Assembly: GCA_029776255.1 (NCBI GenBank)
Contig: JAKOTN010000159.1
Coordinates: 1-64,000 of the forward strand
Length of the DNA: 64,000 nucleotides
DNA from: Pseudomonadota bacterium
Lineage (GTDB): Bacteria; Pseudomonadota; Gammaproteobacteria; Burkholderiales; Rhodocyclaceae
Direction of reading: 5' to 3'
In this document: piece after piece, positions 1 through 64,000 of the stretch
Layout of the letters: each line of letters starts with the position of its first letter
Numbering within the stretch: the stretch's first letter is position 1
Notes under the pieces: model-generated
Told to the model about the DNA's origin: nothing
Database searches by the model: none
What the model saw: only the letters and a program-made list of their open reading frames with translations
Program-made: the position numbers and the translations under genes

Positions 1-122
1 ATCGCGCCCAGAATCCCATCGACCACCACCCGCAGCTTCCTCAGCGGATGACTTGCCGGAATCCGCTCTTCCAGCGTCCGGTAGCTGAACATCGCAGGCT
101 GCGTCGTGTCGGGCCTTCTCAT
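1..122 (-). mobile_element. IS transposase, N-terminal fragment (runs off left edge)
   Basis: Reading the minus strand from an ATG at 122 gives about 40 residues starting MRRPDTTQPAMFSYRTLEER and continuing with IPASHPLRKLR and VVVDGILGA. The 'FSY.TLEERIP..HPLR..R..VD' pattern is the usual N-terminus of IS1182-like (IS5/IS1182-type) DDE transposases. The catalytic part would lie beyond the left edge. The sequence around 175-205 (ggggttttgagcagcctgtt) may hold the right terminal inverted repeat, but the other end is not visible. A longer plus-strand frame crossing this area is therefore not a real N-terminus of the next gene. I am fairly sure it is a transposase, less sure of the family. Confidence 0.72.
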
Positions 123-263
123 CTTTTTTCCATCTCGTTCAGGCAAGGTTCGAATTATCTCATCGGCGTAGCTGGGGCGGGGGTTTTGAGCAGCCTGTTA
201 AGCGTCAAGACCTTGGGCCTCGCCGCCAGGAAATCGACGCGCCTCCCGGCATTGTCCACGCAC

Positions 264-971
264 ATGCGCGGCCTTGCGGTTGCCGACGCGCCGGACGACG
301 ACCCGCCGTCGACCGGCGCCGAGCGCTCGGTGGTCGATGCCGTTCTCCCGGTCGGCGGCAACAAAACGCGGGTCAAGGTCGGTAGCGTCAGCGGCGGTCA
401 GGTGATCGGCACCCAGAACAATTACCGGAAAACCGTGCGAGGTCCGCGGACGCGCATCGAAGCCGGCGCGCAGGCGACGCTCAACACCGGCATCAGCGCC
501 GACACGGTGAAAATCGACCATCTCGTCATCCAGCAGGGACCGGTGGGCGCGGCCACTCCCGACGCGGCGCTCATCGAAGAAAAATTGCGCCTCGACGCGG
601 TGTTGCCGCGCACGGCGACGGTCGGCGAGGCTTTCGATCTGATGATCGCCGTGCGGCAGCCGGACGCGCCGCCGCTGAGCGTCGCCGACCTCGAACAGGT
701 CGTTTCCGCGCCAGGCAGCGTTTTTCGCCGCGAGAACAGTGAGTTGGTCAAATACCGCATCGAAGTGACCGGCGCGACGTTTACCATCGAACCGCGCTCG
801 TACCTCGTCAAGCTGCGGCCGCGCCAGAATTCGCAGCCGGTGACTTTTCAGGTAGTCGGCAGCAAGGCTGGCAGGCATTCGCTGCTGGTCAGCGCTTATC
901 AGGATGACGACAGTCTGGCCGCGCAGACGCGGCTGAGCATCGAATTGCAGGTCGCTGTCCAACCCGGCTGA
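264..971 (+). CDS. Unknown beta-rich protein, possibly 5'-truncated by the IS
   Basis: The open frame extends left to 48, but its first part overlaps the transposase, so I place the start at the ATG at 264 (about 235 residues). There is no signal peptide from this start. Residues about 35-95 are rich in G, T and N, with a GTQNNY motif and a TADTVKID-like repeat suggesting a beta-helical or repetitive linker. The last 120 residues alternate hydrophobic and polar positions (VGEAFDLMIAV, SYLVKLRP, GRHSLLVSAY) like a beta-sandwich. Such Gly/Asn linkers followed by a beta-sandwich occur in regulatory parts of bacterial conflict and CHAT-type proteins. That link is only a resemblance. The IS end may have removed the original N-terminal domain. 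No function is assigned. Confidence 0.5.
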   Translation: MRGLAVADAPDDDPPSTGAERSVVDAVLPVGGNKTRVKVGSVSGGQVIGTQNNYRKTVRGPRTRIEAGAQATLNTGISADTVKIDHLVIQQGPVGAATPDAALIEEKLRLDAVLPRTATVGEAFDLMIAVRQPDAPPLSVADLEQVVSAPGSVFRRENSELVKYRIEVTGATFTIEPRSYLVKLRPRQNSQPVTFQVVGSKAGRHSLLVSAYQDDDSLAAQTRLSIELQVAVQPG

Positions 972-1288
972 GTGGTGTTTGGCTGCAAGACATTGATTTT
1001 GAAGTGCGTGAGATGGGTTTGGCATTGCCGTCGAGGTGGTCGGAGAGGTCGTTCGGCATGCTGGTTTGTCCTCGCGAAACGGTGCAATATGACTTCCCTC
1101 GATAGTGAGGGAATGAAGGTGCGGAATCGGTCAAGAGGTTCAATCAGGCGACTTATCCGCGTAGCGGCTTCGTTCCACTCCCGCTCAACCGGACCGTGTA
1201 CCGCAGGCGTCCATCGGTGCACACGGACACGAGCGGCTAGCAAACTTTCGTTGGACAGTGTCTGACGCGACTCCGCGATGACTATTCC
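972..1288. other. Non-coding gap with one hairpin
   Basis: No convincing gene on either strand. A 7-bp perfect inverted repeat (ttccctc at 1094-1100, gagggaa at 1107-1113, loop gatagt) lies inside. It has no T-tract, so it is not an obvious terminator. Short frames here have poor codon use. Confidence 0.4.
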
Positions 1289-1605
1289 ATGCCGCCCAGA
1301 GTAGCTGGCATCTGGACCATTCTGCTTCTCGCGACGTCCTCGCTTCCGGCTGTGGCGTTCTTATCCGCGTGCTGGGGTAGCCGGCCGTCGTGCCCGGCGT
1401 GGTAGCGAACATCCTCGATTGGTTCCTGGAGCCCGGCCTCACGGTTTGGTGGTTCACTGCCGGTGGATTCTTCGAGGGTTTCCCGTCTGGCACTTCCAGC
1501 ATCGCTATCGTTTTTGCGGCGAACGTCGTGCTTTGGCTATCGTTCCTGCTCGTGGCCTTTGTCATGGTTCGCCACGCGTCGCGCCGTTTGCCACGACGGA
1601 AGTAG
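1289..1605 (+). pseudogene. Small membrane protein gene split by a frameshift
   Basis: An ATG at 1289 opens a frame reading MPPRVAGIWTILLLATSS and LPAVAFLSACWG, a good transmembrane helix, which stops at 1403-1405. A second frame, open from about 1381, continues with VVANILDWFLEPGLTVWWF and then a second helix (AIVFAANVVLWLSFLLVAF) and a basic tail RHASRRLPRRK ending at 1605. Joined by a single-base shift near 1380-1400, the two halves give one plausible small membrane protein of about 105 residues with at least two helices. No family is recognised. It could be a real pseudogene next to the IS scar or a sequencing error. Confidence 0.45.
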
Positions 1606-1690
1606 TTGCGTGTGGGGCAATGGCACGGCGCCGCCCAACGTGGGTTAGATGGTGTTCGCCAAGCGAGCCACGATCTGCTGTTACCTTTGA

Positions 1691-1987
1691 CCGCGGCGGT
1701 CTTCCGCGAAGACGCGTGGCGAGCGCCACACCCTGGACGACTGGCGGCAACGCGCGCTGTCAGCCGCCGACGATGCCTGGCGAACGCACCGGCGCCGTTT
1801 GAGCGGATTGCTGGAACTCCATGCGCTGCTCCTCGGAGACCGCGCGGTTGCCGATGTCTTGCTCGACCGCGTTCTCGCCTTGCCGGCGCGTCGCGGGCCG
1901 GAGGCGCCCGATTGGCTGCGGATTTTTTGCGACCTTACTCGCCGGCGCCGTTTAGCCAGCGCAAGGCGTCGCTCAGGCAGGTGTTGA
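1691..1987 (+). pseudogene. Probable C-terminal gene fragment, unknown
   Basis: A frame open from 1691 (just after a TGA) reads as an Ala/Leu-rich helical segment: TLDDWRQRALSAADDAWRTH, then LSGLLELHALLLGDRAVADV and APDWLRIFCDL. Its composition looks coding, but it has no good start and the region just upstream (FREDAWR) is in a neighbouring frame. I read it as the degraded tail of a lost gene. It runs convergently into the 3' end of the EAL/HDOD gene. Low confidence. Confidence 0.3.
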
Positions 1988-3179
1988 GCGCGTGCCGGTC
2001 AAGCCGGCCGGGTAGGGCGGAGAGCAGTTTGTCGCAGCCCGTGGCGTCGTCGCTGTCGAAACACTCCAGTAGCGCGAGATTGGTTCCCAGCAGACCATCG
2101 TGCGCGCGCAAGGCGGCTTCCACCTGTTTTTCGACGGCGATCTGCTGCAGGATCTCGGCGAGCGGCACGCCAAGCGCCGCCGGCATCATCGAGAGGATGC
2201 CGGTCAGGAAGGCCAGATCGGCCAGTTTGTGATCCTTGACCTGGCTCATGGTCAACAGCAGTTCCATCATCCGGCCGCGCAAAGCCGCCACCTGCAACAG
2301 CGGCGAACGCATCGGGTCATTCCCGGCCGATGGCGCCATCAGCAGCAGCGACAACCAGCGCTGCAGTTGGCGGCGCCCGAGCAGGGTGATGGCGTGACGC
2401 AAGGAGGTCACCGGCTGCGCCAGGCGGTTGCCGCGATGCCCGACCGAGTTGACCACCCGCAGCAGGTTGAGCGTCAACGCGGCTTCGTGCTTGAAGGCGT
2501 CTTCGATTTCCTTGGTGTCCACATCGCGTCCGACCAGATTGATCAGGCGGACCAGGGCCATTTGCGAGGCGGAGAGGCGGCGGTCCTTGACCACTTCCGC
2601 CTGCGCGAAATGCTGCCCTTGGTAGAGCTCGAAACCGAGGCTGTGGCAGAGTTCCATTTGCTGGCGATTGTCGACGTTTTGCGCCAGCAGTTTGATCGGC
2701 AGGTGTCGGAGCGAGCCGGCCAGATCGCCGATTTCCCGCTCGTCGGTGTTCCGCACATCGATTTCGACGACGTCGACCATCGGCAGCAACGGTCGGCTGT
2801 TGTCGTCGATGCCGCGGTAGCGGGTCAGCGCCAGCGCATAGCCGCGCGCGCGCAGACCGCGGCAACGCGTCAAGGTTTCAGGATCGGGAGGGCCGTCGAA
2901 CAGCAATTCGAGAACCACGCCTTCCGGCGGCAGCAACTCGATCGCCGGTTGTCGCAGAAAACCGGCGTCGATGCCGATGAAGGCGCTCTTGTTCCCCAGG
3001 GCGCTGCTCATGCCGAGTTCGGAATACGCGGCGCACAGCGGCCCGGCGGCGCCGCGGCGGCTTTGTGCCTGACCGTCGGCGCCGGCATGGAAGGAAAGTT
3101 GATAACCGGCCAGTTCCTGCTGCCGATCGAGGATCGGTTGCCTGAAAAGGAAGGCATCCTTGAAAGAGGAGTCAGTCAT
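1935..3179 (-). CDS. EAL-like/HDOD (YuxH-type) signalling protein
   Basis: About 414 residues. The N-terminal half (FLFRQPILDRQQELAGYQL) is the opening of the degenerate EAL fold of YuxH-family proteins. The EAL signature itself is replaced (VVLELLF), so c-di-GMP hydrolysis is unlikely. From about residue 200 the HDOD domain follows (LVRLINLVG, LTLNLLRVVNSVGHRGNRL, HAITLLGRRQLQRWLSLLLM). HDOD proteins usually act as scaffolds in chemotaxis, motility or stress signalling. The start was set at the MTDSSFKDAF methionine (3179), since upstream codons do not match the family. It lies 42 bp downstream of phosphomannomutase on the same strand. The target process cannot be told from sequence. Confidence 0.85.
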   Translation of the reverse strand: MTDSSFKDAFLFRQPILDRQQELAGYQLSFHAGADGQAQSRRGAAGPLCAAYSELGMSSALGNKSAFIGIDAGFLRQPAIELLPPEGVVLELLFDGPPDPETLTRCRGLRARGYALALTRYRGIDDNSRPLLPMVDVVEIDVRNTDEREIGDLAGSLRHLPIKLLAQNVDNRQQMELCHSLGFELYQGQHFAQAEVVKDRRLSASQMALVRLINLVGRDVDTKEIEDAFKHEAALTLNLLRVVNSVGHRGNRLAQPVTSLRHAITLLGRRQLQRWLSLLLMAPSAGNDPMRSPLLQVAALRGRMMELLLTMSQVKDHKLADLAFLTGILSMMPAALGVPLAEILQQIAVEKQVEAALRAHDGLLGTNLALLECFDSDDATGCDKLLSALPGRLDRHALNTCLSDALRWLNGAGE

Positions 3180-3221
3180 CGTCACCGAATTTCGCAAAGA
3201 ACAGTCGTGGATAATCAACGA

Positions 3222-4601
3222 TCAGAAGGGCAATTCAAGCCCCGGCCGCGCCTCGCGCAAAACACGCCGGAAATCGGCCTGTATGCGCGCCAGGGCATCA
3301 CTGTCGTCGGCCTCGAATCTTAACACCACCACCGGCGTCGTGTTCGACGGCCGTGCCAGGCCGAAACCGTCCACGTACTCGACGCGCAGGCCGTCGATGG
3401 TGACGATTTCGCGCGCGCCGGCGAAATGGGCGTGGCATCGCAAGTCCTCGATCAGCGCGAACGGTTCGCCCTCCCGCATGCCGATGTTCAGTTCCGGCGT
3501 CGAGCTGCTGTCCGGCAGCGATTTGAGCACGGCGTTGGCGTCGGCGGCGCGGGTGACGATTTCCAGCAGGCGGGCGCCGCCGTACAGTCCGTCGTCGAAG
3601 CCGAACCAGCGTTCCTTGAAAAACACATGGCCGCTCATTTCGCCACCCAGCGGCGCGCCGGTTTCGCGCAGTTTGGCCTTGATCAGCGCGTGGCCGGTTT
3701 TCCACATCAGCGGCTCGCCGCCGTGCTCGCGAATCCACGGCGCCAGGCGACGCGTGCATTTCACGTCGTAAATGATCCGCTGGCCGGGACAGCGCGCGAG
3801 AACATCGGCGGCGAAGAGCATCAACTGGCGATCCGGGTAGATGATCTCGCCATCCTTGGTGACCACGCCCAGACGGTCGCCGTCGCCGTCGAAGGCCAGA
3901 CCGATTTCGGCGTCGGTGTCGCGCAGGACCTTGATCAGGTCCTGCAGATTTTCCGGCTTCGACGGATCGGGGTGGTGGTTGGGAAAATTGCCGTCAACCT
4001 CGCAGAAAAGTTCGCGAACGTTGGCGCCGAGCGCCCGGAACAGGGTCGGCGCGATACCGCCGGCGACGCCGTTGCCGCAGTCGATGACGATCTTTATCGG
4101 TCGCGCCAGCCGCACATCGCCGGCGATCCGCGCCTGATAGGCGGCGCGGACATCGGCGCTGCCGGCTTGCCCGGCGCCATGACACAGATCGCCGGCATCG
4201 ACGCGCCGGCGAATGCTCTGGATGGCCTCGCCAGCCAGCGTTTCGCCGGCGACAACCATTTTCAGGCCGTTGTAGTCGGGCGGGTTGTGGCTGCCGGTGA
4301 CCGCCACGCAACTGTCGCAGCCGAGTTCGTGAGCGGCGAAATAGACCACCGGCGTCGGCACGCAGCCGATGTCGATGGTGTCGATGCCGGCCTGGCGGAT
4401 GCCTTCCATCAGCGCGGCGGACAGTTCGGGACCCGAGAGGCGTCCGTCCCGGCCGACGGCGATGGCGCGCTGACCGCGCTCGACCGCCAGCGACCCGAGA
4501 CCGTGTCCGATCCGGCGAACGATGTCGGCGGTCAGGGTGTTGCCGACGATGCCGCGAATGTCGTAAGCCTTGAAAATGTCCGGGGGCAGGGGAGCGCTCA
4601 T
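3222..4601 (-). CDS. algC: Phosphomannomutase/phosphoglucomutase
   Basis: 459 residues, typical for the AlgC/ManB branch of the alpha-D-phosphohexomutase superfamily, which interconverts hexose 6- and 1-phosphates for GDP-mannose, LPS core and exopolysaccharide. The start MSAPLPPDIFKAYDIRGIVG matches the family N-terminus. The phosphoserine loop VTGSHNPPDYNGLK is near residue 105, the metal loop DGDGDRLGV near 240, and the sugar-binding GGEMSGHVFF near 325. The gene lies one base downstream of the yheT-like gene, with the waaF cluster farther upstream. A distinction between AlgC and CpsG activities is not possible from sequence. Confidence 0.92.
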   Translation of the reverse strand: MSAPLPPDIFKAYDIRGIVGNTLTADIVRRIGHGLGSLAVERGQRAIAVGRDGRLSGPELSAALMEGIRQAGIDTIDIGCVPTPVVYFAAHELGCDSCVAVTGSHNPPDYNGLKMVVAGETLAGEAIQSIRRRVDAGDLCHGAGQAGSADVRAAYQARIAGDVRLARPIKIVIDCGNGVAGGIAPTLFRALGANVRELFCEVDGNFPNHHPDPSKPENLQDLIKVLRDTDAEIGLAFDGDGDRLGVVTKDGEIIYPDRQLMLFAADVLARCPGQRIIYDVKCTRRLAPWIREHGGEPLMWKTGHALIKAKLRETGAPLGGEMSGHVFFKERWFGFDDGLYGGARLLEIVTRAADANAVLKSLPDSSSTPELNIGMREGEPFALIEDLRCHAHFAGAREIVTIDGLRVEYVDGFGLARPSNTTPVVVLRFEADDSDALARIQADFRRVLREARPGLELPF

Positions 4602-4602
4602 G

Positions 4603-5601
4603 TCAAACCTCGTGCTGAAAAAAATGGAAAATGCGTTGCGGTAGCCAGTCGAGTCGGCCTGGCAGGCTGCCGGTGACGAAACCGACATGGCCGCCTTGGC
4701 GTGGAAATTGAATACGCACCGCCTCGGCGACCTGCGCCGGTGTCGGCAAGGCCAGGGCCGGCAGAAAAGGATCGTTCCGGGCATTGAGCAGCAGGGTGGG
4801 TAAACGGATGCCGGTCAGCCACGGCTTGCTCGACGCGCGTCGCCAGTAGTCGTCGGCGCCGCTGAAGCCGTGCAGCGGCGCGGTCACCGCGTCGTCGAAT
4901 TCATACAGATTGCTGGCGGCGCGCATCCGCCGTTCGTCGAACAACCGCGGATAGCGTTGCAGCTTCTCGGCGGCGTTGCGTTTGAGCGTGTGCAGAAAAT
5001 GGCGGGTATAGACGCGGTTGAAGCCGCGCGCCAGTTGATGGCCGCAGGCGGCGAGGTCGAGCGGCGCGCTGATCGCCGCCGCGCCGCTCAGGCGCTTGCC
5101 GGCGTCTTCCCGTTGTTCGCCAAGCCATTTGAGCAGCGCGTTGCCCCCCAACGAGACGCCGACGGCGTAACGCGGCCGGTCGGGGAAGAGATCGAGTAGG
5201 CGGCGCAGAATCCAGTCGATTTCCTGACTGTCGCCGGAATGGTAGGCGCGCGGCAGACGATTGCTCTCGCCCGAGCAGCCACGAAAATTGACCACCGCGC
5301 CGGTCCAGCCGAGCGCGGTGGCGGCGCGCATCAGGGCGATGGCGTAATAGCTGCTGGAACTGCCTTCCAGGCCGTGGAACAGAACCAGCAATGGTGCGGG
5401 CGGCGACAGCGTTTTCGTTGGCGGTGGCGGTTCCGCGCCGAGCAGTGGCGGAGTGGTGTTCCAGTCGAGGTCGATGAAGTCGCCATCCGGGGTTTCCCAG
5501 CGCTGCCGGTGATAGGGCAGCGGATCGGGCCGAATCAGCAACGGGTAGATGGTCTGGGCGTGGCCACCGGGCAGCCAGGCGGGGGCGCGGTATTCGGTCA
5601 A
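4603..5601 (-). CDS. YheT-family alpha/beta hydrolase
   Basis: 332 residues beginning MTEYRAPAWLPGGHAQTIYP, the characteristic opening of the YheT/ABHD family. The oxyanion region LVLFHGLEGSSSS is near residue 72, and the nucleophile elbow GVSLGGNALLKWL carries the catalytic Ser near residue 145. A late acidic residue (ARNDPFLPA) and His (GGHVGFV) complete a Ser-Asp-His triad. Members are cytoplasmic or membrane-associated carboxylesterases of uncertain physiological substrate. The start overlaps the preceding gene by four bases, so the two are translationally coupled. Confident family call, function open. Confidence 0.9.
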   Translation of the reverse strand: MTEYRAPAWLPGGHAQTIYPLLIRPDPLPYHRQRWETPDGDFIDLDWNTTPPLLGAEPPPPTKTLSPPAPLLVLFHGLEGSSSSYYAIALMRAATALGWTGAVVNFRGCSGESNRLPRAYHSGDSQEIDWILRRLLDLFPDRPRYAVGVSLGGNALLKWLGEQREDAGKRLSGAAAISAPLDLAACGHQLARGFNRVYTRHFLHTLKRNAAEKLQRYPRLFDERRMRAASNLYEFDDAVTAPLHGFSGADDYWRRASSKPWLTGIRLPTLLLNARNDPFLPALALPTPAQVAEAVRIQFPRQGGHVGFVTGSLPGRLDWLPQRIFHFFQHEV

Positions 5602-6041
5602 TGCAGGGTCCGCGGCGCGTTCTCGTCGTCGCTGTCGCCACCGTCGCCCGGTTTGTTGTCGGCGGCGGTCGATGAATGATGGGCGACCAGCCGCCAGCCG
5701 CTGGCGCCACGCTGAAAGACATTGGTGGACAGCAAGGGCACGTGCGGTTGCTGTTCATCGCCGATGTGCAGGGTTTCGACGACGTTATGCACGGCCATCA
5801 ACATGCCGTGCCAGCGCTGGCTACCCGATAGTCGCACCGACAGACGCGGATTGTTGGCGAAAATGCCGCGCCAGCTTTCGCGGATGGCGTTGGCGCCGGT
5901 CAGCCGTTGGCCGGTCGGGTGGATGCAGACGATTTCTTCGTCATCCGACCAGACGCTCATCAGGGCGTTCAGATCGCCGCGTGCGATGGCGTCGTAGAAC
6001 GCCGCTTCGACGTCCTCGGGGCTGGGGAAAACGACGATCAT
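5598..6041 (-). CDS. SnoaL/NTF2-like protein
   Basis: 147 residues with the cone-shaped NTF2-like fold pattern: PEDVEAAFYDAIARGDLNAL then MSVWSDDEEIVCIHPTG, AIRESWRGIF, VHNVVETL and a closing WRLVAHHSS. This is the DUF4440/SnoaL-like group of small stand-alone proteins, widespread in proteobacteria and thought to bind small ligands or act as simple isomerases. Start and stop overlap neighbours by four bases on both sides (waaF upstream, yheT-like downstream), so it is in the same operon. No catalytic assignment is possible. Confidence 0.8.
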   Translation of the reverse strand: MIVVFPSPEDVEAAFYDAIARGDLNALMSVWSDDEEIVCIHPTGQRLTGANAIRESWRGIFANNPRLSVRLSGSQRWHGMLMAVHNVVETLHIGDEQQPHVPLLSTNVFQRGASGWRLVAHHSSTAADNKPGDGGDSDDENAPRTLH

Positions 6042-7054
6042 TTCGGCGTCCCGGTCGGACAGGCGTCAAGGACCTGTCGCGGCGTCAATTTTTCGAGGCA
6101 ATCGAGATGGCCCAGCGGGCATTCGCGCTCGAAGCAGGGACTGCACGCCAGCCGCAGACTGATCACCCGCGCGCGTTCCGACAGCGGCGGCGTGAAACCG
6201 GGCGACGACGAGCCATAAACGGCCACCAGCGGCCTTCCCAGCGCGGCGGCGACATGCATCAGGCCGGAATCGTTGCAGACCACGAACGAGGCGCGGGCCA
6301 GGAGATCGATCGCCTGTGCCAGCGAGGTGGCACCGCACAGATTGCGCATGGTCTGGGGCGCGCGTGCGCCGCGAACGATTTCGTCGGCGACCGGCTGGTC
6401 TTTCGGCGAACCAAGCAGCCAGATCGCGTAGCCTTGTTCGGCAAGGGCGTCGGCCAGGGTCGCGAAATGGCGGGTCGGCCAGCGCTTGGCGGGACCGTAC
6501 TCGGCGCCGGGGCAGAAAACGGCCAGTTTTTCGGGATCTGGCAGCGCCAGTGCGGCCAGGGTGGCGGCACGCTGTTCGTCGGTGGAGCGCAATCGTGGCG
6601 GTGGCACTGGTCGCGGCAGTGCCGCGCCCGGCGCTTCCGCCAATTGAGCGAAGCGCTCGACCATCAGCGGCAGCAGGGCCTTGTCCAGCACATGGCGGCG
6701 ATTGATCAGCCCATAACGTTTTTCGCCGACGAAGCCGATGCGTTCGGGGATGTCGGCGAAAAACGGAATCAGCGCCGATTTGATCGAGTTGGGCAGCACA
6801 TAGGCGCGCTGGTAAGCACCCCGCGCCAACTGGCGGGCGACGCGGTGACGGGCCTTCAAGGACAATTCGCCGTGTGCGAAAGGGCTGTCGAAAAGTTGCC
6901 CGATTTCCGGCATGCGTTGCAAAACGGGGGCGACCCAGCGTGGCGCCAGCGCGTCGAGTTGTAGACCGGGTGTCCGCTCGTGCAGACGCATGAACAGCGG
7001 TTGGGCCAGCACGGTGTCGCCGATCCACGAGGGGGCGACGATAAGGGCCTTCAA
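6038..7054 (-). CDS. waaF: ADP-heptose:LPS heptosyltransferase II
   Basis: 338 residues opening MKALIVAPSWIGDTVLAQPL, the glycosyltransferase family 9 N-terminus of WaaF/RfaF. The nucleotide-sugar site FCPGAEYGPAKRWP lies around residue 175, and the C-terminal signature NDSGLMHVAAALGRPLVAVY near 265. WaaF adds the second heptose to the inner core of lipopolysaccharide on the cytoplasmic side of the inner membrane. Its tail has a Cys-rich segment (LACSPCFERECPLGH) usual for this group. It leads the minus-strand run waaF, NTF2-like, yheT-like, algC, an envelope-carbohydrate context that fits algC. Confidence 0.93.
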   Translation of the reverse strand: MKALIVAPSWIGDTVLAQPLFMRLHERTPGLQLDALAPRWVAPVLQRMPEIGQLFDSPFAHGELSLKARHRVARQLARGAYQRAYVLPNSIKSALIPFFADIPERIGFVGEKRYGLINRRHVLDKALLPLMVERFAQLAEAPGAALPRPVPPPRLRSTDEQRAATLAALALPDPEKLAVFCPGAEYGPAKRWPTRHFATLADALAEQGYAIWLLGSPKDQPVADEIVRGARAPQTMRNLCGATSLAQAIDLLARASFVVCNDSGLMHVAAALGRPLVAVYGSSSPGFTPPLSERARVISLRLACSPCFERECPLGHLDCLEKLTPRQVLDACPTGTPK

Positions 7055-7111
7055 GATCGGGCCTTCATGATCGATCCGTTGGCTACCGGGCGGTAGCCGC
7101 CGCAGCGAAGA

Positions 7112-7309
7112 TCAGTGATGTCCCTTCGGCAGGCCACCCTTGAGCACATAGTGGGCGCTGCAGTAGGGACAGACGACCTCGCCGGTATGGGCGACGTCGA
7201 GAAATACGCGCGGATGCCTTGCCCAGAGCGGCGCGTCCTTGGTCGGGCAATGCAGCGGCAGGTCGTGAGCGGTGACCTCGATGGTTTTCTGCGGGGCGTT
7301 TTGCGACAT
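7112..7309 (-). CDS. CHCC zinc-finger domain protein
   Basis: 65 residues. Ligands are C18 (LHCPTKD), H27 (RHPRVFLD) and the CPYCSAHYVL pair near residues 47-50, the zf-CHCC pattern also found in the 13-kDa complex I accessory subunit. In betaproteobacteria this small protein regularly sits between ilvE and waaF, as it does here. Its role is unknown. It ends with the short tail LPKGHH typical for the group. Confidence 0.88.
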   Translation of the reverse strand: MSQNAPQKTIEVTAHDLPLHCPTKDAPLWARHPRVFLDVAHTGEVVCPYCSAHYVLKGGLPKGHH

Positions 7310-7378
7310 GATGGCGACCTTGCGAGCGGAGGTTGGACGTGACGGGCGTGGGTGGGCGGCGAGAGGCGTGCGACCCTT

Positions 7379-8299
7379 CTACACGTAGGCGAGCCAGTCG
7401 GCATGCGCCGGCACGCGGCCATTCACGCAGTCGAAGAACAGGCTCTGAATGCGGGTGGTGATCGGTCCGCGATGGCCGGCGCCGATCTGGCGGTTATCGA
7501 GTTCGCGGATCGGCGTCACTTCGGCGGCGGTGCCGGTGAAGAACGCTTCGTCGGCGCAATACACTTCGTCGCGGGTGATTCGCTTTTCGATCACGCGCAG
7601 GCCGAGTTCGTCGGCCAGTTGCAACACCGAGGCGCGGGTGATGCCTTCGAGACAGGAGGTGAGATCGGGCGTGTAGAGCGTGCCTTTCTTGACGATGAAG
7701 ATGTTTTCGCCGGCGCCCTCGGCGACATAGCCGTCAACGTCGAGCAGCAGGGCTTCATCGTAGCCGTCGTGCGCCACTTCCTGGTGGGCGAGAATCGAGT
7801 TGGTGTAGGTGCCGACCGATTTCGAGCGGCACATGTTGATGTTCACATGATGGCGGGTAAACGACGAGGTCTTGACCCGGATGCCTTTTTCCATGCCCTC
7901 GGCGCCGAGGTAGGCGCCCCACGGCCAGGCGGCGATGGCGACATGCGTGCTGATCGAGGTGGCGGCGATGCCCATGGCTTCCGAGCCGTAGAAGACGATC
8001 GGCCGGATGTAGCAGGATTCCAGCGCATTGGCGCGGACAACCTCTTTTTGCGCTTCGAGCAGTGTTTCCTTGTCGTAAGGCATCTTCATCTGGAAGATGT
8101 AGGCGGAATTGAACAGCCGCTCGGTATGGTCCTGGAGGCGGAAGATGGCGGTGCCCCGGTCGGCCTTGTAGGCGCGGACGCCCTCGAACACGCCCATGCC
8201 GTAGTGCAGGGTGTGCGTCAGCACGTGGGTGGTCGCCGAACGCCACGGCACCAGCTTGCCGTCGTACCAGATGAATCCGTCGCGGTCCGCCATCGACAT
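7379..8299 (-). CDS. ilvE: Branched-chain amino acid aminotransferase
   Basis: 306 residues, the usual IlvE length. The start MSMADRDGFIWYDGKLV at 8299 is preceded by GAGGGAAC; the open frame continues upstream to 8503 but without family similarity. The PLP-binding lysine lies in MCRSKSVGTYTNSILA. Fold-type IV features include LLDVDGYVAEGAGENIFIVK and LEGITRASVLQLADELG. It catalyses the last step of Leu, Ile and Val synthesis in the cytoplasm. The first gene of its run, it is divergent from the Nudix gene with about 106 bp between starts, which must hold both promoters. Confidence 0.95.
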   Translation of the reverse strand: MSMADRDGFIWYDGKLVPWRSATTHVLTHTLHYGMGVFEGVRAYKADRGTAIFRLQDHTERLFNSAYIFQMKMPYDKETLLEAQKEVVRANALESCYIRPIVFYGSEAMGIAATSISTHVAIAAWPWGAYLGAEGMEKGIRVKTSSFTRHHVNINMCRSKSVGTYTNSILAHQEVAHDGYDEALLLDVDGYVAEGAGENIFIVKKGTLYTPDLTSCLEGITRASVLQLADELGLRVIEKRITRDEVYCADEAFFTGTAAEVTPIRELDNRQIGAGHRGPITTRIQSLFFDCVNGRVPAHADWLAYV

Positions 8300-8405
8300 G
8301 GTCTGTTCCCTCTCAGCCGGAAATTTCAAAGCGGAAATTCTAGCCGATTTCGCCTCCCGGTTGGCGGTAAAATGGCGCTTTTGACCGATCCGCGAGGTCT
8401 TTGCC

Positions 8406-8855
8406 GTGGTCTGGAAACCCAACGTTACCGTCGCTTCGGTGCTTGAACGCGACGGTCGATTTCTGCTCGTCGAGGAAGACACCGAGTATGGCGTGGCCTT
8501 CAATCAGCCGGCCGGCCATCTGGAGTGCCGCGAGTCGCTGCTCGATGCGGTGATTCGCGAAACGCTGGAAGAAACCGGTTATACCATGCAGCCGCAGTAT
8601 CTGATCGGCATTTACAATTGCCGGAATGAGGCGCGGGACGTGACGTATCTGCGTTTCGCCTTCGGTGGTCGCATCGCCGGGCACGATCCCGATCGCCGTC
8701 TGGACACGGGCATCATCGCCGCGCACTGGCTGACCGTGGACGAGATTCGCGCCCGGCAGGCGCAACATCGCAGCCCGCTGGTATTGCGCTGTGTCGAGGA
8801 CTGCTTGGCCGGCAAGCGTTATCCCCTGGAATTGCTGACCCACTGCAACGCGTGA
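8406..8855 (+). CDS. Nudix hydrolase, NudJ-like
   Basis: 149 residues from a GTG start (VWKPNVTVASVLERDGRFLL). The Nudix box is GHLECRESLLDAVIRETLEE and TGY (about residues 39-61), with the glycine and the REtLEE core intact. This is the NudJ/phosphatase-like group acting on nucleoside and thiamine pyrophosphates. In many beta- and gammaproteobacteria it sits directly before mnmA, and here only one small secreted protein comes between. The stop overlaps the start of the next gene by four bases. Confidence 0.9.
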   Translation: MVWKPNVTVASVLERDGRFLLVEEDTEYGVAFNQPAGHLECRESLLDAVIRETLEETGYTMQPQYLIGIYNCRNEARDVTYLRFAFGGRIAGHDPDRRLDTGIIAAHWLTVDEIRARQAQHRSPLVLRCVEDCLAGKRYPLELLTHCNA

Positions 8856-9499
8856 ACCGCTTCATGCGCCGCTTTTTCCGTCTTTTTTTGCCTCCGATGC
8901 TGCTTTTGGCGGGTGGGGCCATGGGAGCGGAAACGGTCGGCGTGTGTTTCAACTACGGTTGCCTGAGTCAGGCCGAGGTCACTTACAGCGAAACGCAGTT
9001 GATGCGGGTGCGGGCTCTGCTCGCCGGGGCCCGGAGCGCCGATGAAGAGCGTCGGCGGTTGTCGCCGGCCATCGGCTGGCTGCTCGGTTGGGCGGGCGAA
9101 CAATCGCCGATCGGCGCCGACCGTGGCGGCAATGTCGCCGACCAGGGCGTTTTCGGACGCATGGACTGCATCGATCATTCGACGACGACGACGCGCTTGC
9201 TGCGCCTGCTCGAAGCGCGCGGCTGGCTGCGCTTTCACCGCGTTGTCGAGCCGGCGCTGCGCATTCGTTATCTGTTCGCGGCGCACTACTCGGCGCGGAT
9301 CGAGGAGATCGCGTCGCCGGAGACGGCGCGGGGCGGCGAAGGACCGGCGTTTTATGTGGTCGACAGCTGGTTTCGCGACAACGGACAGCCGGCGGTGGTG
9401 ACGGATTTGCAGAGTTGGCTCGACGGCGCCGGCGACGATGAAGCGGTGGCGACCGTGGCTGGCGCGCCGGAACGCGATGCCTCGGACAGCGGACGGTGA
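8852..9499 (+). CDS. Conserved secreted protein, unknown function
   Basis: 215 residues from a GTG overlapping the Nudix stop. The N-terminus [20 protein letters not shown] is a Sec signal peptide. The mature part has two early cysteines ([12 protein letters not shown]), a conserved-looking motif [17 protein letters not shown] in the middle and a [13 protein letters not shown] motif near the C-terminus, followed by a low-complexity tail. I recognise this as a conserved hypothetical found between nudJ and mnmA in Rhodocyclales-type genomes. No function is known. The Cys/Asp/His cluster could be an active site, but this is a guess. Confidence 0.75.
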
Positions 9500-9516
9500 A
9501 CGTGAAGGGATCGAAA

Positions 9517-10617
9517 ATGGGCAAGGGAAAAACAGTGGTCGTCGGCTTGTCCGGCGGTGTCGATTCGGCGGTCGCGGCCTTGCTGCTCAAGCAGCAGGGC
9601 TGGGATGTTCGCGGGTTGTTCATGAAGAACTGGGAAGACGACGACGCGGACGATTACTGCTCGTCGCGCCAGGATCTGATCGACGTGATGAGCGTCGCCG
9701 ACATCATCGGCATCGATGTCGATGTGGTGAATTTCGCCGCCGAGTACCGTGAGCGGGTGTTCGCGCATTTCCTGCGCGAGTATCGGGCCGGGTACACGCC
9801 GAATCCGGACGTGCTGTGCAATTCGGAAATCAAGTTCAGCGTTTTCCTGGAACACGCGTTGCGGACCGGCGCCGATTGCATCGCCACCGGTCATTACGCC
9901 GGGGTGCGCGAATTCGCCGGTGCCTTTCAGTTGCTCAAGGCCGAGGACGGGACCAAGGATCAAAGCTATTTTCTGCACCGGCTGAATCAGCAACAGCTCG
10001 CCAAGAGCGTGTTTCCGCTGGCCGGCCTGTACAAGCGCGAAGTGCGCAAGATTGCCGAGGCCGCCGGCTTGCACGTGGCGCTGAAGAAGGATTCGACCGG
10101 TATCTGCTTCATCGGCGAGCGGCCGTTCAAGGAATTCCTGATGCGTTATCTGCCGCCGGCGAAAGGCGAGATTCGCGCGCTGGAAGACGACCGCCTTCTC
10201 GGCGAACACGACGGCGTGGCCTATCACACCATCGGGCAACGGAAAGGCCTGCACATCGGGGGCGTCAAGGGTGGCAAAAGCGGCGACAGCGGCGATCACG
10301 AGGCGTGGTTCGTCGCCCGCAAGGACCTTGCCCGCAACATCCTTTACGTCGTGCAAGGGCATGCGCATCCGGCGCTGTTCACCGACGAGCTACAGGCCGG
10401 CGCGCTGTCCTGGGTCGCCGCCGCGCCGCCGCACACGCACTGGGTGTATACCGCCAAGACGCGCTACCGGCAGGCCGACGCGCCTTGCGAAGTCGACCGC
10501 CTCGACGCCGACTCCTGCTTGATCAAATTCGCCGAACCGCAGTGGGCGGTCACGCCGGGACAGTCGCTGGTGCTCTACGAAAGCCGCGTTTGCCTCGGGG
10601 GTGGCGTCATCGCATGA
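9517..10617 (+). CDS. mnmA: tRNA-specific 2-thiouridylase MnmA
   Basis: 366 residues from the ATG at 9517 (AAGGGA upstream); the GTG at 9496 would add seven unmatched residues. The PP-loop [13 protein letters not shown] is at the N-terminus. Catalytic cysteines lie in [12 protein letters not shown] and [12 protein letters not shown], the standard MnmA pair. The enzyme thiolates U34 of tRNA Lys, Glu and Gln with sulfur relayed from IscS/TusE. An insertion around [20 protein letters not shown] is slightly longer than in E. coli. The stop overlaps the MFS start by four bases. Confidence 0.96.
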
Positions 10618-11819
10618 GTGGCGCGCCCAGCGCGCCGCCCGCTTACCGGCGCAACGTCGCTCTGCTGGCGGCGGCACAGGCGTTGTTGCTGGTCAATGGC
10701 GTGACATTGGTGGCGATCAACGGCCTGCTCGGGCTGCAGCTCGCCACCGACAAGCGTCTGGCGACGCTTCCCGTCACCACTTACGTCATCGGGGCCGCGT
10801 TGGCCGCCTTGCCGGCGGCGCTGTTCATGAAGCGTCACGGACGGCGGGCCGGATTCATGCTTGGCGCCGGATTCGGTATCGGCGGCGCGGCCTTGTCGGC
10901 CCTGGCGGTGTTCCTCGCCAGTTTTCCGCTGCTTTGCCTGGGCACCGTCCTCGCCGGCTGCTACAACGCCTTCGGACAGCAATACCGCTTCGCGGCGGTG
11001 GATGCCGCGCCGGTCGACTGGCGGGGCAAGGCCATTTCACTGACGTTGACCGGCGGCATCGTCGGCGGCATCGTCGGCCCGCAAGTCGGGACGCTGACCC
11101 GCGATCTGTGGCAGCCGACTTATCTGGCGAGCCATGCCATGCTGATGGCTTTCGCCGCGCTGGCCTTGCTGGTCGCCAGCCGGCTGGACATTCCGCCGCT
11201 GTCGGCCAGCGAGAAAAACGCGGCGGGGCGGCCGTTTGGCGAAATCGCGCGCCAGCCGGATTTCGTTGTCGCTTTGCTGGCCGCCGTGTGCGGGTACGCG
11301 ACGATGAATCTGCTGATGACGGCGACACCGCTGGCGATGGATGTCTGTGGTCTGGCTTTCGCCGATACCGCCCTGATTTTGCAGTGGCACGTGATCGGCA
11401 TGTTCGCGCCGTCGTTCGTCACCGGCGATCTGATCCGCCGTTTCGGCGTGCTGCCGCTGCTGCTGTCCGGGGCCGCGTTGTTGCTGGTGTGCATCGGCAT
11501 CGCGCTTGCCGGCGTGACCCTGATGCACTTCTGGTGGGCCTTGTTGCTGCTCGGTGTCGGCTGGAATTTTCTTTTCGTCGGCGGGACCACGCTGCTCGCC
11601 GACACCTGCCGTCCGGAGGAAAAGGCCAAGGTGCAAGGCGGTAACGACTTCGTGGTGCTCGCCGTGCAAGGCGCCACCTCTTTCGCCGCCGGCTTGCTGA
11701 TCACCGACGGCGGTTGGACGACGCTCAATTTGCTGGCCTTGCCGCTGGTGGTGGTGACCGCGCTGGCCAGTTGCCGGTCATGGTGGGCGCGACGGCGGAC
11801 GCCGACCGTGTCCGGCTGA
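10614..11819 (+). CDS. Major facilitator superfamily transporter
   Basis: 401 residues with about 12 hydrophobic helices. The start [20 protein letters not shown] overlaps the mnmA stop; the much longer frame starting at 9816 is only the shadow frame of mnmA joined to this one. A loop-2/3-like motif ([20 protein letters not shown]) is recognisable after helix 2. Members of this YfcJ-like group are predicted exporters without known substrate. The gene is the last of the nudJ-secreted protein-mnmA-MFS run. The link with mnmA is seen in related genomes but has no known meaning. Confidence 0.85.
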
Positions 11820-12002
11820 CGCGCGCACGGCGCCCGGGGGCTGCCGGCGGTCGCGCGCCGGTTCCTCGCGAGACGCATCGTGCCTTCGCGGAAACGGTTT
11901 TCCCGGCCGGGCCGCGAGTGTTTTTGACGTTGGGCCAAATGACGGACAATTGGGGTTGAGCGGAAATTCGCGCGGAAAGATGCAAGGCGAACGGATACGA
12001 CG

Positions 12003-12737
12003 ATGGAAAAAACGTGGGGTTTGGCGCATTTCTGGGCACAGGGCGACTTGCTTACCCAGTCGGTGGCGGTGTTGCTCGGGCTGTTGTCGGTGGCGAGCTG
12101 GTACGTGATCGCCGTCAAGGCGCTCGCCGTCTGGCGGGCCAGACGCTGCCATCGGCGGGCGCTGACCGCGTTCTGGGGCGCGCCCAGCCTGCCGGCGGCG
12201 ATCGATGCCATCCGCCGGGACGATCGCACCCGCATCTTCGCCAATTTGGCGATCGCCGGCGCCAACGCCGCCGAGTTGCATCGCGAACATGCCGACCGTG
12301 GCATCGGCGCCGGGGTCAGCGTCAGCGATTTCGTCACCCGCTCGCTGCGCAGCCAGATCGTCGAGGCACAGGCCGGTATCGAATCGGGTTTGACCTTCCT
12401 GGCCTCGGTGGGGTCGACGGCGCCGTTCATCGGGCTGTTCGGCACCGTATGGGGAATCTATCACGCGCTGGTCGGGCTGTCCGGAGCCACGCAGGTCGTG
12501 CTCGACAAGGTCGCCGGCCCGGTCGGCGAGGCGCTGATCATGACCGCCGGGGGGCTGTTCGTCGCCATTCCGGCGGTGCTGGCCTACAACGCCTTCACCC
12601 GCGGCAATCGTCTGACGCTGGCCCGGCTCGACGGTTTCGCGCACGATTTGCACGCCTATCTGACCACGGGTCTGCGCGGCCGGCCCGGTGACAAGTTGGT
12701 CGATCTCGGCGCGGTGCGCGCCAGTCGCGGTGTTTGA
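12003..12737 (+). CDS. exbB: ExbB/TolQ-type proton channel protein
   Basis: 244 residues, MotA/TolQ/ExbB family. A first helix (SVAVLLGLLSVASWYVIAVK) is followed by a long cytoplasmic loop and then two helices, with SVGSTAPFIGLFGTVWGIYH and VGEALIMTAGGLFVAIPAVL carrying the proline and glycine positions of the proton path. ExbB with ExbD converts proton motive force for a TonB-dependent receptor. exbD follows after 10 bp. No tonB gene lies beside them, so TonB is presumably encoded elsewhere. The distinction from TolQ rests on size and the lack of tolA, tolB and pal. Confidence 0.87.
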   Translation: MEKTWGLAHFWAQGDLLTQSVAVLLGLLSVASWYVIAVKALAVWRARRCHRRALTAFWGAPSLPAAIDAIRRDDRTRIFANLAIAGANAAELHREHADRGIGAGVSVSDFVTRSLRSQIVEAQAGIESGLTFLASVGSTAPFIGLFGTVWGIYHALVGLSGATQVVLDKVAGPVGEALIMTAGGLFVAIPAVLAYNAFTRGNRLTLARLDGFAHDLHAYLTTGLRGRPGDKLVDLGAVRASRGV

Positions 12738-12747
12738 GGGCGACGCC

Positions 12748-13164
12748 ATGGCTTTCGGTTCGTTCGACAACAATGGCGCCAGTCAGCCAATGGCGGAAAT
12801 CAACACCACGCCGCTGGTCGATGTGATGCTGGTCTTGCTGGTGATCTTCATCATTACCGCGCCCTTGTTTCACGAGGCGCTGCCGGTCGATCTGCCGCGC
12901 GTCGCCGCCCGCAAGCTCGATGAGCCGCCACGGGCGCTGGCGCTGGCCATCGACGCCGCCGGCGAGGTGTTTCTCGACGGCCAGCCGGTGGAACGCGCGG
13001 CGCTGGCCGGACGATTGCGCGACACGGCCGCGCGTGGCGGATCGCCGGAGGTGCATTTGCGTGCCGACCGCGGCACGCGCTACGAACGCGTCGCCGAAGT
13101 CCTGGCCGCCGCGCAGAGCGCCGGGCTGACGCGCATCGCTTTCGTCACCGAACCGCCGCGCTGA
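12748..13164 (+). CDS. exbD: ExbD/TolR-type biopolymer transport protein
   Basis: 138 residues. A short cytoplasmic N-terminus precedes MAEINTTPLVDVMLVLLVIF, with the essential helix aspartate (PLVD). The periplasmic domain (VHLRADRGTRYERVAEVLAA) is the ExbD/TolR fold. It partners with ExbB in the inner membrane. The operon stops here: directly after the stop lies the decayed end of a cytochrome c peroxidase gene on the other strand, so a former downstream gene, possibly tonB or a receptor, may have been lost. Confidence 0.88.
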   Translation: MAFGSFDNNGASQPMAEINTTPLVDVMLVLLVIFIITAPLFHEALPVDLPRVAARKLDEPPRALALAIDAAGEVFLDGQPVERAALAGRLRDTAARGGSPEVHLRADRGTRYERVAEVLAAAQSAGLTRIAFVTEPPR

Positions 13165-13547
13165 CGGCGACAAAAAGCCGGTCTTGGTCAGCGTTTTCTT
13201 GTCGCCCTTCAACGACTTGTCGAAGCGGAAGTTCGGGGTGGCCAGGGTTTCCTCGAAAGCGGCGATGGCCTTGGTCACCTTGTCGATGTCGCCCCGTTTT
13301 CCTGCCAGTTGTGACCGATCGAGGTCTTGATGTTGTCGGTGCCGCCCATGGACAGGTTGTGGCAGGAATTGCAGGAAATGAAGCCGGACTTGGACGGGCG
13401 CGGCTCGAAATAGAGCTTCTTGCCCAGTTTCACCCGCGCCGGAATGGTTGCCTTGGCGGGCTGGATCGGTTGGATCGGATCCTGACCGGCGGCCAACGCC
13501 GCTTAGCCGACCAGGCGCCGAATTACGTTCATCAGTTTTATCTGCAT
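13165..13547 (-). pseudogene. Di-haem cytochrome c peroxidase, decayed remnant
   Basis: Reading the minus strand from 13547: MQIKLMNVIRRLVG, then an in-frame TAA (13503-13505), then AALAAGQDPIQ, i.e. a signal peptide interrupted by a stop. The mature part continues in frame (VKLGKKLYFEPRPSKSGFIS and the haem motif CNSCH plus NLSMGGTDN). At about 13290 the reading jumps to another frame, IDKVTKAIAAFEETLATPN then FRFDKSLKGDKK, which in intact CcpA/MauG-family enzymes lies roughly 100 residues further on. Everything after 'KTLT', including the second haem site, is missing. Three independent lesions make this a clear pseudogene. Confidence 0.82.
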
Positions 13548-13650
13548 TTTTCTTCAGTTGACGACGCATGAGCCATGAATCCCGCACGCGACCAAGCGGA
13601 AAATTTTTGATTCAAGTGCCAACCAGGTGCCACGGGCGGTGAAAGGACGT

Positions 13651-14220
13651 TCAGTCGGCAATCGCCAGCGCGGCGACCCAGTGGCCGTTCTCCGGCGCTG
13701 TCAGAGAGGCGGTGCGGCAGCGCGCCAAGTGTCGCGCCAGGGTCGGCGACCATTCGTCGAGCGCCAATCCAAGGCATTTCAGTCGCGCTTCGTGCGTCGT
13801 CCAGGCTTTGGCGAAAGCGGTTTGACGTTCGGCGTCGGGCTGTGCGGCGAGCATCGCGGCGGTGGCCGGGCCGAGGTAGTCGCGGCTAAGCCGCTCGAGA
13901 TCGGGCAGGGCGGTACCGAGGCGAAAGAGATCGATGCCGACGGGACCGTGCAGTCGAACGGCCGCCAGCGATAGCCCCGGTTCGTGGCTGAGCGAGAGTC
14001 CGACCCGCGACCACGGCGCGGCCAGGCAAGGCGCCCGACCCGGCGGGCCACCCAGCGAGCCGATCGCCTCGACGTTGGTGTCGAGCAACTCGGCCAAGCG
14101 TTCGGCCAGTGTTTGGCGGACGATCCGGCGCACCGTTTCCCGCCGCGCGTCGGCCGGCGTCGGGATCGCCATGAGGTGCACTCCGGCCCAGGGTGCGACG
14201 ATCCGCTGCCAGACCGGCAT
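13651..14220 (-). CDS. 4'-phosphopantetheinyl transferase (Sfp-like)
   Basis: 189 residues from the ATG at 14220, overlapping the NRPS stop by one base. The magnesium motif GPVGIDLFRLG is near residue 95, and the second motif FAKAWTTHEARLKCLG near 140. The first motif residue that is usually Lys (WxxKEA) is His here; the E and the later K are kept. The enzyme should transfer phosphopantetheine from CoA to a carrier protein, most obviously the PCP of the adjacent NRPS and possibly the ACP of the lipid cluster at 46836. The short length is normal for this class. Confidence 0.82.
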   Translation of the reverse strand: MPVWQRIVAPWAGVHLMAIPTPADARRETVRRIVRQTLAERLAELLDTNVEAIGSLGGPPGRAPCLAAPWSRVGLSLSHEPGLSLAAVRLHGPVGIDLFRLGTALPDLERLSRDYLGPATAAMLAAQPDAERQTAFAKAWTTHEARLKCLGLALDEWSPTLARHLARCRTASLTAPENGHWVAALAIAD

Positions 14221-17200
14221 CAGGCCGGAGCGGCTGGAATGCCATGCCAGTGGGAGCGGTCCGGAATGCGTTCGCCCTTCATCACCAGGGTCAGCGGTCC
14301 GAGCCGTGCGCCGTCGGCGACCTCGGCGCTGTAGAGCACCGCGCTGCGCGGGCTGATCGATACCAGACGGCCGATCCGGACGTGGTCGATTTTCATCACG
14401 CGGTCTTCGAACAGATGGGTCTGCGGGCAGCTCAGGGCGTTGAGTTCGCTGTAATCGCCGATGTGGACGCAGTCGAATTCGGTGAAATCGGTGGTGTCGA
14501 GGTAAACACCGTGCCCGACCCGGCTGCCGAGCAGTCTGAACGCGAGCGGCAACAAGGGTGTGCCGCGCAGGTAGGACATGAAATAGGGCACCGTGATGCC
14601 TTCGTAGAGATTGGTGATCGCTTCCGAAAACCAGACGAAAGGGGTCCACATCGGTTGGGCGCGCCGGTCGTAACGACCGATCAGCACCCACTTGAGGAGG
14701 GCGACAAACGCAAAGGCGCCGATGCCGTAGAGCAGGCCGGCGACGTTCAGGGTCCAGACGACGGCGCCCCATTGCCCGGCCTCGGCCAGGGGCATGATGT
14801 TGAGGACGGTGGTGTAGCCGACGGCGATGACCGCCGCGTGCGGGGTGACGATGCGGAACGCCTCGACCGCGCCACGCCCGATCCGGCGCCGCGGCGAGGG
14901 GCGGAAAGTGAGATTCTCGGGAAAACCGGCGGTCTGCTCGCGGGCGGGCAGACGAACGGGCGGCGAGCCGAGCCAGGTTTCGCCGGAGTGGATGACGGCG
15001 TTGTCCGGCACCCGCGAATGCACGCCGATCAGGACGTTTTCGGGCAAGACCGTGCCGTCCGGCACATAGGCGCCATTGCCGACGAAACTGCGGCGGGAGA
15101 CGACCGTTGGCTGCATCGTCATCCAGCCGCCGTCGATTTCCTCGTCGCCCAGCATGACCGCGTCGGCGATGAACGTTTCGTCGCCAAGATTCAGCAGATC
15201 GGGAATCAGACCCTGGGCGGTGGAAATCTCGGCGTCCCGGCCGACCTGCGCGCCCAGCAGACGATACCACCAGGGCGCATAGACCGTGGCATAGACGCCG
15301 TGGAGCACATTCAGGCTGGCTTCCTGAATCTGGTTGACCAGCCAGCGGCAGCGGTAGGTGCCGCTGTGAATCGGCCAGCTACCGGCGTGCAGGCGAGGGT
15401 GCAGACTCCAGCGCAGACCGGCCGAAAGCAGCACCGTACAGACGATGAGCACCGCGGTGGCCGGAAAAGCGAGGACGAAATACTTGATCAGTTGCAGTTC
15501 GATCCGGTCGCTCTGCAGCCAGGGATAGATGTCGTCCAGCCAGTCGATCAGGATGAAGGTCGGGAAGACCGGCATGAAGAACAATACCGCCGTCGCCAGG
15601 CAGCCGGTGGCGAAAAACAGGTTTTCCCACGCGCGGTAGCATCTTGAAACCGCCGGGCGCGGTTTCAAGGCGCTGACATCGAAGGCGCCGCCGTCACGCG
15701 CCGGCGAACCGAGCCAGAAGCGCCCGGCCGGAACCGTCGTTCCGTCGCTCAGGGCCGACTGACCGTCGAGGTGGGCGCCTTCGGCCAAATGGGTGTTCCC
15801 TTCGAGCACGGAGTAGGAGCCGACATAAGCGGTGTCCGCGACGGTGATCGGACCGACCAGCAGTTGGCCGCGCTCGACGCGCACATTCTCGAAATTCACC
15901 GCGTTGCCGATGCTGACCCGGTCGCCGATGCGCACCAGATCGTGGCCGCGCATGGTCACCGAACCGATGATTGTTTCCTCGCCGATTTGGGCGCCCAGGG
16001 CGCGCAACCACCAGATCAGCAGCGGCGATCCGCCCAGCATGTAGACCGGCGCGCCCTCGATCAGCCGGTCGGCCAGCCACCAGCGGAAGTAGGTCGCGCC
16101 CCAAAGCGGGTAGCGACCCGGTTGCAGGCGGCCGAGCAGCACCCATTTGGCGGCCACGGCAATGGCGAATTCGGCGCCGGTGGCGAGCACGAAGACGGCG
16201 ACGGAGACGGCGACGGCCAGCGCGAGCGAATCGTCGGGATCGCCGGTGAAAAAGTGGTAAGCGAAGAACGGGGCCAGCCATTGCGCCATCCGCAGCACGA
16301 TCAATCCCGGGATGGTTGCCGCCTGCGCCGCGCCGCAAAGCCAGCGGCGGCGAGTGTCCGGCGGCGTCCATTCCGGTTCGGCGCTTGGCGCCTGCGCGCC
16401 GCATTCGGCGAGCGCTTCGGCGATCCGGCCGATACCGCGGTACTTATACACGTCGCGCACGGTGAAGCGGGCGAAAGCCGGATGGGCACGGAGCGCCGAG
16501 GCCAGGCGGGCGGCGAACAGCGAATGGCCGCCCAGGTCGGCGAAGAAATCGGCGGCGCGGTGGATCGGCTGGCCGGGGAACAGCGTGGCCAGTTCGGCGA
16601 ACAGCGCCGTTTCGGCCGGTGTTTCAGGGATGTCGGAAACGCCCGATCCGCCGCTGGAGAAGACGAGAGGGCGAGCGCGCAAGGCCTTGCGATCGATCTT
16701 GCCCGAGGTCAGACGCGGCATTTCCGGCAGGAATTCGAGATGAACCGGCACCATGTAGGGCGGCAGCGATTCGGCCAGCGCGCCGCGCAACGCGCCCGGC
16801 GTCGGCGCCGGCTCGGACTCGGCCACCAGATAGGCGACCAGACGCTCGATACCGTCGTCGTGGCGCAACAGCACCGCCGCCGTGCCGACGCCGGGCCGCC
16901 GGCACAGGGCGGCTTCGATTTCACCAAGTTCGACGCGGAAGCCGCGAATCTTCACCTGGTCGTCGGTTCGACCCAGGCAATGGACACAGCCGTCGTCGTC
17001 GATTCGCGCGAGGTCGCCGGTGCGGTAGAGGCGAGCGTCCCGCGGGCTGTCCGCCCAAGGATTGACTAGGAATTTCTCGGCGCTCAACTCGGGGCGACCG
17101 AGATAGGCGGTGGCCACGCCCGGGCCGGTGATGCACAATTCGCCGCTTTCGCCGCGCGGCAACAGGCGCAAACCGTTTTCGACCGCCGGGTCGATGACCA

Positions 17201-18233
17201 GCAGACCGTAATTGGGCAACGGTCGGCCGATGGTCACCGGCTGGCCGGCATGCAATTCCGCCAGACTGGCCGAGACGGTCGCCTCGGTCGGACCGTAGGT
17301 GTTGAAGATTCGCCGACCTGGCCGCGCCCAGCGCTCGACCAGCGCCGGCGGACAGGCCTCGCCGCCGAGATTGATCAGCCGCAGGCTGTCCACTTCCCGG
17401 GCGAACAGGGCCAGCAAGGTCGGCACGGCGTGGAGCACGGTGATCCGCTGTTCGTTCAGCGCCAGCGGCAGCGCCTCGGGGTCGGCGCACAGTTCGCGCG
17501 GCGCCAGCCAGAGCGTGGCGCCCACCAGGTAGCTGATCCAGATTTCTTCGAAGGACATGTCGAAGGCGAGCGAGAAGCCCTGATAGACGCGGTCGTCCTC
17601 GCCAACGCCGAGCATCGCGTTTTCACTGCGCAGGAAGTGGCAGATCGCGCCCTGATCGATCCGAATGCCTTTCGGTTTGCCGGTCGAGCCGGAGGTGTAA
17701 ATGACGTAAGCCGGCTGATCCGGCGTCACGTCCGGGCGTCGCGGGCCAGGTATCGCGGTCGGCGCGGCCAGAAATTCGGCCGTCCAGGGCGGGCTGGCGC
17801 CCTGAGCGGCAAGCAGATCGGCCACGCGGTCGACGCCGGCGGCATCGACGACCAGGCCGGCGGCGTGGGCGTCCTCCAGACAGATCGCGATGCGCTCGGG
17901 CGGTGTTTCGGCGTCGAACGGCAGCCAGGCGGCGCCGGTCTTGGCGATACCCAGTTGCATCGTCAGCAGGTCGAGACCGCGCGGCAGCCACAGACCGACG
18001 ATTTGCCCGGGACGAACGCCGGCCTCGATCAGCCGGCCGGCGACCCGGTCGGCCAGCGCGTCGAGTTCGCCGTAGGAAAGCACCCCGTCGCCGAAGATCA
18101 GGGCCGGGTGATCGGGTCGGCGGCGAGCCGTCGCTTCGAATAGATCGGCGAGGCATTCGCGGCGGATCAGTTCAGGCCGGATCGGGCCGAGCAGTCGGCT
18201 CGGGTTGGCGGGGCTAGAGATGACGGATGGCAT
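14220..18233 (-). CDS. Pls/PosA-type one-module NRPS with membrane acyltransferase-like C-terminus
   Basis: 1337 residues. The start MPSVISSPANPSRLLGPIRP at 18233 was chosen over upstream codons that lack adenylation-domain similarity. Order: adenylation domain (residues 30-515, ATP loop TSGSTGKPKG at 180, YGPTEATVSA at 313, and YRTGDLARIDDDG), a carrier domain with Ser571 (DLGGHSLFAARL), then about 700 residues with several transmembrane helices alternating with left-handed beta-helix hexapeptide repeats (GEETIIGSVTMRGHD, GRDAEISTAQGLIPDL). This is the family typified by epsilon-poly-L-lysine synthetase, in which the C-terminal membrane part joins monomers without a thioesterase. The substrate cannot be read reliably. 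A dedicated PPTase follows. Confidence 0.9.
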   Translation of the reverse strand: MPSVISSPANPSRLLGPIRPELIRRECLADLFEATARRRPDHPALIFGDGVLSYGELDALADRVAGRLIEAGVRPGQIVGLWLPRGLDLLTMQLGIAKTGAAWLPFDAETPPERIAICLEDAHAAGLVVDAAGVDRVADLLAAQGASPPWTAEFLAAPTAIPGPRRPDVTPDQPAYVIYTSGSTGKPKGIRIDQGAICHFLRSENAMLGVGEDDRVYQGFSLAFDMSFEEIWISYLVGATLWLAPRELCADPEALPLALNEQRITVLHAVPTLLALFAREVDSLRLINLGGEACPPALVERWARPGRRIFNTYGPTEATVSASLAELHAGQPVTIGRPLPNYGLLVIDPAVENGLRLLPRGESGELCITGPGVATAYLGRPELSAEKFLVNPWADSPRDARLYRTGDLARIDDDGCVHCLGRTDDQVKIRGFRVELGEIEAALCRRPGVGTAAVLLRHDDGIERLVAYLVAESEPAPTPGALRGALAESLPPYMVPVHLEFLPEMPRLTSGKIDRKALRARPLVFSSGGSGVSDIPETPAETALFAELATLFPGQPIHRAADFFADLGGHSLFAARLASALRAHPAFARFTVRDVYKYRGIGRIAEALAECGAQAPSAEPEWTPPDTRRRWLCGAAQAATIPGLIVLRMAQWLAPFFAYHFFTGDPDDSLALAVAVSVAVFVLATGAEFAIAVAAKWVLLGRLQPGRYPLWGATYFRWWLADRLIEGAPVYMLGGSPLLIWWLRALGAQIGEETIIGSVTMRGHDLVRIGDRVSIGNAVNFENVRVERGQLLVGPITVADTAYVGSYSVLEGNTHLAEGAHLDGQSALSDGTTVPAGRFWLGSPARDGGAFDVSALKPRPAVSRCYRAWENLFFATGCLATAVLFFMPVFPTFILIDWLDDIYPWLQSDRIELQLIKYFVLAFPATAVLIVCTVLLSAGLRWSLHPRLHAGSWPIHSGTYRCRWLVNQIQEASLNVLHGVYATVYAPWWYRLLGAQVGRDAEISTAQGLIPDLLNLGDETFIADAVMLGDEEIDGGWMTMQPTVVSRRSFVGNGAYVPDGTVLPENVLIGVHSRVPDNAVIHSGETWLGSPPVRLPAREQTAGFPENLTFRPSPRRRIGRGAVEAFRIVTPHAAVIAVGYTTVLNIMPLAEAGQWGAVVWTLNVAGLLYGIGAFAFVALLKWVLIGRYDRRAQPMWTPFVWFSEAITNLYEGITVPYFMSYLRGTPLLPLAFRLLGSRVGHGVYLDTTDFTEFDCVHIGDYSELNALSCPQTHLFEDRVMKIDHVRIGRLVSISPRSAVLYSAEVADGARLGPLTLVMKGERIPDRSHWHGIPAAPA

Positions 18234-18460
18234 GGCTGGCTCGGCTCGGTGGCTACGGGGATTCGAATGCCGTTGTCGGCGAAGCCCGGCAGTTTGCCTC
18301 AAAACGAGCGTCATGCGCTGGATGACCGTGCCAAAAAATTCAAAATATTCCCGGTGTTTTCGGGACCACGGTTGGGGCGCGCGGCTGTACGCCGTGGGAT
18401 CGTGCGAAGGCGGGCACACCGCGAACTGGTGGTGGCGGACGTGGTGGTCAAAGTCTCCGG

Positions 18461-19492
18461 TTAGCCGCTTTGGATGGATGCCTTGGGCAGGCGCACGCGA
18501 AAAATGCTGCCGCCTCCCGCACGCGTCAGACAGGCGACCGTGCCGCCGTGACGTTCGGCGATCTGGCGCACGAGACTCAAACCCAGACCCCAGCCGCCAC
18601 GCCCTTCGCCGGCGCCGGCGGGGCGGTAAAACGGTTCGAACAGGCGTGCGGCCTCGCCGGCGGGAATGCCGGGGCCACGGTCCCGTATGTCGAGAACGAT
18701 TTCCTCGCCGGCGTCAATCAATTCCGCGTCCACTTCGCCACCGCCATGCCGACGGGCGTTTTCCAGCAAATTGCGCATCAGGCGCCGCAACAGACGTGGG
18801 TCGCCCGCCGCTTCGAGCGGAACGGCGATGCACTCGGCGTCGAGGCGGGCGCATTCCTCGGCGAGCAGGCCGGCGAGGTCCACCGGTTGGCGTTCGAGCG
18901 GTAATTCCGGCGTGTCGAGCCGGCTGGCGAGCAAAATTTCTTCCACCAACTGGTCGAGCTCGCGGATGTCGCGGTAGAGCCCCTGTTTTTGCGCGTCGGG
19001 AATCGTGACCTTTTCGGCGAGTAGTTCCAAGCCCATTCGCAGCCGGGTGAGCGGCGAACGCAATTCGTGCGAAGCGTTGGCGAGCAACCGGCGATGCCCG
19101 GCCAGCAAGGCGGCGATGCGTTCGGCGGAGCGGTTGAAACTCGCCGCCAGCGTCGCCACCTCATCGTTGCCGCGAACGTCGGCGCGGGCGGCGAGATCGC
19201 CTTCGCCGAGCGCCTCGACGGCGCTCTTGAGTCGTTCGAGCCGTCGCGTCAGGCGTCGCGACACCGGCCAGGCCGCCACCGAGACGATCAGCGCCGCCAA
19301 CACCGGCAGCAGCGGCGAGTGCGCTCTGTCGCCGAAAAAATGGCTCGACAGGCCGACAAGGAAGGAAAGCAGCAGCACGCTGCCCACCACGACCACGTAG
19401 ATCTGCGCGAACAAGCGCCGTCGCAGGACGCTGTGCCGGTGATGCCGGCGACCGGACAGATCGTCGGCCAACGGGCCGCAAGCGCGCTTCAC
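18461..19492 (-). CDS. Two-component sensor histidine kinase
   Basis: 343 residues, CpxA/RstB-like layout. Transmembrane helices are at about residues 27-45 and 60-75 with a very short periplasmic loop between them, then a HAMP domain (RRLTRRLERLKSAVEALGEG). The H-box NASHELRSPLTRLRMGLEL follows, then the N-box NLLENARRHGGG and G-boxes RDRGPGIPAGEA and GWGLGLSLVRQIAERHGG. The small sensor domain suggests sensing at the membrane or by a partner protein. It overlaps the response regulator by four bases, and the Spy-like gene is upstream. Confidence 0.9.
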   Translation of the reverse strand: MKRACGPLADDLSGRRHHRHSVLRRRLFAQIYVVVVGSVLLLSFLVGLSSHFFGDRAHSPLLPVLAALIVSVAAWPVSRRLTRRLERLKSAVEALGEGDLAARADVRGNDEVATLAASFNRSAERIAALLAGHRRLLANASHELRSPLTRLRMGLELLAEKVTIPDAQKQGLYRDIRELDQLVEEILLASRLDTPELPLERQPVDLAGLLAEECARLDAECIAVPLEAAGDPRLLRRLMRNLLENARRHGGGEVDAELIDAGEEIVLDIRDRGPGIPAGEAARLFEPFYRPAGAGEGRGGWGLGLSLVRQIAERHGGTVACLTRAGGGSIFRVRLPKASIQSG

Positions 19493-20196
19493 GGCATTTC
19501 CTCGTCCTGTTTGCGGGCAAAGACGTAGCCGGCGCCGCGCAGCGTGATGATGCGTCGTGGCGCCTTGGGGTTGTCCTCGATGGCCGCGCGCAGGCGCGAG
19601 ACATGGACGTCGATCGAACGGTCGAAGGCGTCCAGCGGCTCCCCTTTGACGAGATCGAGCAATTGCTCGCGCGAGAGCACCCGGCCGGAATGTTGGGCCA
19701 TGGCCACCAGCAGGTCGAACTGGTAGCCGGTGACTTCGCGAACGTCGCCATCGACGCGCAATTGACGCGCATCGCGGTCGATTTCCAAGCGTCCGAAGCG
19801 CAACACGCCGAGTCCGCCCTCCGTGCCCCGGCCTCGGCGCAGCACGGCTTTGATCCGGGCACGCAATTCGCGCGGCTCGAAAGGCTTGGCGAGATAGTCG
19901 TCGGCGCCGATTTCCAGGCCGAGCACGCGGTCCATCGCGTCGCCGCGCGCGGTCAGCATGAGAATCGGCACCGCCCCGGCCGAGCCGCCGCGCAAGGCGC
20001 GGCAGAGGTCGAGACCGTCCGCGTCGGGCAACATCAGGTCCAGCAGAATCAGCGCCCAGCGGCCGTTCTCCGCCAGCGCCATGCCGGCTTTGCCGGTGTG
20101 CGCGGCGGTGACCGCGTACCCGGCCTCGCCGAGGTAGGCGGTGAGCATCTCGGCGAGGCGTTCATCGTCGTCGATGAGCAGAATGGGGGTCGTCAC
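19489..20196 (-). CDS. OmpR-family response regulator
   Basis: 235 residues from a GTG at 20196 (VTTPILLIDDDERLAEMLTA). The receiver domain has the acidic pair in LIDDD, the phospho-acceptor in ALILLDLMLPDADG and the switch Lys in DDYLAKPFEPRE. A linker precedes a winged-helix domain (LVAMAQHSGRVLSREQLLDL, DRSIDVHVSRLRAAIEDNP). It is closest in pattern to CpxR/RstA. A strong terminator separates it from the Spy-like gene, so expression may depend on read-through or a promoter in the 83-bp gap. Likely targets include the Spy-like gene, by analogy with CpxR. Confidence 0.92.
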   Translation of the reverse strand: MTTPILLIDDDERLAEMLTAYLGEAGYAVTAAHTGKAGMALAENGRWALILLDLMLPDADGLDLCRALRGGSAGAVPILMLTARGDAMDRVLGLEIGADDYLAKPFEPRELRARIKAVLRRGRGTEGGLGVLRFGRLEIDRDARQLRVDGDVREVTGYQFDLLVAMAQHSGRVLSREQLLDLVKGEPLDAFDRSIDVHVSRLRAAIEDNPKAPRRIITLRGAGYVFARKQDEEMP

Positions 20197-20223
20197 GGCG
20201 GGCTCGATAGCGCTTGAAGGGTG

Positions 20224-20250
20224 AAAAACCAGACCGGTTGCCCGGTCTGG
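20224..20250 (-). terminator. Rho-independent terminator after Spy-like gene
   Basis: Stem ccagaccgg (20229-20237) and ccggtctgg (20242-20250) with a 4-base loop, followed on the minus strand by five T. It lies between the Spy-like gene and the response regulator. Confidence 0.8.
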
Positions 20251-20279
20251 CGCCAAGGTTGCGAATGTAAGCGATTATC

Positions 20280-20690
20280 TTACTTGTGCAACGCGCTTTC
20301 GGCCTTCTGCCGCTGCTCCGGCGTCGCGCCGATGTCATCGAGCAATTTGCCCATCGGCACCGTCTGGCCGGCGGTGACTTGCGCGGGTCCATGGCCCCAC
20401 GGACCCGCTTGGTGATGATGAGCGACGGCCTTGCCGATCATGACGCCGGCGGCGACCAACAGAAATACGGCGATGAGGCGGCGAAGGCGTCCGCCGCGAC
20501 GGCACGCCATGCCGTGCGGGCCATGGCCGAAGCGACCACCGCACGGGCTGTTTCCCCGCCAGGTGCCTCGTCTCTCGCAGGGCCGCCTGTCGGTGGGCGC
20601 CTGATCGTGGCCGGTGTTTCCGGTGTCGAGCGCCTCGTTCGTTTCGGCAGTGGGCTTGGCGGTGTTCGGGTTGGTATTGTCTTGCGTCAT
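20280..20690 (-). CDS. Small membrane-anchored Spy/CpxP-like protein
   Basis: 136 residues from the ATG at 20690. The first 75 residues are polar with a Cys/His/Gly-rich patch (RRPCERRGTWRGNSPCGGRF then GHGPHGMACRRGGR). A single transmembrane helix follows (LRRLIAVFLLVAAGVMIGKA), then a His-rich start of the periplasmic part (VAHHHQAGPWGHGP). The C-terminus LLDDIGATPEQRQKAESALH resembles the first LTxxQ-type helix of Spy/CpxP proteins but ends there, so it is short for the family. It is probably a metal- or envelope-stress accessory to the adjacent two-component system. Assignment is tentative; cytoplasmic and periplasmic metal binding are both suggested by Cys/His content. Confidence 0.6.
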   Translation of the reverse strand: MTQDNTNPNTAKPTAETNEALDTGNTGHDQAPTDRRPCERRGTWRGNSPCGGRFGHGPHGMACRRGGRLRRLIAVFLLVAAGVMIGKAVAHHHQAGPWGHGPAQVTAGQTVPMGKLLDDIGATPEQRQKAESALHK

Positions 20691-21136
20691 GGCTTGGCTC
20701 CTGATCGTCAGAAAAGCGGTTTTTCCCGCAACCAGCACCGTGCTGGCATGGCGCCATGATCGGCGCGCCCAGTTGCTGCTTTGCGAGCCGAAGGTAAAGT
20801 TTTGTGTAGACACGAAATGATGCAATCGTCGGCAGCCGCCGCGAGGCGAGGATGACCGGCCAGCCCGCCGCCGGTCGAGGCGATGATTTACTCGATTCGG
20901 TGAATTATCCGATTTCGGTGATGTTTCCGATTGCCGGCGGCGCTGGTTTCGTCATCGCCGTCGCTCCAGACGTCATTCGCTCTTGCAACGGAAACGGTGT
21001 TAATAATCCAGCGCCAGAGTTATTGCGAGGCAATCAGGATCAGCCTTGAAACCGCGCAGTGCGATACCGAGGTGTGGTCCTCGAGGATAGTTAGGCTGTC
21101 GCAGGGCTGTTCGAACAAAATTCACTTGCGCACCAA
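20691..21136. other. Intergenic stretch without a convincing gene
   Basis: It holds the upstream region of the Spy-like gene (left end). Small frames at 20852-21049 (+) and 21000-21194 (-) have no start signal or recognisable similarity. The right part marks the change to more AT-rich DNA. Confidence 0.4.
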
Positions 21137-21661
21137 TCAGGCAGTCGCATGCGATGTCGGCCGCACTTTTCTTGACAAGACTAAACCACTCCAAAAATCT
21201 CTAACGCCCCATGCGAATACGCCAATACCAAAAACGGTCAGAATCAATGAACGCAAACCATGATCAACCAAAAATATCCCGGATGGAAAATTAGACCACG
21301 CGATTAAATTAGGAATAAGGAGAGCGACGTAAGCGCCACCTGTCATGCTCAAAATCAAATGCGTCACTCGTTCCGATGGGCTCAGCGTTCTCGTCCTGTC
21401 TTCTACCACGAAGTCCCATGCCGTGAGCGCGATTTCTATTGCGATTACTCCGAATAATGCCCAAGCAAAAACACCATTCCATGAAAACCATGCCAGTCCA
21501 ATAAAAACAACCGCATAAAATAGCTCGCGCACGCCGTGGATTTTTTGTTCGAGAGCCGCGGACGGTTTTATTGGCAGTTTTTCTTTCAGTTCGTGATTCC
21601 AAAGAACATCATACCCACCAAGCAAGCCTTGGAATATTAGCAAATTCATTACCATTTCCAT
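21137..21661 (-). CDS. Unknown polytopic membrane protein
   Basis: 174 residues from an ATG at 21661 with AAAGGA six bases upstream. The N-terminal segment has the motif GGYDVLWNHELKEKLP, recurring in a family of uncharacterised integral membrane proteins. Four to five helices follow (YAVVFIGLAWFSWNGVFAWA, LFGVIAIEIALTAWDFVV, HLILSMTGGAYVALLIPNLI, LILTVFGIGVFAWGVRDFW). It is followed by no terminator. Base composition is clearly more AT-rich than the flanks. It pairs with the gene 28 bp upstream. Function unknown; a membrane-bound enzyme or carrier is possible. Confidence 0.7.
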   Translation of the reverse strand: MEMVMNLLIFQGLLGGYDVLWNHELKEKLPIKPSAALEQKIHGVRELFYAVVFIGLAWFSWNGVFAWALFGVIAIEIALTAWDFVVEDRTRTLSPSERVTHLILSMTGGAYVALLIPNLIAWSNFPSGIFLVDHGLRSLILTVFGIGVFAWGVRDFWSGLVLSRKVRPTSHATA

Positions 21662-21689
21662 CGCCAATCCTTTTGATTGAATTGTTAAT

Positions 21690-22115
21690 TCAACAGCGTT
21701 TTTTTACAAGTATTATAAAAACCGGGATCGCGATGATGATTATGGCGACCAGATCGACAATGACGTGAATCCAGAAGTCGTGGATGAGCGAGATCGCAAT
21801 ATCCGCCGGCGCCCATGCTAAAACCGACAAGAGTAGCGCATGCCAATAAGAGGGATCATTCGTACGCGTGCCAGCACGAACGACGTAAGCCATCAAAACG
21901 CCCCAGCTTGCGACGGTTGGGCCAAATAGCGCGACGATCCAACGCTGGAATGCCTCGGTTTCTGGTGGTATGGGCGCACCACCAAAAAATGACTCACGTA
22001 TTGCTGCCGCGTAAATATCAAAAATGCTTGAAAACGCTATAAATGGCAACGCTATTCCAGCCATCATATGGCCAAGCGCTATTATTGATAGCCACAATTC
22101 GAGTTTTTTTGCCAC
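21690..22115 (-). CDS. Unknown four-helix membrane protein
   Basis: 141 residues with four predicted helices: LWLSIIALGHMMAGIALPFI, WIVALFGPTVASWGVLMAYV, YWHALLLSVLAWAPADIAIS and WIHVIVDLVAIIIIAIPVFI, ending KKRC. No family is recognised with certainty. It is the first gene of a two-gene unit with the membrane protein at 21137. Like that gene it is AT-richer than the surrounding DNA, so the pair may have been acquired together. Confidence 0.65.
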   Translation of the reverse strand: MAKKLELWLSIIALGHMMAGIALPFIAFSSIFDIYAAAIRESFFGGAPIPPETEAFQRWIVALFGPTVASWGVLMAYVVRAGTRTNDPSYWHALLLSVLAWAPADIAISLIHDFWIHVIVDLVAIIIIAIPVFIILVKKRC

Positions 22116-22364
22116 TTGATCAACCGTAGGTAATGCACGACAATCATGAAGAACAGAAAGATATAAAATGCACTGGTCGACTCGATGCCGGCCAGTTGGT
22201 TATCTGAGAAAACCGGCAGCGGTCACCCTGCGGACGCACCAACGCACCGTCGATCTTGGTCAGCGCAGCATCTCATTTTGCCGCGTCGGCATGTTCTCCG
22301 CTTGTCTCCTCTCAACGCCTTGCGGCCGGCGGACCGCTTATTTCACTTTCCCGACGTTACCGGT

Positions 22365-23855
22365 TCAGGCGAGCCATTGCAGCAGGCGGTCGGAGGTTTC
22401 CGGCTGGAGGAAATAGCTGGTGTGCATGACGCCGCGGCTGGCGGGAAATTCGAGGTAGCAGTCGTCGGAAATTCGCTGGGCGCCGTGCCAGGCGCGCATG
22501 CCGGCACCGGGAACGACCAGATCGTTCGACGCGCGGTCGAAGATGCGGTCGACCAACGAGTCGGCGGCGGAGCAGAAGGCCGCGCCCAGGCCACTGCCGG
22601 TCGGCGCGAAGTCGGCGCCGAGCCCGAAGAGAGCACAAGCGGGAGCGGTTGAGCCATCGATCTCGGCGAGAAAATCGTTTCCCGGCCGCATCGACGCCAG
22701 GCCGTCGAGACCTACCAGACCGGCATGGCCGATGACCTTGACGACGGTGAGAATCCCTTCCAGCACATCGGTGACGCCGTTTTCCGGCAACTGGTTCAGG
22801 GCGCTGGTCATTCGATCGATGAAGTCCACCATGTGATCGGGATTGGCTAGCGGCGTGCCCTGGTTGGGAACGCCGGCCAGCACCAGCCGCCGCACGCGGA
22901 AACGCCGCGGGTCGCCACCGTGGCTGGCCGCGCAGCCGGCGAGGCCACGGCTGACCAGTCCGCCCCGGCTGTGGCAGACGATATCCACGTTCAGCGAGAC
23001 ATCGGCGGGCATTTGCGAGAAAAACCAGCGGAGATTGTCGCGCGGATGTTGCGACACGCTGGGATGATCGAAGGCGAACAGCCGTCCGCCGTAGCGCGTG
23101 GCGAGCGTCGCCAGGGTAGCGGGCGGCAGATCGCCAAAAGCTGCCCTGGCGGTGCTGAATGTGCCATGGACGAACAATAGCGCGGGGCCGGCGGCAAGAG
23201 TCCGCCAGTCGGCATCCGACAGGGGTGCGTCGTTGCCGGGCAGAAAGTGGCGGACGCGATGCGGGCGTTTGGCGGCTTCCCATTTGCCAACCGCAAAATC
23301 GGCGAGCGGCCCGAGGAGGCGGTCGGTGACCGGGTAGATCAGCACTTTGAGCAGTTTGCGGCCCAGCACGCTGACCAGACCGCGTTCGGCTTTCGCATCG
23401 GTGTCGGCCGGAGCGCCGACGGCGCGTGGAATCCGGAAGGTCTTGCCGCCGCCAGCGCCGCGCGTCGCCGGCGGTTGTAGCCGGTTTTCCTCGTCGACCG
23501 GAAAATGCCATTGCAGCGCGCCGCCCTCGTCGATCGAGAGAATCACCTGGCCGTACTCGGGGCCGAGATCGGGAACCTGGAGTTCGAAAGCCTCCGCGCC
23601 GCTCGGGCCGCGCACCGGCGCGACCGCCGCTGGAAATGGCGCGGCGGCGACCTTGAGCTCGATGGCCGTGACTTCTTCGATGTCGGTGGCGGCCAAGGCG
23701 CTGTCGAAGGCGAGGGTGGCTTGTTCGGGACCACGGCTGCCCGGTGCCTTGGCGCCGAGAACGCGCACGCTGCCCTTGAGGCCGGGGGCGCGCAAAGTGT
23801 AGCCGCCGCCGAGATTGACCGGGGCGGAACCGCCATTGAGGGGGATGTCGGACAT
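22365..23855 (-). CDS. Serine alpha/beta hydrolase coupled to CHAT protease
   Basis: 496 residues. The first 150 (beta-rich, with LGGGYTLRAPGLKGSVRVLG and AIELKVAAAPFPAAVAPV) look like a small beta domain. The hydrolase follows: oxyanion strand LLFVHGTFSTARAAFGDLP near 227, nucleophile Ser296 in DIVCHSRGGLVSRGLAG, acidic region ASNDLVVPGAGM and late His in RGVMHTSYFLQP. Lipase/esterase-like enzymes of this kind are often paired with CHAT proteases. The gene starts one base after the CHAT stop, with AGGAG inside the CHAT 3' end, so translation is coupled. I infer that the two act together, possibly with the protease activating the hydrolase. The substrate is unknown. Confidence 0.78.
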   Translation of the reverse strand: MSDIPLNGGSAPVNLGGGYTLRAPGLKGSVRVLGAKAPGSRGPEQATLAFDSALAATDIEEVTAIELKVAAAPFPAAVAPVRGPSGAEAFELQVPDLGPEYGQVILSIDEGGALQWHFPVDEENRLQPPATRGAGGGKTFRIPRAVGAPADTDAKAERGLVSVLGRKLLKVLIYPVTDRLLGPLADFAVGKWEAAKRPHRVRHFLPGNDAPLSDADWRTLAAGPALLFVHGTFSTARAAFGDLPPATLATLATRYGGRLFAFDHPSVSQHPRDNLRWFFSQMPADVSLNVDIVCHSRGGLVSRGLAGCAASHGGDPRRFRVRRLVLAGVPNQGTPLANPDHMVDFIDRMTSALNQLPENGVTDVLEGILTVVKVIGHAGLVGLDGLASMRPGNDFLAEIDGSTAPACALFGLGADFAPTGSGLGAAFCSAADSLVDRIFDRASNDLVVPGAGMRAWHGAQRISDDCYLEFPASRGVMHTSYFLQPETSDRLLQWLA

Positions 23856-23856
23856 G

Positions 23857-26013
23857 TCAGTTCTCCTGGGTGCGGTGCAGGGTTAGGCCGGGGTGGCCAT
23901 AGAAAACGTAGGCCAGGCGAGTGGCGCTGTTCTTTTCCTGGTCGGGGTTGAAACGGCTCCGCAAGTCGCGCAGCACGGCGGCCACCGGCTCGGGCGCCGT
24001 GCCGGGTTCGCCGAAGGCACGGTTGTAGAATTCAATGGCGATATCGTGGGCGATGCGGTCATCGACCGACCACAGCGGCGCCAGGAAGGCACGGAAACCG
24101 CCCTTGAGCGATTCGCCGGCGAAACCGGAAAACGAGCCGAGCAGTTCGCCGGCCTTGCCGACCTGACAGGCGTTGAGGAACAGGAAGGGTCGGAACCGCG
24201 CGCCGAGAGGCGAATCGGTCAGGTAATCGGGATCGAGATGCTGTCCATCTTCGAGGATCACCGCCGCGTCCAGCGGGTGCGCGCCGATCGCTTCGCCGTG
24301 GCAGGCGAAGTGTACCGCCTCGGCGCCGTGCGCGCCGCCGCCGTCGGGTATCCGCGCATACAGCAAATTCTTGATATCGGCCGGCGCCGCTTGCATGCGC
24401 AAGCCACGGTGTCGCGCGGCGATGCTCGTCCCTTCCTGCTCGGCGCTGTCCAGTTTGCGCCAGCCGGAGCGGGCGGCGTAGTCGCCCACCACGACCGCCA
24501 TCCGGCGCACGTCGATGCCGGATGAGGGCGACAATCCCGGATTGCCGGAGTCATTGAGCGGCCAGCGGCCGATGTCGACCTGGCAGCCCAGATAAGGTGG
24601 AGCGTCGTCGCTGAGCGGCGTCGCCATCTTGGCCAGCTCCCACGGCACATGCGTTTCGGCGGTGATGAACAGCACGCTGGGCCGACGGTCCGGACTGCCG
24701 GTGGCAACCTTTTCGGCGACCGCCGCCAGCAGCGGCCAGAATTGGCCAGGCATTTTCTCGGCGATATTTCTGCCAAGTCCGCCGATCTTCAGTCCGACCA
24801 TTTCCAGAGTCTCGGCTTTTTGCACGCCCTCGATGATGCGTGAACCGAGATCGCGGGCATCGGTGCCGAGGTTGGCGACAATCGGTAGCGGCGGCAGGTC
24901 GACCGGATGCGGCGAGGCGAAACTCCAGACATACTGACCGCCGGCGGGATTGCCGTCGGGCTTGCTGACGATCACCGTCAAATCCGCCGCCGGTACGTCG
25001 GGATCGATGCGGATGGCGCCGCCTGTGTCGCGTTCTTCGAACCATGGCGTGCCGCTACCGTGCGTCTCGCGCAGTGGTGGCCTGCCGTCCGGGAGGACCG
25101 CGATCCGTCGCGCGGCGTGTCCGCAGGGCAGGGCGGCGAAGAAATAGAACACGCTGATCGTGCTCAGGCAGGCGTCGCCGGCGACATCCGGCGCGACCAG
25201 GGTCAACTCGACCGTCTTCGCTTCGGAGTTGCCCCGGTCGACCGGCAGACGATGGCGGCAACCGTCGGGCATGGCGAAACCTTCGGCGACGACCAGCAGA
25301 TCGAGTTCGAACGCCTGGAGTTCATCGGGCAGTGCCAGTTCGAGCCTGCCGCCCGTGGTGTCGGTTTGTGCCTGCCGGCCGAGGCCGACACGGATGCGGA
25401 ACGTTTCCCCGGACGAGACGGTATCTGGCGTATCGAGGCGCGGGTAGGCGGTGAATGCCGTGGATGCGGAAGCGGTTGCTGGCGTAATCGGCTCGCCCGG
25501 GAAAACGTCGCGTGTCAACGGCCGGGATTTAGGCGGTTGCGCAACGTGCGTCTCGGCATTATCGATCCGCATGGCCATGTGTGCCGCCGTCTTGGGGTCC
25601 CACGAATCGCCGCCGCCAGGCCAGAGCGCCGAAAAATCCGCTGAGTCGTCCCGGGATTCGGCCTCCGGCGTGTCGTCTGTCGCGTCTGCCTCTGGCGGGC
25701 GAATACCGAGAAAACGCGTCCCGTCGAGGACGATGGTTTCCTTGGCGGGATCTTGCGGGCGACGGCGTCCGCCATCGTCCACTGGGCTGGCGCCGTGTTC
25801 ATGCAGGCTGAGCGCCTGTTTGACAGAAACCCGCGGGTCGTGTCGCTGGAACGCTTCGATGACCTTGGCGGCCGGAAAGACATACCAGAAGACCACCAGC
25901 CCTTCGCGGCGGCGAACCACGACACGGTCGAGACGGCTGTCGAGGACTTTCCGGCGGGCGGCGTCGACGTCGAGCGCGGCGTCGAGCAGAACGGCATCGG
26001 CAAGCGTTTTCAT
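23857..26013 (-). CDS. CHAT-domain (caspase-like) protease
   Basis: 718 residues from the ATG at 26013 (GGGAGAA upstream); 51 extra residues of the open frame are rejected as they carry no pattern. The N-terminal 75 residues form a small alpha/beta domain (LDSRLDRVVVRRREGLVVFW). A disordered acidic linker (about 100-160) and a beta-sandwich (about 190-310, TVSSGETFRIRVGLG) follow. The C-terminal CHAT domain has its catalytic His572 in AVHFACHGEAIG and Cys616 in FLFLNACQVGKAGELLGSFS. Both dyad residues are present, so the protease should be active. CHAT proteins serve in programmed cell death and defence, for example with type III-E CRISPR. No CRISPR is near. The partner is the hydrolase directly downstream. 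Confidence 0.85.
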   Translation of the reverse strand: MKTLADAVLLDAALDVDAARRKVLDSRLDRVVVRRREGLVVFWYVFPAAKVIEAFQRHDPRVSVKQALSLHEHGASPVDDGGRRRPQDPAKETIVLDGTRFLGIRPPEADATDDTPEAESRDDSADFSALWPGGGDSWDPKTAAHMAMRIDNAETHVAQPPKSRPLTRDVFPGEPITPATASASTAFTAYPRLDTPDTVSSGETFRIRVGLGRQAQTDTTGGRLELALPDELQAFELDLLVVAEGFAMPDGCRHRLPVDRGNSEAKTVELTLVAPDVAGDACLSTISVFYFFAALPCGHAARRIAVLPDGRPPLRETHGSGTPWFEERDTGGAIRIDPDVPAADLTVIVSKPDGNPAGGQYVWSFASPHPVDLPPLPIVANLGTDARDLGSRIIEGVQKAETLEMVGLKIGGLGRNIAEKMPGQFWPLLAAVAEKVATGSPDRRPSVLFITAETHVPWELAKMATPLSDDAPPYLGCQVDIGRWPLNDSGNPGLSPSSGIDVRRMAVVVGDYAARSGWRKLDSAEQEGTSIAARHRGLRMQAAPADIKNLLYARIPDGGGAHGAEAVHFACHGEAIGAHPLDAAVILEDGQHLDPDYLTDSPLGARFRPFLFLNACQVGKAGELLGSFSGFAGESLKGGFRAFLAPLWSVDDRIAHDIAIEFYNRAFGEPGTAPEPVAAVLRDLRSRFNPDQEKNSATRLAYVFYGHPGLTLHRTQEN

Positions 26014-26190
26014 GGACGGATTCTCCCGAAAAGGACGGTCTACGCTTATTGATATAAGTCTGCAAGAGGGCGATGGTCGCACCTCCGCCTCGCCGGTGGC
26101 AAGCTTTCGCGCATTCGGTGGGCGGCGCGGTGGGAAACGATCGACTTTCGACACCCGACCACGCATGAATGCCGGTCGTGGCCGCGAAGG

Positions 26191-28596
26191 CTACAAGTTG
26201 CTTTGAACCAATTGAATGGTCAGCGTTTGACCGGGCTTGATGGCGCTGGCCGGAATGCGGTTCCAGCGCAGCAGGTCGTCTTTTTCCACGCGGAATTGTT
26301 TGGCGATCGACACCAGCGTGTCGCCGCGCCGAATGGTGTATTGCGCCAGACGCGGCCGCTTGCGCGCATCTGGTTTGGCGCTCTCGGCCGACGCCTTGTC
26401 TTTTTTCCTGTCGTCTTTTTTGTCGTGCTTGCCCTTGACTTTCTTTTCCTGATCGTCGTCGTCCTTCTCGTGTTTGCGGTCGAGTTCGGCAAGCTCGACG
26501 CGCTTGCGCGCCGCTGGCGTCCTTGCCGGCTCGGGCTCGGCGACCACCAGCTTGCTGCCCGGTGCGAGATGCTCGCCACGCAGCTTGTTGAGTCGCTTCA
26601 AATCGCTGACACTCAGGTCGTAGCGCTGTGCCAGCCTGGCCAGCGTTTCTCCCTTCTGCACGGTGTGCGTGCGCGGCGCGGCGCGTTCGCCACGCGCCAC
26701 CGATTGCCGGCTTTCCGTTTCCGCGACCCGCGAACCCGCTGCGGGCTTGTTGCCCGGTTCCGGAGCGGCCACCGCCAGTTTGGTGCCGACGCTCACCTTG
26801 TCGACGCGCAGTTTGTTGAGTTGCCTGATCTCGGCAAGCGTCATCCCGTAGCGCTGAGCCACTTTGAGCAGCGTTTCGCCTTTTTGCAACGTGTGCGTGC
26901 GGCTGGCGGTCGCCGGCGCCGTTTCGCCGCGCGCGGGACTCGATTTGGCGTCAATCTCGGCAATGGTGACGCGCTGGGAATCCTTCGCCGCCTTGTCGGA
27001 CACGTCCGGGCCAGCCACGGCCAGCCGGGTGCCGGGAGTGACCTTGTCGGCGCGCAGCTTGTTGAGTTGCCTGATCTCGGCAAGGGTCAAGCCGTAGCGC
27101 TTGGCGACCTTGAGCAAGGTTTCGCCCTTGGCGACGGTATGAGTGCGGCTGACTCCCGTCGGCGAAGTGTCGACGGCCGGCGCGCGTGGCTTCTCGGCAA
27201 TCTGTGGTTTCTCGACGACCGGCGGTTTCACGATGACCGGCGGTTTCTCGGCGACAGGCGGTTTTTCGACGAATTTTTCGACAAAAGCGGGTTTCTCGAC
27301 AAACGCCGGTTTTTCAACAAAATTGGGTTTTTCAACCACCGTCGGTTTTTCCTCGACGCTGGCCGTCGTTTCCGGCGGTGGCGCGCTATCCTGGCCGGTG
27401 ACCAGCAGCGTCAGACCTGGAAAAGCCTTGTGACGGTCGTTGATGCCGTTGATCGCTCTCAGGTTGGCCACGGTCATGCCGAAGCGCGGCGCGACCTGTT
27501 CGAGTTTTTCGCCGGGACGCAAGGTGTAGGACTGCCACGACGACAGCGGTTTGTCGCTTTCCTCGTGCGCGTCCAGATTACTGACGAAGGCGTCGACCTT
27601 GTCGGTGGGAATCACCATCGGCGTGTCGGACTTGATCACCGGACGGTTGTGCGATGGGTTCAACGCCATGAATTCATTGATTGGCATGCCGGCGAGTTGG
27701 GCGGCCAGCTTGACGTCGATATTGCTTGGCCGGGTAACCGTCGCGAAATAGGGACGATTCGGCACGCCACGGATATTGAGGTTGGCCAGGACTTTCGGGT
27801 TGCTGAAAATGTTCTTCAACGCCTGGAGCTTGGGCACGTAGTTCCGCGTTTCCTCGGGCATGGACAGGCTGAGGTAGTCGGTCGGCAAGCCTTGGGCCTT
27901 GTTTTTGTTGATCGCCCTGCCGACGGCGCCTTCGCCCCAGTTGTAGGATGCCAGCGCCAGATGCCAGTCGCCGTGCAGCTCGTAAATGTACTGCAGGTAT
28001 TCCAGCGCCGCCGCGGTGGAGGCGGTGATGTCGCGCCGCTCGTCCACCCAGGAGTTCTGTTCGAGTTTGTACTGCCGGCCGGTCGACGGCACGAATTGCC
28101 ACAAGCCGGAGGCGTGGCTGCGCGAGTAGGCGGTCGGGTTGTAGGCGCTCTCGACCATGGGCAGCAGGGCGAGTTCCATCGGCAGGCGACGCTTGTCGAT
28201 CTCCTCGACGATGTAGTGCAGATAACGGCTGCTGCGTTCGACCATGCGTCGCAAGTACTCGGGATGGTTCTGATAGTACTGCTGGTGATGGAGAACCAGC
28301 GAGTTATTGATGTTCGGCATCGAAAAACCTTGCCGAATCCGCTGGAAAAGTTCTTCCGGCTCGGACGTCAGATCGATGGTCTCCGGAAGCTGTGCCGGGG
28401 CCGTCAGTTCGATGACCGGCAGCGCGCCGTCCAGTCCGACACGCATGGCGGCTTCCGTCTCGCCGCTTTGCAGGGCGCGCGGGGTCGGCAGGACCCGTAG
28501 GCTGGAAGAGTTTGTTTCCTGGCCGACCGCGTCCTGGGTTGGCACGGCGGCGCTGGCAAAAGCGAAAGCAAGTGCGAACGCGATTCGTGGCGTCAT
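26191..28596 (-). CDS. mltD: MltD-like lytic transglycosylase with five LysM domains
   Basis: 801 residues from the ATG at 28596 (GGAACC upstream), with a signal peptide (FALAFAFASAAVPTQDAVG). The SLT domain at about 95-240 contains the catalytic Glu in LLPMVESAYNPTAYSRSHAS, plus GLWQFVPSTGRQY and ALASYNWGEGAVGRAI. Five LysM domains follow (first SYTLRPGEKLEQVAPRFG, last YTIRRGDTLVSIAKQF), separated by a VEKP-type repeat linker (27170-27355) and a Lys/Asp-rich segment near the end. E. coli MltD has two LysM. The enzyme cleaves peptidoglycan glycan strands in the periplasm to 1,6-anhydro products. The extra LysM copies suggest tight binding to the wall. There is no lipobox. Confidence 0.92.
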   Translation of the reverse strand: MTPRIAFALAFAFASAAVPTQDAVGQETNSSSLRVLPTPRALQSGETEAAMRVGLDGALPVIELTAPAQLPETIDLTSEPEELFQRIRQGFSMPNINNSLVLHHQQYYQNHPEYLRRMVERSSRYLHYIVEEIDKRRLPMELALLPMVESAYNPTAYSRSHASGLWQFVPSTGRQYKLEQNSWVDERRDITASTAAALEYLQYIYELHGDWHLALASYNWGEGAVGRAINKNKAQGLPTDYLSLSMPEETRNYVPKLQALKNIFSNPKVLANLNIRGVPNRPYFATVTRPSNIDVKLAAQLAGMPINEFMALNPSHNRPVIKSDTPMVIPTDKVDAFVSNLDAHEESDKPLSSWQSYTLRPGEKLEQVAPRFGMTVANLRAINGINDRHKAFPGLTLLVTGQDSAPPPETTASVEEKPTVVEKPNFVEKPAFVEKPAFVEKFVEKPPVAEKPPVIVKPPVVEKPQIAEKPRAPAVDTSPTGVSRTHTVAKGETLLKVAKRYGLTLAEIRQLNKLRADKVTPGTRLAVAGPDVSDKAAKDSQRVTIAEIDAKSSPARGETAPATASRTHTLQKGETLLKVAQRYGMTLAEIRQLNKLRVDKVSVGTKLAVAAPEPGNKPAAGSRVAETESRQSVARGERAAPRTHTVQKGETLARLAQRYDLSVSDLKRLNKLRGEHLAPGSKLVVAEPEPARTPAARKRVELAELDRKHEKDDDDQEKKVKGKHDKKDDRKKDKASAESAKPDARKRPRLAQYTIRRGDTLVSIAKQFRVEKDDLLRWNRIPASAIKPGQTLTIQLVQSNL
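27170..27355 (-). repeat. VEKP-type tandem repeat linker inside mltD
   Basis: Minus-strand codons encode about ten imperfect copies of a 5-6 residue unit (VVEKPN, FVEKPA, FVEKPA, VAEKPP, VVEKPQ, IAEKPR). The DNA shows matching short near-repeats (ttctcgacaaa, ttttcgacg). It is likely prone to slippage and copy-number change, and forms an extended Pro-rich spacer between the SLT and LysM parts. Confidence 0.75.
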
Positions 28597-29086
28597 TCGA
28601 GGTTCCTGTTCCCGTGTTTCGGGTGAGTGCCAGTTCGTCCCGGCCGCGCGGGATCGCCTGGTCGAATTTGCAAGCGGAGCGAAACGAATCAAAACCGCAA
28701 GCGGATGATTATAGAACAAACAGCCTGCCGGATTGGGCGGCAGGCATCGACGAACGTGGACGTGTCATGGGCGACACCTTTTTGGGCAATGGCGCCGCGC
28801 GATTCGGCGAGGAACTTGAATTGCGCGCAAATCGCGCATCCATGTGCGTTCCGTGAGTGTTTGGCGAGTGTTTCGCAACCGGAAATTTATCGCGTTTTGC
28901 CCCTAAAGTTTCCCGCCAAGATGCCGCTAAAAAAAATAATGAGGCAAGAAGGCACCAGCGATAAAACCATCGCCACGAGTGGCCGCGAGGGAATAACCGC
29001 TGCTTCCCGATTACTGCGATAAACGTGCGCTTCCTCCCTTTGTCCCGGTTTTGATCGAATCGATCAGCCGGGATTTTTTTGCCCGC
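28597..29086. other. Intergenic region ending in an orphan plus-strand terminator
   Basis: No gene is supported on either strand. The left end holds the mltD upstream region. The right end holds a strong hairpin with a T-run in the plus direction, although no plus-strand gene precedes it (see the terminator entry), so a small RNA between about 28850 and 29080 is possible. Confidence 0.4.
29043..29080 (+). terminator. Strong orphan Rho-independent terminator
   Basis: Outer stem tcccgg (29043-29048) with ccggga (29068-29073), extended inside by tgatc/gatca, then seven T (29074-29080). It works in the plus direction, opposite to the flanking genes; in the minus direction no T-run follows. Confidence 0.7.
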
Positions 29087-29644
29087 TCAGAATCCGACGC
29101 TGCCCCAGAAAAAGAGGATATTGCCGTTGCCCGCACCGCCAGGCAGATAGGTCATGTTAATACCGGCGCGCCGATAATTGATCGATGCCACCGGCAGAAC
29201 GCCGGGAATCGGAAAATAATGGGCGATATCGGAACGAGCGGTCAGGAAGACCGTGTAGCCCAGGCCGGCATTGACACCGTCGAGATTGCCCCAGTTCCAG
29301 CGGTGGGCGTAGCCGACGATGGGTTCGAATTTGCCGTGCGAATCGCGAAAACCCATGGCGTAGAGACTGTCCGAGTTGCCGCGTTCATCGTGGCGCGTGC
29401 GACCATAGCCGATTCCCCAGGTGTCCTCGACGAAGCTGTCGATCTTTTCCCGGGTGTAGGCATAACGCAAATGATGGGTGTGAAAAGGGAGCAACAGGTC
29501 GCTTTGGCCTTGCCGCCAGGTGTCGGAGAACGTTTTGCATACGCCGCCGACAAAGGTTGTCGGGTCTTCGCAGAATGCTTGCGCGGGCGAGGCGGCGACC
29601 ATTGGAAGCAGCGCAAGCGCGAGCGCCCGGGCAATCTTGCCCAT
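29087..29644 (-). CDS. pagP: Lipid A palmitoyltransferase PagP
   Basis: 185 residues from the ATG at 29644, with a signal peptide (ARALALALLPMVAASPAQA). Matches to the PagP barrel: the amphipathic N-terminal helix (CKTFSDTWRQGQSDLLLP), the catalytic His region in PFHTHHLRYAYTREKID, WGIGYGRTRHDERGN, and the C-terminal strands YFPIPGVLPVASINYRRAGI and ILFFWGSVGF. PagP moves a palmitate from phospholipid to lipid A in the outer membrane, giving resistance to cationic peptides. The frame could start earlier (29713), but the signal peptide supports this start. Outer-membrane acyl transfer may be relevant if the cell makes unusual acyl chains. Confidence 0.9.
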   Translation of the reverse strand: MGKIARALALALLPMVAASPAQAFCEDPTTFVGGVCKTFSDTWRQGQSDLLLPFHTHHLRYAYTREKIDSFVEDTWGIGYGRTRHDERGNSDSLYAMGFRDSHGKFEPIVGYAHRWNWGNLDGVNAGLGYTVFLTARSDIAHYFPIPGVLPVASINYRRAGINMTYLPGGAGNGNILFFWGSVGF

Positions 29645-29890
29645 CGGGGCTGAGAAAGGAAGGGCGTTGCTGGAAAAAAAAGAGGTTCGGGAGGCGTTGT
29701 TGGCGGGTTTCATGGCGACAGAGAATGGGCGGGTCAAAATTGACCCGGATCGTAACGTGAAGTCGGCAAAGATACCAGTCTGAAAATGAATCGCTTTCCC
29801 ACCGGCGCCCATCGTGGCATCGACAGCGCCGGATTGAGCGACGCCTCAACACTTCCACGCGATCAGCCCCACGCCTGACGGCGCGGAAAC

Positions 29891-30421
29891 TCACTGCGGC
29901 GTGCCTTCGACCTTGCTGCCGACACGCGTGCCAGCCACCGCCGACCAGTCGTCATCCGCCTCGAGACCAGCGATCACTTCGCCGGCGATGCGGTACGATT
30001 TACCGCGAAACAAGGCGACGATCTTGCCCTTGGCGTTGCGGATGGTGGTGTCGTACACGCCGGTTCGACCGGCGCGCGAACGCTCTTCGCACTCGGCTTC
30101 GAGCAACTCGCCTTCCTGCGCCGGCGCCAGGAAGTCGATGTGGCAGGCGGATGCGACCGTGTTGCGGTTGTAGCTGTTGCAGGCGTAGGCGAAAGCCGAG
30201 TCGGCGAAGGTGAATAGATAGCCGCCGTGGCACATGTGATGCCCGTTGACCATGTCCGGACGCACGCGCATCGACATCCGCGAATAGCCAGGCCGGACGG
30301 TGATCAGATCGATCCCGATCAATTGCGTTGCCGCGTCACGGCTGTACATCGCGGCGGCGGTCTGTTCGGCAAGCCGGATCGCCGCTTCGCTGGTGGCGAC
30401 GGAGGAATGGGATTGAGGCAT
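29891..30421 (-). CDS. paaI: PaaI-type hotdog thioesterase
   Basis: 176 residues from MPQSHSSVATSEAAIRLAEQ at 30421. The hotdog signature is NGHHMCHGGYLFTFADSAFA with the catalytic Asp in FADSAFAYACNSYN, then SACHIDFLAPAQEGELLEAE. PaaI proteins hydrolyse ring-hydroxylated phenylacetyl-CoA that would otherwise stall phenylacetate breakdown. No other paa genes are in the window, so the gene stands alone and a broader acyl-CoA thioesterase role is possible. The C-terminus is about 30 residues longer than E. coli PaaI. Confidence 0.82.
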   Translation of the reverse strand: MPQSHSSVATSEAAIRLAEQTAAAMYSRDAATQLIGIDLITVRPGYSRMSMRVRPDMVNGHHMCHGGYLFTFADSAFAYACNSYNRNTVASACHIDFLAPAQEGELLEAECEERSRAGRTGVYDTTIRNAKGKIVALFRGKSYRIAGEVIAGLEADDDWSAVAGTRVGSKVEGTPQ

Positions 30422-30801
30422 GACGTTTTTCCTGATGACTGAAAATGTCGCGAACCATGCCCGCGCTTGGGCGAAAGCCGGTTTACGGCAAGAGGGCAAC
30501 GAAAGGAAGATAACAAAAGGGAACAATAAGCGGGGAACAAGGCGTCGGAATAACGGCTGACGACCGGTCATTCTAGGCGTCGGTCAGGCTGTTGCCAAAC
30601 GCCATGTACCTTTGCCGACGCCCATTGCGGTGAAGGCAACCTCCCGGTTCAACAATTGTCACATCGAGGAACGGCTAGCTTTTCGGACAATGTTGCCAAA
30701 ATTGCGCAACCTTTTGATCAATTCTTGTCCGGCCAAATCTCCATCGCTGCGTTGATTGCGCAACCGGCGGAGTCGCCGCCGGAATTTTCGAGGTCAACAC
30801 C
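30422..30801. other. Divergent promoter region with a direct repeat
   Basis: It lies between divergent paaI-like and FecR-like genes. An 11-bp direct repeat attgcgcaacc occurs at 30701-30711 and 30755-30765, 54 bp apart (about five helical turns), near the plus-strand gene. It could be a pair of operator sites; no known regulator motif is recognised. Confidence 0.35.
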
Positions 30802-32715
30802 ATGTCCCTGCTTCTTTTTCGCCAGTGTTCGAGGATGGCGTTATGGTTCGCTTGCCTGTGCGTTCTGCTGCCGGTCGCCCCGGCCATGGCCGATCCGGCC
30901 GGTCGCGTCGGCCGCCTTGCCTGGGTCTCCGGTGCCGTGCATCTCCATCGTGCCGATAGCGGCGAAACATTGCCCGCATCGCTGAATTGGCCGCTGACCA
31001 GCGGCGATACCCTGACCACCAGTCCAGGCGCGCGCGCGGAGGTGCAAATCGGCTCGACCATGCTGCACCTCGATGCCAACAGCGCTCTGGAGTTGACACG
31101 GATCGATGATGAACGCGTCCGCCTGCATCTTCTCGACGGCAGCCTGATGGCTCGATTGCGCCTTCCCGAAGCGGCCAGGGAATTCGAACTGGAAACGCGC
31201 GAAGGGCGCTTCAGCCCGCTGACCATCGGCTCGTATCGGGTCGATGTGGACCGCTTGAGCGCGGCTGCGACAGTGTACGCCGGCCGGCTGCGTTTCAAGG
31301 CGGTTGATTCCGTGGTCGATATCGATGCCGAGCAACGTGCCCAGTTCTGGAGCCCTGGACACACCCAACATCGCTTCCTGCCCGCCAGTAAAGACGATTT
31401 CGCACGATGGGCCTTGGCGCGCGACCGCCAGGACGACGGCTCCCAAGTCCTGCGCTATGTCTCGCCGGAAATGACCGGCTCCGGCGATCTCGATGCCAAC
31501 GGACGCTGGTACGAAAGCCCGGAATACGGCCCCGTCTGGTTCCCCACCGTGTCCGACGACTGGGTTCCTTATCGTTCCGGCCGCTGGACCTGGGTCGCGC
31601 CATGGGGATGGACCTGGGTCGGTGACGAACCCTGGGGATTCGCGCCTTTTCACTATGGCCGCTGGGTGTATCTCCGCGATGCCTGGGGCTGGGTTCCCGG
31701 TAGAAAGGTGGCTCGCCCGGTCTATGCGCCGGCACTGGTGGCTTGGGTTGGCGCGCGCCAGGCGGCACGTCCAGCCGTCGGTTGGTTCCCGCTGGCACCG
31801 AACGAAGTCTATGTGCCTTCCTACGGTGGCGGCGAGCGCTATCTCCGCGCGCTAAACAGCCCATACGTCGCTAGTAACGTCGACTTCAAACGATATGCCA
31901 GCAACCCGCAATTGGCGGAGAGTGCTCGTTACACCCATTTCGGGCAGTCGCGAGCGATCACGATGGTGGCGCCGGACGCATTGACGCAACGTCGCCATAT
32001 CGGCGAGGCGCTGATTTCCGAGCGCGACCGCCCGCCGACGTCCACTCAGCCGGCGGTTCGTTTCCAGGCACCGGTTGCGGGACCGCGGTATGAAAAACAG
32101 CCTGTGCGAGGACGGCAAGACGATTTCAAAGCGCAGCAAAGTGCGGCACCGGAGGAGGGTAGGGGAACACCCATGATCAAACCCACAACCAGGCCGTTAT
32201 ACGAACCGTCGCCGGAAAGGATCCGGCCCGCAACGGCGCCGAGGAGCGAACGCATCGAGCAGCCACCATCCCCCGCCCCGATGGCGGTTCCGCCGCGTTC
32301 GGAGCGGCCCTCGGCCGAGATCTTCCGAGCCAATCCCGCGCCGAGTGCGGAGAGGGAACGGAGCGCGCCGCGCCCGCAAGCGGCGACAATATTTTCGCCA
32401 CGTTCCGAACGGCCGGTTGCCGAGCCACAGCCGTCGCCGCCGCGTGCCGACAGGAGCGACGAGCGTTCCGAGCATCGCCGTCCCGAACACGTGTTTCCCC
32501 GCGAGGTGCCGGCGAACGCCGCGTCCGTTCGTTCGGAGCCGCGTGTCGAAAGAGCGCCACCCCCCGCGCCGCAGGCAACGGTCGCTCCATCGCCACGGTT
32601 TGAGCGACCAGGACGAGCCGATACGCCGTCCGATGCCCGTGGTGCCGCCAAGGAACGGGAGCGGGAGCGTGACCGTCCGGGACGCGAGGAACGACGACCA
32701 TTCGATCGGCCCTAG
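30802..32715 (+). CDS. Secreted FecR/DUF6600 domain protein with Pro/Arg-rich tail
   Basis: 637 residues with a signal peptide (MALWFACLCVLLPVAPAMA). Residues 35-180 form a FecR-like domain (AGRVGRLAWVSGAVHLHRAD, GDTLTTSPGARAEVQIGSTM). The DUF6600 region at about 220-345 is rich in Trp and Tyr (RWTWVAPWGWTWVGDEPWGF, GRWVYLRDAWGWVPGR). The last 230 residues are low-complexity Pro/Arg/Glu (SERPVAEPQPSPPRADRSDE). Proteins of this build are common in betaproteobacteria and are presumed envelope proteins; the FecR part may bind peptidoglycan or partners. No sigma factor is adjacent, so it is not a classical FecR. Function unknown. Confidence 0.78.
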   Translation: MSLLLFRQCSRMALWFACLCVLLPVAPAMADPAGRVGRLAWVSGAVHLHRADSGETLPASLNWPLTSGDTLTTSPGARAEVQIGSTMLHLDANSALELTRIDDERVRLHLLDGSLMARLRLPEAAREFELETREGRFSPLTIGSYRVDVDRLSAAATVYAGRLRFKAVDSVVDIDAEQRAQFWSPGHTQHRFLPASKDDFARWALARDRQDDGSQVLRYVSPEMTGSGDLDANGRWYESPEYGPVWFPTVSDDWVPYRSGRWTWVAPWGWTWVGDEPWGFAPFHYGRWVYLRDAWGWVPGRKVARPVYAPALVAWVGARQAARPAVGWFPLAPNEVYVPSYGGGERYLRALNSPYVASNVDFKRYASNPQLAESARYTHFGQSRAITMVAPDALTQRRHIGEALISERDRPPTSTQPAVRFQAPVAGPRYEKQPVRGRQDDFKAQQSAAPEEGRGTPMIKPTTRPLYEPSPERIRPATAPRSERIEQPPSPAPMAVPPRSERPSAEIFRANPAPSAERERSAPRPQAATIFSPRSERPVAEPQPSPPRADRSDERSEHRRPEHVFPREVPANAASVRSEPRVERAPPPAPQATVAPSPRFERPGRADTPSDARGAAKERERERDRPGREERRPFDRP

Positions 32716-32858
32716 GCGTACATCTCGATCGACGAACGGCGAGCCGGTTGGCAACGACCAATTTTCTCGCCGATTGGCGATTGTCTGCGCCTAGTCATGA
32801 ACCCGTTCCGGATTTTGCCTAGTATTGAAAAGCGTGCAGCAACGGAACGGGCGAACTC

Positions 32859-33806
32859 ATGAAACTCCAGCAATTACGGTATCTGGTCGAGGTGGCGCGA
32901 CAAGGTCTCAACGTCTCCGAGGCGGCGGAGACGCTGTACACCTCACAGCCAGGAATTTCAAAACAAATCAAGCTTCTGGAAGAAGAGCTTGGCGTGGTGG
33001 TGTTCGAGCGCAGCGGTAAGCGGCTGACCGCGATCACCGAGCCTGGCAAGGCGGTGCTCGAGATCGCCACGCGAATGCTGGGCGACGCGGAGAACATCCG
33101 CCGGATCGGCGAGGAATACGCCGGCGGCGATTCCGGCAGCCTGGTGATCGCCACCACGCATACGCAGGCACGTTACGCCTTGCCGACGGTGGTCAAGAAA
33201 TTCGTCGACCGTCATCCGAAGGTGCGCCTGTCGCTACATCAAGGTCACCCGACGCAGATCGCGGAGTGGACCTTGAAAGGGGAGGCCGATATCGCCATCG
33301 CCACCGAGTCGCTCGACAAGTACCCGCAATTGCTGATGTTGCCTTGTTATCAGTGGGGGCATTGCGTGATCGCTCCCGACGGACATCCGATTCTCGGCGA
33401 CAAGTCGCTGTCGCTGGCGGCGCTGGCCCGCTGGCCCCTGATCACCTATGACTCGGCATTCGCCGGCCGCTCGCGGATCAACAAGGCGTTCGAACTGGCG
33501 CAACTGACGCCGAACGTGGTGCTCACCGCCATCGACGCCGACGTGATCAAAACCTATGTCGGACTTGGTCTGGGCTTGGGGATCATCGCCGGAATGGCTT
33601 TCGATCCGCCGCGCGATACCGGCTTGCAGGCAATCGACGCCGCGCATCTGTTCGGTTCCAACACCACCCGAATCGGATTGCGTCGCGGCACCTACGTCCG
33701 CCGTTACGAGTACGATTTCATCGAACTGTTCGCTTCGCATCTCACCCGCAAAGCCGTGGACATGGCGATGGCCGGCGCTCGGCCAAATGAAGAGTATCAG
33801 CTATAG
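32859..33806 (+). CDS. CysB-like LysR-family regulator
   Basis: 315 residues. The HTH is at the N-terminus (LVEVARQGLNVSEAAETLYT, SQPGISKQIKLLEEELG), and the substrate-binding domain carries the CysB-type signature VIATTHTQARYALPTVVKKF and DADVIKTYVGLGLGLGIIAG. It is thus a second CysB-family protein besides the one at 35522. In other proteobacteria such paralogues (Cbl, or CysB-like SsuR) control alternative sulfur sources such as sulfonates, with adenosine phosphosulfate or sulfate as effector. It is followed after 13 bp by an HTH-protein gene. Its targets are not visible here. Confidence 0.9.
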   Translation: MKLQQLRYLVEVARQGLNVSEAAETLYTSQPGISKQIKLLEEELGVVVFERSGKRLTAITEPGKAVLEIATRMLGDAENIRRIGEEYAGGDSGSLVIATTHTQARYALPTVVKKFVDRHPKVRLSLHQGHPTQIAEWTLKGEADIAIATESLDKYPQLLMLPCYQWGHCVIAPDGHPILGDKSLSLAALARWPLITYDSAFAGRSRINKAFELAQLTPNVVLTAIDADVIKTYVGLGLGLGIIAGMAFDPPRDTGLQAIDAAHLFGSNTTRIGLRRGTYVRRYEYDFIELFASHLTRKAVDMAMAGARPNEEYQL

Positions 33807-33819
33807 AAAAGGAGGCGCG

Positions 33820-34569
33820 ATGACCAATCCTTGCGAACCACCAGCGAGAAAAACAACCACGAACCCGAAACGCTCCCGAAAAACCAGGCCGACATCCGTG
33901 GCGACACCGGAAACGCCGGTTGTCGAGGAGGCCAGCGTGGTCGATCAGGTTCGCGCCTTGACGGGGCGCTTGCTGGATCTCGGCGTGGCGACCGCGGTCG
34001 CCGGCCGGGCGCTGGAAACCGCCGGTCGAGTGTCCAGAGCCTTGCGCCAAGGTCAAGCCATCGAAGCGGCCGGTGAAGTGGTTCGGGCGGTTTTGCCCGG
34101 CGCCGCCGAACCTGCCTGGACCAAGACTGGCGCGGCGATTCGCGCCTTGCGCGAAAAAGCCGGTCTGACGGTGGCCGACGTCAGCGCGGCGATCGACCTC
34201 AAGGATCCATCGCTGATCGAAGCGCTTGAAAACGGCAAAATGGCGTTGTCGTTCGAATTGATCCTGCGTCTGGCCGCCGTATTCGGTCGCAGCGATCCGG
34301 TCGGCTTCGTGATGCGCTTCACCCGTGCCTCCAATCCGGAGTTATGGCAAAGTCTGGAGACGCTGGGGATCGGGAAACTGGCGCTGCAAACCGTTCGCGA
34401 ACACGAATTCGTCAATATTTTTCGCGGCAACGACGAGGCGAGGCGCCTCGACGACGACCAATTCGCGGAGATTCTTGGCTTCACGCGTGCGGCCTTCGAA
34501 ATGGCGATGTCCCTGCACGCGCGCCATCGGCGGCGCGAAGAGCGACCGGACGCCGCAGTGGAGCACTGA
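33820..34569 (+). CDS. Helix-turn-helix (XRE-like) protein
   Basis: 249 residues from the ATG at 33820, preceded by a perfect AGGAGG. The first 30 residues are basic and disordered (KTTTNPKRSRKTRP). A hydrophobic helical stretch (ALTGRLLDLGVATAVAGRAL) follows. The Cro/C1-type HTH is at about 105-160 (AIRALREKAGLTVADVSAAI, DLKDPSLIEALENGKMALSF). The C-terminal 90 residues are helical. It is probably co-transcribed with the CysB-like gene. It could be a DNA-binding regulator of unknown targets. The conserved arrangement in relatives was not testable here. Confidence 0.72.
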   Translation: MTNPCEPPARKTTTNPKRSRKTRPTSVATPETPVVEEASVVDQVRALTGRLLDLGVATAVAGRALETAGRVSRALRQGQAIEAAGEVVRAVLPGAAEPAWTKTGAAIRALREKAGLTVADVSAAIDLKDPSLIEALENGKMALSFELILRLAAVFGRSDPVGFVMRFTRASNPELWQSLETLGIGKLALQTVREHEFVNIFRGNDEARRLDDDQFAEILGFTRAAFEMAMSLHARHRRREERPDAAVEH

Positions 34570-34678
34570 ACGCTGCTTGCCCGGCGCGACCTTACGCCGC
34601 CGACTCACAGAACGCCGCTTGCACGACTCGCCGCTTTCTGATATTTAATCTTCTTTTTTCGCACACAGGTTCTTCAAC

Positions 34679-35104
34679 ATGGCTCAAGACGTACTCCAAA
34701 AGCATTTCATTCCGTACGTGCCCAAACCGGGCGAGGAGTTCATGAACAGCGAGCAATTGGCTCACTTTCGCGGCATTCTTGAAGATCTCAAGCGACAGTT
34801 GATGGGCGACATCGAACGCACGGTTCACACCATGCAGGACGAGGCAACGGTGTTCGCCGATCCCAACGACCGTGCCAGCCAGGAAACCGATATTGCGATC
34901 GAACTGCGCAATCGTGACCGCGAGCGTAAGTTGATCAAGAAGATCGAGGAAACCATCGAACGCATCGACAGCGGCGATTACGGCTATTGCGCGGCCTGCG
35001 GTGTCGAGATCGGCATCAAACGTCTGGAAGCGCGGCCCACGGCCACGCTATGCATCGACTGCAAAACATTGGAAGAAGTCCGCGAAAAACAGATCGCCAA
35101 ATAA
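34679..35104 (+). CDS. dksA: RNA polymerase-binding factor DksA
   Basis: 141 residues. A coiled-coil spans about 30-105 with the acidic tip DPNDRASQETD, whose Asp residues and Ala act in the RNA polymerase secondary channel. The C4 zinc finger is YCAACGVEIGIKRLEARPTA, TLCIDC, with all four cysteines present, so this is the zinc-bound form. DksA with ppGpp represses stable-RNA promoters and activates amino acid operons. The N-terminus (LQKHFIPYVPKPGEEFMN) matches betaproteobacterial DksA. It is transcribed alone; the next gene is convergent. Confidence 0.95.
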   Translation: MAQDVLQKHFIPYVPKPGEEFMNSEQLAHFRGILEDLKRQLMGDIERTVHTMQDEATVFADPNDRASQETDIAIELRNRDRERKLIKKIEETIERIDSGDYGYCAACGVEIGIKRLEARPTATLCIDCKTLEEVREKQIAK

Positions 35105-35521
35105 AACAACGCCGCAAACAGAAAGACCGGGAAAGCCTATTCAAGCGTTGCGCGGTCTTCACTCGCATCCACAACAACAAGCTCAAGTGCCGTACTCGCG
35201 TAGCGTCCGTCTTTCCCGATAGCGCCGCCAATGATCCGCACGGTAAATATCCCGGCGTATCCAGCAGCTACCTATCTGACCCGTTGAGACATCCTCGTCC
35301 TTTGTCAGAACGGATTTTTATTAAACTTTACATAATACAAATTATGCGAAATTAAATGGTCGCTGTCTGGAAGAACTTCGTGGTAACTCTTGCGTGGCTT
35401 TCCACACCCCAGGAGTATATTTCATCCTCTTCGCATTCACACATGCGTGCAATCGCCCGTTCTCCGAACGGGTGTCGGACGCGCTTGCGCGGTGTGTTTG
35501 GCCAGGTGGCCTGGCAACGAT
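35105..35521. other. Convergent intergenic region with palindromes
   Basis: It separates dksA and cysB. It contains a perfect AT-rich palindrome, cataat-acaa-attatg (35331-35346), in an AT-rich patch, and a hairpin cccgttc-tcc-gaacggg (35456-35472) just past the cysB stop. Neither has a T-run. No gene is supported. Confidence 0.45.
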
Positions 35522-36448
35522 TTACTTCTGAATCTGGATCATCGTCCTGAGGGATTCCTCGCCGATGTCCGGACAGATTTTCTCGATGAACGCCAGCGCG
35601 TAGCTGCGCAGATAGATTCCACGGCGAACGGCGAGCCGGGTGGTGCTTTCCGGAAACAGGTGTGGCACGGCGATTCGCGCCAGATGGCGGTCCTTGACGT
35701 TATCGTAGGCCATCGAGGCGACGATCCCGACACCGAGACCAAGTTCGACGTAGGTCTTGATCACGTCGGCGTCGATCGCCGAAAGCACGATGTCCGGCAC
35801 CACGCCGGCGTCGGCAAAGGCCTTGTCGATGTGCGTGCGACCGGTAAAACCTTCGTGATACGTGATGATCGGGTATTCGCCAATCGCTTCCAACGTCAGT
35901 TTCTCGGCTTGCAACAGCGGATGACCATGTGGAACGACCAGCGCATGGTGCCAGCGATAGAACGGAAAAGTGGCCAATTCCGGCACCTTGTCGAGTTGTT
36001 CGGTGGCGATGCCGACGTCCGCCTCGCCGGCAACCAGTTTTTCGGCGATCTCGACCGGGCTGCCTTGATGCAGCGCGAGGTGCACTTTCGGGTAGTCGGC
36101 CTTGAACCATTTGATGATCTGCGGCAGCGCGTAACGGGCCTGGGTGTGGGTGGTGGCGACCACGAAATGTCCGGTTTCACGGCTGGCGAACTGATCGGCG
36201 ATGCGGCGCAGGTTCTGGGTGTCGAGCAGGATGCGGTCGACAACTTCCGCCAGTTCCTTGCCGGGTTCGGTCAGCCCCAACAGCCGCTTGCCGCGACGAT
36301 GGAAGATTTCGATGCCGAGCTCGTCCTCGAGATCCTTGATGTGCTTGCTGACGCCCGGTTGCGAGGTGTACAGGGCATTGGCCACCTCGGTCAGGTTAAA
36401 GTCCTGGCGCAAGGTTTCGCGAATGATTCTTAGCTGTTGAAAATTCAT
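35522..36448 (-). CDS. cysB: Sulfur assimilation regulator CysB
   Basis: 308 residues: HTH IIRETLRQDFNLTEVANALY and TSQPGVSKHIKDLEDELGIE, effector domain with VATTHTQARYALPQIIKWF and AIDADVIKTYVELGLGVGIV. These are the CysB hallmarks (Thr100 and Thr102 region for sulfate or O-acetylserine binding). It sits 11 bp downstream of cysA as last gene of the sulfate uptake locus, the usual betaproteobacterial order, so it likely activates its own operon when cysteine is low. Confidence 0.93.
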   Translation of the reverse strand: MNFQQLRIIRETLRQDFNLTEVANALYTSQPGVSKHIKDLEDELGIEIFHRRGKRLLGLTEPGKELAEVVDRILLDTQNLRRIADQFASRETGHFVVATTHTQARYALPQIIKWFKADYPKVHLALHQGSPVEIAEKLVAGEADVGIATEQLDKVPELATFPFYRWHHALVVPHGHPLLQAEKLTLEAIGEYPIITYHEGFTGRTHIDKAFADAGVVPDIVLSAIDADVIKTYVELGLGVGIVASMAYDNVKDRHLARIAVPHLFPESTTRLAVRRGIYLRSYALAFIEKICPDIGEESLRTMIQIQK

Positions 36449-36459
36449 GTTTTTTTACC

Positions 36460-37536
36460 TCATGCCGCCAGCGCTGGTGTCTGAAAAACGCGGATTTGGC
36501 GCGGGCGCAACGACACCACGTCGCCTGCGGCAAGCGCCAGCAAGCGGAACAGGTCGCGCGCGACGGTGACTTCGATGACCTCGCCGTCGGAGCGGTCGAT
36601 CTCGCTGAGTTCGATGCGCGCGCTGGCTCCCACCGCGACGATGCGCACGATCTTCGCCGGCAGACCGCCGGCTTGCGCTCCCGGCAGGAGGTCGAATTCG
36701 TGCGGCCGGACGAAAGCCACCGCCTTGCCGTCGGCGTCAGCGGCGGTCTTGTCCAAGGCCAGCGCGTGATCGCCAAGGTGCAATTGCCCCTCCTCCACAC
36801 GGCCGTGGAACAGATTGACCGAACCGAGGAAATTGGCGACAAAGGGCGTTGCCGGATGGTCGTACACCGACTCCGGCGTGCCGATCTGCTCGATTTTTCC
36901 CTTGTTGATCAGCACCACGCGATCACAGACTTCCAGCGCTTCTTCCTGGTCGTGGGTGACGAAAACGCTGGTGACGTGGATTTCATCGTGCAGGCGCCGC
37001 AGCCAGCGCCGCAATTCCTTGCGCACCTTGGCGTCGAGCGCGCCGAAAGGCTCGTCGAGCAGCAGGACTTTCGGCTCCACCGCCAGCGCCCGCGCCAGCG
37101 CGATTCGCTGCCGCTGGCCACCGGAGAGCTGCGTCGGGTAGCGGTTTGCCAGCCAATCCAGTTGCACCAGTTCCAGCAAATGCTTGACGCGCCGCTGAAT
37201 CTCGCTTTCCGCCGGTCGGTGGCGGCGCGGCTTGACGCGCAAGCCAAAAGCGACGTTGTCGAAAACGCTCATGTGACGAAACAGGGCGTAGTGCTGGAAA
37301 ACGAAGCCCACTTGCCGGTCGCGGGCATGCCGGTCCGAGGCGTCGTCGCCGGCGAGCAGGATCTGTCCCCGGTCGGCGTATTCCAGACCGGCGACGATCC
37401 GCAGCAAGGTCGTTTTGCCGCAACCCGAAGGACCGAGCAAGGCGACCAGTTCGCCGGACGGAATGTCGATCGACACGTCGTCAAGCGCCTTGAACGCGCC
37501 GAATTGCTTGCTGATATTGCGGATGGCGATACTCAT
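36460..37536 (-). CDS. cysA: Sulfate/thiosulfate ABC transporter ATPase
   Basis: 358 residues. Walker [17 protein letters not shown] is near residue 35, signature [16 protein letters not shown] near 135, Walker [14 protein letters not shown] near 155, and H-loop [13 protein letters not shown] near 190. The C-terminal TOBE region ([13 protein letters not shown]-like, [15 protein letters not shown]) is present. It powers uptake of sulfate through CysT and CysW. It lies 3 bp after cysW and 11 bp before cysB. Confidence 0.96.
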
Positions 37537-37539
37537 GAC

Positions 37540-38433
37540 TCATTCTCCCGTTAGCGTGCTTTTCTCGTGTGTCTGCCGACGCGTCTGCCGCTCGACCAAC
37601 GTCTTCAAGCCGAGGGTGACGATGGCCAGCAGCGCCAGCAGGGAGGCGACGGCAAAGGCGGCGGCGTAGTTGTATTCGTTGTAGAGAATCTCGACGTGCA
37701 GCGGCATGGTGTTGGTCTGGCCGCGAATATGCCCGGACACCACCGACACCGCGCCGAATTCGCCCATCGCACGCGCGTTGCAGAGGATCACGCCGTAGAG
37801 CAGGCCCCACTTGATGCTCGGCAAGGTGGTGTACCGGAACATCTGCCAAGCGGAGGCGCCGAGAACGACCGCCGCCTCCTCCTCTTCCGACCCCTGCGCT
37901 TCCATCAACGGAATCAGTTCGCGGGCGACAAAGGGAAAGGTGACGAAAACCGTCGCCAGCACGATGCCGGGCAAGGCGAAGACGATCTTGATGTCGTGCG
38001 CGTGCAGCCACGGGCCGAACCAACCCTGGGCGCCGAACATCAGCACGTAAATCAGCCCGGAGATGACCGGCGACACCGAAAATGGCAGATCGATCAGCGT
38101 GATCAACACCCTTTTGCCGGCGAACTCGAACTTGGCGATGGCCCACGACGCGGCGACGCCGAACACCAGATTGAGCGGCACGGCGACGGCCGCCGCCAGC
38201 ACGGTCAGCCGGATCGCCGACCAGGCGTCGTCCTCGATCAGCGCGGCGGCGTAGGCGCCCCACCCCTTGCGCAACGCCTCGGAAAACACCGTCGCCAGGG
38301 GCAGCAACAGGAAAATGGCGAAAAAAGTCAGCGCGATGGCGATCAGTCCGCCTTTGACCCAGATCGGCTCCCGCGTGCTGGGCGCTTCGTACGCCTGTCG
38401 ATTTCCCGGAATCAGGGCAATGCTGGCGCTCAT
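37540..38433 (-). CDS. cysW: Sulfate ABC transporter permease CysW
   Basis: 297 residues, six helices, ABC permease fold. The EAA loop is [20 protein letters not shown] (about 185-205), followed by [20 protein letters not shown] and [17 protein letters not shown], the family markers of CysW. The start lies one base after the cysT stop. It pairs with CysT in the inner membrane. Confidence 0.95.
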
Positions 38434-38434
38434 G

Positions 38435-39271
38435 TCAGGCCTCCGAGGTTTGACGCTGCTGCATCCGGCCTTGCAGGGCGTTGATCAGCAGCAAAAGTAG
38501 GAACGAGATGATCAGCATCACCGACGCCACGGCGGTGGCCCCGGCGTAGTCGTACTGCTCCAGCTTGGTGATGATCATCAGCGGCGCGATCTCCGACACC
38601 ATCGGCACATTGCCGGCGATGAAGATCACCGAGCCGTATTCACCGACGGCGCGGGCGAAAGCCATCGCGAAGCCGGTCAAAAGCGCCGGCGCGATGTGCG
38701 GCAGGATGACCCTGATAAAGGTTTGCCCGCGCGAGGCGCCGAGCGCGGCGGCGGCCTCCTCCACCTCCTTCTCGAGGTCGGCGAGCACCGGCTGCACCGT
38801 GCGCACCACGAACGGCAGGCCGATGAACACCAGGGCCAGCAGCACGCCGTTTGGCGTGTAGGCGATCTGGATGTCGAAAGAGCGCAACACCCCGCCGACC
38901 GGCCCGTTCTCGGCGTAGATCGTCGCCAGGGCGATGCCGGCCACGGCGGTCGGCAAGGCGAACGGCAGGTCCACCAGCGCATCGACCAAACCCTTGCCCG
39001 GAAAACGGTAACGAACCAGTACCCAGGCGAAGACCATTCCGAAAACCACGTTGATCGCCGCCGCCGCCAGGGAAGCCCCGAAACTGAGTTGGTACGACGC
39101 CACGACCCGCGGATTGCCGACCGCCGCCCAGAACGCCTCCCAGCCCAGGGTCATGGTCTTGGCGCCGACGGCGGTGAGCGGAATCAGCACCACCAGGGTC
39201 AGATAGACCAGGGTATAGCCCATGGCCAGGGAAAAACCCGGCAAGGGGCTGTAACGCTTCAGCGGGGCCAT
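38435..39271 (-). CDS. cysT: Sulfate ABC transporter permease CysT (CysU)
   Basis: 278 residues from the ATG at 39271 with GGCGAGG upstream; a GTG two codons earlier is possible. Six helices. The EAA loop is [20 protein letters not shown], followed by [20 protein letters not shown], typical of CysT. It is separated from sbp by a terminator and about 100 bp of AT-rich DNA, so cysTWA-cysB probably has its own promoter. Confidence 0.95.
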
Positions 39272-39277
39272 GCGCAC

Positions 39278-39415
39278 CTCGCCGGGAAAAATTCAGGGGT
39301 CACGCGAATCATTTGAACACTCCTGCTGCAACGCAACATACGATGCCGGCAGTCTAAAGAAGATTCCTTATGCAGAGAAATACTTAATTATGAAAAGTTA
39401 ATTCACAACAGGCAT
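39278..39415 (-). promoter_or_regulatory. Probable CysB-controlled promoter region of cysTWA-cysB
   Basis: The 39345-39415 part is far more AT-rich than its surroundings. On the minus strand it contains dyad-like runs ttaacttttcataattaag and gcataaggaat, similar in kind to LysR-type activator sites. No consensus match can be scored by eye. Its place, behind the sbp terminator and before cysT, supports a promoter. Confidence 0.45.
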
Positions 39416-39447
39416 AAAGAAAAAGCGGAAGGCTCATTGCCTTCCGC
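39416..39447 (-). terminator. Rho-independent terminator after sbp
   Basis: Perfect 9-bp stem gcggaaggc (39425-39433) and gccttccgc (39439-39447), loop of five, followed on the minus strand by TTTTTCTTT. It should end or attenuate the sbp transcript before cysT. Confidence 0.88.
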
Positions 39448-39476
39448 CCTCCCCTTGCCGGCCTTGCGCCGCGAGA

Positions 39477-40487
39477 TCAGCGTCTACCGCCGGGAGCGTA
39501 AATCTGGTCGAAAATGCCGCCGTCGGCGAAGTGAACCTTCTGCGCCTTGCGCCAGCCGCCGAAAGTGTCGTCGATGGTCACCAGATTGAGCTTTCCGAAC
39601 TGCCGGGCGTATTTGCTCGCCACCTTGGCGTCGCGCGGCCGGTAATAGTGTCTGGCGGCGATGTCCTGGCCTTCCGGGGAATACAGGTAGTCGAGGTAGG
39701 CCTGCGCCACCGCGCGCGTGCCGCGTTTATCCACCACCTTGTCGACCACCGACACCGGCGGCTCGGCGAGAATCGATAGCGACGGGGTGACGATCTCGAA
39801 TTTTTCCGGCCCGAGTTCCTTGATCGCCAGATAGGCTTCGTTTTCCCAGGCGATCAGCACATCGCCGATGCCCCGCTCGACAAAAGTGGTCGTCGAGCCG
39901 CGCGCGCCGGAATCGAGCACCTTGACGTTGCCGAAAAGCTGCCCGACGAATTCGCGCGCCTTGCTTTCGTTGCCTCCCGGCTGTTTCAGCGCGTACGCCC
40001 AGGCCGCCAGATAGTTCCAGCGCGCGCCGCCGGAGGTTTTCGGATTGGGGGTGATGATCGACACGCCGGGCTTGACCAGGTCGTTCCAGTCCCGGATCGC
40101 CTTGGGGTTGCCCTTGCGAACCAGAAAGACGATCGTCGAGGTGTAAGGCGCGGCGTTGTTGGGCAAGCGTTTCTGCCAGTCCGCCGGCACGATGCCCTTG
40201 TCGGCGATGGCGTCGATGTCGTAAGCCAGGGCCAGGGTCACCACGTCGGCGTCGATGCCGTCGATCACGGAGCGCGCCTGCTTGCCGGAACCGCCATGCG
40301 AGGCATTCACCTTCAGGTTGTCGCCGGATTTCCCTTTCCAGTATTTGACGAAAGCGGCGTTGTAGTCCTGATACAACTCGCGCGTCGGATCGTAGGACAC
40401 GTTGAGAATCGAGATATCGGCCGCGCGGGCGGCGCTGGCCAACAACGCGCCGGCCAGCAGACCGGTGAGTAGGCGTTTCAGTTTCAT
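39477..40487 (-). CDS. sbp: Periplasmic sulfate-binding protein
   Basis: 336 residues from the ATG at 40487, with a signal peptide ([18 protein letters not shown]). The mature part opens [20 protein letters not shown], the Sbp/CysP signature. Ligand-site segments include [38 protein letters not shown] and [20 protein letters not shown]. It captures sulfate (or thiosulfate) for CysTWA. It is the first gene of the locus. An AT-rich stretch with ttattagcttata at about 40567-40579 upstream may be a CysB site. Confidence 0.95.
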
Positions 40488-40833
40488 GAAGACTCCGATG
40501 AAGATAGGGGGCGGTGCGGAGTCGCGGAATTTAGGAAAATTGCCCGCCGGAGCCAACGATTCTTTGCTTATTAGCTTATACGGCGCGGCGAGTCGCCAGG
40601 CCAGTATCCATTCGACACGTGGCCGCTCGACGTGCAAATCACTTGGCATTGGAACGCATGTGCCGGCGTGTTACTCTCCTTGGTTTTCGCTCGTCCGCCA
40701 TTCCTGCGGCACCTCGGTTACCCATGATGTCGCGAAGTTCTGCTGGTCGAACAGACCAAAATTTGGCGGCAACATCTACTGCATGACCTGCCAGAAGACG
40801 GCATGGGCGACATGAGCGGCAAATGAGGAAAAC
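40488..40833. other. Divergent intergenic region, no gene
   Basis: Left part: the sbp promoter region, with the near-palindrome gcttattagcttata (about 40565-40579), a candidate LysR-type site. Right part, toward the DUF4268 gene: short Cys-containing frames without similarity. Nothing else is supported. Confidence 0.4.
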
Positions 40834-41775
40834 ATGATTCAGAAGATCACCCGCATCGCGCTTCGGGAGGCGTTCAAGCACGAAGCGCTGGACTTCACGC
40901 GCTGGCTGGAAGAGAACATCGATGTCCTGAACGACTGCCTCGACATCACGCTCTCGAACGCCGGGCGTGAGCAGGCCGCCGGCGATTTTTCGGTCGACAT
41001 CGTCTGCGAGGACGAATCTGGCTCGAAGGTCATCATTGAGAACCAGCTTGAAAAGTCGAACCATGACCATCTCGGCAAAGTCATCACCTACCTCGTCGCC
41101 CTCGAAGCCAAGACCGCCATCTGGATCGTCTCCGATCCGCGTCCCGAGCATGTTTCGGCCATCACCTGGCTCAACGAGGCATCGACGGCGAGCTTTTACC
41201 TGTTGAAACTCGAAGCCATCCAGATCGGCGACTCCGCGCCAGCGCCGCTCCTGACGCTTATCGTCGGCCCGAGCGAATCGACCAAGGCGGTCGGCAAGGC
41301 GAAGCTGGAGTTCGCCGAGCGCTACGACTTGCGGCGCAACTTCTGGACGAAGCTTCTGACCTACGCCAAGACGAAGACCAAGCTCCATTCGGGCATCTCC
41401 CCCGGCAAGCAGAATTGGGTCGGGACGGGGGCCGGCAAGAGCGGTCTCGCCTACAACTATGTCGTTTGGGAGCATGAGACAGCGGCCGAGCTTTATATTG
41501 ACCGCGGCAAGGAATGCGACGGGGAAAACAAGGCGATTTTCGACGCCCTCCACGCCAAGAAGGACGAGATCGAATCCGCCTTCGCTGGCAAGCTGGACTG
41601 GCAACGACTGGACAACAAGCGCGCTTGCCGCGTCCGCGTGCTGCTCGAAGGCGGCGGATACCGGGACGACGAGGCGGCATTCGAGACGGTGCATGCCGCC
41701 ATGGTCAACGCCATGATCCGGCTGGAGCGAGCCTTCAAACCGCATGTGCAGAAGCTCTCCATCGAGAGTGCCTGA
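40834..41775 (+). CDS. DUF4268 protein with nuclease-like N-terminal domain
   Basis: 313 residues. The N-terminal half looks like a PD-(D/E)xK fold: FSVDIVCEDESGSKVIIENQ supplies D...E-x-Q/N, followed by NHDHLGKVITYLVALEAKTA, an arrangement found in restriction-like endonuclease homologues. The C-terminal half is DUF4268 (RRNFWTKLLTYAKTKTKLHS, WQRLDNKRACRVRVLLEGGG). Such proteins are frequent in restriction and defence islands, but here it stands alone in ordinary backbone without methylase. Expression signals are weak. Possibly a remnant or solitary defence gene. Confidence 0.78.
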   Translation: MIQKITRIALREAFKHEALDFTRWLEENIDVLNDCLDITLSNAGREQAAGDFSVDIVCEDESGSKVIIENQLEKSNHDHLGKVITYLVALEAKTAIWIVSDPRPEHVSAITWLNEASTASFYLLKLEAIQIGDSAPAPLLTLIVGPSESTKAVGKAKLEFAERYDLRRNFWTKLLTYAKTKTKLHSGISPGKQNWVGTGAGKSGLAYNYVVWEHETAAELYIDRGKECDGENKAIFDALHAKKDEIESAFAGKLDWQRLDNKRACRVRVLLEGGGYRDDEAAFETVHAAMVNAMIRLERAFKPHVQKLSIESA

Positions 41776-41781
41776 CAGCGG

Positions 41782-41830
41782 AGACCATCGATAAAAAACG
41801 AACGGTGGCCCGGGGGCCATGGTCTTTAGA
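41782..41830 (+). terminator. Possible terminator after the DUF4268 gene
   Basis: Nested inverted repeats: outer agaccat (41782-41788) with atggtct (41819-41825), inner tggcc (41806-41810) with ggcca (41815-41819), followed by only three T. A weak candidate. Confidence 0.35.
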
Positions 41831-41844
41831 AAGAGAAAACGACG

Positions 41845-42423
41845 ATGATGCGCGGTGTGTTTGTGAACTTGCTGATGGCCTTTCTCATGACCGTCTCGTC
41901 CGGGATGGCGCTCGCGACCGGTGAGGCGGGCGGGCGTCGGCCGGAATGGGCCGTGCCGGTGGATAAAGCGCAAAATTTGTACCGCATCGCGCCGGATCTG
42001 TACCGCAGCGCGCAACTCGACGAGGCGGCGCTGCCCTTGCTGAAATCCCTGGGAATCAAGACGGTGGTCAGCCTGCGCGCCTTTCATTCCGATCGCCGCC
42101 TGCTGCAAGGCAGCGGCATCCGCATGGCGCGGGTGAAAGTGCTGACCTGGCACATCGGCGACGACGACGTGGTCGCGTCGTTGCGCGCGATCAAGGCGGC
42201 GGCGAGCGATGGCCCGGTGCTGCTGCATTGCCAGCACGGCGCCGACCGCACCGGCCTGGTGTCGGCCATGTACCGCCTGTTATATCAAAACTGGACGCGG
42301 GAACAGGCGCTGGATGAACTCCTCAATGGCGACTACGGCTATCACGCGCTGTGGAAAAACATTCCGGAATATCTGCGGACCGTCGACCTCGAAGCGATCC
42401 GGAAACGCGTGGACGCGCCCTGA
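41845..42423 (+). CDS. Secreted dual-specificity/tyrosine phosphatase-like protein
   Basis: 192 residues with a signal peptide (VFVNLLMAFLMTVSSGMALA). The active-site loop is VLLHCQHGADRTGLVSAMYR, a perfect C-x5-R with the following T, near residue 131. An upstream general acid is likely in WHIGDDD. Bacterial proteins of this type (DSP/Tyr phosphatase, close to the plant/fungal DSP and to Wzb-unrelated periplasmic phosphatases) may act on phospholipid or inositol phosphates, as in PTPMT1 and LPS phosphatases. It lies 30 bp before the desulfurase gene on the same strand and may be its first operon partner, e.g. removing a lipid phosphate. Confidence 0.8.
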   Translation: MMRGVFVNLLMAFLMTVSSGMALATGEAGGRRPEWAVPVDKAQNLYRIAPDLYRSAQLDEAALPLLKSLGIKTVVSLRAFHSDRRLLQGSGIRMARVKVLTWHIGDDDVVASLRAIKAAASDGPVLLHCQHGADRTGLVSAMYRLLYQNWTREQALDELLNGDYGYHALWKNIPEYLRTVDLEAIRKRVDAP

Positions 42424-42453
42424 GTTTTCCGGGGCCGGCAGGAGAGGGAAACC

Positions 42454-43986
42454 GTGTTTTCGCTGTTTGCGATGTTTGGATTGCGGCGATTGGTGTCGCT
42501 GGACAACAACGCGACGACGCGCGTCGCGCCGGCGGTGGCCAAGACCATGGTCAAGGTCTTGCGGACCTGCCATGGCAATCCTTCGTCGAACTACCGCCTC
42601 GCCCGCGATTCCGCCACCGTTCTTCAGGACGCGCGGCAACGGGTGGCGGAGGCGGTGGGCGCGGCGCCGGAAGAAATTGTGTTCACGGGCAGCGCCAGCG
42701 AGGCGAACAACCAGATTCTGATGTCGTGCGCCCGGCTCGGCCTGCCGGGCCGGACGACCATCGTTTCGACGCCCATCGAACATCCATCGGTGCTGGCGAG
42801 CCTGGACGACTTGCGCGCCCTGGGCGTGACCGTCGTCTTCTGCCCGGTCGATCGTCAGGGACGGATCGTTTTCGAGCAACTCGCCGCGCGGGTCGACGCG
42901 CGGACGCTGCTGGTGTGCTGCATGCTGGCCAACAATGAAACCGGAGTGGTGCAGGAAGTGCGGCGGGTCGCCGATCTGGCGCACCGGCACGGCGCGCTGG
43001 CGATGTCGGATTGCGTGCAGGCGCTGGGCAAGATTCCCGTCGACGTGCATCGACTGGGCGTCGATTTCGCCAGTTTTTCGGCGCACAAGATCCACGGTCC
43101 CAAGGGCGTGGGCGCGCTTTACGTCGGCGCGGGTCGACCGCTGCGGCCGCTGATCCACGGCGGGCATCAGGAAAACGGCTTGCGCGCGGGAACGGAAGCG
43201 GTGCACAACATCGCCGGCTTCGCGGCCGCGTGCCGAAATGTCGCCGCGCTGCTCGCCGCCGCCGGGCGCGTCGCCGAACTGCGCGACCGCCTTGCCGAGG
43301 GAATTGGCGACATCCTGCCGGCGGCGCGGGTCAATTCGCCCGCCGACGGCCTGGCCAACACCCTCAGCGTCACGCTGCCCGGCTTCGACAGCGCCGAAGC
43401 CATCGGCTTTCTCGATTACCACGGAATCAGCGTTTCGGCCGGATCGGCGTGCAACACCCAGGCCAACGAAGCGTCGCACGTGCTGAAAGCGGTGGGGCTT
43501 TCCGACGAAGACGCCCGGCAGACCTTGCGTTTCAGCCTGTCGGCGGCGACCACGGCGCGGGAAATCCGCTACGCGCTGAAGGTCTTGCGCGCCTATCTGC
43601 GGGGCGGCGACTTGCCGGTGAGCATGGTGCGCCCGGATCAGGTCGATGAACACCTGTTGACCAACGACGATCTTTTCGTGCTCGATATTCGTGCCGCCTA
43701 CGATCGCAAATTATTGAAGGGCTTGCCGAACGCGCACGAGGCGGCGACGCCGCTGTTCCTGAAACGCTACCTGCACGCGATTCCCCGGAACAAGCATATT
43801 CTGGTATTTTGCCAAGCCGGCACCGATGGGCCGATTGCCGCCTACTACCTGAAATCGAAAGGCTATCGCCATGTCGCCTTCGTGATGGGCGGCGCGCTGG
43901 GCTGGAAGCTGTTCCAGCCGGAACTGTACGAAAAACTGGGGGACCGTAACCGGATGCCGCTGAAGACGGAAAGCGGGACGACATGA
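42454..43986 (+). CDS. Cysteine desulfurase-rhodanese fusion
   Basis: 510 residues from a GTG with GGAGAGGGAA upstream. Residues 15-385 are NifS/IscS-type: SLDNNATTRVAP, HGNPSSNYRLARD, PLP Lys212 in SFSAHKIHGPKGVGALYVG, and the persulfide Cys333 in SAGSACNTQANEASH. Residues 395-490 form a rhodanese domain (LFVLDIRAAYDRKL) with Cys453 in LVFCQAGTDGPIAAYYLKSKG. The fusion should pass sulfur from cysteine to the rhodanese cysteine. No IscU, IscA or Fe-S operon is near; the fusion heads the lipid cluster and overlaps its next gene by four bases. It may supply Fe-S clusters or sulfur for the four radical SAM proteins, or a thiolated product. Confidence 0.9.
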   Translation: MFSLFAMFGLRRLVSLDNNATTRVAPAVAKTMVKVLRTCHGNPSSNYRLARDSATVLQDARQRVAEAVGAAPEEIVFTGSASEANNQILMSCARLGLPGRTTIVSTPIEHPSVLASLDDLRALGVTVVFCPVDRQGRIVFEQLAARVDARTLLVCCMLANNETGVVQEVRRVADLAHRHGALAMSDCVQALGKIPVDVHRLGVDFASFSAHKIHGPKGVGALYVGAGRPLRPLIHGGHQENGLRAGTEAVHNIAGFAAACRNVAALLAAAGRVAELRDRLAEGIGDILPAARVNSPADGLANTLSVTLPGFDSAEAIGFLDYHGISVSAGSACNTQANEASHVLKAVGLSDEDARQTLRFSLSAATTAREIRYALKVLRAYLRGGDLPVSMVRPDQVDEHLLTNDDLFVLDIRAAYDRKLLKGLPNAHEAATPLFLKRYLHAIPRNKHILVFCQAGTDGPIAAYYLKSKGYRHVAFVMGGALGWKLFQPELYEKLGDRNRMPLKTESGTT

Positions 43987-44465
43987 GATTCCACATGATC
44001 GACCGTATCGACGAGATTTGCGAGTGGCGCTACGTCACGGCGGTCAAGTGCATCAGCCTCGCCGACGATGTGTTCAACGAGCATTTTCCGGGTTACCCGA
44101 TTTTTCCGGGCAGCCTGATTCTGGAAGGATTGGCGCAGCTTGGCGGCGCGTTCTTCGAACTGGCGATGCTGCGCCGCGGCAACACCGTGAAACGCGCCGT
44201 GCTGACCGTGGTGCGGGAATTCAAGATCAGGAAACCGGCCGGCCCCGGCGATCGGCTGGACTACCGAGCTGATATCGTGACCATGCAGGAGGAGTTCGGC
44301 GTGGTGCGCGTCGCCGCGACGCTGGACGGCGAGGTCTGCGCCAAGGGCGAGCTGATGTTTAGCTTCGTCACCCCGCCAAACGACAAGATCAGGCAATCCC
44401 GCGAAGAGTTGTATGAAATCGTGACCCGGCAGACCCGGTATACCCAAAGTGAAGATCGTCCTTGA
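43983..44465 (+). CDS. FabZ-like 3-hydroxyacyl-ACP dehydratase
   Basis: 160 residues, hotdog fold. The active-site stretch is FNEHFPGYPIFPGSLILEGL with His34 and Glu48, matching FabZ (HFPxxPxxPGxLxxE). The C-terminal 25 residues (SREELYEIVTRQTRYTQSED) extend beyond FabZ. It should dehydrate 3-hydroxyacyl-ACP to trans-2-enoyl-ACP in the cytoplasm. It overlaps the genes on both sides, so it works with this cluster's ACP rather than being the housekeeping FabZ, which normally sits with lpx genes. Confidence 0.88.
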   Translation: MRFHMIDRIDEICEWRYVTAVKCISLADDVFNEHFPGYPIFPGSLILEGLAQLGGAFFELAMLRRGNTVKRAVLTVVREFKIRKPAGPGDRLDYRADIVTMQEEFGVVRVAATLDGEVCAKGELMFSFVTPPNDKIRQSREELYEIVTRQTRYTQSEDRP

Positions 44466-45042
44466 CGCCTATGCGCCCGGCGAGCGCATCCCCGTGCAGG
44501 CACACCTGCGGAACCGCAAGCTCGCCAAATACTTCAACCGCGAAACCGCCGCCGCGGTGGTCGCCGCCGCCAAGCTCCTGAACGGGCTGTCGTTCGATAG
44601 CCGGCGCCCCTTCTATTACGAAACCGGCGTGATGGCGTACGAAGATCTCGGCCTGGATCTGATCGCCGACGCCAGCCGTGACGACCAGAGGGGATTCAGC
44701 CAGCAGCGCTTCATCGACAACGGCGTCCGGGCGGTGCCGCCGCTGACCCAGTTCAAGGCGCTCTACAACATGCCGCTTTCCTTCGTCGCCATCGAACACG
44801 GCTTGACCGGCGAAAATGCGGTCATTTACGCCTCGGCCAGCGGGCTGTTGCTTCAGGCGCTTCAGGCGCCGGTATCGACCGGCATTCTGATCGGCTGCGG
44901 CAAGGTTTTTGCCGATGGCGGCGTCGAAGCCGGTTTTGCCTTGATCGACAAACAGGACATCGAACAGTCGCCGTTCCTGAATCACCCTGGCGAAGCGATC
45001 GAGATCTTCCGCGCCTGGCATGCCGACGGGAGCCGCGCGTGA
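44449..45042 (+). CDS. Ketosynthase-like protein lacking the catalytic cysteine
   Basis: 197 residues from a GTG inside the previous gene. Parts recall the N-terminal half of thiolase-fold ketosynthases (FIDNGVRAVPPLTQFKALYN, MPLSFVAIEHGLTGENAVIY and ASASGLLLQALQAPVSTGIL, then GCGKVFADGGVEAGFALID). At the place of the nucleophile there is ASASG, not Cys. The length is only half that of a ketosynthase. It resembles the KS-N only proteins and chain-length-factor-like partners found beside a real ketosynthase in aryl polyene and other type II lines. It directly precedes, and overlaps by four bases, the active ketosynthase. A role as chain-length or scaffold subunit is inferred. Confidence 0.7.
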   Translation: MKIVLDAYAPGERIPVQAHLRNRKLAKYFNRETAAAVVAAAKLLNGLSFDSRRPFYYETGVMAYEDLGLDLIADASRDDQRGFSQQRFIDNGVRAVPPLTQFKALYNMPLSFVAIEHGLTGENAVIYASASGLLLQALQAPVSTGILIGCGKVFADGGVEAGFALIDKQDIEQSPFLNHPGEAIEIFRAWHADGSRA

Positions 45043-46232
45043 GTCGCGTGTTCATTACCGGCGTCGGCGTGGTCTCGCCCCTGGGAACCGGTCTGGCCGA
45101 GTTCCGCGAGGGGCTGCATGCCAGCCGGCGCGGGGTCGATCGCATCACTTGCTTCGACACCTCGCATTTTCCGACCGCCTTCGGCGGCGAGGCGCGGGAA
45201 AACGGCCGCGTCGTCGCCAGCCCGCCGGCGGAAGACCGCAAGGCGCGTTTCATGCACACCGCGTTGCGGGAACTGTACCGCACCAGCGCCGTCGGCGATT
45301 ATCCGGCCAGCCGGCGACAGTTGCATCTGGGCGCCGGCATCGATTATTTCGATTTTCCCGGCTATGTCGAAAAAGCGGACGGCACGCCGTGGACGGCTTT
45401 CAGCCAGCGCGCCAATCGCGTGGTCGAGCGTCTGGCACGGGAATTCGCCGTCGATGGCGGTCACAGCGCCAATGTCGCCGCCTGCGTCGCGTCGACCCAG
45501 GCCATGGGTCTGGCCTTGCGGCGGATCCGCCGCGCGCCCGAGCAGGCGGTGATCAGCGGCGGCTTCGATTCGATGCTTTCGCATCTGCATTACATGGGTT
45601 TCTTCAATCTCGGCGCGCTGTCCAACTGGGCCGGCGAACCGGCCGGCGCCTGCCGCCCTTTCGACCGGCAACGTTGCGGTCTGGTGATCGGCGAAGGCGC
45701 GGTGGCCTATCTTTTGGAGAGCGACGCCACTGCCGACCCGAAAAACGTTCTCTGCGAGATCGCCGGCTATGGATCGACGATGGATGCCTACATGGTCACC
45801 GATCCGGAACCGAGCGGTCGCCACCTCGCCAACGCGGCGCTGGCGGCGATCCGGGACGCCGGCCTGACGCCCGACGACATCGACAGCGTCGACCTGCACG
45901 GCACCGGCACGGTGAAGAACGCCCTGGCCGAGGCCCGGGCGCTGGAACTGATCTTCCCGACGCGCTGGCGGGAAATTCCGGCATTCGCCCTCAAGGGGCA
46001 AATCGGGCATCTGATCGGCGCCTGCGGGGCCATGGAAGTGCTGGGGGTGATCGATGCGCTGCGGGAGCAACGCCTCCTGCCCAGCGTCAATTGCGACAAT
46101 CCCGATCCCGAAGTGCCTTTGCATATCGTCCGGGGAGAACCGCTGGCGATGAAAATTCGCCATGTGCTCAAGATCAACGCCGCTTTTGGCGGGCAGAACA
46201 CGGCGCTGGTGTTCCGGAAACATGAAGACTGA
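45039..46232 (+). CDS. Beta-ketoacyl-ACP synthase (FabF-like)
   Basis: 397 residues. Catalytic Cys149 (NVAACVASTQAMGLAL), His287 (SVDLHGTGTVKNALAEAR) and His324 (ALKGQIGHLIGACGAMEVLG) form the KAS II triad. It opens SRVFITGVGVVSPLGTGLAE. It should elongate acyl-ACP with malonyl-ACP. The sequence is clearly diverged from housekeeping FabF (shorter GTGT-following loop, altered cap GFDSMLSHLHYMGFFNLGAL), suggesting an unusual chain. With the preceding Cys-less protein it forms a KS/CLF-like pair. Confidence 0.9.
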   Translation: MSRVFITGVGVVSPLGTGLAEFREGLHASRRGVDRITCFDTSHFPTAFGGEARENGRVVASPPAEDRKARFMHTALRELYRTSAVGDYPASRRQLHLGAGIDYFDFPGYVEKADGTPWTAFSQRANRVVERLAREFAVDGGHSANVAACVASTQAMGLALRRIRRAPEQAVISGGFDSMLSHLHYMGFFNLGALSNWAGEPAGACRPFDRQRCGLVIGEGAVAYLLESDATADPKNVLCEIAGYGSTMDAYMVTDPEPSGRHLANAALAAIRDAGLTPDDIDSVDLHGTGTVKNALAEARALELIFPTRWREIPAFALKGQIGHLIGACGAMEVLGVIDALREQRLLPSVNCDNPDPEVPLHIVRGEPLAMKIRHVLKINAAFGGQNTALVFRKHED

Positions 46233-46244
46233 CGGATGGCCTGA

Positions 46245-46826
46245 ATGAACGCACACTTCGAGACCTTGCAAACGATCTGCGAAAACCGCCAGTGCCGGCG
46301 CCGTTTCGCCGACAGGCCGCTGGCCGACGACCTGATCGAGAAAATCCGGGCGGTGGGCTTGACCTCGCCCTACGCCTCGGGCAAGAAAAACTGGGAAATC
46401 ATGGTCATCACCGACCCAGCCGTGCGCGCGGCGATGGTGCGGACGGTCAAGCAGCGCGTCGATGAACTCCGGGCGGGTATCCGCCCGGATCTGGCCGACG
46501 ATTTCAGCACCTACGCCAGGAATTTCACCTCCTTCGCGGACGCTCCGGCGCTGTTTATCCCCACCTACCGGGTGGCGCCGTCGCTGTCGTTGATGTGCGA
46601 CGCCGCCGATGAACGGGTCGCGCGCTGGGAACGCGACAACTACGTCAAATCGATTTCCTGCGTGGCGATGCTGATTCTGCTGGCGGCGGAGAGTCTGGGG
46701 CTGGCGGCGTGTTACATGACCGGCGCGCTGATCGCGGAAGAGGAACTGGGTCGGCTGATCAAGGTGAAAACGGGCCGGAACATCGGCGCGATCATTCCGG
46801 TGGGTTACCGGATCGAACAGGAATAA
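46245..46826 (+). CDS. Nitroreductase-family FMN oxidoreductase
   Basis: 193 residues. The N-terminus has the FMN-phosphate arginines in NRQCRRRFADRPLADDLIEK, then SPYASGKKNWEIMVITDP. A C-terminal pattern SLGLAACYMTGALIAEEELG and NIGAIIPVGYR completes the fold. Such enzymes reduce nitro groups or quinones or oxidise heterocycles and C-C bonds with FMN. In this place it may act as an enoyl-ACP reductase substitute or a desaturase, since no FabI/FabV is in the cluster. The role is inferred. Confidence 0.85.
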   Translation: MNAHFETLQTICENRQCRRRFADRPLADDLIEKIRAVGLTSPYASGKKNWEIMVITDPAVRAAMVRTVKQRVDELRAGIRPDLADDFSTYARNFTSFADAPALFIPTYRVAPSLSLMCDAADERVARWERDNYVKSISCVAMLILLAAESLGLAACYMTGALIAEEELGRLIKVKTGRNIGAIIPVGYRIEQE

Positions 46827-46835
46827 GGGGAATCC

Positions 46836-47234
46836 TTGGTGGATATCGTGGCTATTGAACAACGCTTGCAGGAAGCGCTGCTGCCGGTTTTCGGGCTGGA
46901 CTCGGTCGAGGAATTGCCGGTCGACGCCTCGCTGGTCAACGACATCGGCGCCGACAGTCTGGATTTTGTCGAAATCACCTATTTGATCGAGCGCGATTTC
47001 GGCGTGGTGCTCAAACCGGGCGAACTGGTCGCCGCCGGCACCGCGATCGATACCGAGGATTTCTTCGTCGAAAGCCGGCTGACCGAAGCCGGCGCGGCGG
47101 CGCTGCGCCAGCAGTTGCCGGACGACAGCGGGCGCTTTGTCGCCGGAATGAGCAAGATCGAACTGTTCCGCTCGATCACGGTCCGCGATCTCGCCAACAT
47201 CATCCGGCGCCGCGGCGCCATGGCGGCGTCGTGA
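46836..47234 (+). CDS. Dedicated acyl carrier protein
   Basis: 132 residues, longer than the usual 78. The start is TTG or the GTG just after it, with AAGGGG upstream. The phosphopantetheine serine is Ser41 in LVNDIGADSLDFVEITYLIE, the canonical DSL-D/F setting. The region after about residue 75 (ESRLTEAGAAALRQQLPDDS, MSKIELFRSITVRDLANIIR) is an insertion or extended C-terminus, similar to ACPs of the FabZ-KS-ACP-KR lines in Geobacter-type and planctomycete clusters. It should carry the acyl chain through this cluster. Its stop overlaps the reductase start. Confidence 0.9.
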   Translation: MVDIVAIEQRLQEALLPVFGLDSVEELPVDASLVNDIGADSLDFVEITYLIERDFGVVLKPGELVAAGTAIDTEDFFVESRLTEAGAAALRQQLPDDSGRFVAGMSKIELFRSITVRDLANIIRRRGAMAAS

Positions 47235-47956
47235 TGCCGCGCGGGAAAACGGTATTCGTCACCGGCGGCACCGGCCACATCGGCATCGCCATCTGCCGCG
47301 CCTGTCACCGGCACGGCGCGCGAGTGATTTTTTCCTACCGCCGGCAACGACGGATCGCCGAGCAACTGCTGGCCGAATTGCCCGGCTCGCTGGCCGTCGA
47401 GCTCGATCTGCTCGACGTGCCGGCGATGCAGCGCGCCATCGACGCCTTGTACGCCCAGGTGGGAATCATCGACGTGCTGGTCAACAACGCCGGCATTTCG
47501 CAGGTGATGCCCTTGCCGCTGGTCGAGGAGGAGGATGTCGACCTGATCATGGACGTGAACATCAAAGGCACTTTTTTCGTCACCAAGAACGTGGTCAAAG
47601 GGATGATCCGCAACAAGGGCGGCGCGATCGTCAATGTCGGCTCCATCGCCGGCACGCGCATGTTCGAAGTGCCGGTGACTTACGCGATGACCAAGGCGGC
47701 GATTCACGGCTTGACCTTCGCGCTGGCCTCGGAATTGAAACGTTTCGGCATTCGCGTCAATTCCGTCGTTCCCGGTCTGATCGACGGCGGCGTCGGCGAA
47801 GGGGTGCCGGAGGCGCTGAAAAAGGATTTCGTCGCCCACTGCGCGGTCGGCCGAACCGGCCGGGCCGACGAAGTGGCCGAGACGATCTGCTTTCTCGCCA
47901 GCGATAAATCGAGTTATATCAACGGACAGAACATCGCAATCGACGGAGGGATCTGA
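47234..47956 (+). CDS. FabG-like 3-oxoacyl-ACP reductase (SDR)
   Basis: 240 residues. The Rossmann motif is VFVTGGTGHIGIAICRACHR, then NNAGISQVMPLP, catalytic Ser in IVNVGSIAGTRMFEV, and Tyr-Lys in TYAMTKAAIHGL. It ends with SSYINGQNIAIDGGI, as in FabG. It reduces 3-oxoacyl-ACP with NAD(P)H. The TGGTGHIG variant and position in the cluster suggest specificity for this cluster's ACP. Start: a GTG three bases upstream is equally possible. It overlaps both neighbours. Confidence 0.92.
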   Translation: MPRGKTVFVTGGTGHIGIAICRACHRHGARVIFSYRRQRRIAEQLLAELPGSLAVELDLLDVPAMQRAIDALYAQVGIIDVLVNNAGISQVMPLPLVEEEDVDLIMDVNIKGTFFVTKNVVKGMIRNKGGAIVNVGSIAGTRMFEVPVTYAMTKAAIHGLTFALASELKRFGIRVNSVVPGLIDGGVGEGVPEALKKDFVAHCAVGRTGRADEVAETICFLASDKSSYINGQNIAIDGGI

Positions 47957-49356
47957 TGGGCGGCAACGAGGCGATCTATCTGCGCTCGACCATCGCTTAC
48001 TGCGCGCATTGCGAAAAAACCGAATTTGCCCGGATCATGGCCCGTGCCGACGGGGTGTTCATGGAGCGAGTCTGCCCGGCCAAGGGAACGGCCCGCGTCA
48101 AGATCGCCAAGAATGCCGCCTGGTACACGGCAAGGATGTCGCGCCCGCGTGTCGTCGAAGCGGACGGTAGCGGCAAACCGTCGCAAAAAGGCTGCCCCTT
48201 CGATTGCGGCCCGTGCCAATGGCACACCGGCAAGCTGCATCTGCCCGTTTTTTCGATCACCAACGATTGCAATCTCGATTGCCCGATCTGTTTCACCTAC
48301 AACCGCCCCGACCATAAGTATTTCAAAACCGTGGCCGAGACCGAACAGATCGTCGACCACATCCTGGCGCGATCCGGCGGCGTGCAGTTGATCAACCTCA
48401 CCGGCGGCGAGCCGACGCTGCATCCCGATCTATTCGCCATCTTCGACGCCTGCCGCCGGGAAGGTATCGGGCGGATCACCATGAACACCAATGGGATCAA
48501 GATCGGCGGCGACCGGCGTTTCGCCGAGCGGATCAAGGACGCCGGCGTGCAGGTGGTGCTGTCGCTCGACACGCTCAATCCGACAAAAAGTCTGCTCATC
48601 CACGGCAAGGACATCACCCGTGCGAAACGGAAATGCCTGGAAAACCTGGAGGCGCTCGACATTCCGACCACCATCCTGCCGGTATGCATCAAGGGCTGCA
48701 ACGAGGCCGACGTGCTGGACATCGTGCATACCCATCTCCGCAAACCCTTTGTACGCAGCATCACCGTGCAGAACATGACTTTTACCGGCGCCAACGGTCG
48801 CCAGTTCAAGCCGCATGACCATATCACCCTCGACGAGGTCGAGGAATTGCTGGCCCAGCGGGAGGGTATTTCCCAGAGCGATTTTTTTGTTTTGTCCTCC
48901 TATCACCCCCTTTGTTACTCGGCGAGCTACTACATCGTCCGCGACGATCTGCTGATTCCATTGGCCGACCTGCTGGAGCCGGAGGTGCTGGCGGAACTGT
49001 CGGCCGGCTCCTACATTCTCAACCCGGAACGCGATCTTTCCAACGAGTTTCGTGCCGGAGTCAATCGTTTGTGGGCGGCGGGCGCCGACGACCGGACGCT
49101 GGCCGCGCTCCGTGCCTTCCTGGCGGCGCTGTATCCGGCCGATCGCGTGTTGCCGGCGAGCGAACGGAAGGCGCTGCTCGAGCGCTGGATAAAAATGCTC
49201 CTGATCCATCCGCACATGGATAGCGACAATTTCGATATCGATCGGGTCAGTTCCTGTGGCGATCTGGTGCCCGACGAGGACGGACGAATGATCCCCGCCT
49301 GCGCCTACAACCTTCTGTACCGTCAGAAGGATTCGCGCTTCTGGCGAGAGCCGTGA
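47956..49356 (+). CDS. Radical SAM protein, tetraether synthase (Tes/MJ0619)-like
   Basis: 466 residues. Radical SAM motif CNLDCPIC at Cys105, Cys109 and Cys112 (CX3CX2C), with the glycine-rich LTGGEPTLHPDLF. In front are a second CX3CX2C (GCPFDCGPC, Cys80/84/87) and CX2C plus Cys40 (YCAHCEK ... RVCPAKG), the layout of Tes/GDGT-MAS of archaea: a rubredoxin-like iron site and an additional Fe-S cluster before the SAM domain. Late cysteines (RVSSCGDLVPDEDGRMIPAC) suggest one more. Tes couples lipid chains by C-C bond formation. Here the likely substrate is the cluster's acyl chain. It may be a methyltransferase-type enzyme instead. Confidence 0.88.
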   Translation: MGGNEAIYLRSTIAYCAHCEKTEFARIMARADGVFMERVCPAKGTARVKIAKNAAWYTARMSRPRVVEADGSGKPSQKGCPFDCGPCQWHTGKLHLPVFSITNDCNLDCPICFTYNRPDHKYFKTVAETEQIVDHILARSGGVQLINLTGGEPTLHPDLFAIFDACRREGIGRITMNTNGIKIGGDRRFAERIKDAGVQVVLSLDTLNPTKSLLIHGKDITRAKRKCLENLEALDIPTTILPVCIKGCNEADVLDIVHTHLRKPFVRSITVQNMTFTGANGRQFKPHDHITLDEVEELLAQREGISQSDFFVLSSYHPLCYSASYYIVRDDLLIPLADLLEPEVLAELSAGSYILNPERDLSNEFRAGVNRLWAAGADDRTLAALRAFLAALYPADRVLPASERKALLERWIKMLLIHPHMDSDNFDIDRVSSCGDLVPDEDGRMIPACAYNLLYRQKDSRFWREP

Positions 49357-50087
49357 ACCGGTCCTTGCTCCTCGCCTGTCTGCTGGCCACGCCATGCGCG
49401 AACGGCGCGCAGCCGCCGGACACCGCGTCGCTATTGACAAAGATGGCCGCGAATCACGCTCAACTTCAGGATTACACCTGCGAGATCAGCCGCCAGGAAC
49501 TGTTCAAGGGTAAACAGCGGGAACTGCCGAACGTGGTGTTCAAATACAAGCGTCCCGCCCGCTATTACATGAAGTGGCCGGATGACGGGATCGAGGCGAT
49601 TTACGTTGAAGGAAAATACGACAACCGGATGGTGATTCACGGCGGACTTCTGTTCAGCTTCGCCAGCGTCGCCGTCGACCCGAAGGTGGCGCTGAACCAC
49701 GGTCGTCACACCCTGCCGGAAGCCGATCTCGGCAATATCATCAAGATTTTCGAAGACAACACGCGCCGGGCCAGCAAGGACCCGGAGGCCAAGATCGCTT
49801 ATGACGGCGACGAGGATCTGGAAGGCCGACCGGCCTGGCGCTTCAAGGCGGTCTTTCCGCCGAACAAGGGGTATTACGGCCACGTCGTGCGCGTGCACGT
49901 CGACCAGCACTATGTCCTGCCGGTGCGGATCGAGGTGCGCGGCTGGCAGAACGAGTTGCTGGAAAGTTATCGCTATTCGTCGCTGAAGCGCAATGTCGGG
50001 CTGAGCGAGGCCGATTTCGACGTGAAAAATCCTGCCTATATGTTCCGGCTGGGGAATCGCGCGGTGGACAGCAATGAACCGCGCTGA
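49353..50087 (+). CDS. Secreted DUF1571 (LolA-like) protein
   Basis: 244 residues from a GTG overlapping the previous stop. Signal peptide-like start (RSLLLACLLATPCANGAQ). The mature part (LQDYTCEISRQELFKGKQRE, NVVFKYKRPARYYMKWPDDG, AWRFKAVFPPNKGYYGHVVR) fits DUF1571, a family with the LolA/LppX-like half-barrel expected to bind lipid. It has a cysteine near the start (TPCANG) but no clear lipobox. Aryl-polyene-type clusters carry LolA-like proteins in the same manner. I infer that it carries the product across the periplasm. Confidence 0.8.
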   Translation: MNRSLLLACLLATPCANGAQPPDTASLLTKMAANHAQLQDYTCEISRQELFKGKQRELPNVVFKYKRPARYYMKWPDDGIEAIYVEGKYDNRMVIHGGLLFSFASVAVDPKVALNHGRHTLPEADLGNIIKIFEDNTRRASKDPEAKIAYDGDEDLEGRPAWRFKAVFPPNKGYYGHVVRVHVDQHYVLPVRIEVRGWQNELLESYRYSSLKRNVGLSEADFDVKNPAYMFRLGNRAVDSNEPR

Positions 50088-50658
50088 GCAATGCGCCGTT
50101 CTTCGGCGGTCCTTGCAGGCGTTTCTGCGCGGAACGAGCCGAAAATTCGAATTCGACATCGACTGCCCGGTCGAGGAACGCATCCGCTTCATCTATGCGG
50201 TGGTTTTTCCCGGGTGGGCCAAACTCCGCTTTTATCTGGTTTTTGCCGTCTCGCGGCTGGCCGGGGCGATCGACTATTCGCCGATCAAGGTGTTTCTCTA
50301 TCGCCTGATCGGCATGAAAATCGGCAAGGGCGTGTTCATCTCGCCCGGCGTGATTCTCGACCCGCATTTTCCCGCCTTGATCGAAATCGACGACTATGCC
50401 ATCGTCGGCTGGGGAACGCATCTGTTCACCCACGAATTCAGCGGCTCGCGCTACACCATCGGCCGAATCCGCATCGGTCGTGGAGCGGTCATCGGCGGCT
50501 TTTCCATCGTTCGCGGCGGCGTGGTCATCGGCGCCAATGCGCAGGTGGCGTCGACCTGTATCGTTTACAAAGACGTTCCGGACAATTACTGCGTCGACAG
50601 CGTGATCCTGCTCAATCGGGCGCTGCTCGATGTCTATCGGAAGGAAATCAATGGCTAG
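50074..50658 (+). CDS. Hexapeptide-repeat acyltransferase (LbH family)
   Basis: 194 residues. The N-terminal 60 residues are helical; the left-handed beta-helix follows (KIGKGVFISPGVILDPHFPA, IEIDDYAIVGWGTHLFTHEF, RIRIGRGAVIGGFSIVRGGV, VIGANAQVASTCIVYKDVPD). The catalytic His in WGTHLFTHEF is at the usual spot. The family uses acyl-CoA or acyl-ACP as donor and many acceptors (sugars, amino acids). Its place between the DUF1571 and second Tes-like gene suggests it transfers or modifies the cluster's acyl product. It overlaps both neighbours. Confidence 0.85.
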   Translation: MNRAEQCAVLRRSLQAFLRGTSRKFEFDIDCPVEERIRFIYAVVFPGWAKLRFYLVFAVSRLAGAIDYSPIKVFLYRLIGMKIGKGVFISPGVILDPHFPALIEIDDYAIVGWGTHLFTHEFSGSRYTIGRIRIGRGAVIGGFSIVRGGVVIGANAQVASTCIVYKDVPDNYCVDSVILLNRALLDVYRKEING

Positions 50659-52039
50659 CGTCGTTCACCACCACACCCAGGCGCTCTGCCCGACCTGCCG
50701 GGCCAAAGTGACCGCCCGCGCGGTGGAACGGGGCGGGCAGGTGTTCCTGGAAAAATTCTGTCCGGAACACGGCTTTTCCGACGTGCTGATTTCATCGGAC
50801 GCCACGTGGTACCGGAACAGCATGAAGTACGTCAAACCGGGCCAGGCGCCGCGCGAAATCGCCGTCACCGACTTTCGCGGCTGCCCCGAATCGTGCGGAT
50901 CGTGCCCGCAACATCAGCAACATACCTGTCTGCCGATGATTGAAATCACCACCGACTGCAATCTTTCCTGTCAGGTGTGCCTGAAGCATCTCGGCGCGCC
51001 CTGGCGAATGAGCAAAACCGAGTTTTCGTCCATCGTCGACACGCTGATCCGTTGCGAGGGGCAGGTGGATGTTCTCAACATCAGCGGCGGCGAACCGACC
51101 TTGCACCCCGAATTGCTCGATTTTCTGCGCCTCGCGCGCGACCGCGGCGTGGTGCAGTCGACGGTATCGACCAACGGCCTGGCCTTGCTGAAAAAACCGG
51201 CGCTGCGGCGAGGGTTCAAGGAAACCGGCGCCATCGTCGCGCTCCAGTTCGACGGTTTCCAGCCACGCACCTGGACCGTGCTGCGCGGCATGAATCTGAT
51301 CGACAAGAAACTGGAACTGATCCGTTGCCTGGAGGACGAAGGAGTCCGCTATTCGCTGGTGACCACCTTGGCCAACGGCGTCAATGCCGGCGGCGACTGC
51401 GACGAAATCGCCAGAATCGTCGATTTCTTCTTCCGTTCGCAGGCCGTCAGCCTGATGTTCCAGCCCATTGCCCTGACCGGGACGGCGGAAGATTTCGGTT
51501 CGCAGGTCCGGCTGACGATTCCCGACGTGGTGCACGCCATTGAAAAATGCGCCCAGGTTGAACAAGGCGATTTCAACCCCCTGCCCTGCTCGCATTATTC
51601 GTGTTTTGCCCTGGCCTATTACTTCATTCTCGGCGACGGCCGTTTCCTGAGCCTGAAGCAATTTCTCGGCGAGGAAAACTACCTCGACCTGATCGCCAAC
51701 CGGACCTTGCCGGGGCTGGACGACGCCGGGTTCGCCACGATCCGCGATCGCCTGTACGACATCTGGTCGCTGGCCGACGCCGGCTCGCTGGGCGAACAAG
51801 CCTTGCAACGCATTCAGCAGGTGTTGCGCGCCGCCGCTTCCGAGAAATTGTCGCCGCAACGCCTGATTTCACTGGGCGCGGAATCGATGAAAGCCATTTT
51901 CATTCACGATTTCATGGATGCCGCCACCCTCGATTTCGGGCGTCTGATCAAGTGCTGCAATCCCTACCCGCAAACCGACGGCCGTCTGGTTCCGATATGC
52001 GCGCAAAACATCTTCTTTCAAGGAAACCGCCGTGCGTGA
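50651..52039 (+). CDS. Second Tes/MJ0619-like radical SAM protein
   Basis: 462 residues from the ATG at 50651 (AAGGAA upstream). N-terminal iron site: Cys13/Cys16 (LCPTCRAKV) and Cys37 (FCPEHGFSD). Second CX3CX2C: Cys78/82/85 (GCPESCGSC), plus Cys93 (HTCLPMIE). Radical SAM motif: Cys103/107/110 (CNLSCQVC), with ISGGEPTLHPELLDFLR. Very similar layout to the protein at 47956 and to archaeal Tes, closer to Tes by the CPEHG and CPQHQQHTC segments. The C-terminus (KCCNPYPQTDGRLVPICAQN) carries further Cys. Two such enzymes in a row suggest sequential radical couplings or methylations on the lipid chain. Confidence 0.9.
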   Translation: MASVVHHHTQALCPTCRAKVTARAVERGGQVFLEKFCPEHGFSDVLISSDATWYRNSMKYVKPGQAPREIAVTDFRGCPESCGSCPQHQQHTCLPMIEITTDCNLSCQVCLKHLGAPWRMSKTEFSSIVDTLIRCEGQVDVLNISGGEPTLHPELLDFLRLARDRGVVQSTVSTNGLALLKKPALRRGFKETGAIVALQFDGFQPRTWTVLRGMNLIDKKLELIRCLEDEGVRYSLVTTLANGVNAGGDCDEIARIVDFFFRSQAVSLMFQPIALTGTAEDFGSQVRLTIPDVVHAIEKCAQVEQGDFNPLPCSHYSCFALAYYFILGDGRFLSLKQFLGEENYLDLIANRTLPGLDDAGFATIRDRLYDIWSLADAGSLGEQALQRIQQVLRAAASEKLSPQRLISLGAESMKAIFIHDFMDAATLDFGRLIKCCNPYPQTDGRLVPICAQNIFFQGNRRA

Positions 52040-53045
52040 GATGACCAAAAAAATTAAGTTCGCCAGCGCTTTCATGCACAAGGAGATGGTGCATCTCAAT
52101 CTGCAATTGCTTTACGAATGCAACTTTCGGTGCCGGATTTGCGATTTCTGGAAGCCGCGCTTCAAGGACATGCCGAAGCTGTCGGTCGCCGACATCGAGG
52201 TGATGGCAAAAAAACTGCCGGGACCGATGATCGTGTCCATCGGTGGCGGCGAACCGATGATGCACCCGGATCTGACCGACATCATCCGCGTTCTCGCCCG
52301 CGACAACTTTCCGGTGATGATCTGCAACGGCTGGTACGTGACGCCGGAAAACGCGCGTGCGGTCTTCGAGGCCGGCCTCCACGAAATCAGCATCTCGGTG
52401 GATTATGCCGATCCCGCCAGGCACGACAAGCAGCGCGGCATGAAAGGCGCGTTCGACCGCGCGGTGAAAGCCCTTGAAACACTTCATGAAAACCGGGTTC
52501 ATCCCCACCAGCGGGTGCATATGATTTCGGTGGTGATGAACGACAACGTGGACGAAATCGAACCGCTGATCCTGTTGGCCAAGGAAATCGGCGTCACTTA
52601 TCTGGTCACCCACCACAGTTCCAACCGCGGCAAGAAACCCCGTCGCGATTCGGCGGACAGGGACGTCAGCGCGCATTTGCTGGAACTGCGCAAGAAGCAC
52701 GGCAATTTCGTCGCCTGCCGAGGTTTTCTGGAGCGATTTACCGAGGCCCAGCGTTCTCCGGACGGAATCAAGCCCTGCTACGCCGGCAAGAATCTGTTCA
52801 ATATCGACTGCCAGGGCAATGTCACTCGCTGCATCGATCGCCTCGACCAGGTCGCCGGTAATATCCTCCGCGACGACTACGAGGATATCGCTTCCAAACT
52901 GCTGGCGTTTCAGGCCGCCGACGATTGCGGCGACTGCTGGACGAGTTGCCGCGGCTGGTTCGAAACCCTGATGTACGGCAAGAACCGGATACGGAATCTG
53001 GTCGACAGCTATCAGGTCACCCGCAAACTGCCACTGGTGCAATGA
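52032..53045 (+). CDS. Radical SAM protein with SPASM-like C-terminus
   Basis: 337 residues from a GTG with AAGGAAACC upstream. Motif CNFRCRIC (Cys30/34/37), followed by IGGGEPMMHPDLTDIIRVLA. The C-terminal part has a Cys series (FNIDCQGNVTRCIDRLDQ, DDCGDCWTSCRGWF) that should bind an auxiliary Fe-S cluster as in SPASM proteins. It lacks the Tes-type N-terminal sites. It overlaps the second Tes-like gene by eight bases and the methyltransferase by four. Substrate unknown; it may modify the acyl chain or the head group. Confidence 0.88.
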   Translation: MREMTKKIKFASAFMHKEMVHLNLQLLYECNFRCRICDFWKPRFKDMPKLSVADIEVMAKKLPGPMIVSIGGGEPMMHPDLTDIIRVLARDNFPVMICNGWYVTPENARAVFEAGLHEISISVDYADPARHDKQRGMKGAFDRAVKALETLHENRVHPHQRVHMISVVMNDNVDEIEPLILLAKEIGVTYLVTHHSSNRGKKPRRDSADRDVSAHLLELRKKHGNFVACRGFLERFTEAQRSPDGIKPCYAGKNLFNIDCQGNVTRCIDRLDQVAGNILRDDYEDIASKLLAFQAADDCGDCWTSCRGWFETLMYGKNRIRNLVDSYQVTRKLPLVQ

Positions 53046-53695
53046 GCGGCGGCTGCCCGCGTCGCGCGTGGGCCTGGCTGCGAGCCAACGGTCAACGGCT
53101 GATCGACTATTACCTGCTCGCCAATGTCGCCGCCTTTGTCGCGTGGCAGGGTTTCGGCATCTTCCGGGCGGGACGCCTCGATCTGGGCGAAATTTCCTTC
53201 ATCGTTCCCAATCTGGTGCTGGCCTGGTTCATTCTGGTGCGACAGCGGTTTGTGGCCATTGACCGCGATTGCTGGCATCAGGCCATCGCCCTGGTGGCGT
53301 TCTTTTCCGGCGTCGCCTTCATGGGCCAACCCGCCACCGCCGGCCCAATCGCCGTTGTGGTTTCACAGGCTTTACTGCTGATCGCCAACCTGCTCGGTCT
53401 CGTCACCCTGTTCAACCTCGGCACCAGCTTCGGGATTTTGATTGCCTGCCGGCAGGTCAAGACCGGCGGACTGTATCGTTACCTGCGCCACCCGATGTAC
53501 GCCACCGATATCCTGCTGCGCATCGGTTATCTGATCGGCCACCGCACCCTGTTGACGGTCAGTCTGTTCGTGCTGTCCACGGCCTGTTACGTCTGGCGTG
53601 CGATTCTCGAAGAACGCTTTCTGGCCGCACAAGGGCCGGCGTATCGGGCCTACATGGCGCGGGTTCGCTACCGCTTCATTCCCGGCGTGTTTTGA
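53042..53695 (+). CDS. ICMT/PEMT-like membrane methyltransferase
   Basis: 217 residues with five to six helices. The SAM-binding hallmark of isoprenylcysteine carboxyl methyltransferase relatives is TGGLYRYLRHPMYATDILLR near residue 145, followed near the C-terminus by the acidic EERFLAAQGPAYRAYMARVR. Members methylate carboxylates, amines or phospholipids at the inner membrane. In this cluster it may methylate an acyl carboxylate or an amine head group. Start overlaps the radical SAM stop by four bases. Confidence 0.85.
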   Translation: MSGGCPRRAWAWLRANGQRLIDYYLLANVAAFVAWQGFGIFRAGRLDLGEISFIVPNLVLAWFILVRQRFVAIDRDCWHQAIALVAFFSGVAFMGQPATAGPIAVVVSQALLLIANLLGLVTLFNLGTSFGILIACRQVKTGGLYRYLRHPMYATDILLRIGYLIGHRTLLTVSLFVLSTACYVWRAILEERFLAAQGPAYRAYMARVRYRFIPGVF

Positions 53696-53704
53696 GGCCC
53701 GGCC

Positions 53705-54754
53705 TTGAATTCCTTCTTCAAGTATCTTTACCACCGCTGCGTCGACGGCGAGTCGCGCTGGTATCCGCTATTGGCGATTTATTACCTGACCTACCGCTGC
53801 ACGTTTCGCTGTCCCTATTGCAGCAACGGCGCCAACCAGCCTTATCACCGCCTGCCGGTCAAGGCGGTCGATGCGGCTACGGCGCTCGAAATCCTGCGCC
53901 GCATCCGTCGACACAGCGAACACTTGGTCATCACCGGCGGCGAACCGCTCGAACATGCCGATGTCGGCGAAGTCTTGCGCCGTTTGCCGGCCCTGAAATT
54001 CAAAACCGTCGCGTTCACCACCAACGGCCACGATCTCGACCGCCATTTGCCCGAAATCGCGGCGGCGATCGATACGCTGGTGGTCAGCCTGGATACGCTG
54101 GAGGTGCGCAAGGCCGATGCCTGGTTTGGTCAAGGCGATGGCGCGCTGACTAAAATCCTGACCAATATCGAGGCCGCCGCCGCGTATCGCCACCGGCGGT
54201 ACGAAATCGTCATTTCCGCCGTCGCCACCCCGAACAATATCCCGGATTTGCACGCCGTCCATCGCTACGCCCAGGAACGAGGCTTTCAACTGGCCGTCTG
54301 CCCGGAACTTCAAGGGGTCAAAGCGCCTGAAAGGCTGCGTCACCACCCGGATTACAAGGCTTTTTTCAATTTTCTTGTCGATGAAAAGAAAAGAGGACAG
54401 GCGATTTTTGGCTCGACGCTTTATCTGGAACACATGCGCGACTTCCGGGCGTTCCGGTGTCACCCCTTCGCCATGCTGGCGGTTGATCCGCGGGGCGAGA
54501 TTTTTTTCCCGTGCCTGGAAATCGGCCAAATGGCAGGCAACATTCTCGACCACGACGATCTCCACGCCGTCCGCCGCGCCGCGCACAAAAATCGCGTCTT
54601 GCCGGCCGGTTTCGGCACCGATAACGATACCGGCAGCCCAAACAGCGGTACCGATTGCCGCGCCAGTTGCCACTCGGCGTGCGCCCTTGGGTTCTCGCTG
54701 GCGATCGAACACCCGTGGTCGGCGGCGGCTGATACACTGCGGAGCCGGATTTGA
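53705..54754 (+). CDS. Radical SAM protein (fourth of the cluster)
   Basis: 349 residues from a TTG at 53705. Motif CTFRCPYC (Cys32/36/39), then VITGGEPLEHADVGEVLRRL. C-terminal cysteines FRCHPFAMLAVDPRGEIFFP, CLEIG and DCRASCHSACALG make an auxiliary-cluster binding region, as in SPASM/twitch enzymes. Spacing of 9 bp after the methyltransferase. It is similar in layout to the protein at 52032 but not a close copy. The last radical SAM gene of the run; substrate unknown. Confidence 0.86.
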   Translation: MNSFFKYLYHRCVDGESRWYPLLAIYYLTYRCTFRCPYCSNGANQPYHRLPVKAVDAATALEILRRIRRHSEHLVITGGEPLEHADVGEVLRRLPALKFKTVAFTTNGHDLDRHLPEIAAAIDTLVVSLDTLEVRKADAWFGQGDGALTKILTNIEAAAAYRHRRYEIVISAVATPNNIPDLHAVHRYAQERGFQLAVCPELQGVKAPERLRHHPDYKAFFNFLVDEKKRGQAIFGSTLYLEHMRDFRAFRCHPFAMLAVDPRGEIFFPCLEIGQMAGNILDHDDLHAVRRAAHKNRVLPAGFGTDNDTGSPNSGTDCRASCHSACALGFSLAIEHPWSAAADTLRSRI

Positions 54755-54821
54755 TGTCCGGCTTGGTTGTCTCCCCTGCGCCATCGCGGCGATTTTCCCG
54801 TTGAAGAAAGCCTCCTCCGCC

Positions 54822-55787
54822 ATGCTCCCCACGCTCGACGAAATTACCGACGCCGCCACGATCATTTACCGGGCGATGCCGCCGACGCCGCAATATTGCT
54901 GGCCCCTGCTATGCGAACGACTCGGCGCCGAGGTGTGGGTCAAACACGAAAACCACACGCCGGTGGGCGCCTTCAAACTCCGCGGCGGACTGGTTTACTT
55001 CGCCGATCTGGCCCGGCGCACGGGACTCAAGGGCGTGGTGACCGCCACGCGCGGCAATCATGGCCAGTCGGTGGCCATGGCCGCGAAACGCCACGGTCTT
55101 TCCGCCACAGTCGTCGTGCCGCACGGCAACAGCCTGGAGAAGAATGCGGCGATGCGCGCCCTGGGAGCGGAACTGGTCGAGTACGGCAACGATTTTCAAG
55201 CCTCGCGCGAACAGGCGGCGCGAATCGCCGAGGAACACTCCCTGCACCTGGTTCCAGCCTTCCACCCCTCGCTGCTCCGGGGTGTCGCCACCTATAGCAT
55301 GGAGCTGCTACAGGCGGTTCGGGACCTCGATACGGTCTACGTGCCGATTGGCCTGGGGTCCGGAATTTGCGGCCTGGTCGCGGCGCGAAACGCCTTGGGG
55401 CACCGCGCGGAGATCGTTGGCGTCGTTTCCTCGCAGGCCCGCGCTTACGCGGCCTCGTTTGCCGCGAAAGCGGTCGTCGAGGCTGAAGTCAGCACCTCGC
55501 TGGCCGACGGCATGGCGTGCCGCACACCGGTACCGGAAGCGTTGGAAATCATTTGGCGGCATGTCGATCGAATCGTTGAAGTCAGCGACGACGAAATCGC
55601 GGCAGCCATTCGGGTCCTGCACGAGTGCACGCATAACTGCGCCGAGGGGGCCGGCGCGGCGGGCTTGGCCGCCGCGATCAAGGAACGGCGGGCCGTGACC
55701 GGACGTAAAGTGGCGTTCGTGCTTTCCGGCGGCAATATCGATCGCCAAACCTTCGCCCAAGTGTTGTGCGAAACCTCGACCGCATGA
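54822..55787 (+). CDS. Threonine dehydratase-like PLP enzyme
   Basis: 321 residues from the ATG at 54822. Fold-type II PLP features: catalytic Lys in NHTPVGAFKLRGGLVYFADL, the phosphate site in GLGSGICGLVAARN, TRGNHGQSVAMAAKRHG and late ALSGGN-like VLSGGNIDRQTF. It has the catalytic domain of threonine/serine dehydratase (IlvA/TdcB) but lacks the ACT regulatory domain. Position 67 bp after the last radical SAM gene, same strand. It may give 2-oxobutyrate or propionyl precursors for odd-chain starters in the lipid pathway, or be simply an unlinked catabolic gene. Confidence 0.85.
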   Translation: MLPTLDEITDAATIIYRAMPPTPQYCWPLLCERLGAEVWVKHENHTPVGAFKLRGGLVYFADLARRTGLKGVVTATRGNHGQSVAMAAKRHGLSATVVVPHGNSLEKNAAMRALGAELVEYGNDFQASREQAARIAEEHSLHLVPAFHPSLLRGVATYSMELLQAVRDLDTVYVPIGLGSGICGLVAARNALGHRAEIVGVVSSQARAYAASFAAKAVVEAEVSTSLADGMACRTPVPEALEIIWRHVDRIVEVSDDEIAAAIRVLHECTHNCAEGAGAAGLAAAIKERRAVTGRKVAFVLSGGNIDRQTFAQVLCETSTA

Positions 55788-55813
55788 CCGAAACGGGATC
55801 GGCTCAGGCGTGC

Positions 55814-56380
<567 letters not shown>

Positions 56381-56401
56381 CGCGAGTCGTGGAGCCCGTC
56401 G

Positions 56402-56438
56402 TGAAAAAAAGAAACGGCGCGGTGACGAAACCCGCGCC
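56402..56438 (-). terminator. Rho-independent terminator before greB
   Basis: Stem ggcgcgg (56416-56422) and ccgcgcc (56432-56438) with a 9-base loop, then on the minus strand GTTTCTTTTTTT. It ends the small gene at 56463 and separates it from greB. Confidence 0.82.
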
Positions 56439-56462
56439 GGACCGCGCACCGCGTGAAGGCGA

Positions 56463-56783
56463 TCAGTAGCCGATATTGAAGGCGCCGACATCCACCCGTA
56501 CCGTATCGCGACCCAAGGCCAGCGCCGTGTAGCGGGCAAAACCCACCGCCCAGTCCTTGCGATCCACGAACCGCTGTTCGCCACCGTAGCGGGCGACGTT
56601 GAGGATTTTATCTATAATCAACACTTTACCCATTGGATTGCTGGGCTCGCATTCAAGATCGGCAAACTCCTTGTCAAACCACCGGCGCGCTTCTTCGGGA
56701 GAACCTCCAGCAAGTTCGGCATCGGAGAATTTGAACGCATATTCCCTCTCCCGAGCAAACGAAACAACTACGTGATAGACCAT
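56463..56783 (-). CDS. Conserved hypothetical protein
   Basis: 106 residues from the ATG at 56783 with GGGAGG seven bases upstream. No signal peptide or membrane helix. It opens MVYHVVVSFAREREYAFKFS and has the segments ARRWFDKEFADLECEPSNPM and GKVLIIDKILNVARYGGEQR. Alternating short strands and helices suggest a small alpha/beta cytoplasmic domain. I do not recognise a family. A good ribosome site and its own terminator indicate an expressed gene. Confidence 0.68.
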   Translation of the reverse strand: MVYHVVVSFAREREYAFKFSDAELAGGSPEEARRWFDKEFADLECEPSNPMGKVLIIDKILNVARYGGEQRFVDRKDWAVGFARYTALALGRDTVRVDVGAFNIGY

Positions 56784-57316
56784 CCGCGACCTCCCGAGGT
56801 ATCTCAAGGTTACAATTTCATACTACATTCTATTCGTAAAAACGCCACATGCCGCAAGTCTCGGACGCATGAATCGCGTTTATTGACAGTCTTGACGCTT
56901 ACGTTTCGATGCCCGTGCGCTTTCCGCCCGTCGCAATCGGGAGTGGCGCCGCGTGCGCCACGCGGGGTTTGGCCCGCTCAATCGGCCTGTGATCGGCCTG
57001 TGATCGGAGCGACGATCGGCGGCCTCGGAAGCGGGTTTCCCGAGTCGGCAGTCCGACCGCGGTCATGGAGCCGACTCGCCCGCCGCCATGAAATGCGCGG
57101 CGTTACCAGCCACCGACGGCGATGCCGGCAATCGTCGCTCCCGGTTGTTTTTTGCGCTTGGCACGCCTACCATAGGCTCGGATTCTAGGCGTATCCTCGC
57201 CGCCGCGCTGGCGAACTCGCGGCCCATCGCCGACGGACGCCACAGGCATGCGTACCAAATGAGGGCTGCCAACCCTGCCCGGCCAACCGAATCACAACCT
57301 TTGGGAAATCGCCGCC
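56784..57316. other. Gene-free stretch with repeats
   Basis: Contains a tandem repeat of atcggcctgtg (56981-56991 and 56992-57002, with a third partial atcgg) and a hairpin gtggcgc-cgcgt-gcgccac (56943-56961) without T-run. The left 100 bp are AT-richer and hold the promoter of the gene at 56463; the right end holds that of the YdcH-like gene. A frame at 57063-57272 (-) has no support. Confidence 0.45.
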
Positions 57317-57526
57317 ATGCTAACGGAAGAACAGATCGAAGACACCCGCGCCACTCTTAATGAATTGCATATCGAGCATCGCGATCTCGACTTGGTGATT
57401 GACCATCTTCTCATCAGTCCACCGCCAGACGAACTGCTGGTTCGCCGCCTGAAAAAACGCAAGCTGTTACTCAAGGACCGGATCGCGCAACTCGAACAGT
57501 TGCTTGAACCGGGCGTTTCCGCCTGA
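57317..57526 (+). CDS. YdcH-like (DUF465) small protein
   Basis: 69 residues, all-helical: LTEEQIEDTRATLNELHIEH, then RDLDLVIDHLLISPPPDEL, LVRRLKKRKLLLKDRIAQLE. The 'L...H..LD..I' and 'LKKRKLLLKD.I' patterns define DUF465/YdcH. A helical hairpin is expected. Function unknown although widely conserved. It is 31 bp upstream of the hydrolase gene and probably in the same transcript. Confidence 0.88.
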   Translation: MLTEEQIEDTRATLNELHIEHRDLDLVIDHLLISPPPDELLVRRLKKRKLLLKDRIAQLEQLLEPGVSA

Positions 57527-57557
57527 AACAGGGCCAGGGGTCGAGCACCAGCACCGC

Positions 57558-58370
57558 ATGGAACTCACGGTCGCCGGAAAACGCTGTCGTGTCGCCACTG
57601 GTGGCCAGCCGTTTTCATCCGAAAGGTCGTCGTGGCCACCGCTGCTGCTGATTCACGGCGCGGCCAATGACAGCGATGCCTGGCACGCTGTTGCCGCCGG
57701 GCTTTGCGCCGCCGGTTGCGCGGTGTTGGCGCCCGATCTGCCCGGTCACGGCCTCTCCGGTGGCCCGCCCTTGCGCGGCATCGAGGCGCTGGCCGATTGG
57801 CTACCGGCGTTGCTTGACGCTGCCGGTGTCGAGCGAGCCGTGCTCGTCGGACACTCCATGGGGTCGCTGATCGCGCTCGACTGCGCCGCACGCCATCCGC
57901 AACGCGTCAGCCATCTGGCGCTGCTCGGCACATCGGCGCCGATGCCGGTTGCCGAGGCGTTGCTGAGCCGTGCCGAAGCGCACCCGGACGCGGTCTATCG
58001 GCTGATGATGGAGTACTCGTTGACACCGCGTTTCCAACTCGCGGGCAGCGGCGGTCACGGCGTCTGGGGTCCCGGCGTCACCTTGGCGATCATGCGCCGC
58101 AGCCCGCCCGGGGTGCTGGCCGTCGACCTCGCCAACTGCAACGATTATCGGCGCGGTCTCGAAGCGGCGGCACAGGTCGCCTGCCCGACCCTGCTGTTGA
58201 TTGCCCGTCGCGACCGGATGACGCCACGCCGCGATCTGCCACCGCTCCAGGCGCGACTGCGGCACGTAAGCGCCGTGGAAATCGTCGACTGCGGACACGC
58301 GATGATGAACGAGCAACCAGGGGCGGTTGTCGACGCCTTGCGGCAATTCGTCTCAAAAGTATCGTTTTAA
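57558..58370 (+). CDS. Alpha/beta hydrolase
   Basis: 270 residues from the ATG at 57558. Oxyanion LLIHGAANDSDAWHAVAAGL (about 36), nucleophile in LVGHSMGSLIALDCAARHPQ (Ser about 102), acid in LLIARRDRMTPRR and His in VDCGHAMMNEQPG complete the triad. The closest patterns are BioH/MenH-like esterases of the alpha/beta-hydrolase superfamily. Substrate unknown. Convergent with the PEP-CTERM gene, with only 2 bp between stops. Confidence 0.88.
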   Translation: MELTVAGKRCRVATGGQPFSSERSSWPPLLLIHGAANDSDAWHAVAAGLCAAGCAVLAPDLPGHGLSGGPPLRGIEALADWLPALLDAAGVERAVLVGHSMGSLIALDCAARHPQRVSHLALLGTSAPMPVAEALLSRAEAHPDAVYRLMMEYSLTPRFQLAGSGGHGVWGPGVTLAIMRRSPPGVLAVDLANCNDYRRGLEAAAQVACPTLLLIARRDRMTPRRDLPPLQARLRHVSAVEIVDCGHAMMNEQPGAVVDALRQFVSKVSF

Positions 58371-58372
58371 AA

Positions 58373-58954
58373 TTAAATATCTTGACGTGTTCTGCGCCGC
58401 ACGGCGCCGACCATGGCGAAGCCACTCAACATCAACGCCCAGCTCGACGGCTCTGGAACCGCCGTTCCACCGCTAGTGAAGCTGAAATTGTCAAAACTGA
58501 AGCCTTGCGGGTCGTTGTTGCTGAAAGTGACCGACGCTATCGACGACAGCGATCCGAACGATAGCGTTTTGGTTTCGAACTGGATAAAGTCCGTGAAGTT
58601 GACCGCGCTGGTCGAACCGTCACCGAAAGTAAGCTGGGCGACCATCACCGAGCCGGGCAAGTTTGCTCCGTCGACAGTGAGACTGAGATTTGACACCGGA
58701 TTTGCGAAAGTCACTGTCAGATCGTTGCCGCAACTCAAGCTCAAGTCCAGGGAACAGAGTTGTCGGGTCAATAAACTGGCCGGGCCGACGAAATAATCCC
58801 CCAGATATAACGATTTTCCGGTGAAAGTGGCTTCACCGATAGTCAGGCTGGTGCCGGCATGACCCAACGGCGCGCTTTCGAAATCGATTACCGCCGCGGA
58901 AACCGGTACCATGACCGAACAAAGTAAAAATGCGGTAACAGTTTTAATTTCCAT
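58373..58954 (-). CDS. PEP-CTERM sorting-domain protein
   Basis: 193 residues from the ATG at 58954 with GAGGA upstream. The signal peptide is MEIKTVTAFLLCSVMVPVSA. The mature part is a Ser/Thr-rich beta domain (LTIGEATFTGKSLYLGDYFV, SLTVDGANLPGSVMVAQLTF). The C-terminus AVPEPSSWALMLSGFAMVGA followed by VRRRTRQDI is a clear PEP-CTERM signal (PEP motif, helix, basic tail). It is a substrate for exosortase EpsH, which goes with extracellular polysaccharide. No exosortase gene is in this window. Confidence 0.92.
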   Translation of the reverse strand: MEIKTVTAFLLCSVMVPVSAAVIDFESAPLGHAGTSLTIGEATFTGKSLYLGDYFVGPASLLTRQLCSLDLSLSCGNDLTVTFANPVSNLSLTVDGANLPGSVMVAQLTFGDGSTSAVNFTDFIQFETKTLSFGSLSSIASVTFSNNDPQGFSFDNFSFTSGGTAVPEPSSWALMLSGFAMVGAVRRRTRQDI

Positions 58955-59094
58955 CGTCGTCCTCATCGATTGAAAACGCATGCGAATATCCGCGTGCGGT
59001 TGAGTGGTTTTTTTAAAAAACAATTGTCAGCCAAGGTCTTCTGATAGGTATTAACGAATAAAAATTAGCTGAAAGCAATTCGCGGAATCATTCC

Positions 59095-59424
59095 TTAACA
59101 CTTGCCTGCCTTTTTTAGTAAAGCATTGCAGGAATTGCCGGCGCTCTTGCTGCCGACCTCATTGCAAATCGCGTCCGACGACTCGCCGATCGACGTATAA
59201 GAAAAATATCCTTCCACATAACAGTTATATTTCTTCCCCGTTTTCGTGGTCACCAGATAAACCGCCTGCGCTCCTTCATTCTGGCGATTTGAAATGGTGA
59301 ATTCGTTTTTATCAAGCCCGAGTGCAAACGCGGTTCTTTTCACTATGGCATCGTCGGTGGCCAGTTTAGCGCATCCCACCACCGCGATCACAAGAAATAC
59401 TGGAAATATTTTTTTGACTTTCAT
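59095..59424 (-). CDS. Small lipoprotein, unknown
   Basis: 109 residues. Lipoprotein signal peptide with lipobox: KIFPVFLVIAVVGCAKLATD (Cys18). The mature part has four further cysteines (NCYVEG, AICNEV, NSCNALLKKAGKC), probably in disulfides in the periplasm. It carries a short beta-strand pattern (AVYLVTTKTGKKYNCYVEGY). No family recognised. The gene is AT-richer than its neighbours. Confidence 0.75.
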   Translation of the reverse strand: MKVKKIFPVFLVIAVVGCAKLATDDAIVKRTAFALGLDKNEFTISNRQNEGAQAVYLVTTKTGKKYNCYVEGYFSYTSIGESSDAICNEVGSKSAGNSCNALLKKAGKC

Positions 59425-59633
59425 TTACTCATTTCTCCAGAGCATGATTGCTGACATCGAACTCACCACATAAAATAAAGTGAATAAATTTTATGAGTGT
59501 GCCTTGGCAACAATCAACCTTCTTTCCACCAATCGCCGCCACTCGTCTGCAAATGGAGTGGAAATCCGCGAACAGCTTGAAATCGACGATGAACGGCAGT
59601 CCAGCGGGTTCCTAGCGGGGAGATAATCGCCGC

Positions 59634-60722
59634 ATGAACGAAGCCGACATTGACGTTAGTGCCTTCAGGAGGGAACCAAACACCATTCTGCGGGCCACGC
59701 TGCGCCTTAGTTTGATTTACTGGGCCTGCATGTTCGTCGCCGATAGCGTATTAGGCTATTTCATCAATATCGACCCCGTTGAGTCGGCGCCATTGAAATT
59801 CGTGTTGTACGGGTTGTCGGCCCTGATGACTTATGCGATGTCAATGCTACTTTTTCGCATGAGGCGATTATCGTTTGTCCAGAAAGCGCTACTGAACTTT
59901 GCATTATCTGCAGTCGGCGCGCCTATTTATACCGCCATCGATTTCATGAATTACACGCTTTGCCAATATCCAAAGCCGGTCACATTCGATCCGGTGTACT
60001 CCGGTTATACCTTGATCGAGGGTGCGTCCCAATTATTTGGCTGGTGCTGCCTTTTCACCGCCTTCCTTTACCATTTCGAGGTTCGCGACCGGGAACGTCG
60101 TCTGGCGGCCATTCGCGAAGAAGCGTTAACAGCAAAAATGCACGCCCTGCACTATCAGATAAACCCGCATTTTCTGTTCAACACATTGAACTCCATCGCG
60201 GAATTGATCAAGGAAGGGTCGGGGACACAAGCGGAGCGGATGGTATTATCGCTGGCCACGTTCTTGCGCACGACGTTGTCGCTCGATCCCATGCACGACA
60301 CGTTGCTGGCAGACGAGATTGCTCTTCAGCAGGATTATCTGGCAATCGAACGCGAACGTTTTTCCGATCGCATGACCTTCACAATAAAAATGCCAGAAGA
60401 GGTAAGCGATGCATTGGTGCCAAGCCTTATTCTTCAGCCGTTGATCGAAAATGCGATCAAGCACGGTGTCAGCGCGTCGGCGGATCCGGTTGAAATCGCA
60501 CTTCAAGCCAGCCATCAGGCGGGCCGTTTGCGGATCATGGTTGAAAATGACGTTCCAGATGACGGGACGGAGACAATTTTGCGTCAGGGCATGGGGCTTG
60601 GGTTGCGGAATGTCGCTGAACGCTTGCGCCTGAGGTTACAAGGTGAGGCCAATGTTTCCTTCGGCCTGGTAACGCCGCGTCGTTTTCGCGTTGCCATCGA
60701 TTTACCATGGAGGTCGGCATGA
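59634..60722 (+). CDS. LytS/AlgZ-type sensor histidine kinase
   Basis: 362 residues. Four helices in the N-terminal 150 residues, then the His_kinase (PF06580) domain with ALHYQINPHFLFNTLNSIAE (phospho-His), LVPSLILQPLIENAIKHGVS (N-box) and GMGLGLRNVAERLRLRLQGE (G-box). This family pairs with LytTR regulators, and the next gene is one. It overlaps that gene by four bases. It fits the AlgZ/AlgR (FimS) pair that controls alginate and type IV pili in pseudomonads; the target here is unknown. Confidence 0.92.
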   Translation: MNEADIDVSAFRREPNTILRATLRLSLIYWACMFVADSVLGYFINIDPVESAPLKFVLYGLSALMTYAMSMLLFRMRRLSFVQKALLNFALSAVGAPIYTAIDFMNYTLCQYPKPVTFDPVYSGYTLIEGASQLFGWCCLFTAFLYHFEVRDRERRLAAIREEALTAKMHALHYQINPHFLFNTLNSIAELIKEGSGTQAERMVLSLATFLRTTLSLDPMHDTLLADEIALQQDYLAIERERFSDRMTFTIKMPEEVSDALVPSLILQPLIENAIKHGVSASADPVEIALQASHQAGRLRIMVENDVPDDGTETILRQGMGLGLRNVAERLRLRLQGEANVSFGLVTPRRFRVAIDLPWRSA

Positions 60723-61495
60723 CGGGTCTGACCGTGCTTGTCGTTGACGATGAGCCGCTCGCCCGGCGAAGGCTGACCCGCTTGTTGGGAAGATTGAACT
60801 GGGTGGAACGTATCGAGCAAGCCACCGATGTGTTGGACGCCTGCCGAAAAACAGTGGAAATACAACCAGATATCATGCTCCTGGACATCCAGATGCCCGG
60901 CGGCAGCGGTTTCGATGTGCTGGAGAGGTTGGAGTCGGAGCCGCCCGTCGTGGTATTCGTCACCGCTTTCGACCACCACGCACTGCGCGCTTTCGAAGCC
61001 AACGCCGTCGATTATCTGACCAAACCGATCGAACCGGGACGTTTCGATCAGGCCATGGCGCGAGCACAATCGATCGTGGGCGCGCGCTTGCAAACAGACC
61101 GCATAGCCGAATTACAGGAGACGATTGCCTCCCTGAAGCGTGCGTTGCGTGAACAACCCCGACAAACAGGCGAATTCTGGGTCAAGATCAGGGGGGAGCA
61201 TCTGCGCGTCGGCCTTGAAAAAATCATTCGATTTCAGGCGGAACGCGACTACGTGCGCATTCATGTCGCGGGAGCGGACTATCTGTACCAGGAAACGCTG
61301 GGTTCACTTGAGCAACGCCTTGATTCCTCGGAGTTCATACGCGTTCACCGCGGCGCCATCGTGCGCATCGACACGATTGTCGGCATCAGGCCGGCGCCCT
61401 TCGCCGCTATGATCGCGGTGCTCAAGGACGGCTCTGAAATCCGCATCGGGAGGACATATGCTTCGTCCGTGCGAGAAAAACTGATGCGGAAATAA
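60719..61495 (+). CDS. LytTR-family response regulator (AlgR-like)
   Basis: 258 residues from the ATG at 60719. The receiver opens LTVLVVDDEPLARRRLTRLL, with the phospho-acceptor Asp in DIMLLDIQMPGGSGFDVLER and switch Lys in VDYLTKPIEPGRF. The C-terminal LytTR domain has VKIRGEHLRVGLEKIIRFQA and EFIRVHRGAIVRIDTIVGI. It binds direct repeats upstream of target promoters. It is encoded with the kinase. Confidence 0.93.
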   Translation: MTGLTVLVVDDEPLARRRLTRLLGRLNWVERIEQATDVLDACRKTVEIQPDIMLLDIQMPGGSGFDVLERLESEPPVVVFVTAFDHHALRAFEANAVDYLTKPIEPGRFDQAMARAQSIVGARLQTDRIAELQETIASLKRALREQPRQTGEFWVKIRGEHLRVGLEKIIRFQAERDYVRIHVAGADYLYQETLGSLEQRLDSSEFIRVHRGAIVRIDTIVGIRPAPFAAMIAVLKDGSEIRIGRTYASSVREKLMRK

Positions 61496-61579
61496 CCGAC
61501 GACTGAAATCTTTTGGGTTGGATGAGAGTTTGTTCGTCGCCGGTTCTCGACCGCTGCCCTGGCCACGTGCGGTCGCGAT

Positions 61580-62335
61580 TCAGATCAACTCGTGTTGTTC
61601 GTGCTCCCGATAAACAATGTAGCGCTGAAGGCGCATCTCATCGGCGTGCGGCATTCCGGCGAACCGCAGGCCGATGCGCCACCCGGCAACGCCGGAGCGC
61701 AAGGTCAGCGCGGTAAAGTGTCGTACCACCGCCTGAACACGCACATCGACCTTGTTTCCCGGTAACGACAGACGGCAGGCGACCACGGGAAGACCGGTTT
61801 CGAGGCACGGTTCAAGGTGACCACCATGCGTGGCGTTCAAACCGACCCCCGCCACCGACAGGTCGTGAAGATCGAAGGTCAGGGTGCGTCCACCCGGCAC
61901 GCACGCCTCAAGACGCAAGGGGTGGGCGCGCGGTGTTTCGATGCGAAAGCATTCACGTCGCTGGCGGCGGATGATGCGCTCGGGCAGCGGCACGGCGAAC
62001 GCGCGGCCACCTTGAAAATCGATCTCCCGCGCCGCGCCTGTCGTGAATTGCATATGGATACCGCCGGGCCGGGCCAGGAAAACCGCGCGTCGACTGGCCA
62101 CGAAACGTTGATTGATCTCTTCGCTGCCGCAACAATCAACGATCAGGCAACCGATTGTCGTATCGACGGCCAGCAAGACGGTCAGGAAATGGTCGTCGGG
62201 GGCGGTGCCGAATAGCACTCCGAAAGCGCTATTGCTGTTGGCGAGCGCACTGAGCGTAAACTGGATCGCTGTCCGAGCGGTGATGTAATAACGCTCTTCG
62301 ATTTCTGATTCCGACAGTTCGGCAATCTGACTCAT
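61580..62335 (-). CDS. YcgR-like PilZ (c-di-GMP) protein
   Basis: 251 residues. The N-terminal YcgR domain (about 20-115) is followed by a PilZ domain with the c-di-GMP motifs RRQRRECFRIETPRAH (RxxxR) and DLSVAGVGLNATHGG (D/N-x-S-x-x-G). YcgR is the flagellar brake in enteric bacteria, slowing the motor when c-di-GMP is high. No flagellar gene is near. It is convergent with the LytTR regulator. Confidence 0.88.
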   Translation of the reverse strand: MSQIAELSESEIEERYYITARTAIQFTLSALANSNSAFGVLFGTAPDDHFLTVLLAVDTTIGCLIVDCCGSEEINQRFVASRRAVFLARPGGIHMQFTTGAAREIDFQGGRAFAVPLPERIIRRQRRECFRIETPRAHPLRLEACVPGGRTLTFDLHDLSVAGVGLNATHGGHLEPCLETGLPVVACRLSLPGNKVDVRVQAVVRHFTALTLRSGVAGWRIGLRFAGMPHADEMRLQRYIVYREHEQHELI

Positions 62336-62583
62336 GCCCCCCCCGCCCCTTCTGCATCACCCGTGTGGTGACTCGTGCGGCGCATGGTCCGCAGGCACCA
62401 CGCGTGGGAAATTGATGAGTATCCGCGCAACACGCAATCCTCGTCAATCGGCGAACGCCAAAACGCTTTTTGCCACTGCCGCCCCTGCTCCGCTGATGAG
62501 TTCGCGATCACCCGCGACTGGGGTCGCGACAGCGCTCTGCTATACTTCGCACTCATTTTTGACTGCCAGCGCGATCTCAAACC

Positions 62584-63216
62584 ATGAAATATCAGATTAT
62601 TCCGGTGACGCCCTTCGAACAAAACTGCAGCTTGCTGTGGTGCGAAAAAAGCAAACGCGGCGCGGTGGTCGATCCGGGCGGCGACCTGCCGCGTATCCTG
62701 CGCGCGGCTGAAACCAATGGGGTAACACTGGAGAAAATTCTAGTCACGCACGGACATATCGACCACGCCGGCGGGGTCGCCGAACTGGCGAAACGCTTGT
62801 CCTTGCCGATTGAGGGTCCGCAGCGTGAAGACGGATTCTGGATCGATGGCATGCCGGCGCAAAGCAAGATGTTCGGTTTTCCGAATGTGCGCGCTTTCAC
62901 GCCGGCTCGCTGGCTTGAGCAGGGTGACGTGGTTACCGTCGGTGAGAGTGAACTGCAAGTTTTGCATTGCCCAGGCCACACGCCGGGACACGTGGTCTTT
63001 TTCGACAAACCTGGCCGTCTGGCGATCGTCGGTGACGTGCTGTTTCAAGGCTCGATCGGTCGCACCGATTTTCCGAAAGGCGATTTCGATACCTTGATCG
63101 CCTCGATCCGTGAGCGACTTTGGCCACTTGGTGACGATGTTTCTTTCATTCCTGGCCACGGACCGATGTCGACTTTCGGCGCGGAACGACGCCATAACCC
63201 GTATTGCGGCGATTGA
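62584..63216 (+). CDS. Metallo-beta-lactamase-fold hydrolase (YcbL/GloB-like)
   Basis: 210 residues. Zinc motif ILVTHGHIDHAGGVAELAKR (THxHxDH, about residue 56), then HCPGHTPGHVVFFDK and GDVLFQGSIGRTDFPKGDFD, with the last His in FIPGHGPMSTFG. The short form, lacking the C-terminal substrate domain of GloB, is YcbL, a type II glyoxalase-like enzyme. It could also be a thioesterase-type hydrolase. It is followed by a strong terminator. Confidence 0.92.
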   Translation: MKYQIIPVTPFEQNCSLLWCEKSKRGAVVDPGGDLPRILRAAETNGVTLEKILVTHGHIDHAGGVAELAKRLSLPIEGPQREDGFWIDGMPAQSKMFGFPNVRAFTPARWLEQGDVVTVGESELQVLHCPGHTPGHVVFFDKPGRLAIVGDVLFQGSIGRTDFPKGDFDTLIASIRERLWPLGDDVSFIPGHGPMSTFGAERRHNPYCGD

Positions 63217-63229
63217 TGTCGAAGTCGCC

Positions 63230-63262
63230 AAAAAAAAGAGCCGCTCGGCGGCTCGTTTTTTT
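63230..63262. terminator. Bidirectional Rho-independent terminator
   Basis: Stem gagccgc (63238-63244) and gcggctc (63248-63254), 3-base loop, flanked by eight A on the left and seven T on the right, so it serves both the MBL gene (+) and lpdA (-). Confidence 0.92.
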
Positions 63263-63278
63263 GGCTGTGTGGCCCTAC

Positions 63279-64000
63279 CTAAAAGTGCAATGGCCTTTTG
63301 TCACAGGCCAGAGCGGCTTCGTGGACCACCTCTGACAAGGTCGGATGTGCGTGGCAAATGCGCGCCAGATCTTCCGATGAAGCGCCAAACTCCATCGCCA
63401 CCACGCCTTCGGAGATCAATTCGGAGGCATTCGCGCCGATGATATGCACACCGAGGAGGCGGTCGGTTTTGGCGCAGGCGAGCATTTTGACGAAACCGGT
63501 GGGATCGCCCATGCCGAGCGCGCGGCCATTGGCGGCAAAGGGAATCTTGCCGGCCTTGTAGGCCACGCCATCGGCTTTCAGTTGCTGTTCGGTCTTGCCG
63601 ACCCAGGCGATTTCAGGGCTGGTGTAGATCACCCAAGGAATGGTGTCGAAATTACAGTGTCCGGCTTGTCCGGCCATGATTTCGGCAACCATTACCCCTT
63701 CTTCCATCGCCTTGTGCGCCAGCATCGGGCCGGCGACAACGTCGCCGATGGCCCAAACCCCCGGCAGATTGGTCCGGCAATGCGCGTCGACGTCGATCTG
63801 ACCGCGTGCATTGAGCTTCAGGCCGACTTTGTCGGCGTCCAGACCATCGGTATTTGGCACGCGGCCGATCGAGACAATCAGACGATCGGCATCGAGTTTC
63901 TGCTCGCCGCCGTCGTTGTCGGTATAGTCGATGGACACCCCTTTCTGCGAAATCTTGACGTCGCCGATTTCGATGCCGGTAAGGATCTTCAAGCCCTGTT
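63279..64000 (-). CDS. lpdA: Dihydrolipoamide dehydrogenase, C-terminal part (continues off right edge)
   Basis: About 240 C-terminal residues. [20 protein letters not shown] (NAD domain end), FAD motif [20 protein letters not shown], and the dimerisation domain with the active-site His-Glu pair in [20 protein letters not shown]. The FAD-binding N-terminus and redox CxxxxC are beyond the edge. It is the E3 subunit of 2-oxoacid dehydrogenase complexes. Its reading ends at 63279, 17 bp from the terminator. Confidence 0.94.

Follow-up and report, generated by a model that had tools for sequence, protein, structure and literature searches.

Aryl polyene (APE) clusters combine a ketosynthase (KS) and a KS-like partner with a ketoreductase (KR), a dehydratase (DH), an acyl carrier protein (ACP) and a LolA-like protein, together with aryl starter genes (ammonia lyase and AMP ligase) and an MMPL-type exporter. 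Ladderane candidate loci of Kuenenia stuttgartiensis and Desulfotalea psychrophila, as outlined in excerpts of PMC2649909 and PMC4790861, join FASII genes to several radical SAM enzymes and to KS paralogues whose catalytic residues are changed. Coupling of lipid tails is described for the archaeal tetraether synthase (Tes, or GDGT-MAS; MJ0619, structures 7tol and 7tom) in passages of PMC9433317, and bacterial Tes homologues are proposed for brGDGTs in extracts from PMC8941075, PMC11868695 and PMC10087280. For the bacterial membrane-spanning lipid synthase (Mss), sections of PMC13274423 describe coupling of fatty acyl chains.

In the window, a 64,000-nucleotide stretch of a Rhodocyclaceae contig (JAKOTN010000159.1), open reading frame calls and family scans placed 14 mostly overlapping genes on one strand at 42454 to 54754 (Table 1), in agreement with a sequence-only reading of the same DNA. 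Given the starts in Table 1, 10 of the 13 neighbouring pairs overlapped by 1 to 17 bp (the g10/g11 overlap is 29 bp with the g11 start at 50630 instead of 50651), and three gaps of 9 to 12 bp were present; a later ATG in g12 would convert one overlap into a 1-bp gap. Besides five accessory genes, the set comprised a DH, a KS, a Cys-less KS-like protein, a nitroreductase, an ACP, a KR and four radical SAM (rSAM) proteins. Pfam families matched were FabA-like dehydratase, ketosynthase N and C, nitroreductase, PP-binding, SDR, DUF1571, hexapeptide (LbH), PEMT/ICMT, aminotransferase-V plus rhodanese, and radical SAM four times, the number that the earlier reading had given.

Table 1. Genes of the cluster, with window coordinates and the evidence for each assignment.
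Gene	Product	Coordinates	Strand	Evidence
g01	Cysteine desulfurase (NifS/IscS type) fused to a rhodanese domain	42454..43986	+	PF00266 E 2.6e-69, PF00581 E 4.3e-6; alternative ATG 42472
g02	FabZ-type hydroxyacyl-ACP dehydratase	43983..44465	+	PF07977 E 1.5e-18; HFPGxPxxPG motif
g03	KS-like partner lacking the nucleophile Cys; 197 aa, N-terminal half only	44449..45042	+	Alignment to full-length KS-like proteins of related clusters
g04	Ketosynthase, catalytic Cys149-His287-His324	45039..46232	+	PF00109/PF02801
g05	Nitroreductase-family flavoprotein	46245..46826	+	PF00881 E 8.1e-18; weak BluB/FbiB-type matches
g06	Acyl carrier protein, 132 aa	46836..47234	+	PF00550 E 1.2e-8, residues 9-70; GADSL motif
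g07	FabG-type ketoreductase	47231..47956	+	PF13561 E 4.9e-56; YAMTK motif
g08	Tes1, tetraether-synthase-like radical SAM protein	47956..49356	+	NF045702 197 bits, NF045646 217 bits (both below cut-off); 7tol E 4.9e-40
g09	DUF1571 protein, candidate lipid carrier, LolA/RseB-like fold predicted	49353..50087	+	PF07608 E 1.2e-31
g10	Left-handed beta-helix (LbH) acyltransferase-like protein	50074..50658	+	PF00132
g11	Tes2, tetraether-synthase-like radical SAM protein	50630..52039 (ATG 50651 also possible)	+	NF045702 222 bits, NF045646 243 bits (both below cut-off); 7tol E 2.8e-54
g12	rSAM3, radical SAM protein, further Cys in C-terminal part	52032..53045	+	PF04055 E 3.3e-22; CNFRCRIC
g13	ICMT/PEMT-type membrane methyltransferase	53042..53695	+	PF04191 E 5.1e-10, PF04140 E 3.2e-6
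g14	rSAM4, radical SAM protein (MoaA/SPASM-like)	53705..54754	+	PF04055 E 3e-17; CTFRCPYC

Alignment showed all three catalytic residues of the KS to be intact, and its best solved match was the FabF-type structure 1e5m (E 4.3e-57). The partner, g03, matched nothing in Pfam or NCBIfam at E ≤ 0.001, and alignment with full-length relatives placed Ala at the nucleophile position, upholding the earlier description of a KS with Cys149 beside a Cys-less partner; g03 is short compared with the 282 to 404 aa of its relatives (trimmed lengths, one read-through of 690 excepted). FabZ models matched g02 below their cut-offs, and the ACPs of two related clusters (L048 and L067) are likewise long, at 133 and 146 aa. 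In a Pfam scan of the 13 proteins other than g03, families of malonyltransferases, thioesterases and FabI-type reductases were all absent, just as had been stated from sequence. The same reading had spoken of a full type II elongation set; DH, KS, KS-like protein, ACP and KR were all found, and "full" was an overstatement because a recognised enoyl reductase is missing. Judged from sequence, the KS, Cys-less KS-like protein, KR, FabZ-type DH and private long ACP make up a type II line. No enoyl reductase was recognised in it, and the g05 nitroreductase is a possible candidate for that role. The DUF1571 protein had been called lipid-carrier-like, and its model (pLDDT 67.9, from a three-row alignment) fits that description: Foldseek matched it to RseB, MucB, LolA and LprG at E 1e-7 to 1e-5, with TM of 0.26 to 0.51 by query length, which suggests a LolA/RseB/LprG-type fold with moderate confidence.

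Tes1 and Tes2 merit the label Tes-like that they had been given, the M. jannaschii enzyme (7tol) being by far their closest solved relative (Table 1; next solved matches, E 4.6e-6 for Tes2 and 9.5e-7 for Tes1). They belong to two separate paralogue clades, with tree support of 1.0 for Tes1 (22 sequences) and 0.969 for Tes2 (15 sequences). They share with archaeal Tes an N-terminal auxiliary cluster, the core of radical SAM enzymes and Cys for a C-terminal auxiliary cluster, and in part a rubredoxin-like N-terminal site. The radical SAM CX3CX2C motif was present in both window proteins and in all 31 Tes1 and 28 Tes2 sequences, as were the N-terminal cluster ligands (three Cys and a His, following the list in part of PMC9433317). 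Three aligned C-terminal Cys, assigned as auxiliary-cluster ligands by alignment and not from coordinates, were found in 31, 30 and 30 of the 31 Tes1 sequences (one is cut) and in all 28 Tes2; among 44 other family members, 22 lacked the first and 22 the last. Since half of those members also keep them, these Cys alone do not mark out the Tes1/Tes2 clade. Window Tes2 kept the rubredoxin-like CX2C...CX2H site, in which Lys replaces the His in window Tes1; its last position was His in 26, Cys in 4 and Lys in 1 of the 31 Tes1 sequences, and His in 18 and Cys in 10 of the 28 Tes2. Unlike archaeal Tes, both window proteins have His at the position of the labile Met439, a residue shared by 26 of 28 Tes2 and by 30 of 31 Tes1, the remaining Tes1 sequence being cut; the archaeal M439A mutant is still active according to PMC9433317. 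They differ from archaeal Tes further in lying near each other as two paralogues, alongside a KS/ACP line. Tyr459 has its equivalent in window Tes2 and in 26 of 28 Tes2, whereas window Tes1 has Val and none of 30 readable Tes1 retains it. Both proteins scored less than half of the curated Tes cut-off (NF045702, 450 bits) and also fell far below that for TrsS (NF045646, 490 bits), each scoring higher for TrsS than for Tes. These scores and their order, and the replacements of Met439, Tyr459 and the rubredoxin His of window Tes1, were counted against the reading that we prefer below.

The earlier reading had also suggested a neighbourhood comparison, and the outcome supported that reading. Both Tes types were present in 23 fetched loci (window included), of which 18 had KS and DH; these 18 encoded KR (18), ACP (17), KS-like protein (16) and nitroreductase (14). 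Lone Tes homologues, including TrsS-like proteins, are of the same overall family, but their loci held a single Tes copy (31 of 31) with a KS in the flanks of only one. The four rSAM families with DH, KS, KS-like protein, nitroreductase, ACP and KR formed single loci in G1098, G1463 and G1510; in G1219 the same set was split between two contigs. G1309 also has the four rSAM families on two contigs, and the stretches of them that were read lack KS and DH. The 55 kb read of G1042 contain KR, rSAM3, an aminotransferase and the Tes pair, and no KS, DH or ACP. The window rSAM3 was 46-55% identical to seven subtype-A relatives and 35% to that of G299; for rSAM4 the values were 49-50% in G1098 and G1309 and 31-34% in G1463, G1510, G1219 and G1499. 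Accessory genes recurred as well: g10 homologues (39-52%) in the clusters of G1463, G1510 and G1219, a 51% relative of g13 adjoining Tes2 in G1219, and a NifS-like relative of g01 (36%) downstream of the split cluster there.

Related sets occurred in the class of the window, in a Polyangiaceae MAG (which we take to be Myxococcota) and in a Pirellulaceae genome (presumably Planctomycetota). Because the gene set recurs in other phyla, it is more than a chance assembly, and the cluster is almost certainly a conserved functional unit. Tes1 and Tes2 tree distances were correlated over 24 clusters (r=0.90, 0 of 9999 permutations), as were Tes2 and KS (0.79) and Tes1 and KS (0.62) over 18, and Tes1 and rSAM3 (0.75) and Tes2 and rSAM3 (0.63) over 16; that of KS with rSAM3 was weak (r=0.35, 33 of 9999). 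The window KS fell outside subtype A in the larger, partly discordant KS tree, and among the compared loci it scored best in tblastn against subtype-A G1098 and G962. The KS discordance, the weak KS-rSAM3 correlation and the G1042 pair were likewise counted against the preferred reading. The open-licence literature searched held no description of this cluster type.

We read the cluster, with about even confidence, as dedicated to building an acyl chain of lipid or polyketide type and to altering its skeleton by Tes-type radical carbon-carbon coupling. A radical-modified acyl compound is a likely product, the new radical-modified lipid of the earlier reading staying a hypothesis, and confidence that Tes1 and Tes2 themselves form C-C bonds falls just short of even. 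Host FabD and PPTase would serve the cluster ACP, on which the KS/KS-like line would build a chain with double bonds or hydroxyl groups; particular double bonds might then be reduced by the nitroreductase. Tes1 and Tes2 would take hydrogen from unactivated carbons and form C-C bonds that close rings within one chain or cross-link two, with the C-terminal auxiliary [4Fe-4S] cluster carrying the radical in between. Further tailoring may fall to rSAM3 and rSAM4; in the window version, the LbH protein may acylate, the ICMT methylate and the LolA-like protein move the product, while the desulfurase-rhodanese would supply sulfur to the Fe-S-rich enzymes. An undescribed carbon-carbon-linked lipid is probably the product, because a private acyl line accompanies a Tes-related pair and related sets occur in distant phyla. 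More tentatively, this may be a new class of assembly line, present in three phyla or more: a private KS/KS-like synthase would make ACP-derived chains, and two Tes-type paralogues would join their unactivated carbons to give carbocyclic or cross-linked (bola) lipids that are new to chemistry.

The Tes pair could instead act on glycerolipids after chain release. That it joins ordinary glycerolipid tails into membrane-spanning (bola) lipids, with the FAS genes only supplying a special acyl chain, seems unlikely: archaeal Tes and the brGDGT proposals offer precedents and the ICMT and LbH acyltransferase might act on head groups, but Pfam recognised no ether-lipid or glycerolipid-backbone gene among the 14, Met439 and (in Tes1) Tyr459 are replaced, and the KS/ACP line is conserved with this Tes clade, whereas 30 of 31 lone loci lack a KS in their flanks. 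Mss resembles the window proteins in acyl-chain coupling, for them a prediction, and differs in being proposed (PMC13274423) to work with Ger on glycerolipids. Improbable too is a variant polyene pigment or antioxidant cluster making an APE-like conjugated chain that the rSAM enzymes merely decorate, with no C-C bond formed. Its KS with Cys-less partner, KR, DH and ACP, the frequency of the KS-like gene, the predicted LolA fold and the lack of a recognised enoyl reductase all suit this; the ammonia lyase, AMP ligase and MMPL exporter families are absent from the 14 proteins (Pfam), and four conserved rSAM enzymes, two with auxiliary-cluster Cys, exceed what decoration needs. The nitroreductase is a further difference from APE clusters. 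We think it no more probable that the Tes-like enzymes are methylases or other hydrogen-abstracting tailoring enzymes yielding a branched or oxidised fatty acid (the older "class D methyltransferase/HMPTM" view). The N-terminal domain matches Zn_ribbon_HMPTM (above cut-off in Tes2, below in Tes1) and TrsS is the best NCBIfam score, whereas the prototype MJ0619 couples carbons according to sections of its structural paper (PMC9433317) and every readable Tes1 and Tes2 keeps the C-terminal Cys that half of other members have lost. Radical folding of a polyene chain into fused small rings, after the manner of ladderanes, is very unlikely, for although the K. stuttgartiensis loci likewise unite FASII genes, altered KS paralogues and radical SAM enzymes, excerpts of PMC2649909 and PMC4790861 describe there one B12-binding radical SAM protein and genes resembling phytoene desaturases in place of a Tes-type pair, and Pfam found no amine-oxidase/desaturase family in the 14 cluster proteins.

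Parts of Zeng et al. (PMC8941075) report 456 bacterial Tes homologues and leave their proposed role to follow-up, and a passage of a 2025 paper (PMC11868695) calls the activity of such homologues unconfirmed. The cluster family sets a paralogue pair with its own acyl line apart from the lone Tes genes, which makes it possible to test, by expression of a single compact operon, what at least one bacterial Tes clade does. On the more tentative reading above, this genetic context would link one clade of bacterial Tes homologues to a substrate that is defined and not a glycerolipid. If the pair makes sp3-sp3 C-C bonds on carrier-built chains, it would open a way to unusual lipids, to biomarkers and to enzymes that couple unactivated carbons.

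ORF calling placed 14 plus-strand genes in the cluster, which overlapped in 10 of the 13 adjacent pairs when the listed start codons were used, bearing out the sequence-only reading of fourteen same-strand and mostly overlapping genes on this 228-kb contig of a 3.79-Mb genome. Pfam and NCBIfam searches of the 14 proteins recognised a NifS-rhodanese, a FabZ-type dehydratase (DH), a ketosynthase (KS), a nitroreductase (NTR), an ACP, an SDR-type KR, a DUF1571 protein, a hexapeptide acyltransferase (LbH), an ICMT/PEMT protein, the tetraether synthase-related Tes1 and Tes2, and radical SAM proteins 3 and 4 (rSAM3, rSAM4). The 197-aa product of the third gene, g03, had no Pfam or NCBIfam match and is a putative KS-like protein, alignment being the sole basis for this identity; its structure model was unusable (pLDDT 54.8), the top Foldseek matches being ketosynthases yet with E ≥ 0.075. 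Alignment located a catalytic triad in the window KS, and short active-site motifs were found in DH, ACP, KR, rSAM3 and rSAM4. A promoter and terminator scan gave no signal exceeding shuffled expectation, and the GC content of the cluster was not distinctive. A threonine dehydratase gene was excluded as a cluster member: four further same-genus genomes contained relatives of it at 56-71%, and in the three of these that were searched none of the 14 cluster genes lay within ~1.5 kb of it.

Coordinates of features in the window and in fetched sequence stretches (L numbers)
Sequence	Position	Feature	Remarks
Window	42454-54754 (+)	Fourteen-gene cluster	
Window	54816-55787	Threonine dehydratase	
Window	14220-18419	1399-aa ORF, AMP-binding NRPS-like (by eye)	~24 kb from the cluster
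Window	59000-59999	GC drop to 46%	~55-60% in adjacent kilobases; adjoins a PEP-CTERM-like protein and a small lipoprotein-like ORF (by eye)
L117 (Myxococcota locus)	13557-14924	Third Tes-like type	
L149 (Planctomycetota locus)	10713-12068	Third Tes-like type	
L038	11633-13441	Subtype-B Tes2	602 aa
L067	17161-18900	Subtype-B Tes2	579 aa
L082 (Omnitrophota contig)	19363-20592	KS-like protein	
L048	10656-18092	Type I restriction-modification set, insertion-like (by eye)	Between the nitroreductase and ACP of the G299 cluster
L137/L138 border		Membrane protein of G1098	
L126	16144-17007	Membrane protein of G962	
L123	11054-11998	Possible membrane protein (by eye)	
L118	3956-4882	Possible membrane protein (by eye)	
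L126	6070-10329	1419-aa activator/dehydratase-type ASKHA protein (by eye)	Adjoins the subtype-A cluster of G962

Both Tes1 and Tes2 matched the M. jannaschii tetraether synthase (7tol) best among PDB sequences, by a wide margin. The ligands of the archaeal enzyme, as given in excerpted text of PMC9433317, comprise a rubredoxin-like CX2C...CX2H site, an N-terminal C/C/C/H cluster, the radical SAM CX3CX2C motif and a C-terminal cluster with a labile Met439, Tyr459 also being described. When these were mapped onto 31 Tes1 and 28 Tes2 sequences, the radical SAM and N-terminal cluster ligands were invariant and three aligned Cys were present in the C-terminal region of every readable sequence; among 44 other family members the first of these Cys was missing in 22 and the last in 22. 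At the position of Met439, each of the 30 readable Tes1 carried His, as did 26 of the 28 Tes2, the remaining two being divergent third copies; Tyr459 was retained by these 26 Tes2 and by none of the Tes1. Only the window Tes1 had Lys in place of the rubredoxin-site His. In a tree of 81 Tes-type proteins, the Tes1 (22 members, support 1.0) and Tes2 (15 members, support 0.969) clades joined each other with weak support (0.502), and both window proteins grouped with those of G962 and G929. A third Tes-like type, in which Met occupies the Met439 position and His replaces Tyr459, was seen near Tes1/Tes2-type genes in the Myxococcota and Planctomycetota loci L117 and L149, and two subtype-B Tes2 (see below) appeared by eye to carry an extra N-terminal rubredoxin or zinc-ribbon unit.

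Retention of the C-terminal Cys fits a reaction related to that of archaeal Tes; the Met-to-His change, together with the loss of Tyr in Tes1, argues for a different substrate or step. The KS, Cys-less KS-like partner, single KR and single DH, with no enoyl reductase recognised, resemble reducing type II polyketide or aryl polyene logic, so an unsaturated or hydroxylated chain would be expected. The nitroreductase family includes C=C reductases, so the nitroreductase g05 may set the reduction pattern. The Tes pair could then couple carbons either inside one chain or between two. The window DUF1571 protein was modelled with a LolA/RseB/LprG fold (pLDDT 67.9, with three rows in the alignment; TM normalised by query length, 0.26-0.51), and PDB titles include LprG with bound lipids, making transport of a lipid product by this protein plausible.

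The sequence-only reading had proposed a check for neighbourhood conservation, and the set proved to recur. Tes genes were recounted at E<1e-10 in a final matrix of 31 loci, 23 of which, including the window, contained both Tes types; KS and DH were also present in 18 of the 23. These 18 loci carried KR (18/18), ACP (17/18), KS-like (16/18) and NTR (14/18) genes. Five both-Tes loci lacked KS: G967 and G869 are on contigs of 11.9 and 6.3 kb, G875 has DH and ends at the end of its 16-kb contig, G1543 begins at a contig end and has ACP, and G1042, read over 55 kb, is a real miss. The other eight matrix rows were split or short pieces (G929a, G929b, G1309a, G1309b, G1219a, G1219b, G1499 and G801b); G929a retained Tes1 only as a 114-bp piece at a contig edge and was not counted among the 23. 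Three G804 fragments, L066, G803 contig C63, G1219c, G1491b, G1230b, G1042a, L071, L082 and L086 lay outside the matrix. In the control set of loci with a lone Tes-like gene, KS occurred in the flanks of 1 of 31 (L082), or 1 of 20 when at least 8 kb was required on both sides. Lone Tes-like loci were rejected as support for the cluster, eight fetched stretches being without KS, KS-like, DH, ACP and nitroreductase. The L082 protein is KS-like with its nucleophile replaced by Phe and its first catalytic His by Asn, and adjoins a KR ~8 kb from the lone Tes-like gene. It may be a relative of the anammox paralogue Kuste2805, for which a passage of PMC2649909 lists Phe163/Asn298.

Patristic distances were correlated using one copy per cluster, with split clusters joined and 9999 permutations. 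Tes1 and Tes2 were closely matched (r=0.90, 24 clusters), followed by Tes2 and KS (r=0.79, 18 clusters), Tes1 and rSAM3 (r=0.75, 16 clusters), Tes2 and rSAM3 (r=0.63, 16 clusters) and Tes1 and KS (r=0.62, 18 clusters), r being reached in 0 or 1 of 9999 permutations for each; KS and rSAM3 were weakly correlated (r=0.35, 12 clusters; 33/9999). In the larger KS tree the window KS fell with those of G1251, G1004, G835, G1529, G1491 and G1335 (support 0.999), outside subtype A, and simple co-inheritance of all genes is thus not fully supported. A smaller tree placed it beside G962 and G1098 at a node with support of only 0.026, and in tblastn these two also scored highest with it of the loci compared.

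The loci form loose groups. The definition of subtype A rests on one clade each of Tes1, Tes2 and rSAM3, every clade having eight members, the window among them (support 1.0, 0.999 and 1.0); the subtype comprises the window, G1098, G962 and G929 from the Myxococcota sample, and G1219, G1463, G1510, G1309 and G1499 from the Planctomycetota sample. The gene order in G1098 was KR-Tes1-Tes2-membrane protein-rSAM4-rSAM3-hydrolase-ACP-KR-KS-KS-like-DH-NTR, and that in G1463 and G1510 was DH-KS-like-KS-KR-NTR-ACP-KR-Tes1-LbH-rSAM4-rSAM3-Tes2, with a second, short DH-like stretch upstream of Tes1. G1219, on two contigs, additionally had an ICMT gene at 51% and a NifS-like gene. From these contents, all window gene families except DUF1571 have a counterpart in one relative or more. 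DUF1571 itself is rare: of 120 genomes from the order, 3 have it, its own included. The G1219 NifS-like gene (36%) lay ~1.7 kb past ICMT, separated from it by a gene on the opposite strand, and no other NifS-type gene was found among the 31 matrix loci outside the window. Sulfur as a shared chemistry is unsupported, with NifS in 2 of 31 loci and any NifS able to match in this way. Subtype B (G299, G802, G803, G1032, G1021 and G1539) contains a pair of KS genes and a pair of KS-like genes, with a class-III aminotransferase in 5/6 and a fatty-acid-hydroxylase-like gene in 3/6. The remaining loci have a single KS, and several have aminotransferases. A membrane protein of ~270-310 aa accompanied Myxococcota clusters, by sequence match between G1098 and G962 and by eye only in G1004 and G835 (perhaps the L123 and L118 ORFs); it was not found in the window.

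When 60 relatives were searched, 27 of them congeneric, no listed match to the window KS exceeded 40% identity, the best same-genus one being G007 (35%, E 5.6e-51; self 3.5e-272). By tblastn, the KSs of G835, G1004, G962 and G1098 reached 223-237 bits, whereas the G007 protein (L010) gave 173 bits and none of nine FabF-type loci exceeded 180. Tes2-like matches (E≤1e-20) occurred in 11 of 369 class genomes, its own included, of which only the window genome and G299, whose related cluster lies on a contig of 241,035 bases, had both Tes types. Tes1-like matches (E≤1e-30) occurred in 12 of 398 phylum genomes, with two copies in the window genome only. Given the poor same-genus KS matches among those listed and the rarity of Tes2-like genes in the class, a vertical housekeeping operon was rejected. 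As the best KS match among the 27 same-genus genomes was only 35%, the cluster looks like an acquisition when set against its genus, and lateral arrival is likely. Elsewhere, matches were found in 31 of 282 genomes (E≤1e-60) from the phylum to which the Polyangiaceae MAG G802 belongs, 2 of 14 (E≤1e-80) in the order of G962, 47 of 343 (E≤1e-60) in the phylum of the Pirellulaceae genome G806, and 15 of 329 (E≤1e-115) in the phylum of G803, ten of them shared with the G802-phylum sample; from seed-record names we take the G802 and G806 phyla to be Myxococcota and Planctomycetota. The loci fetched were the multi-copy and strongest ones rather than all matches, G1572 being one of those left out.

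Aryl polyene clusters have the KS/KS-like logic in common with this cluster but are not known to carry radical SAM genes. Ladderane candidate loci, as portrayed in excerpts of PMC2649909 and PMC4790861, share FASII genes, altered KS paralogues and radical SAM enzymes with it but are distinguished by phytoene-desaturase-like genes. Passages of PMC8941075 count 456 bacterial Tes homologues and propose a brGDGT role for follow-up, and the activity of such homologues is termed unconfirmed in a passage of PMC11868695. Among the open-licence literature matches listed, no paper described a KS/ACP line accompanied by a Tes pair, which does not prove that none is in print. The cluster belongs with known FASII-plus-radical-SAM lipid clusters, and there is a real chance that its chemistry represents a new class.
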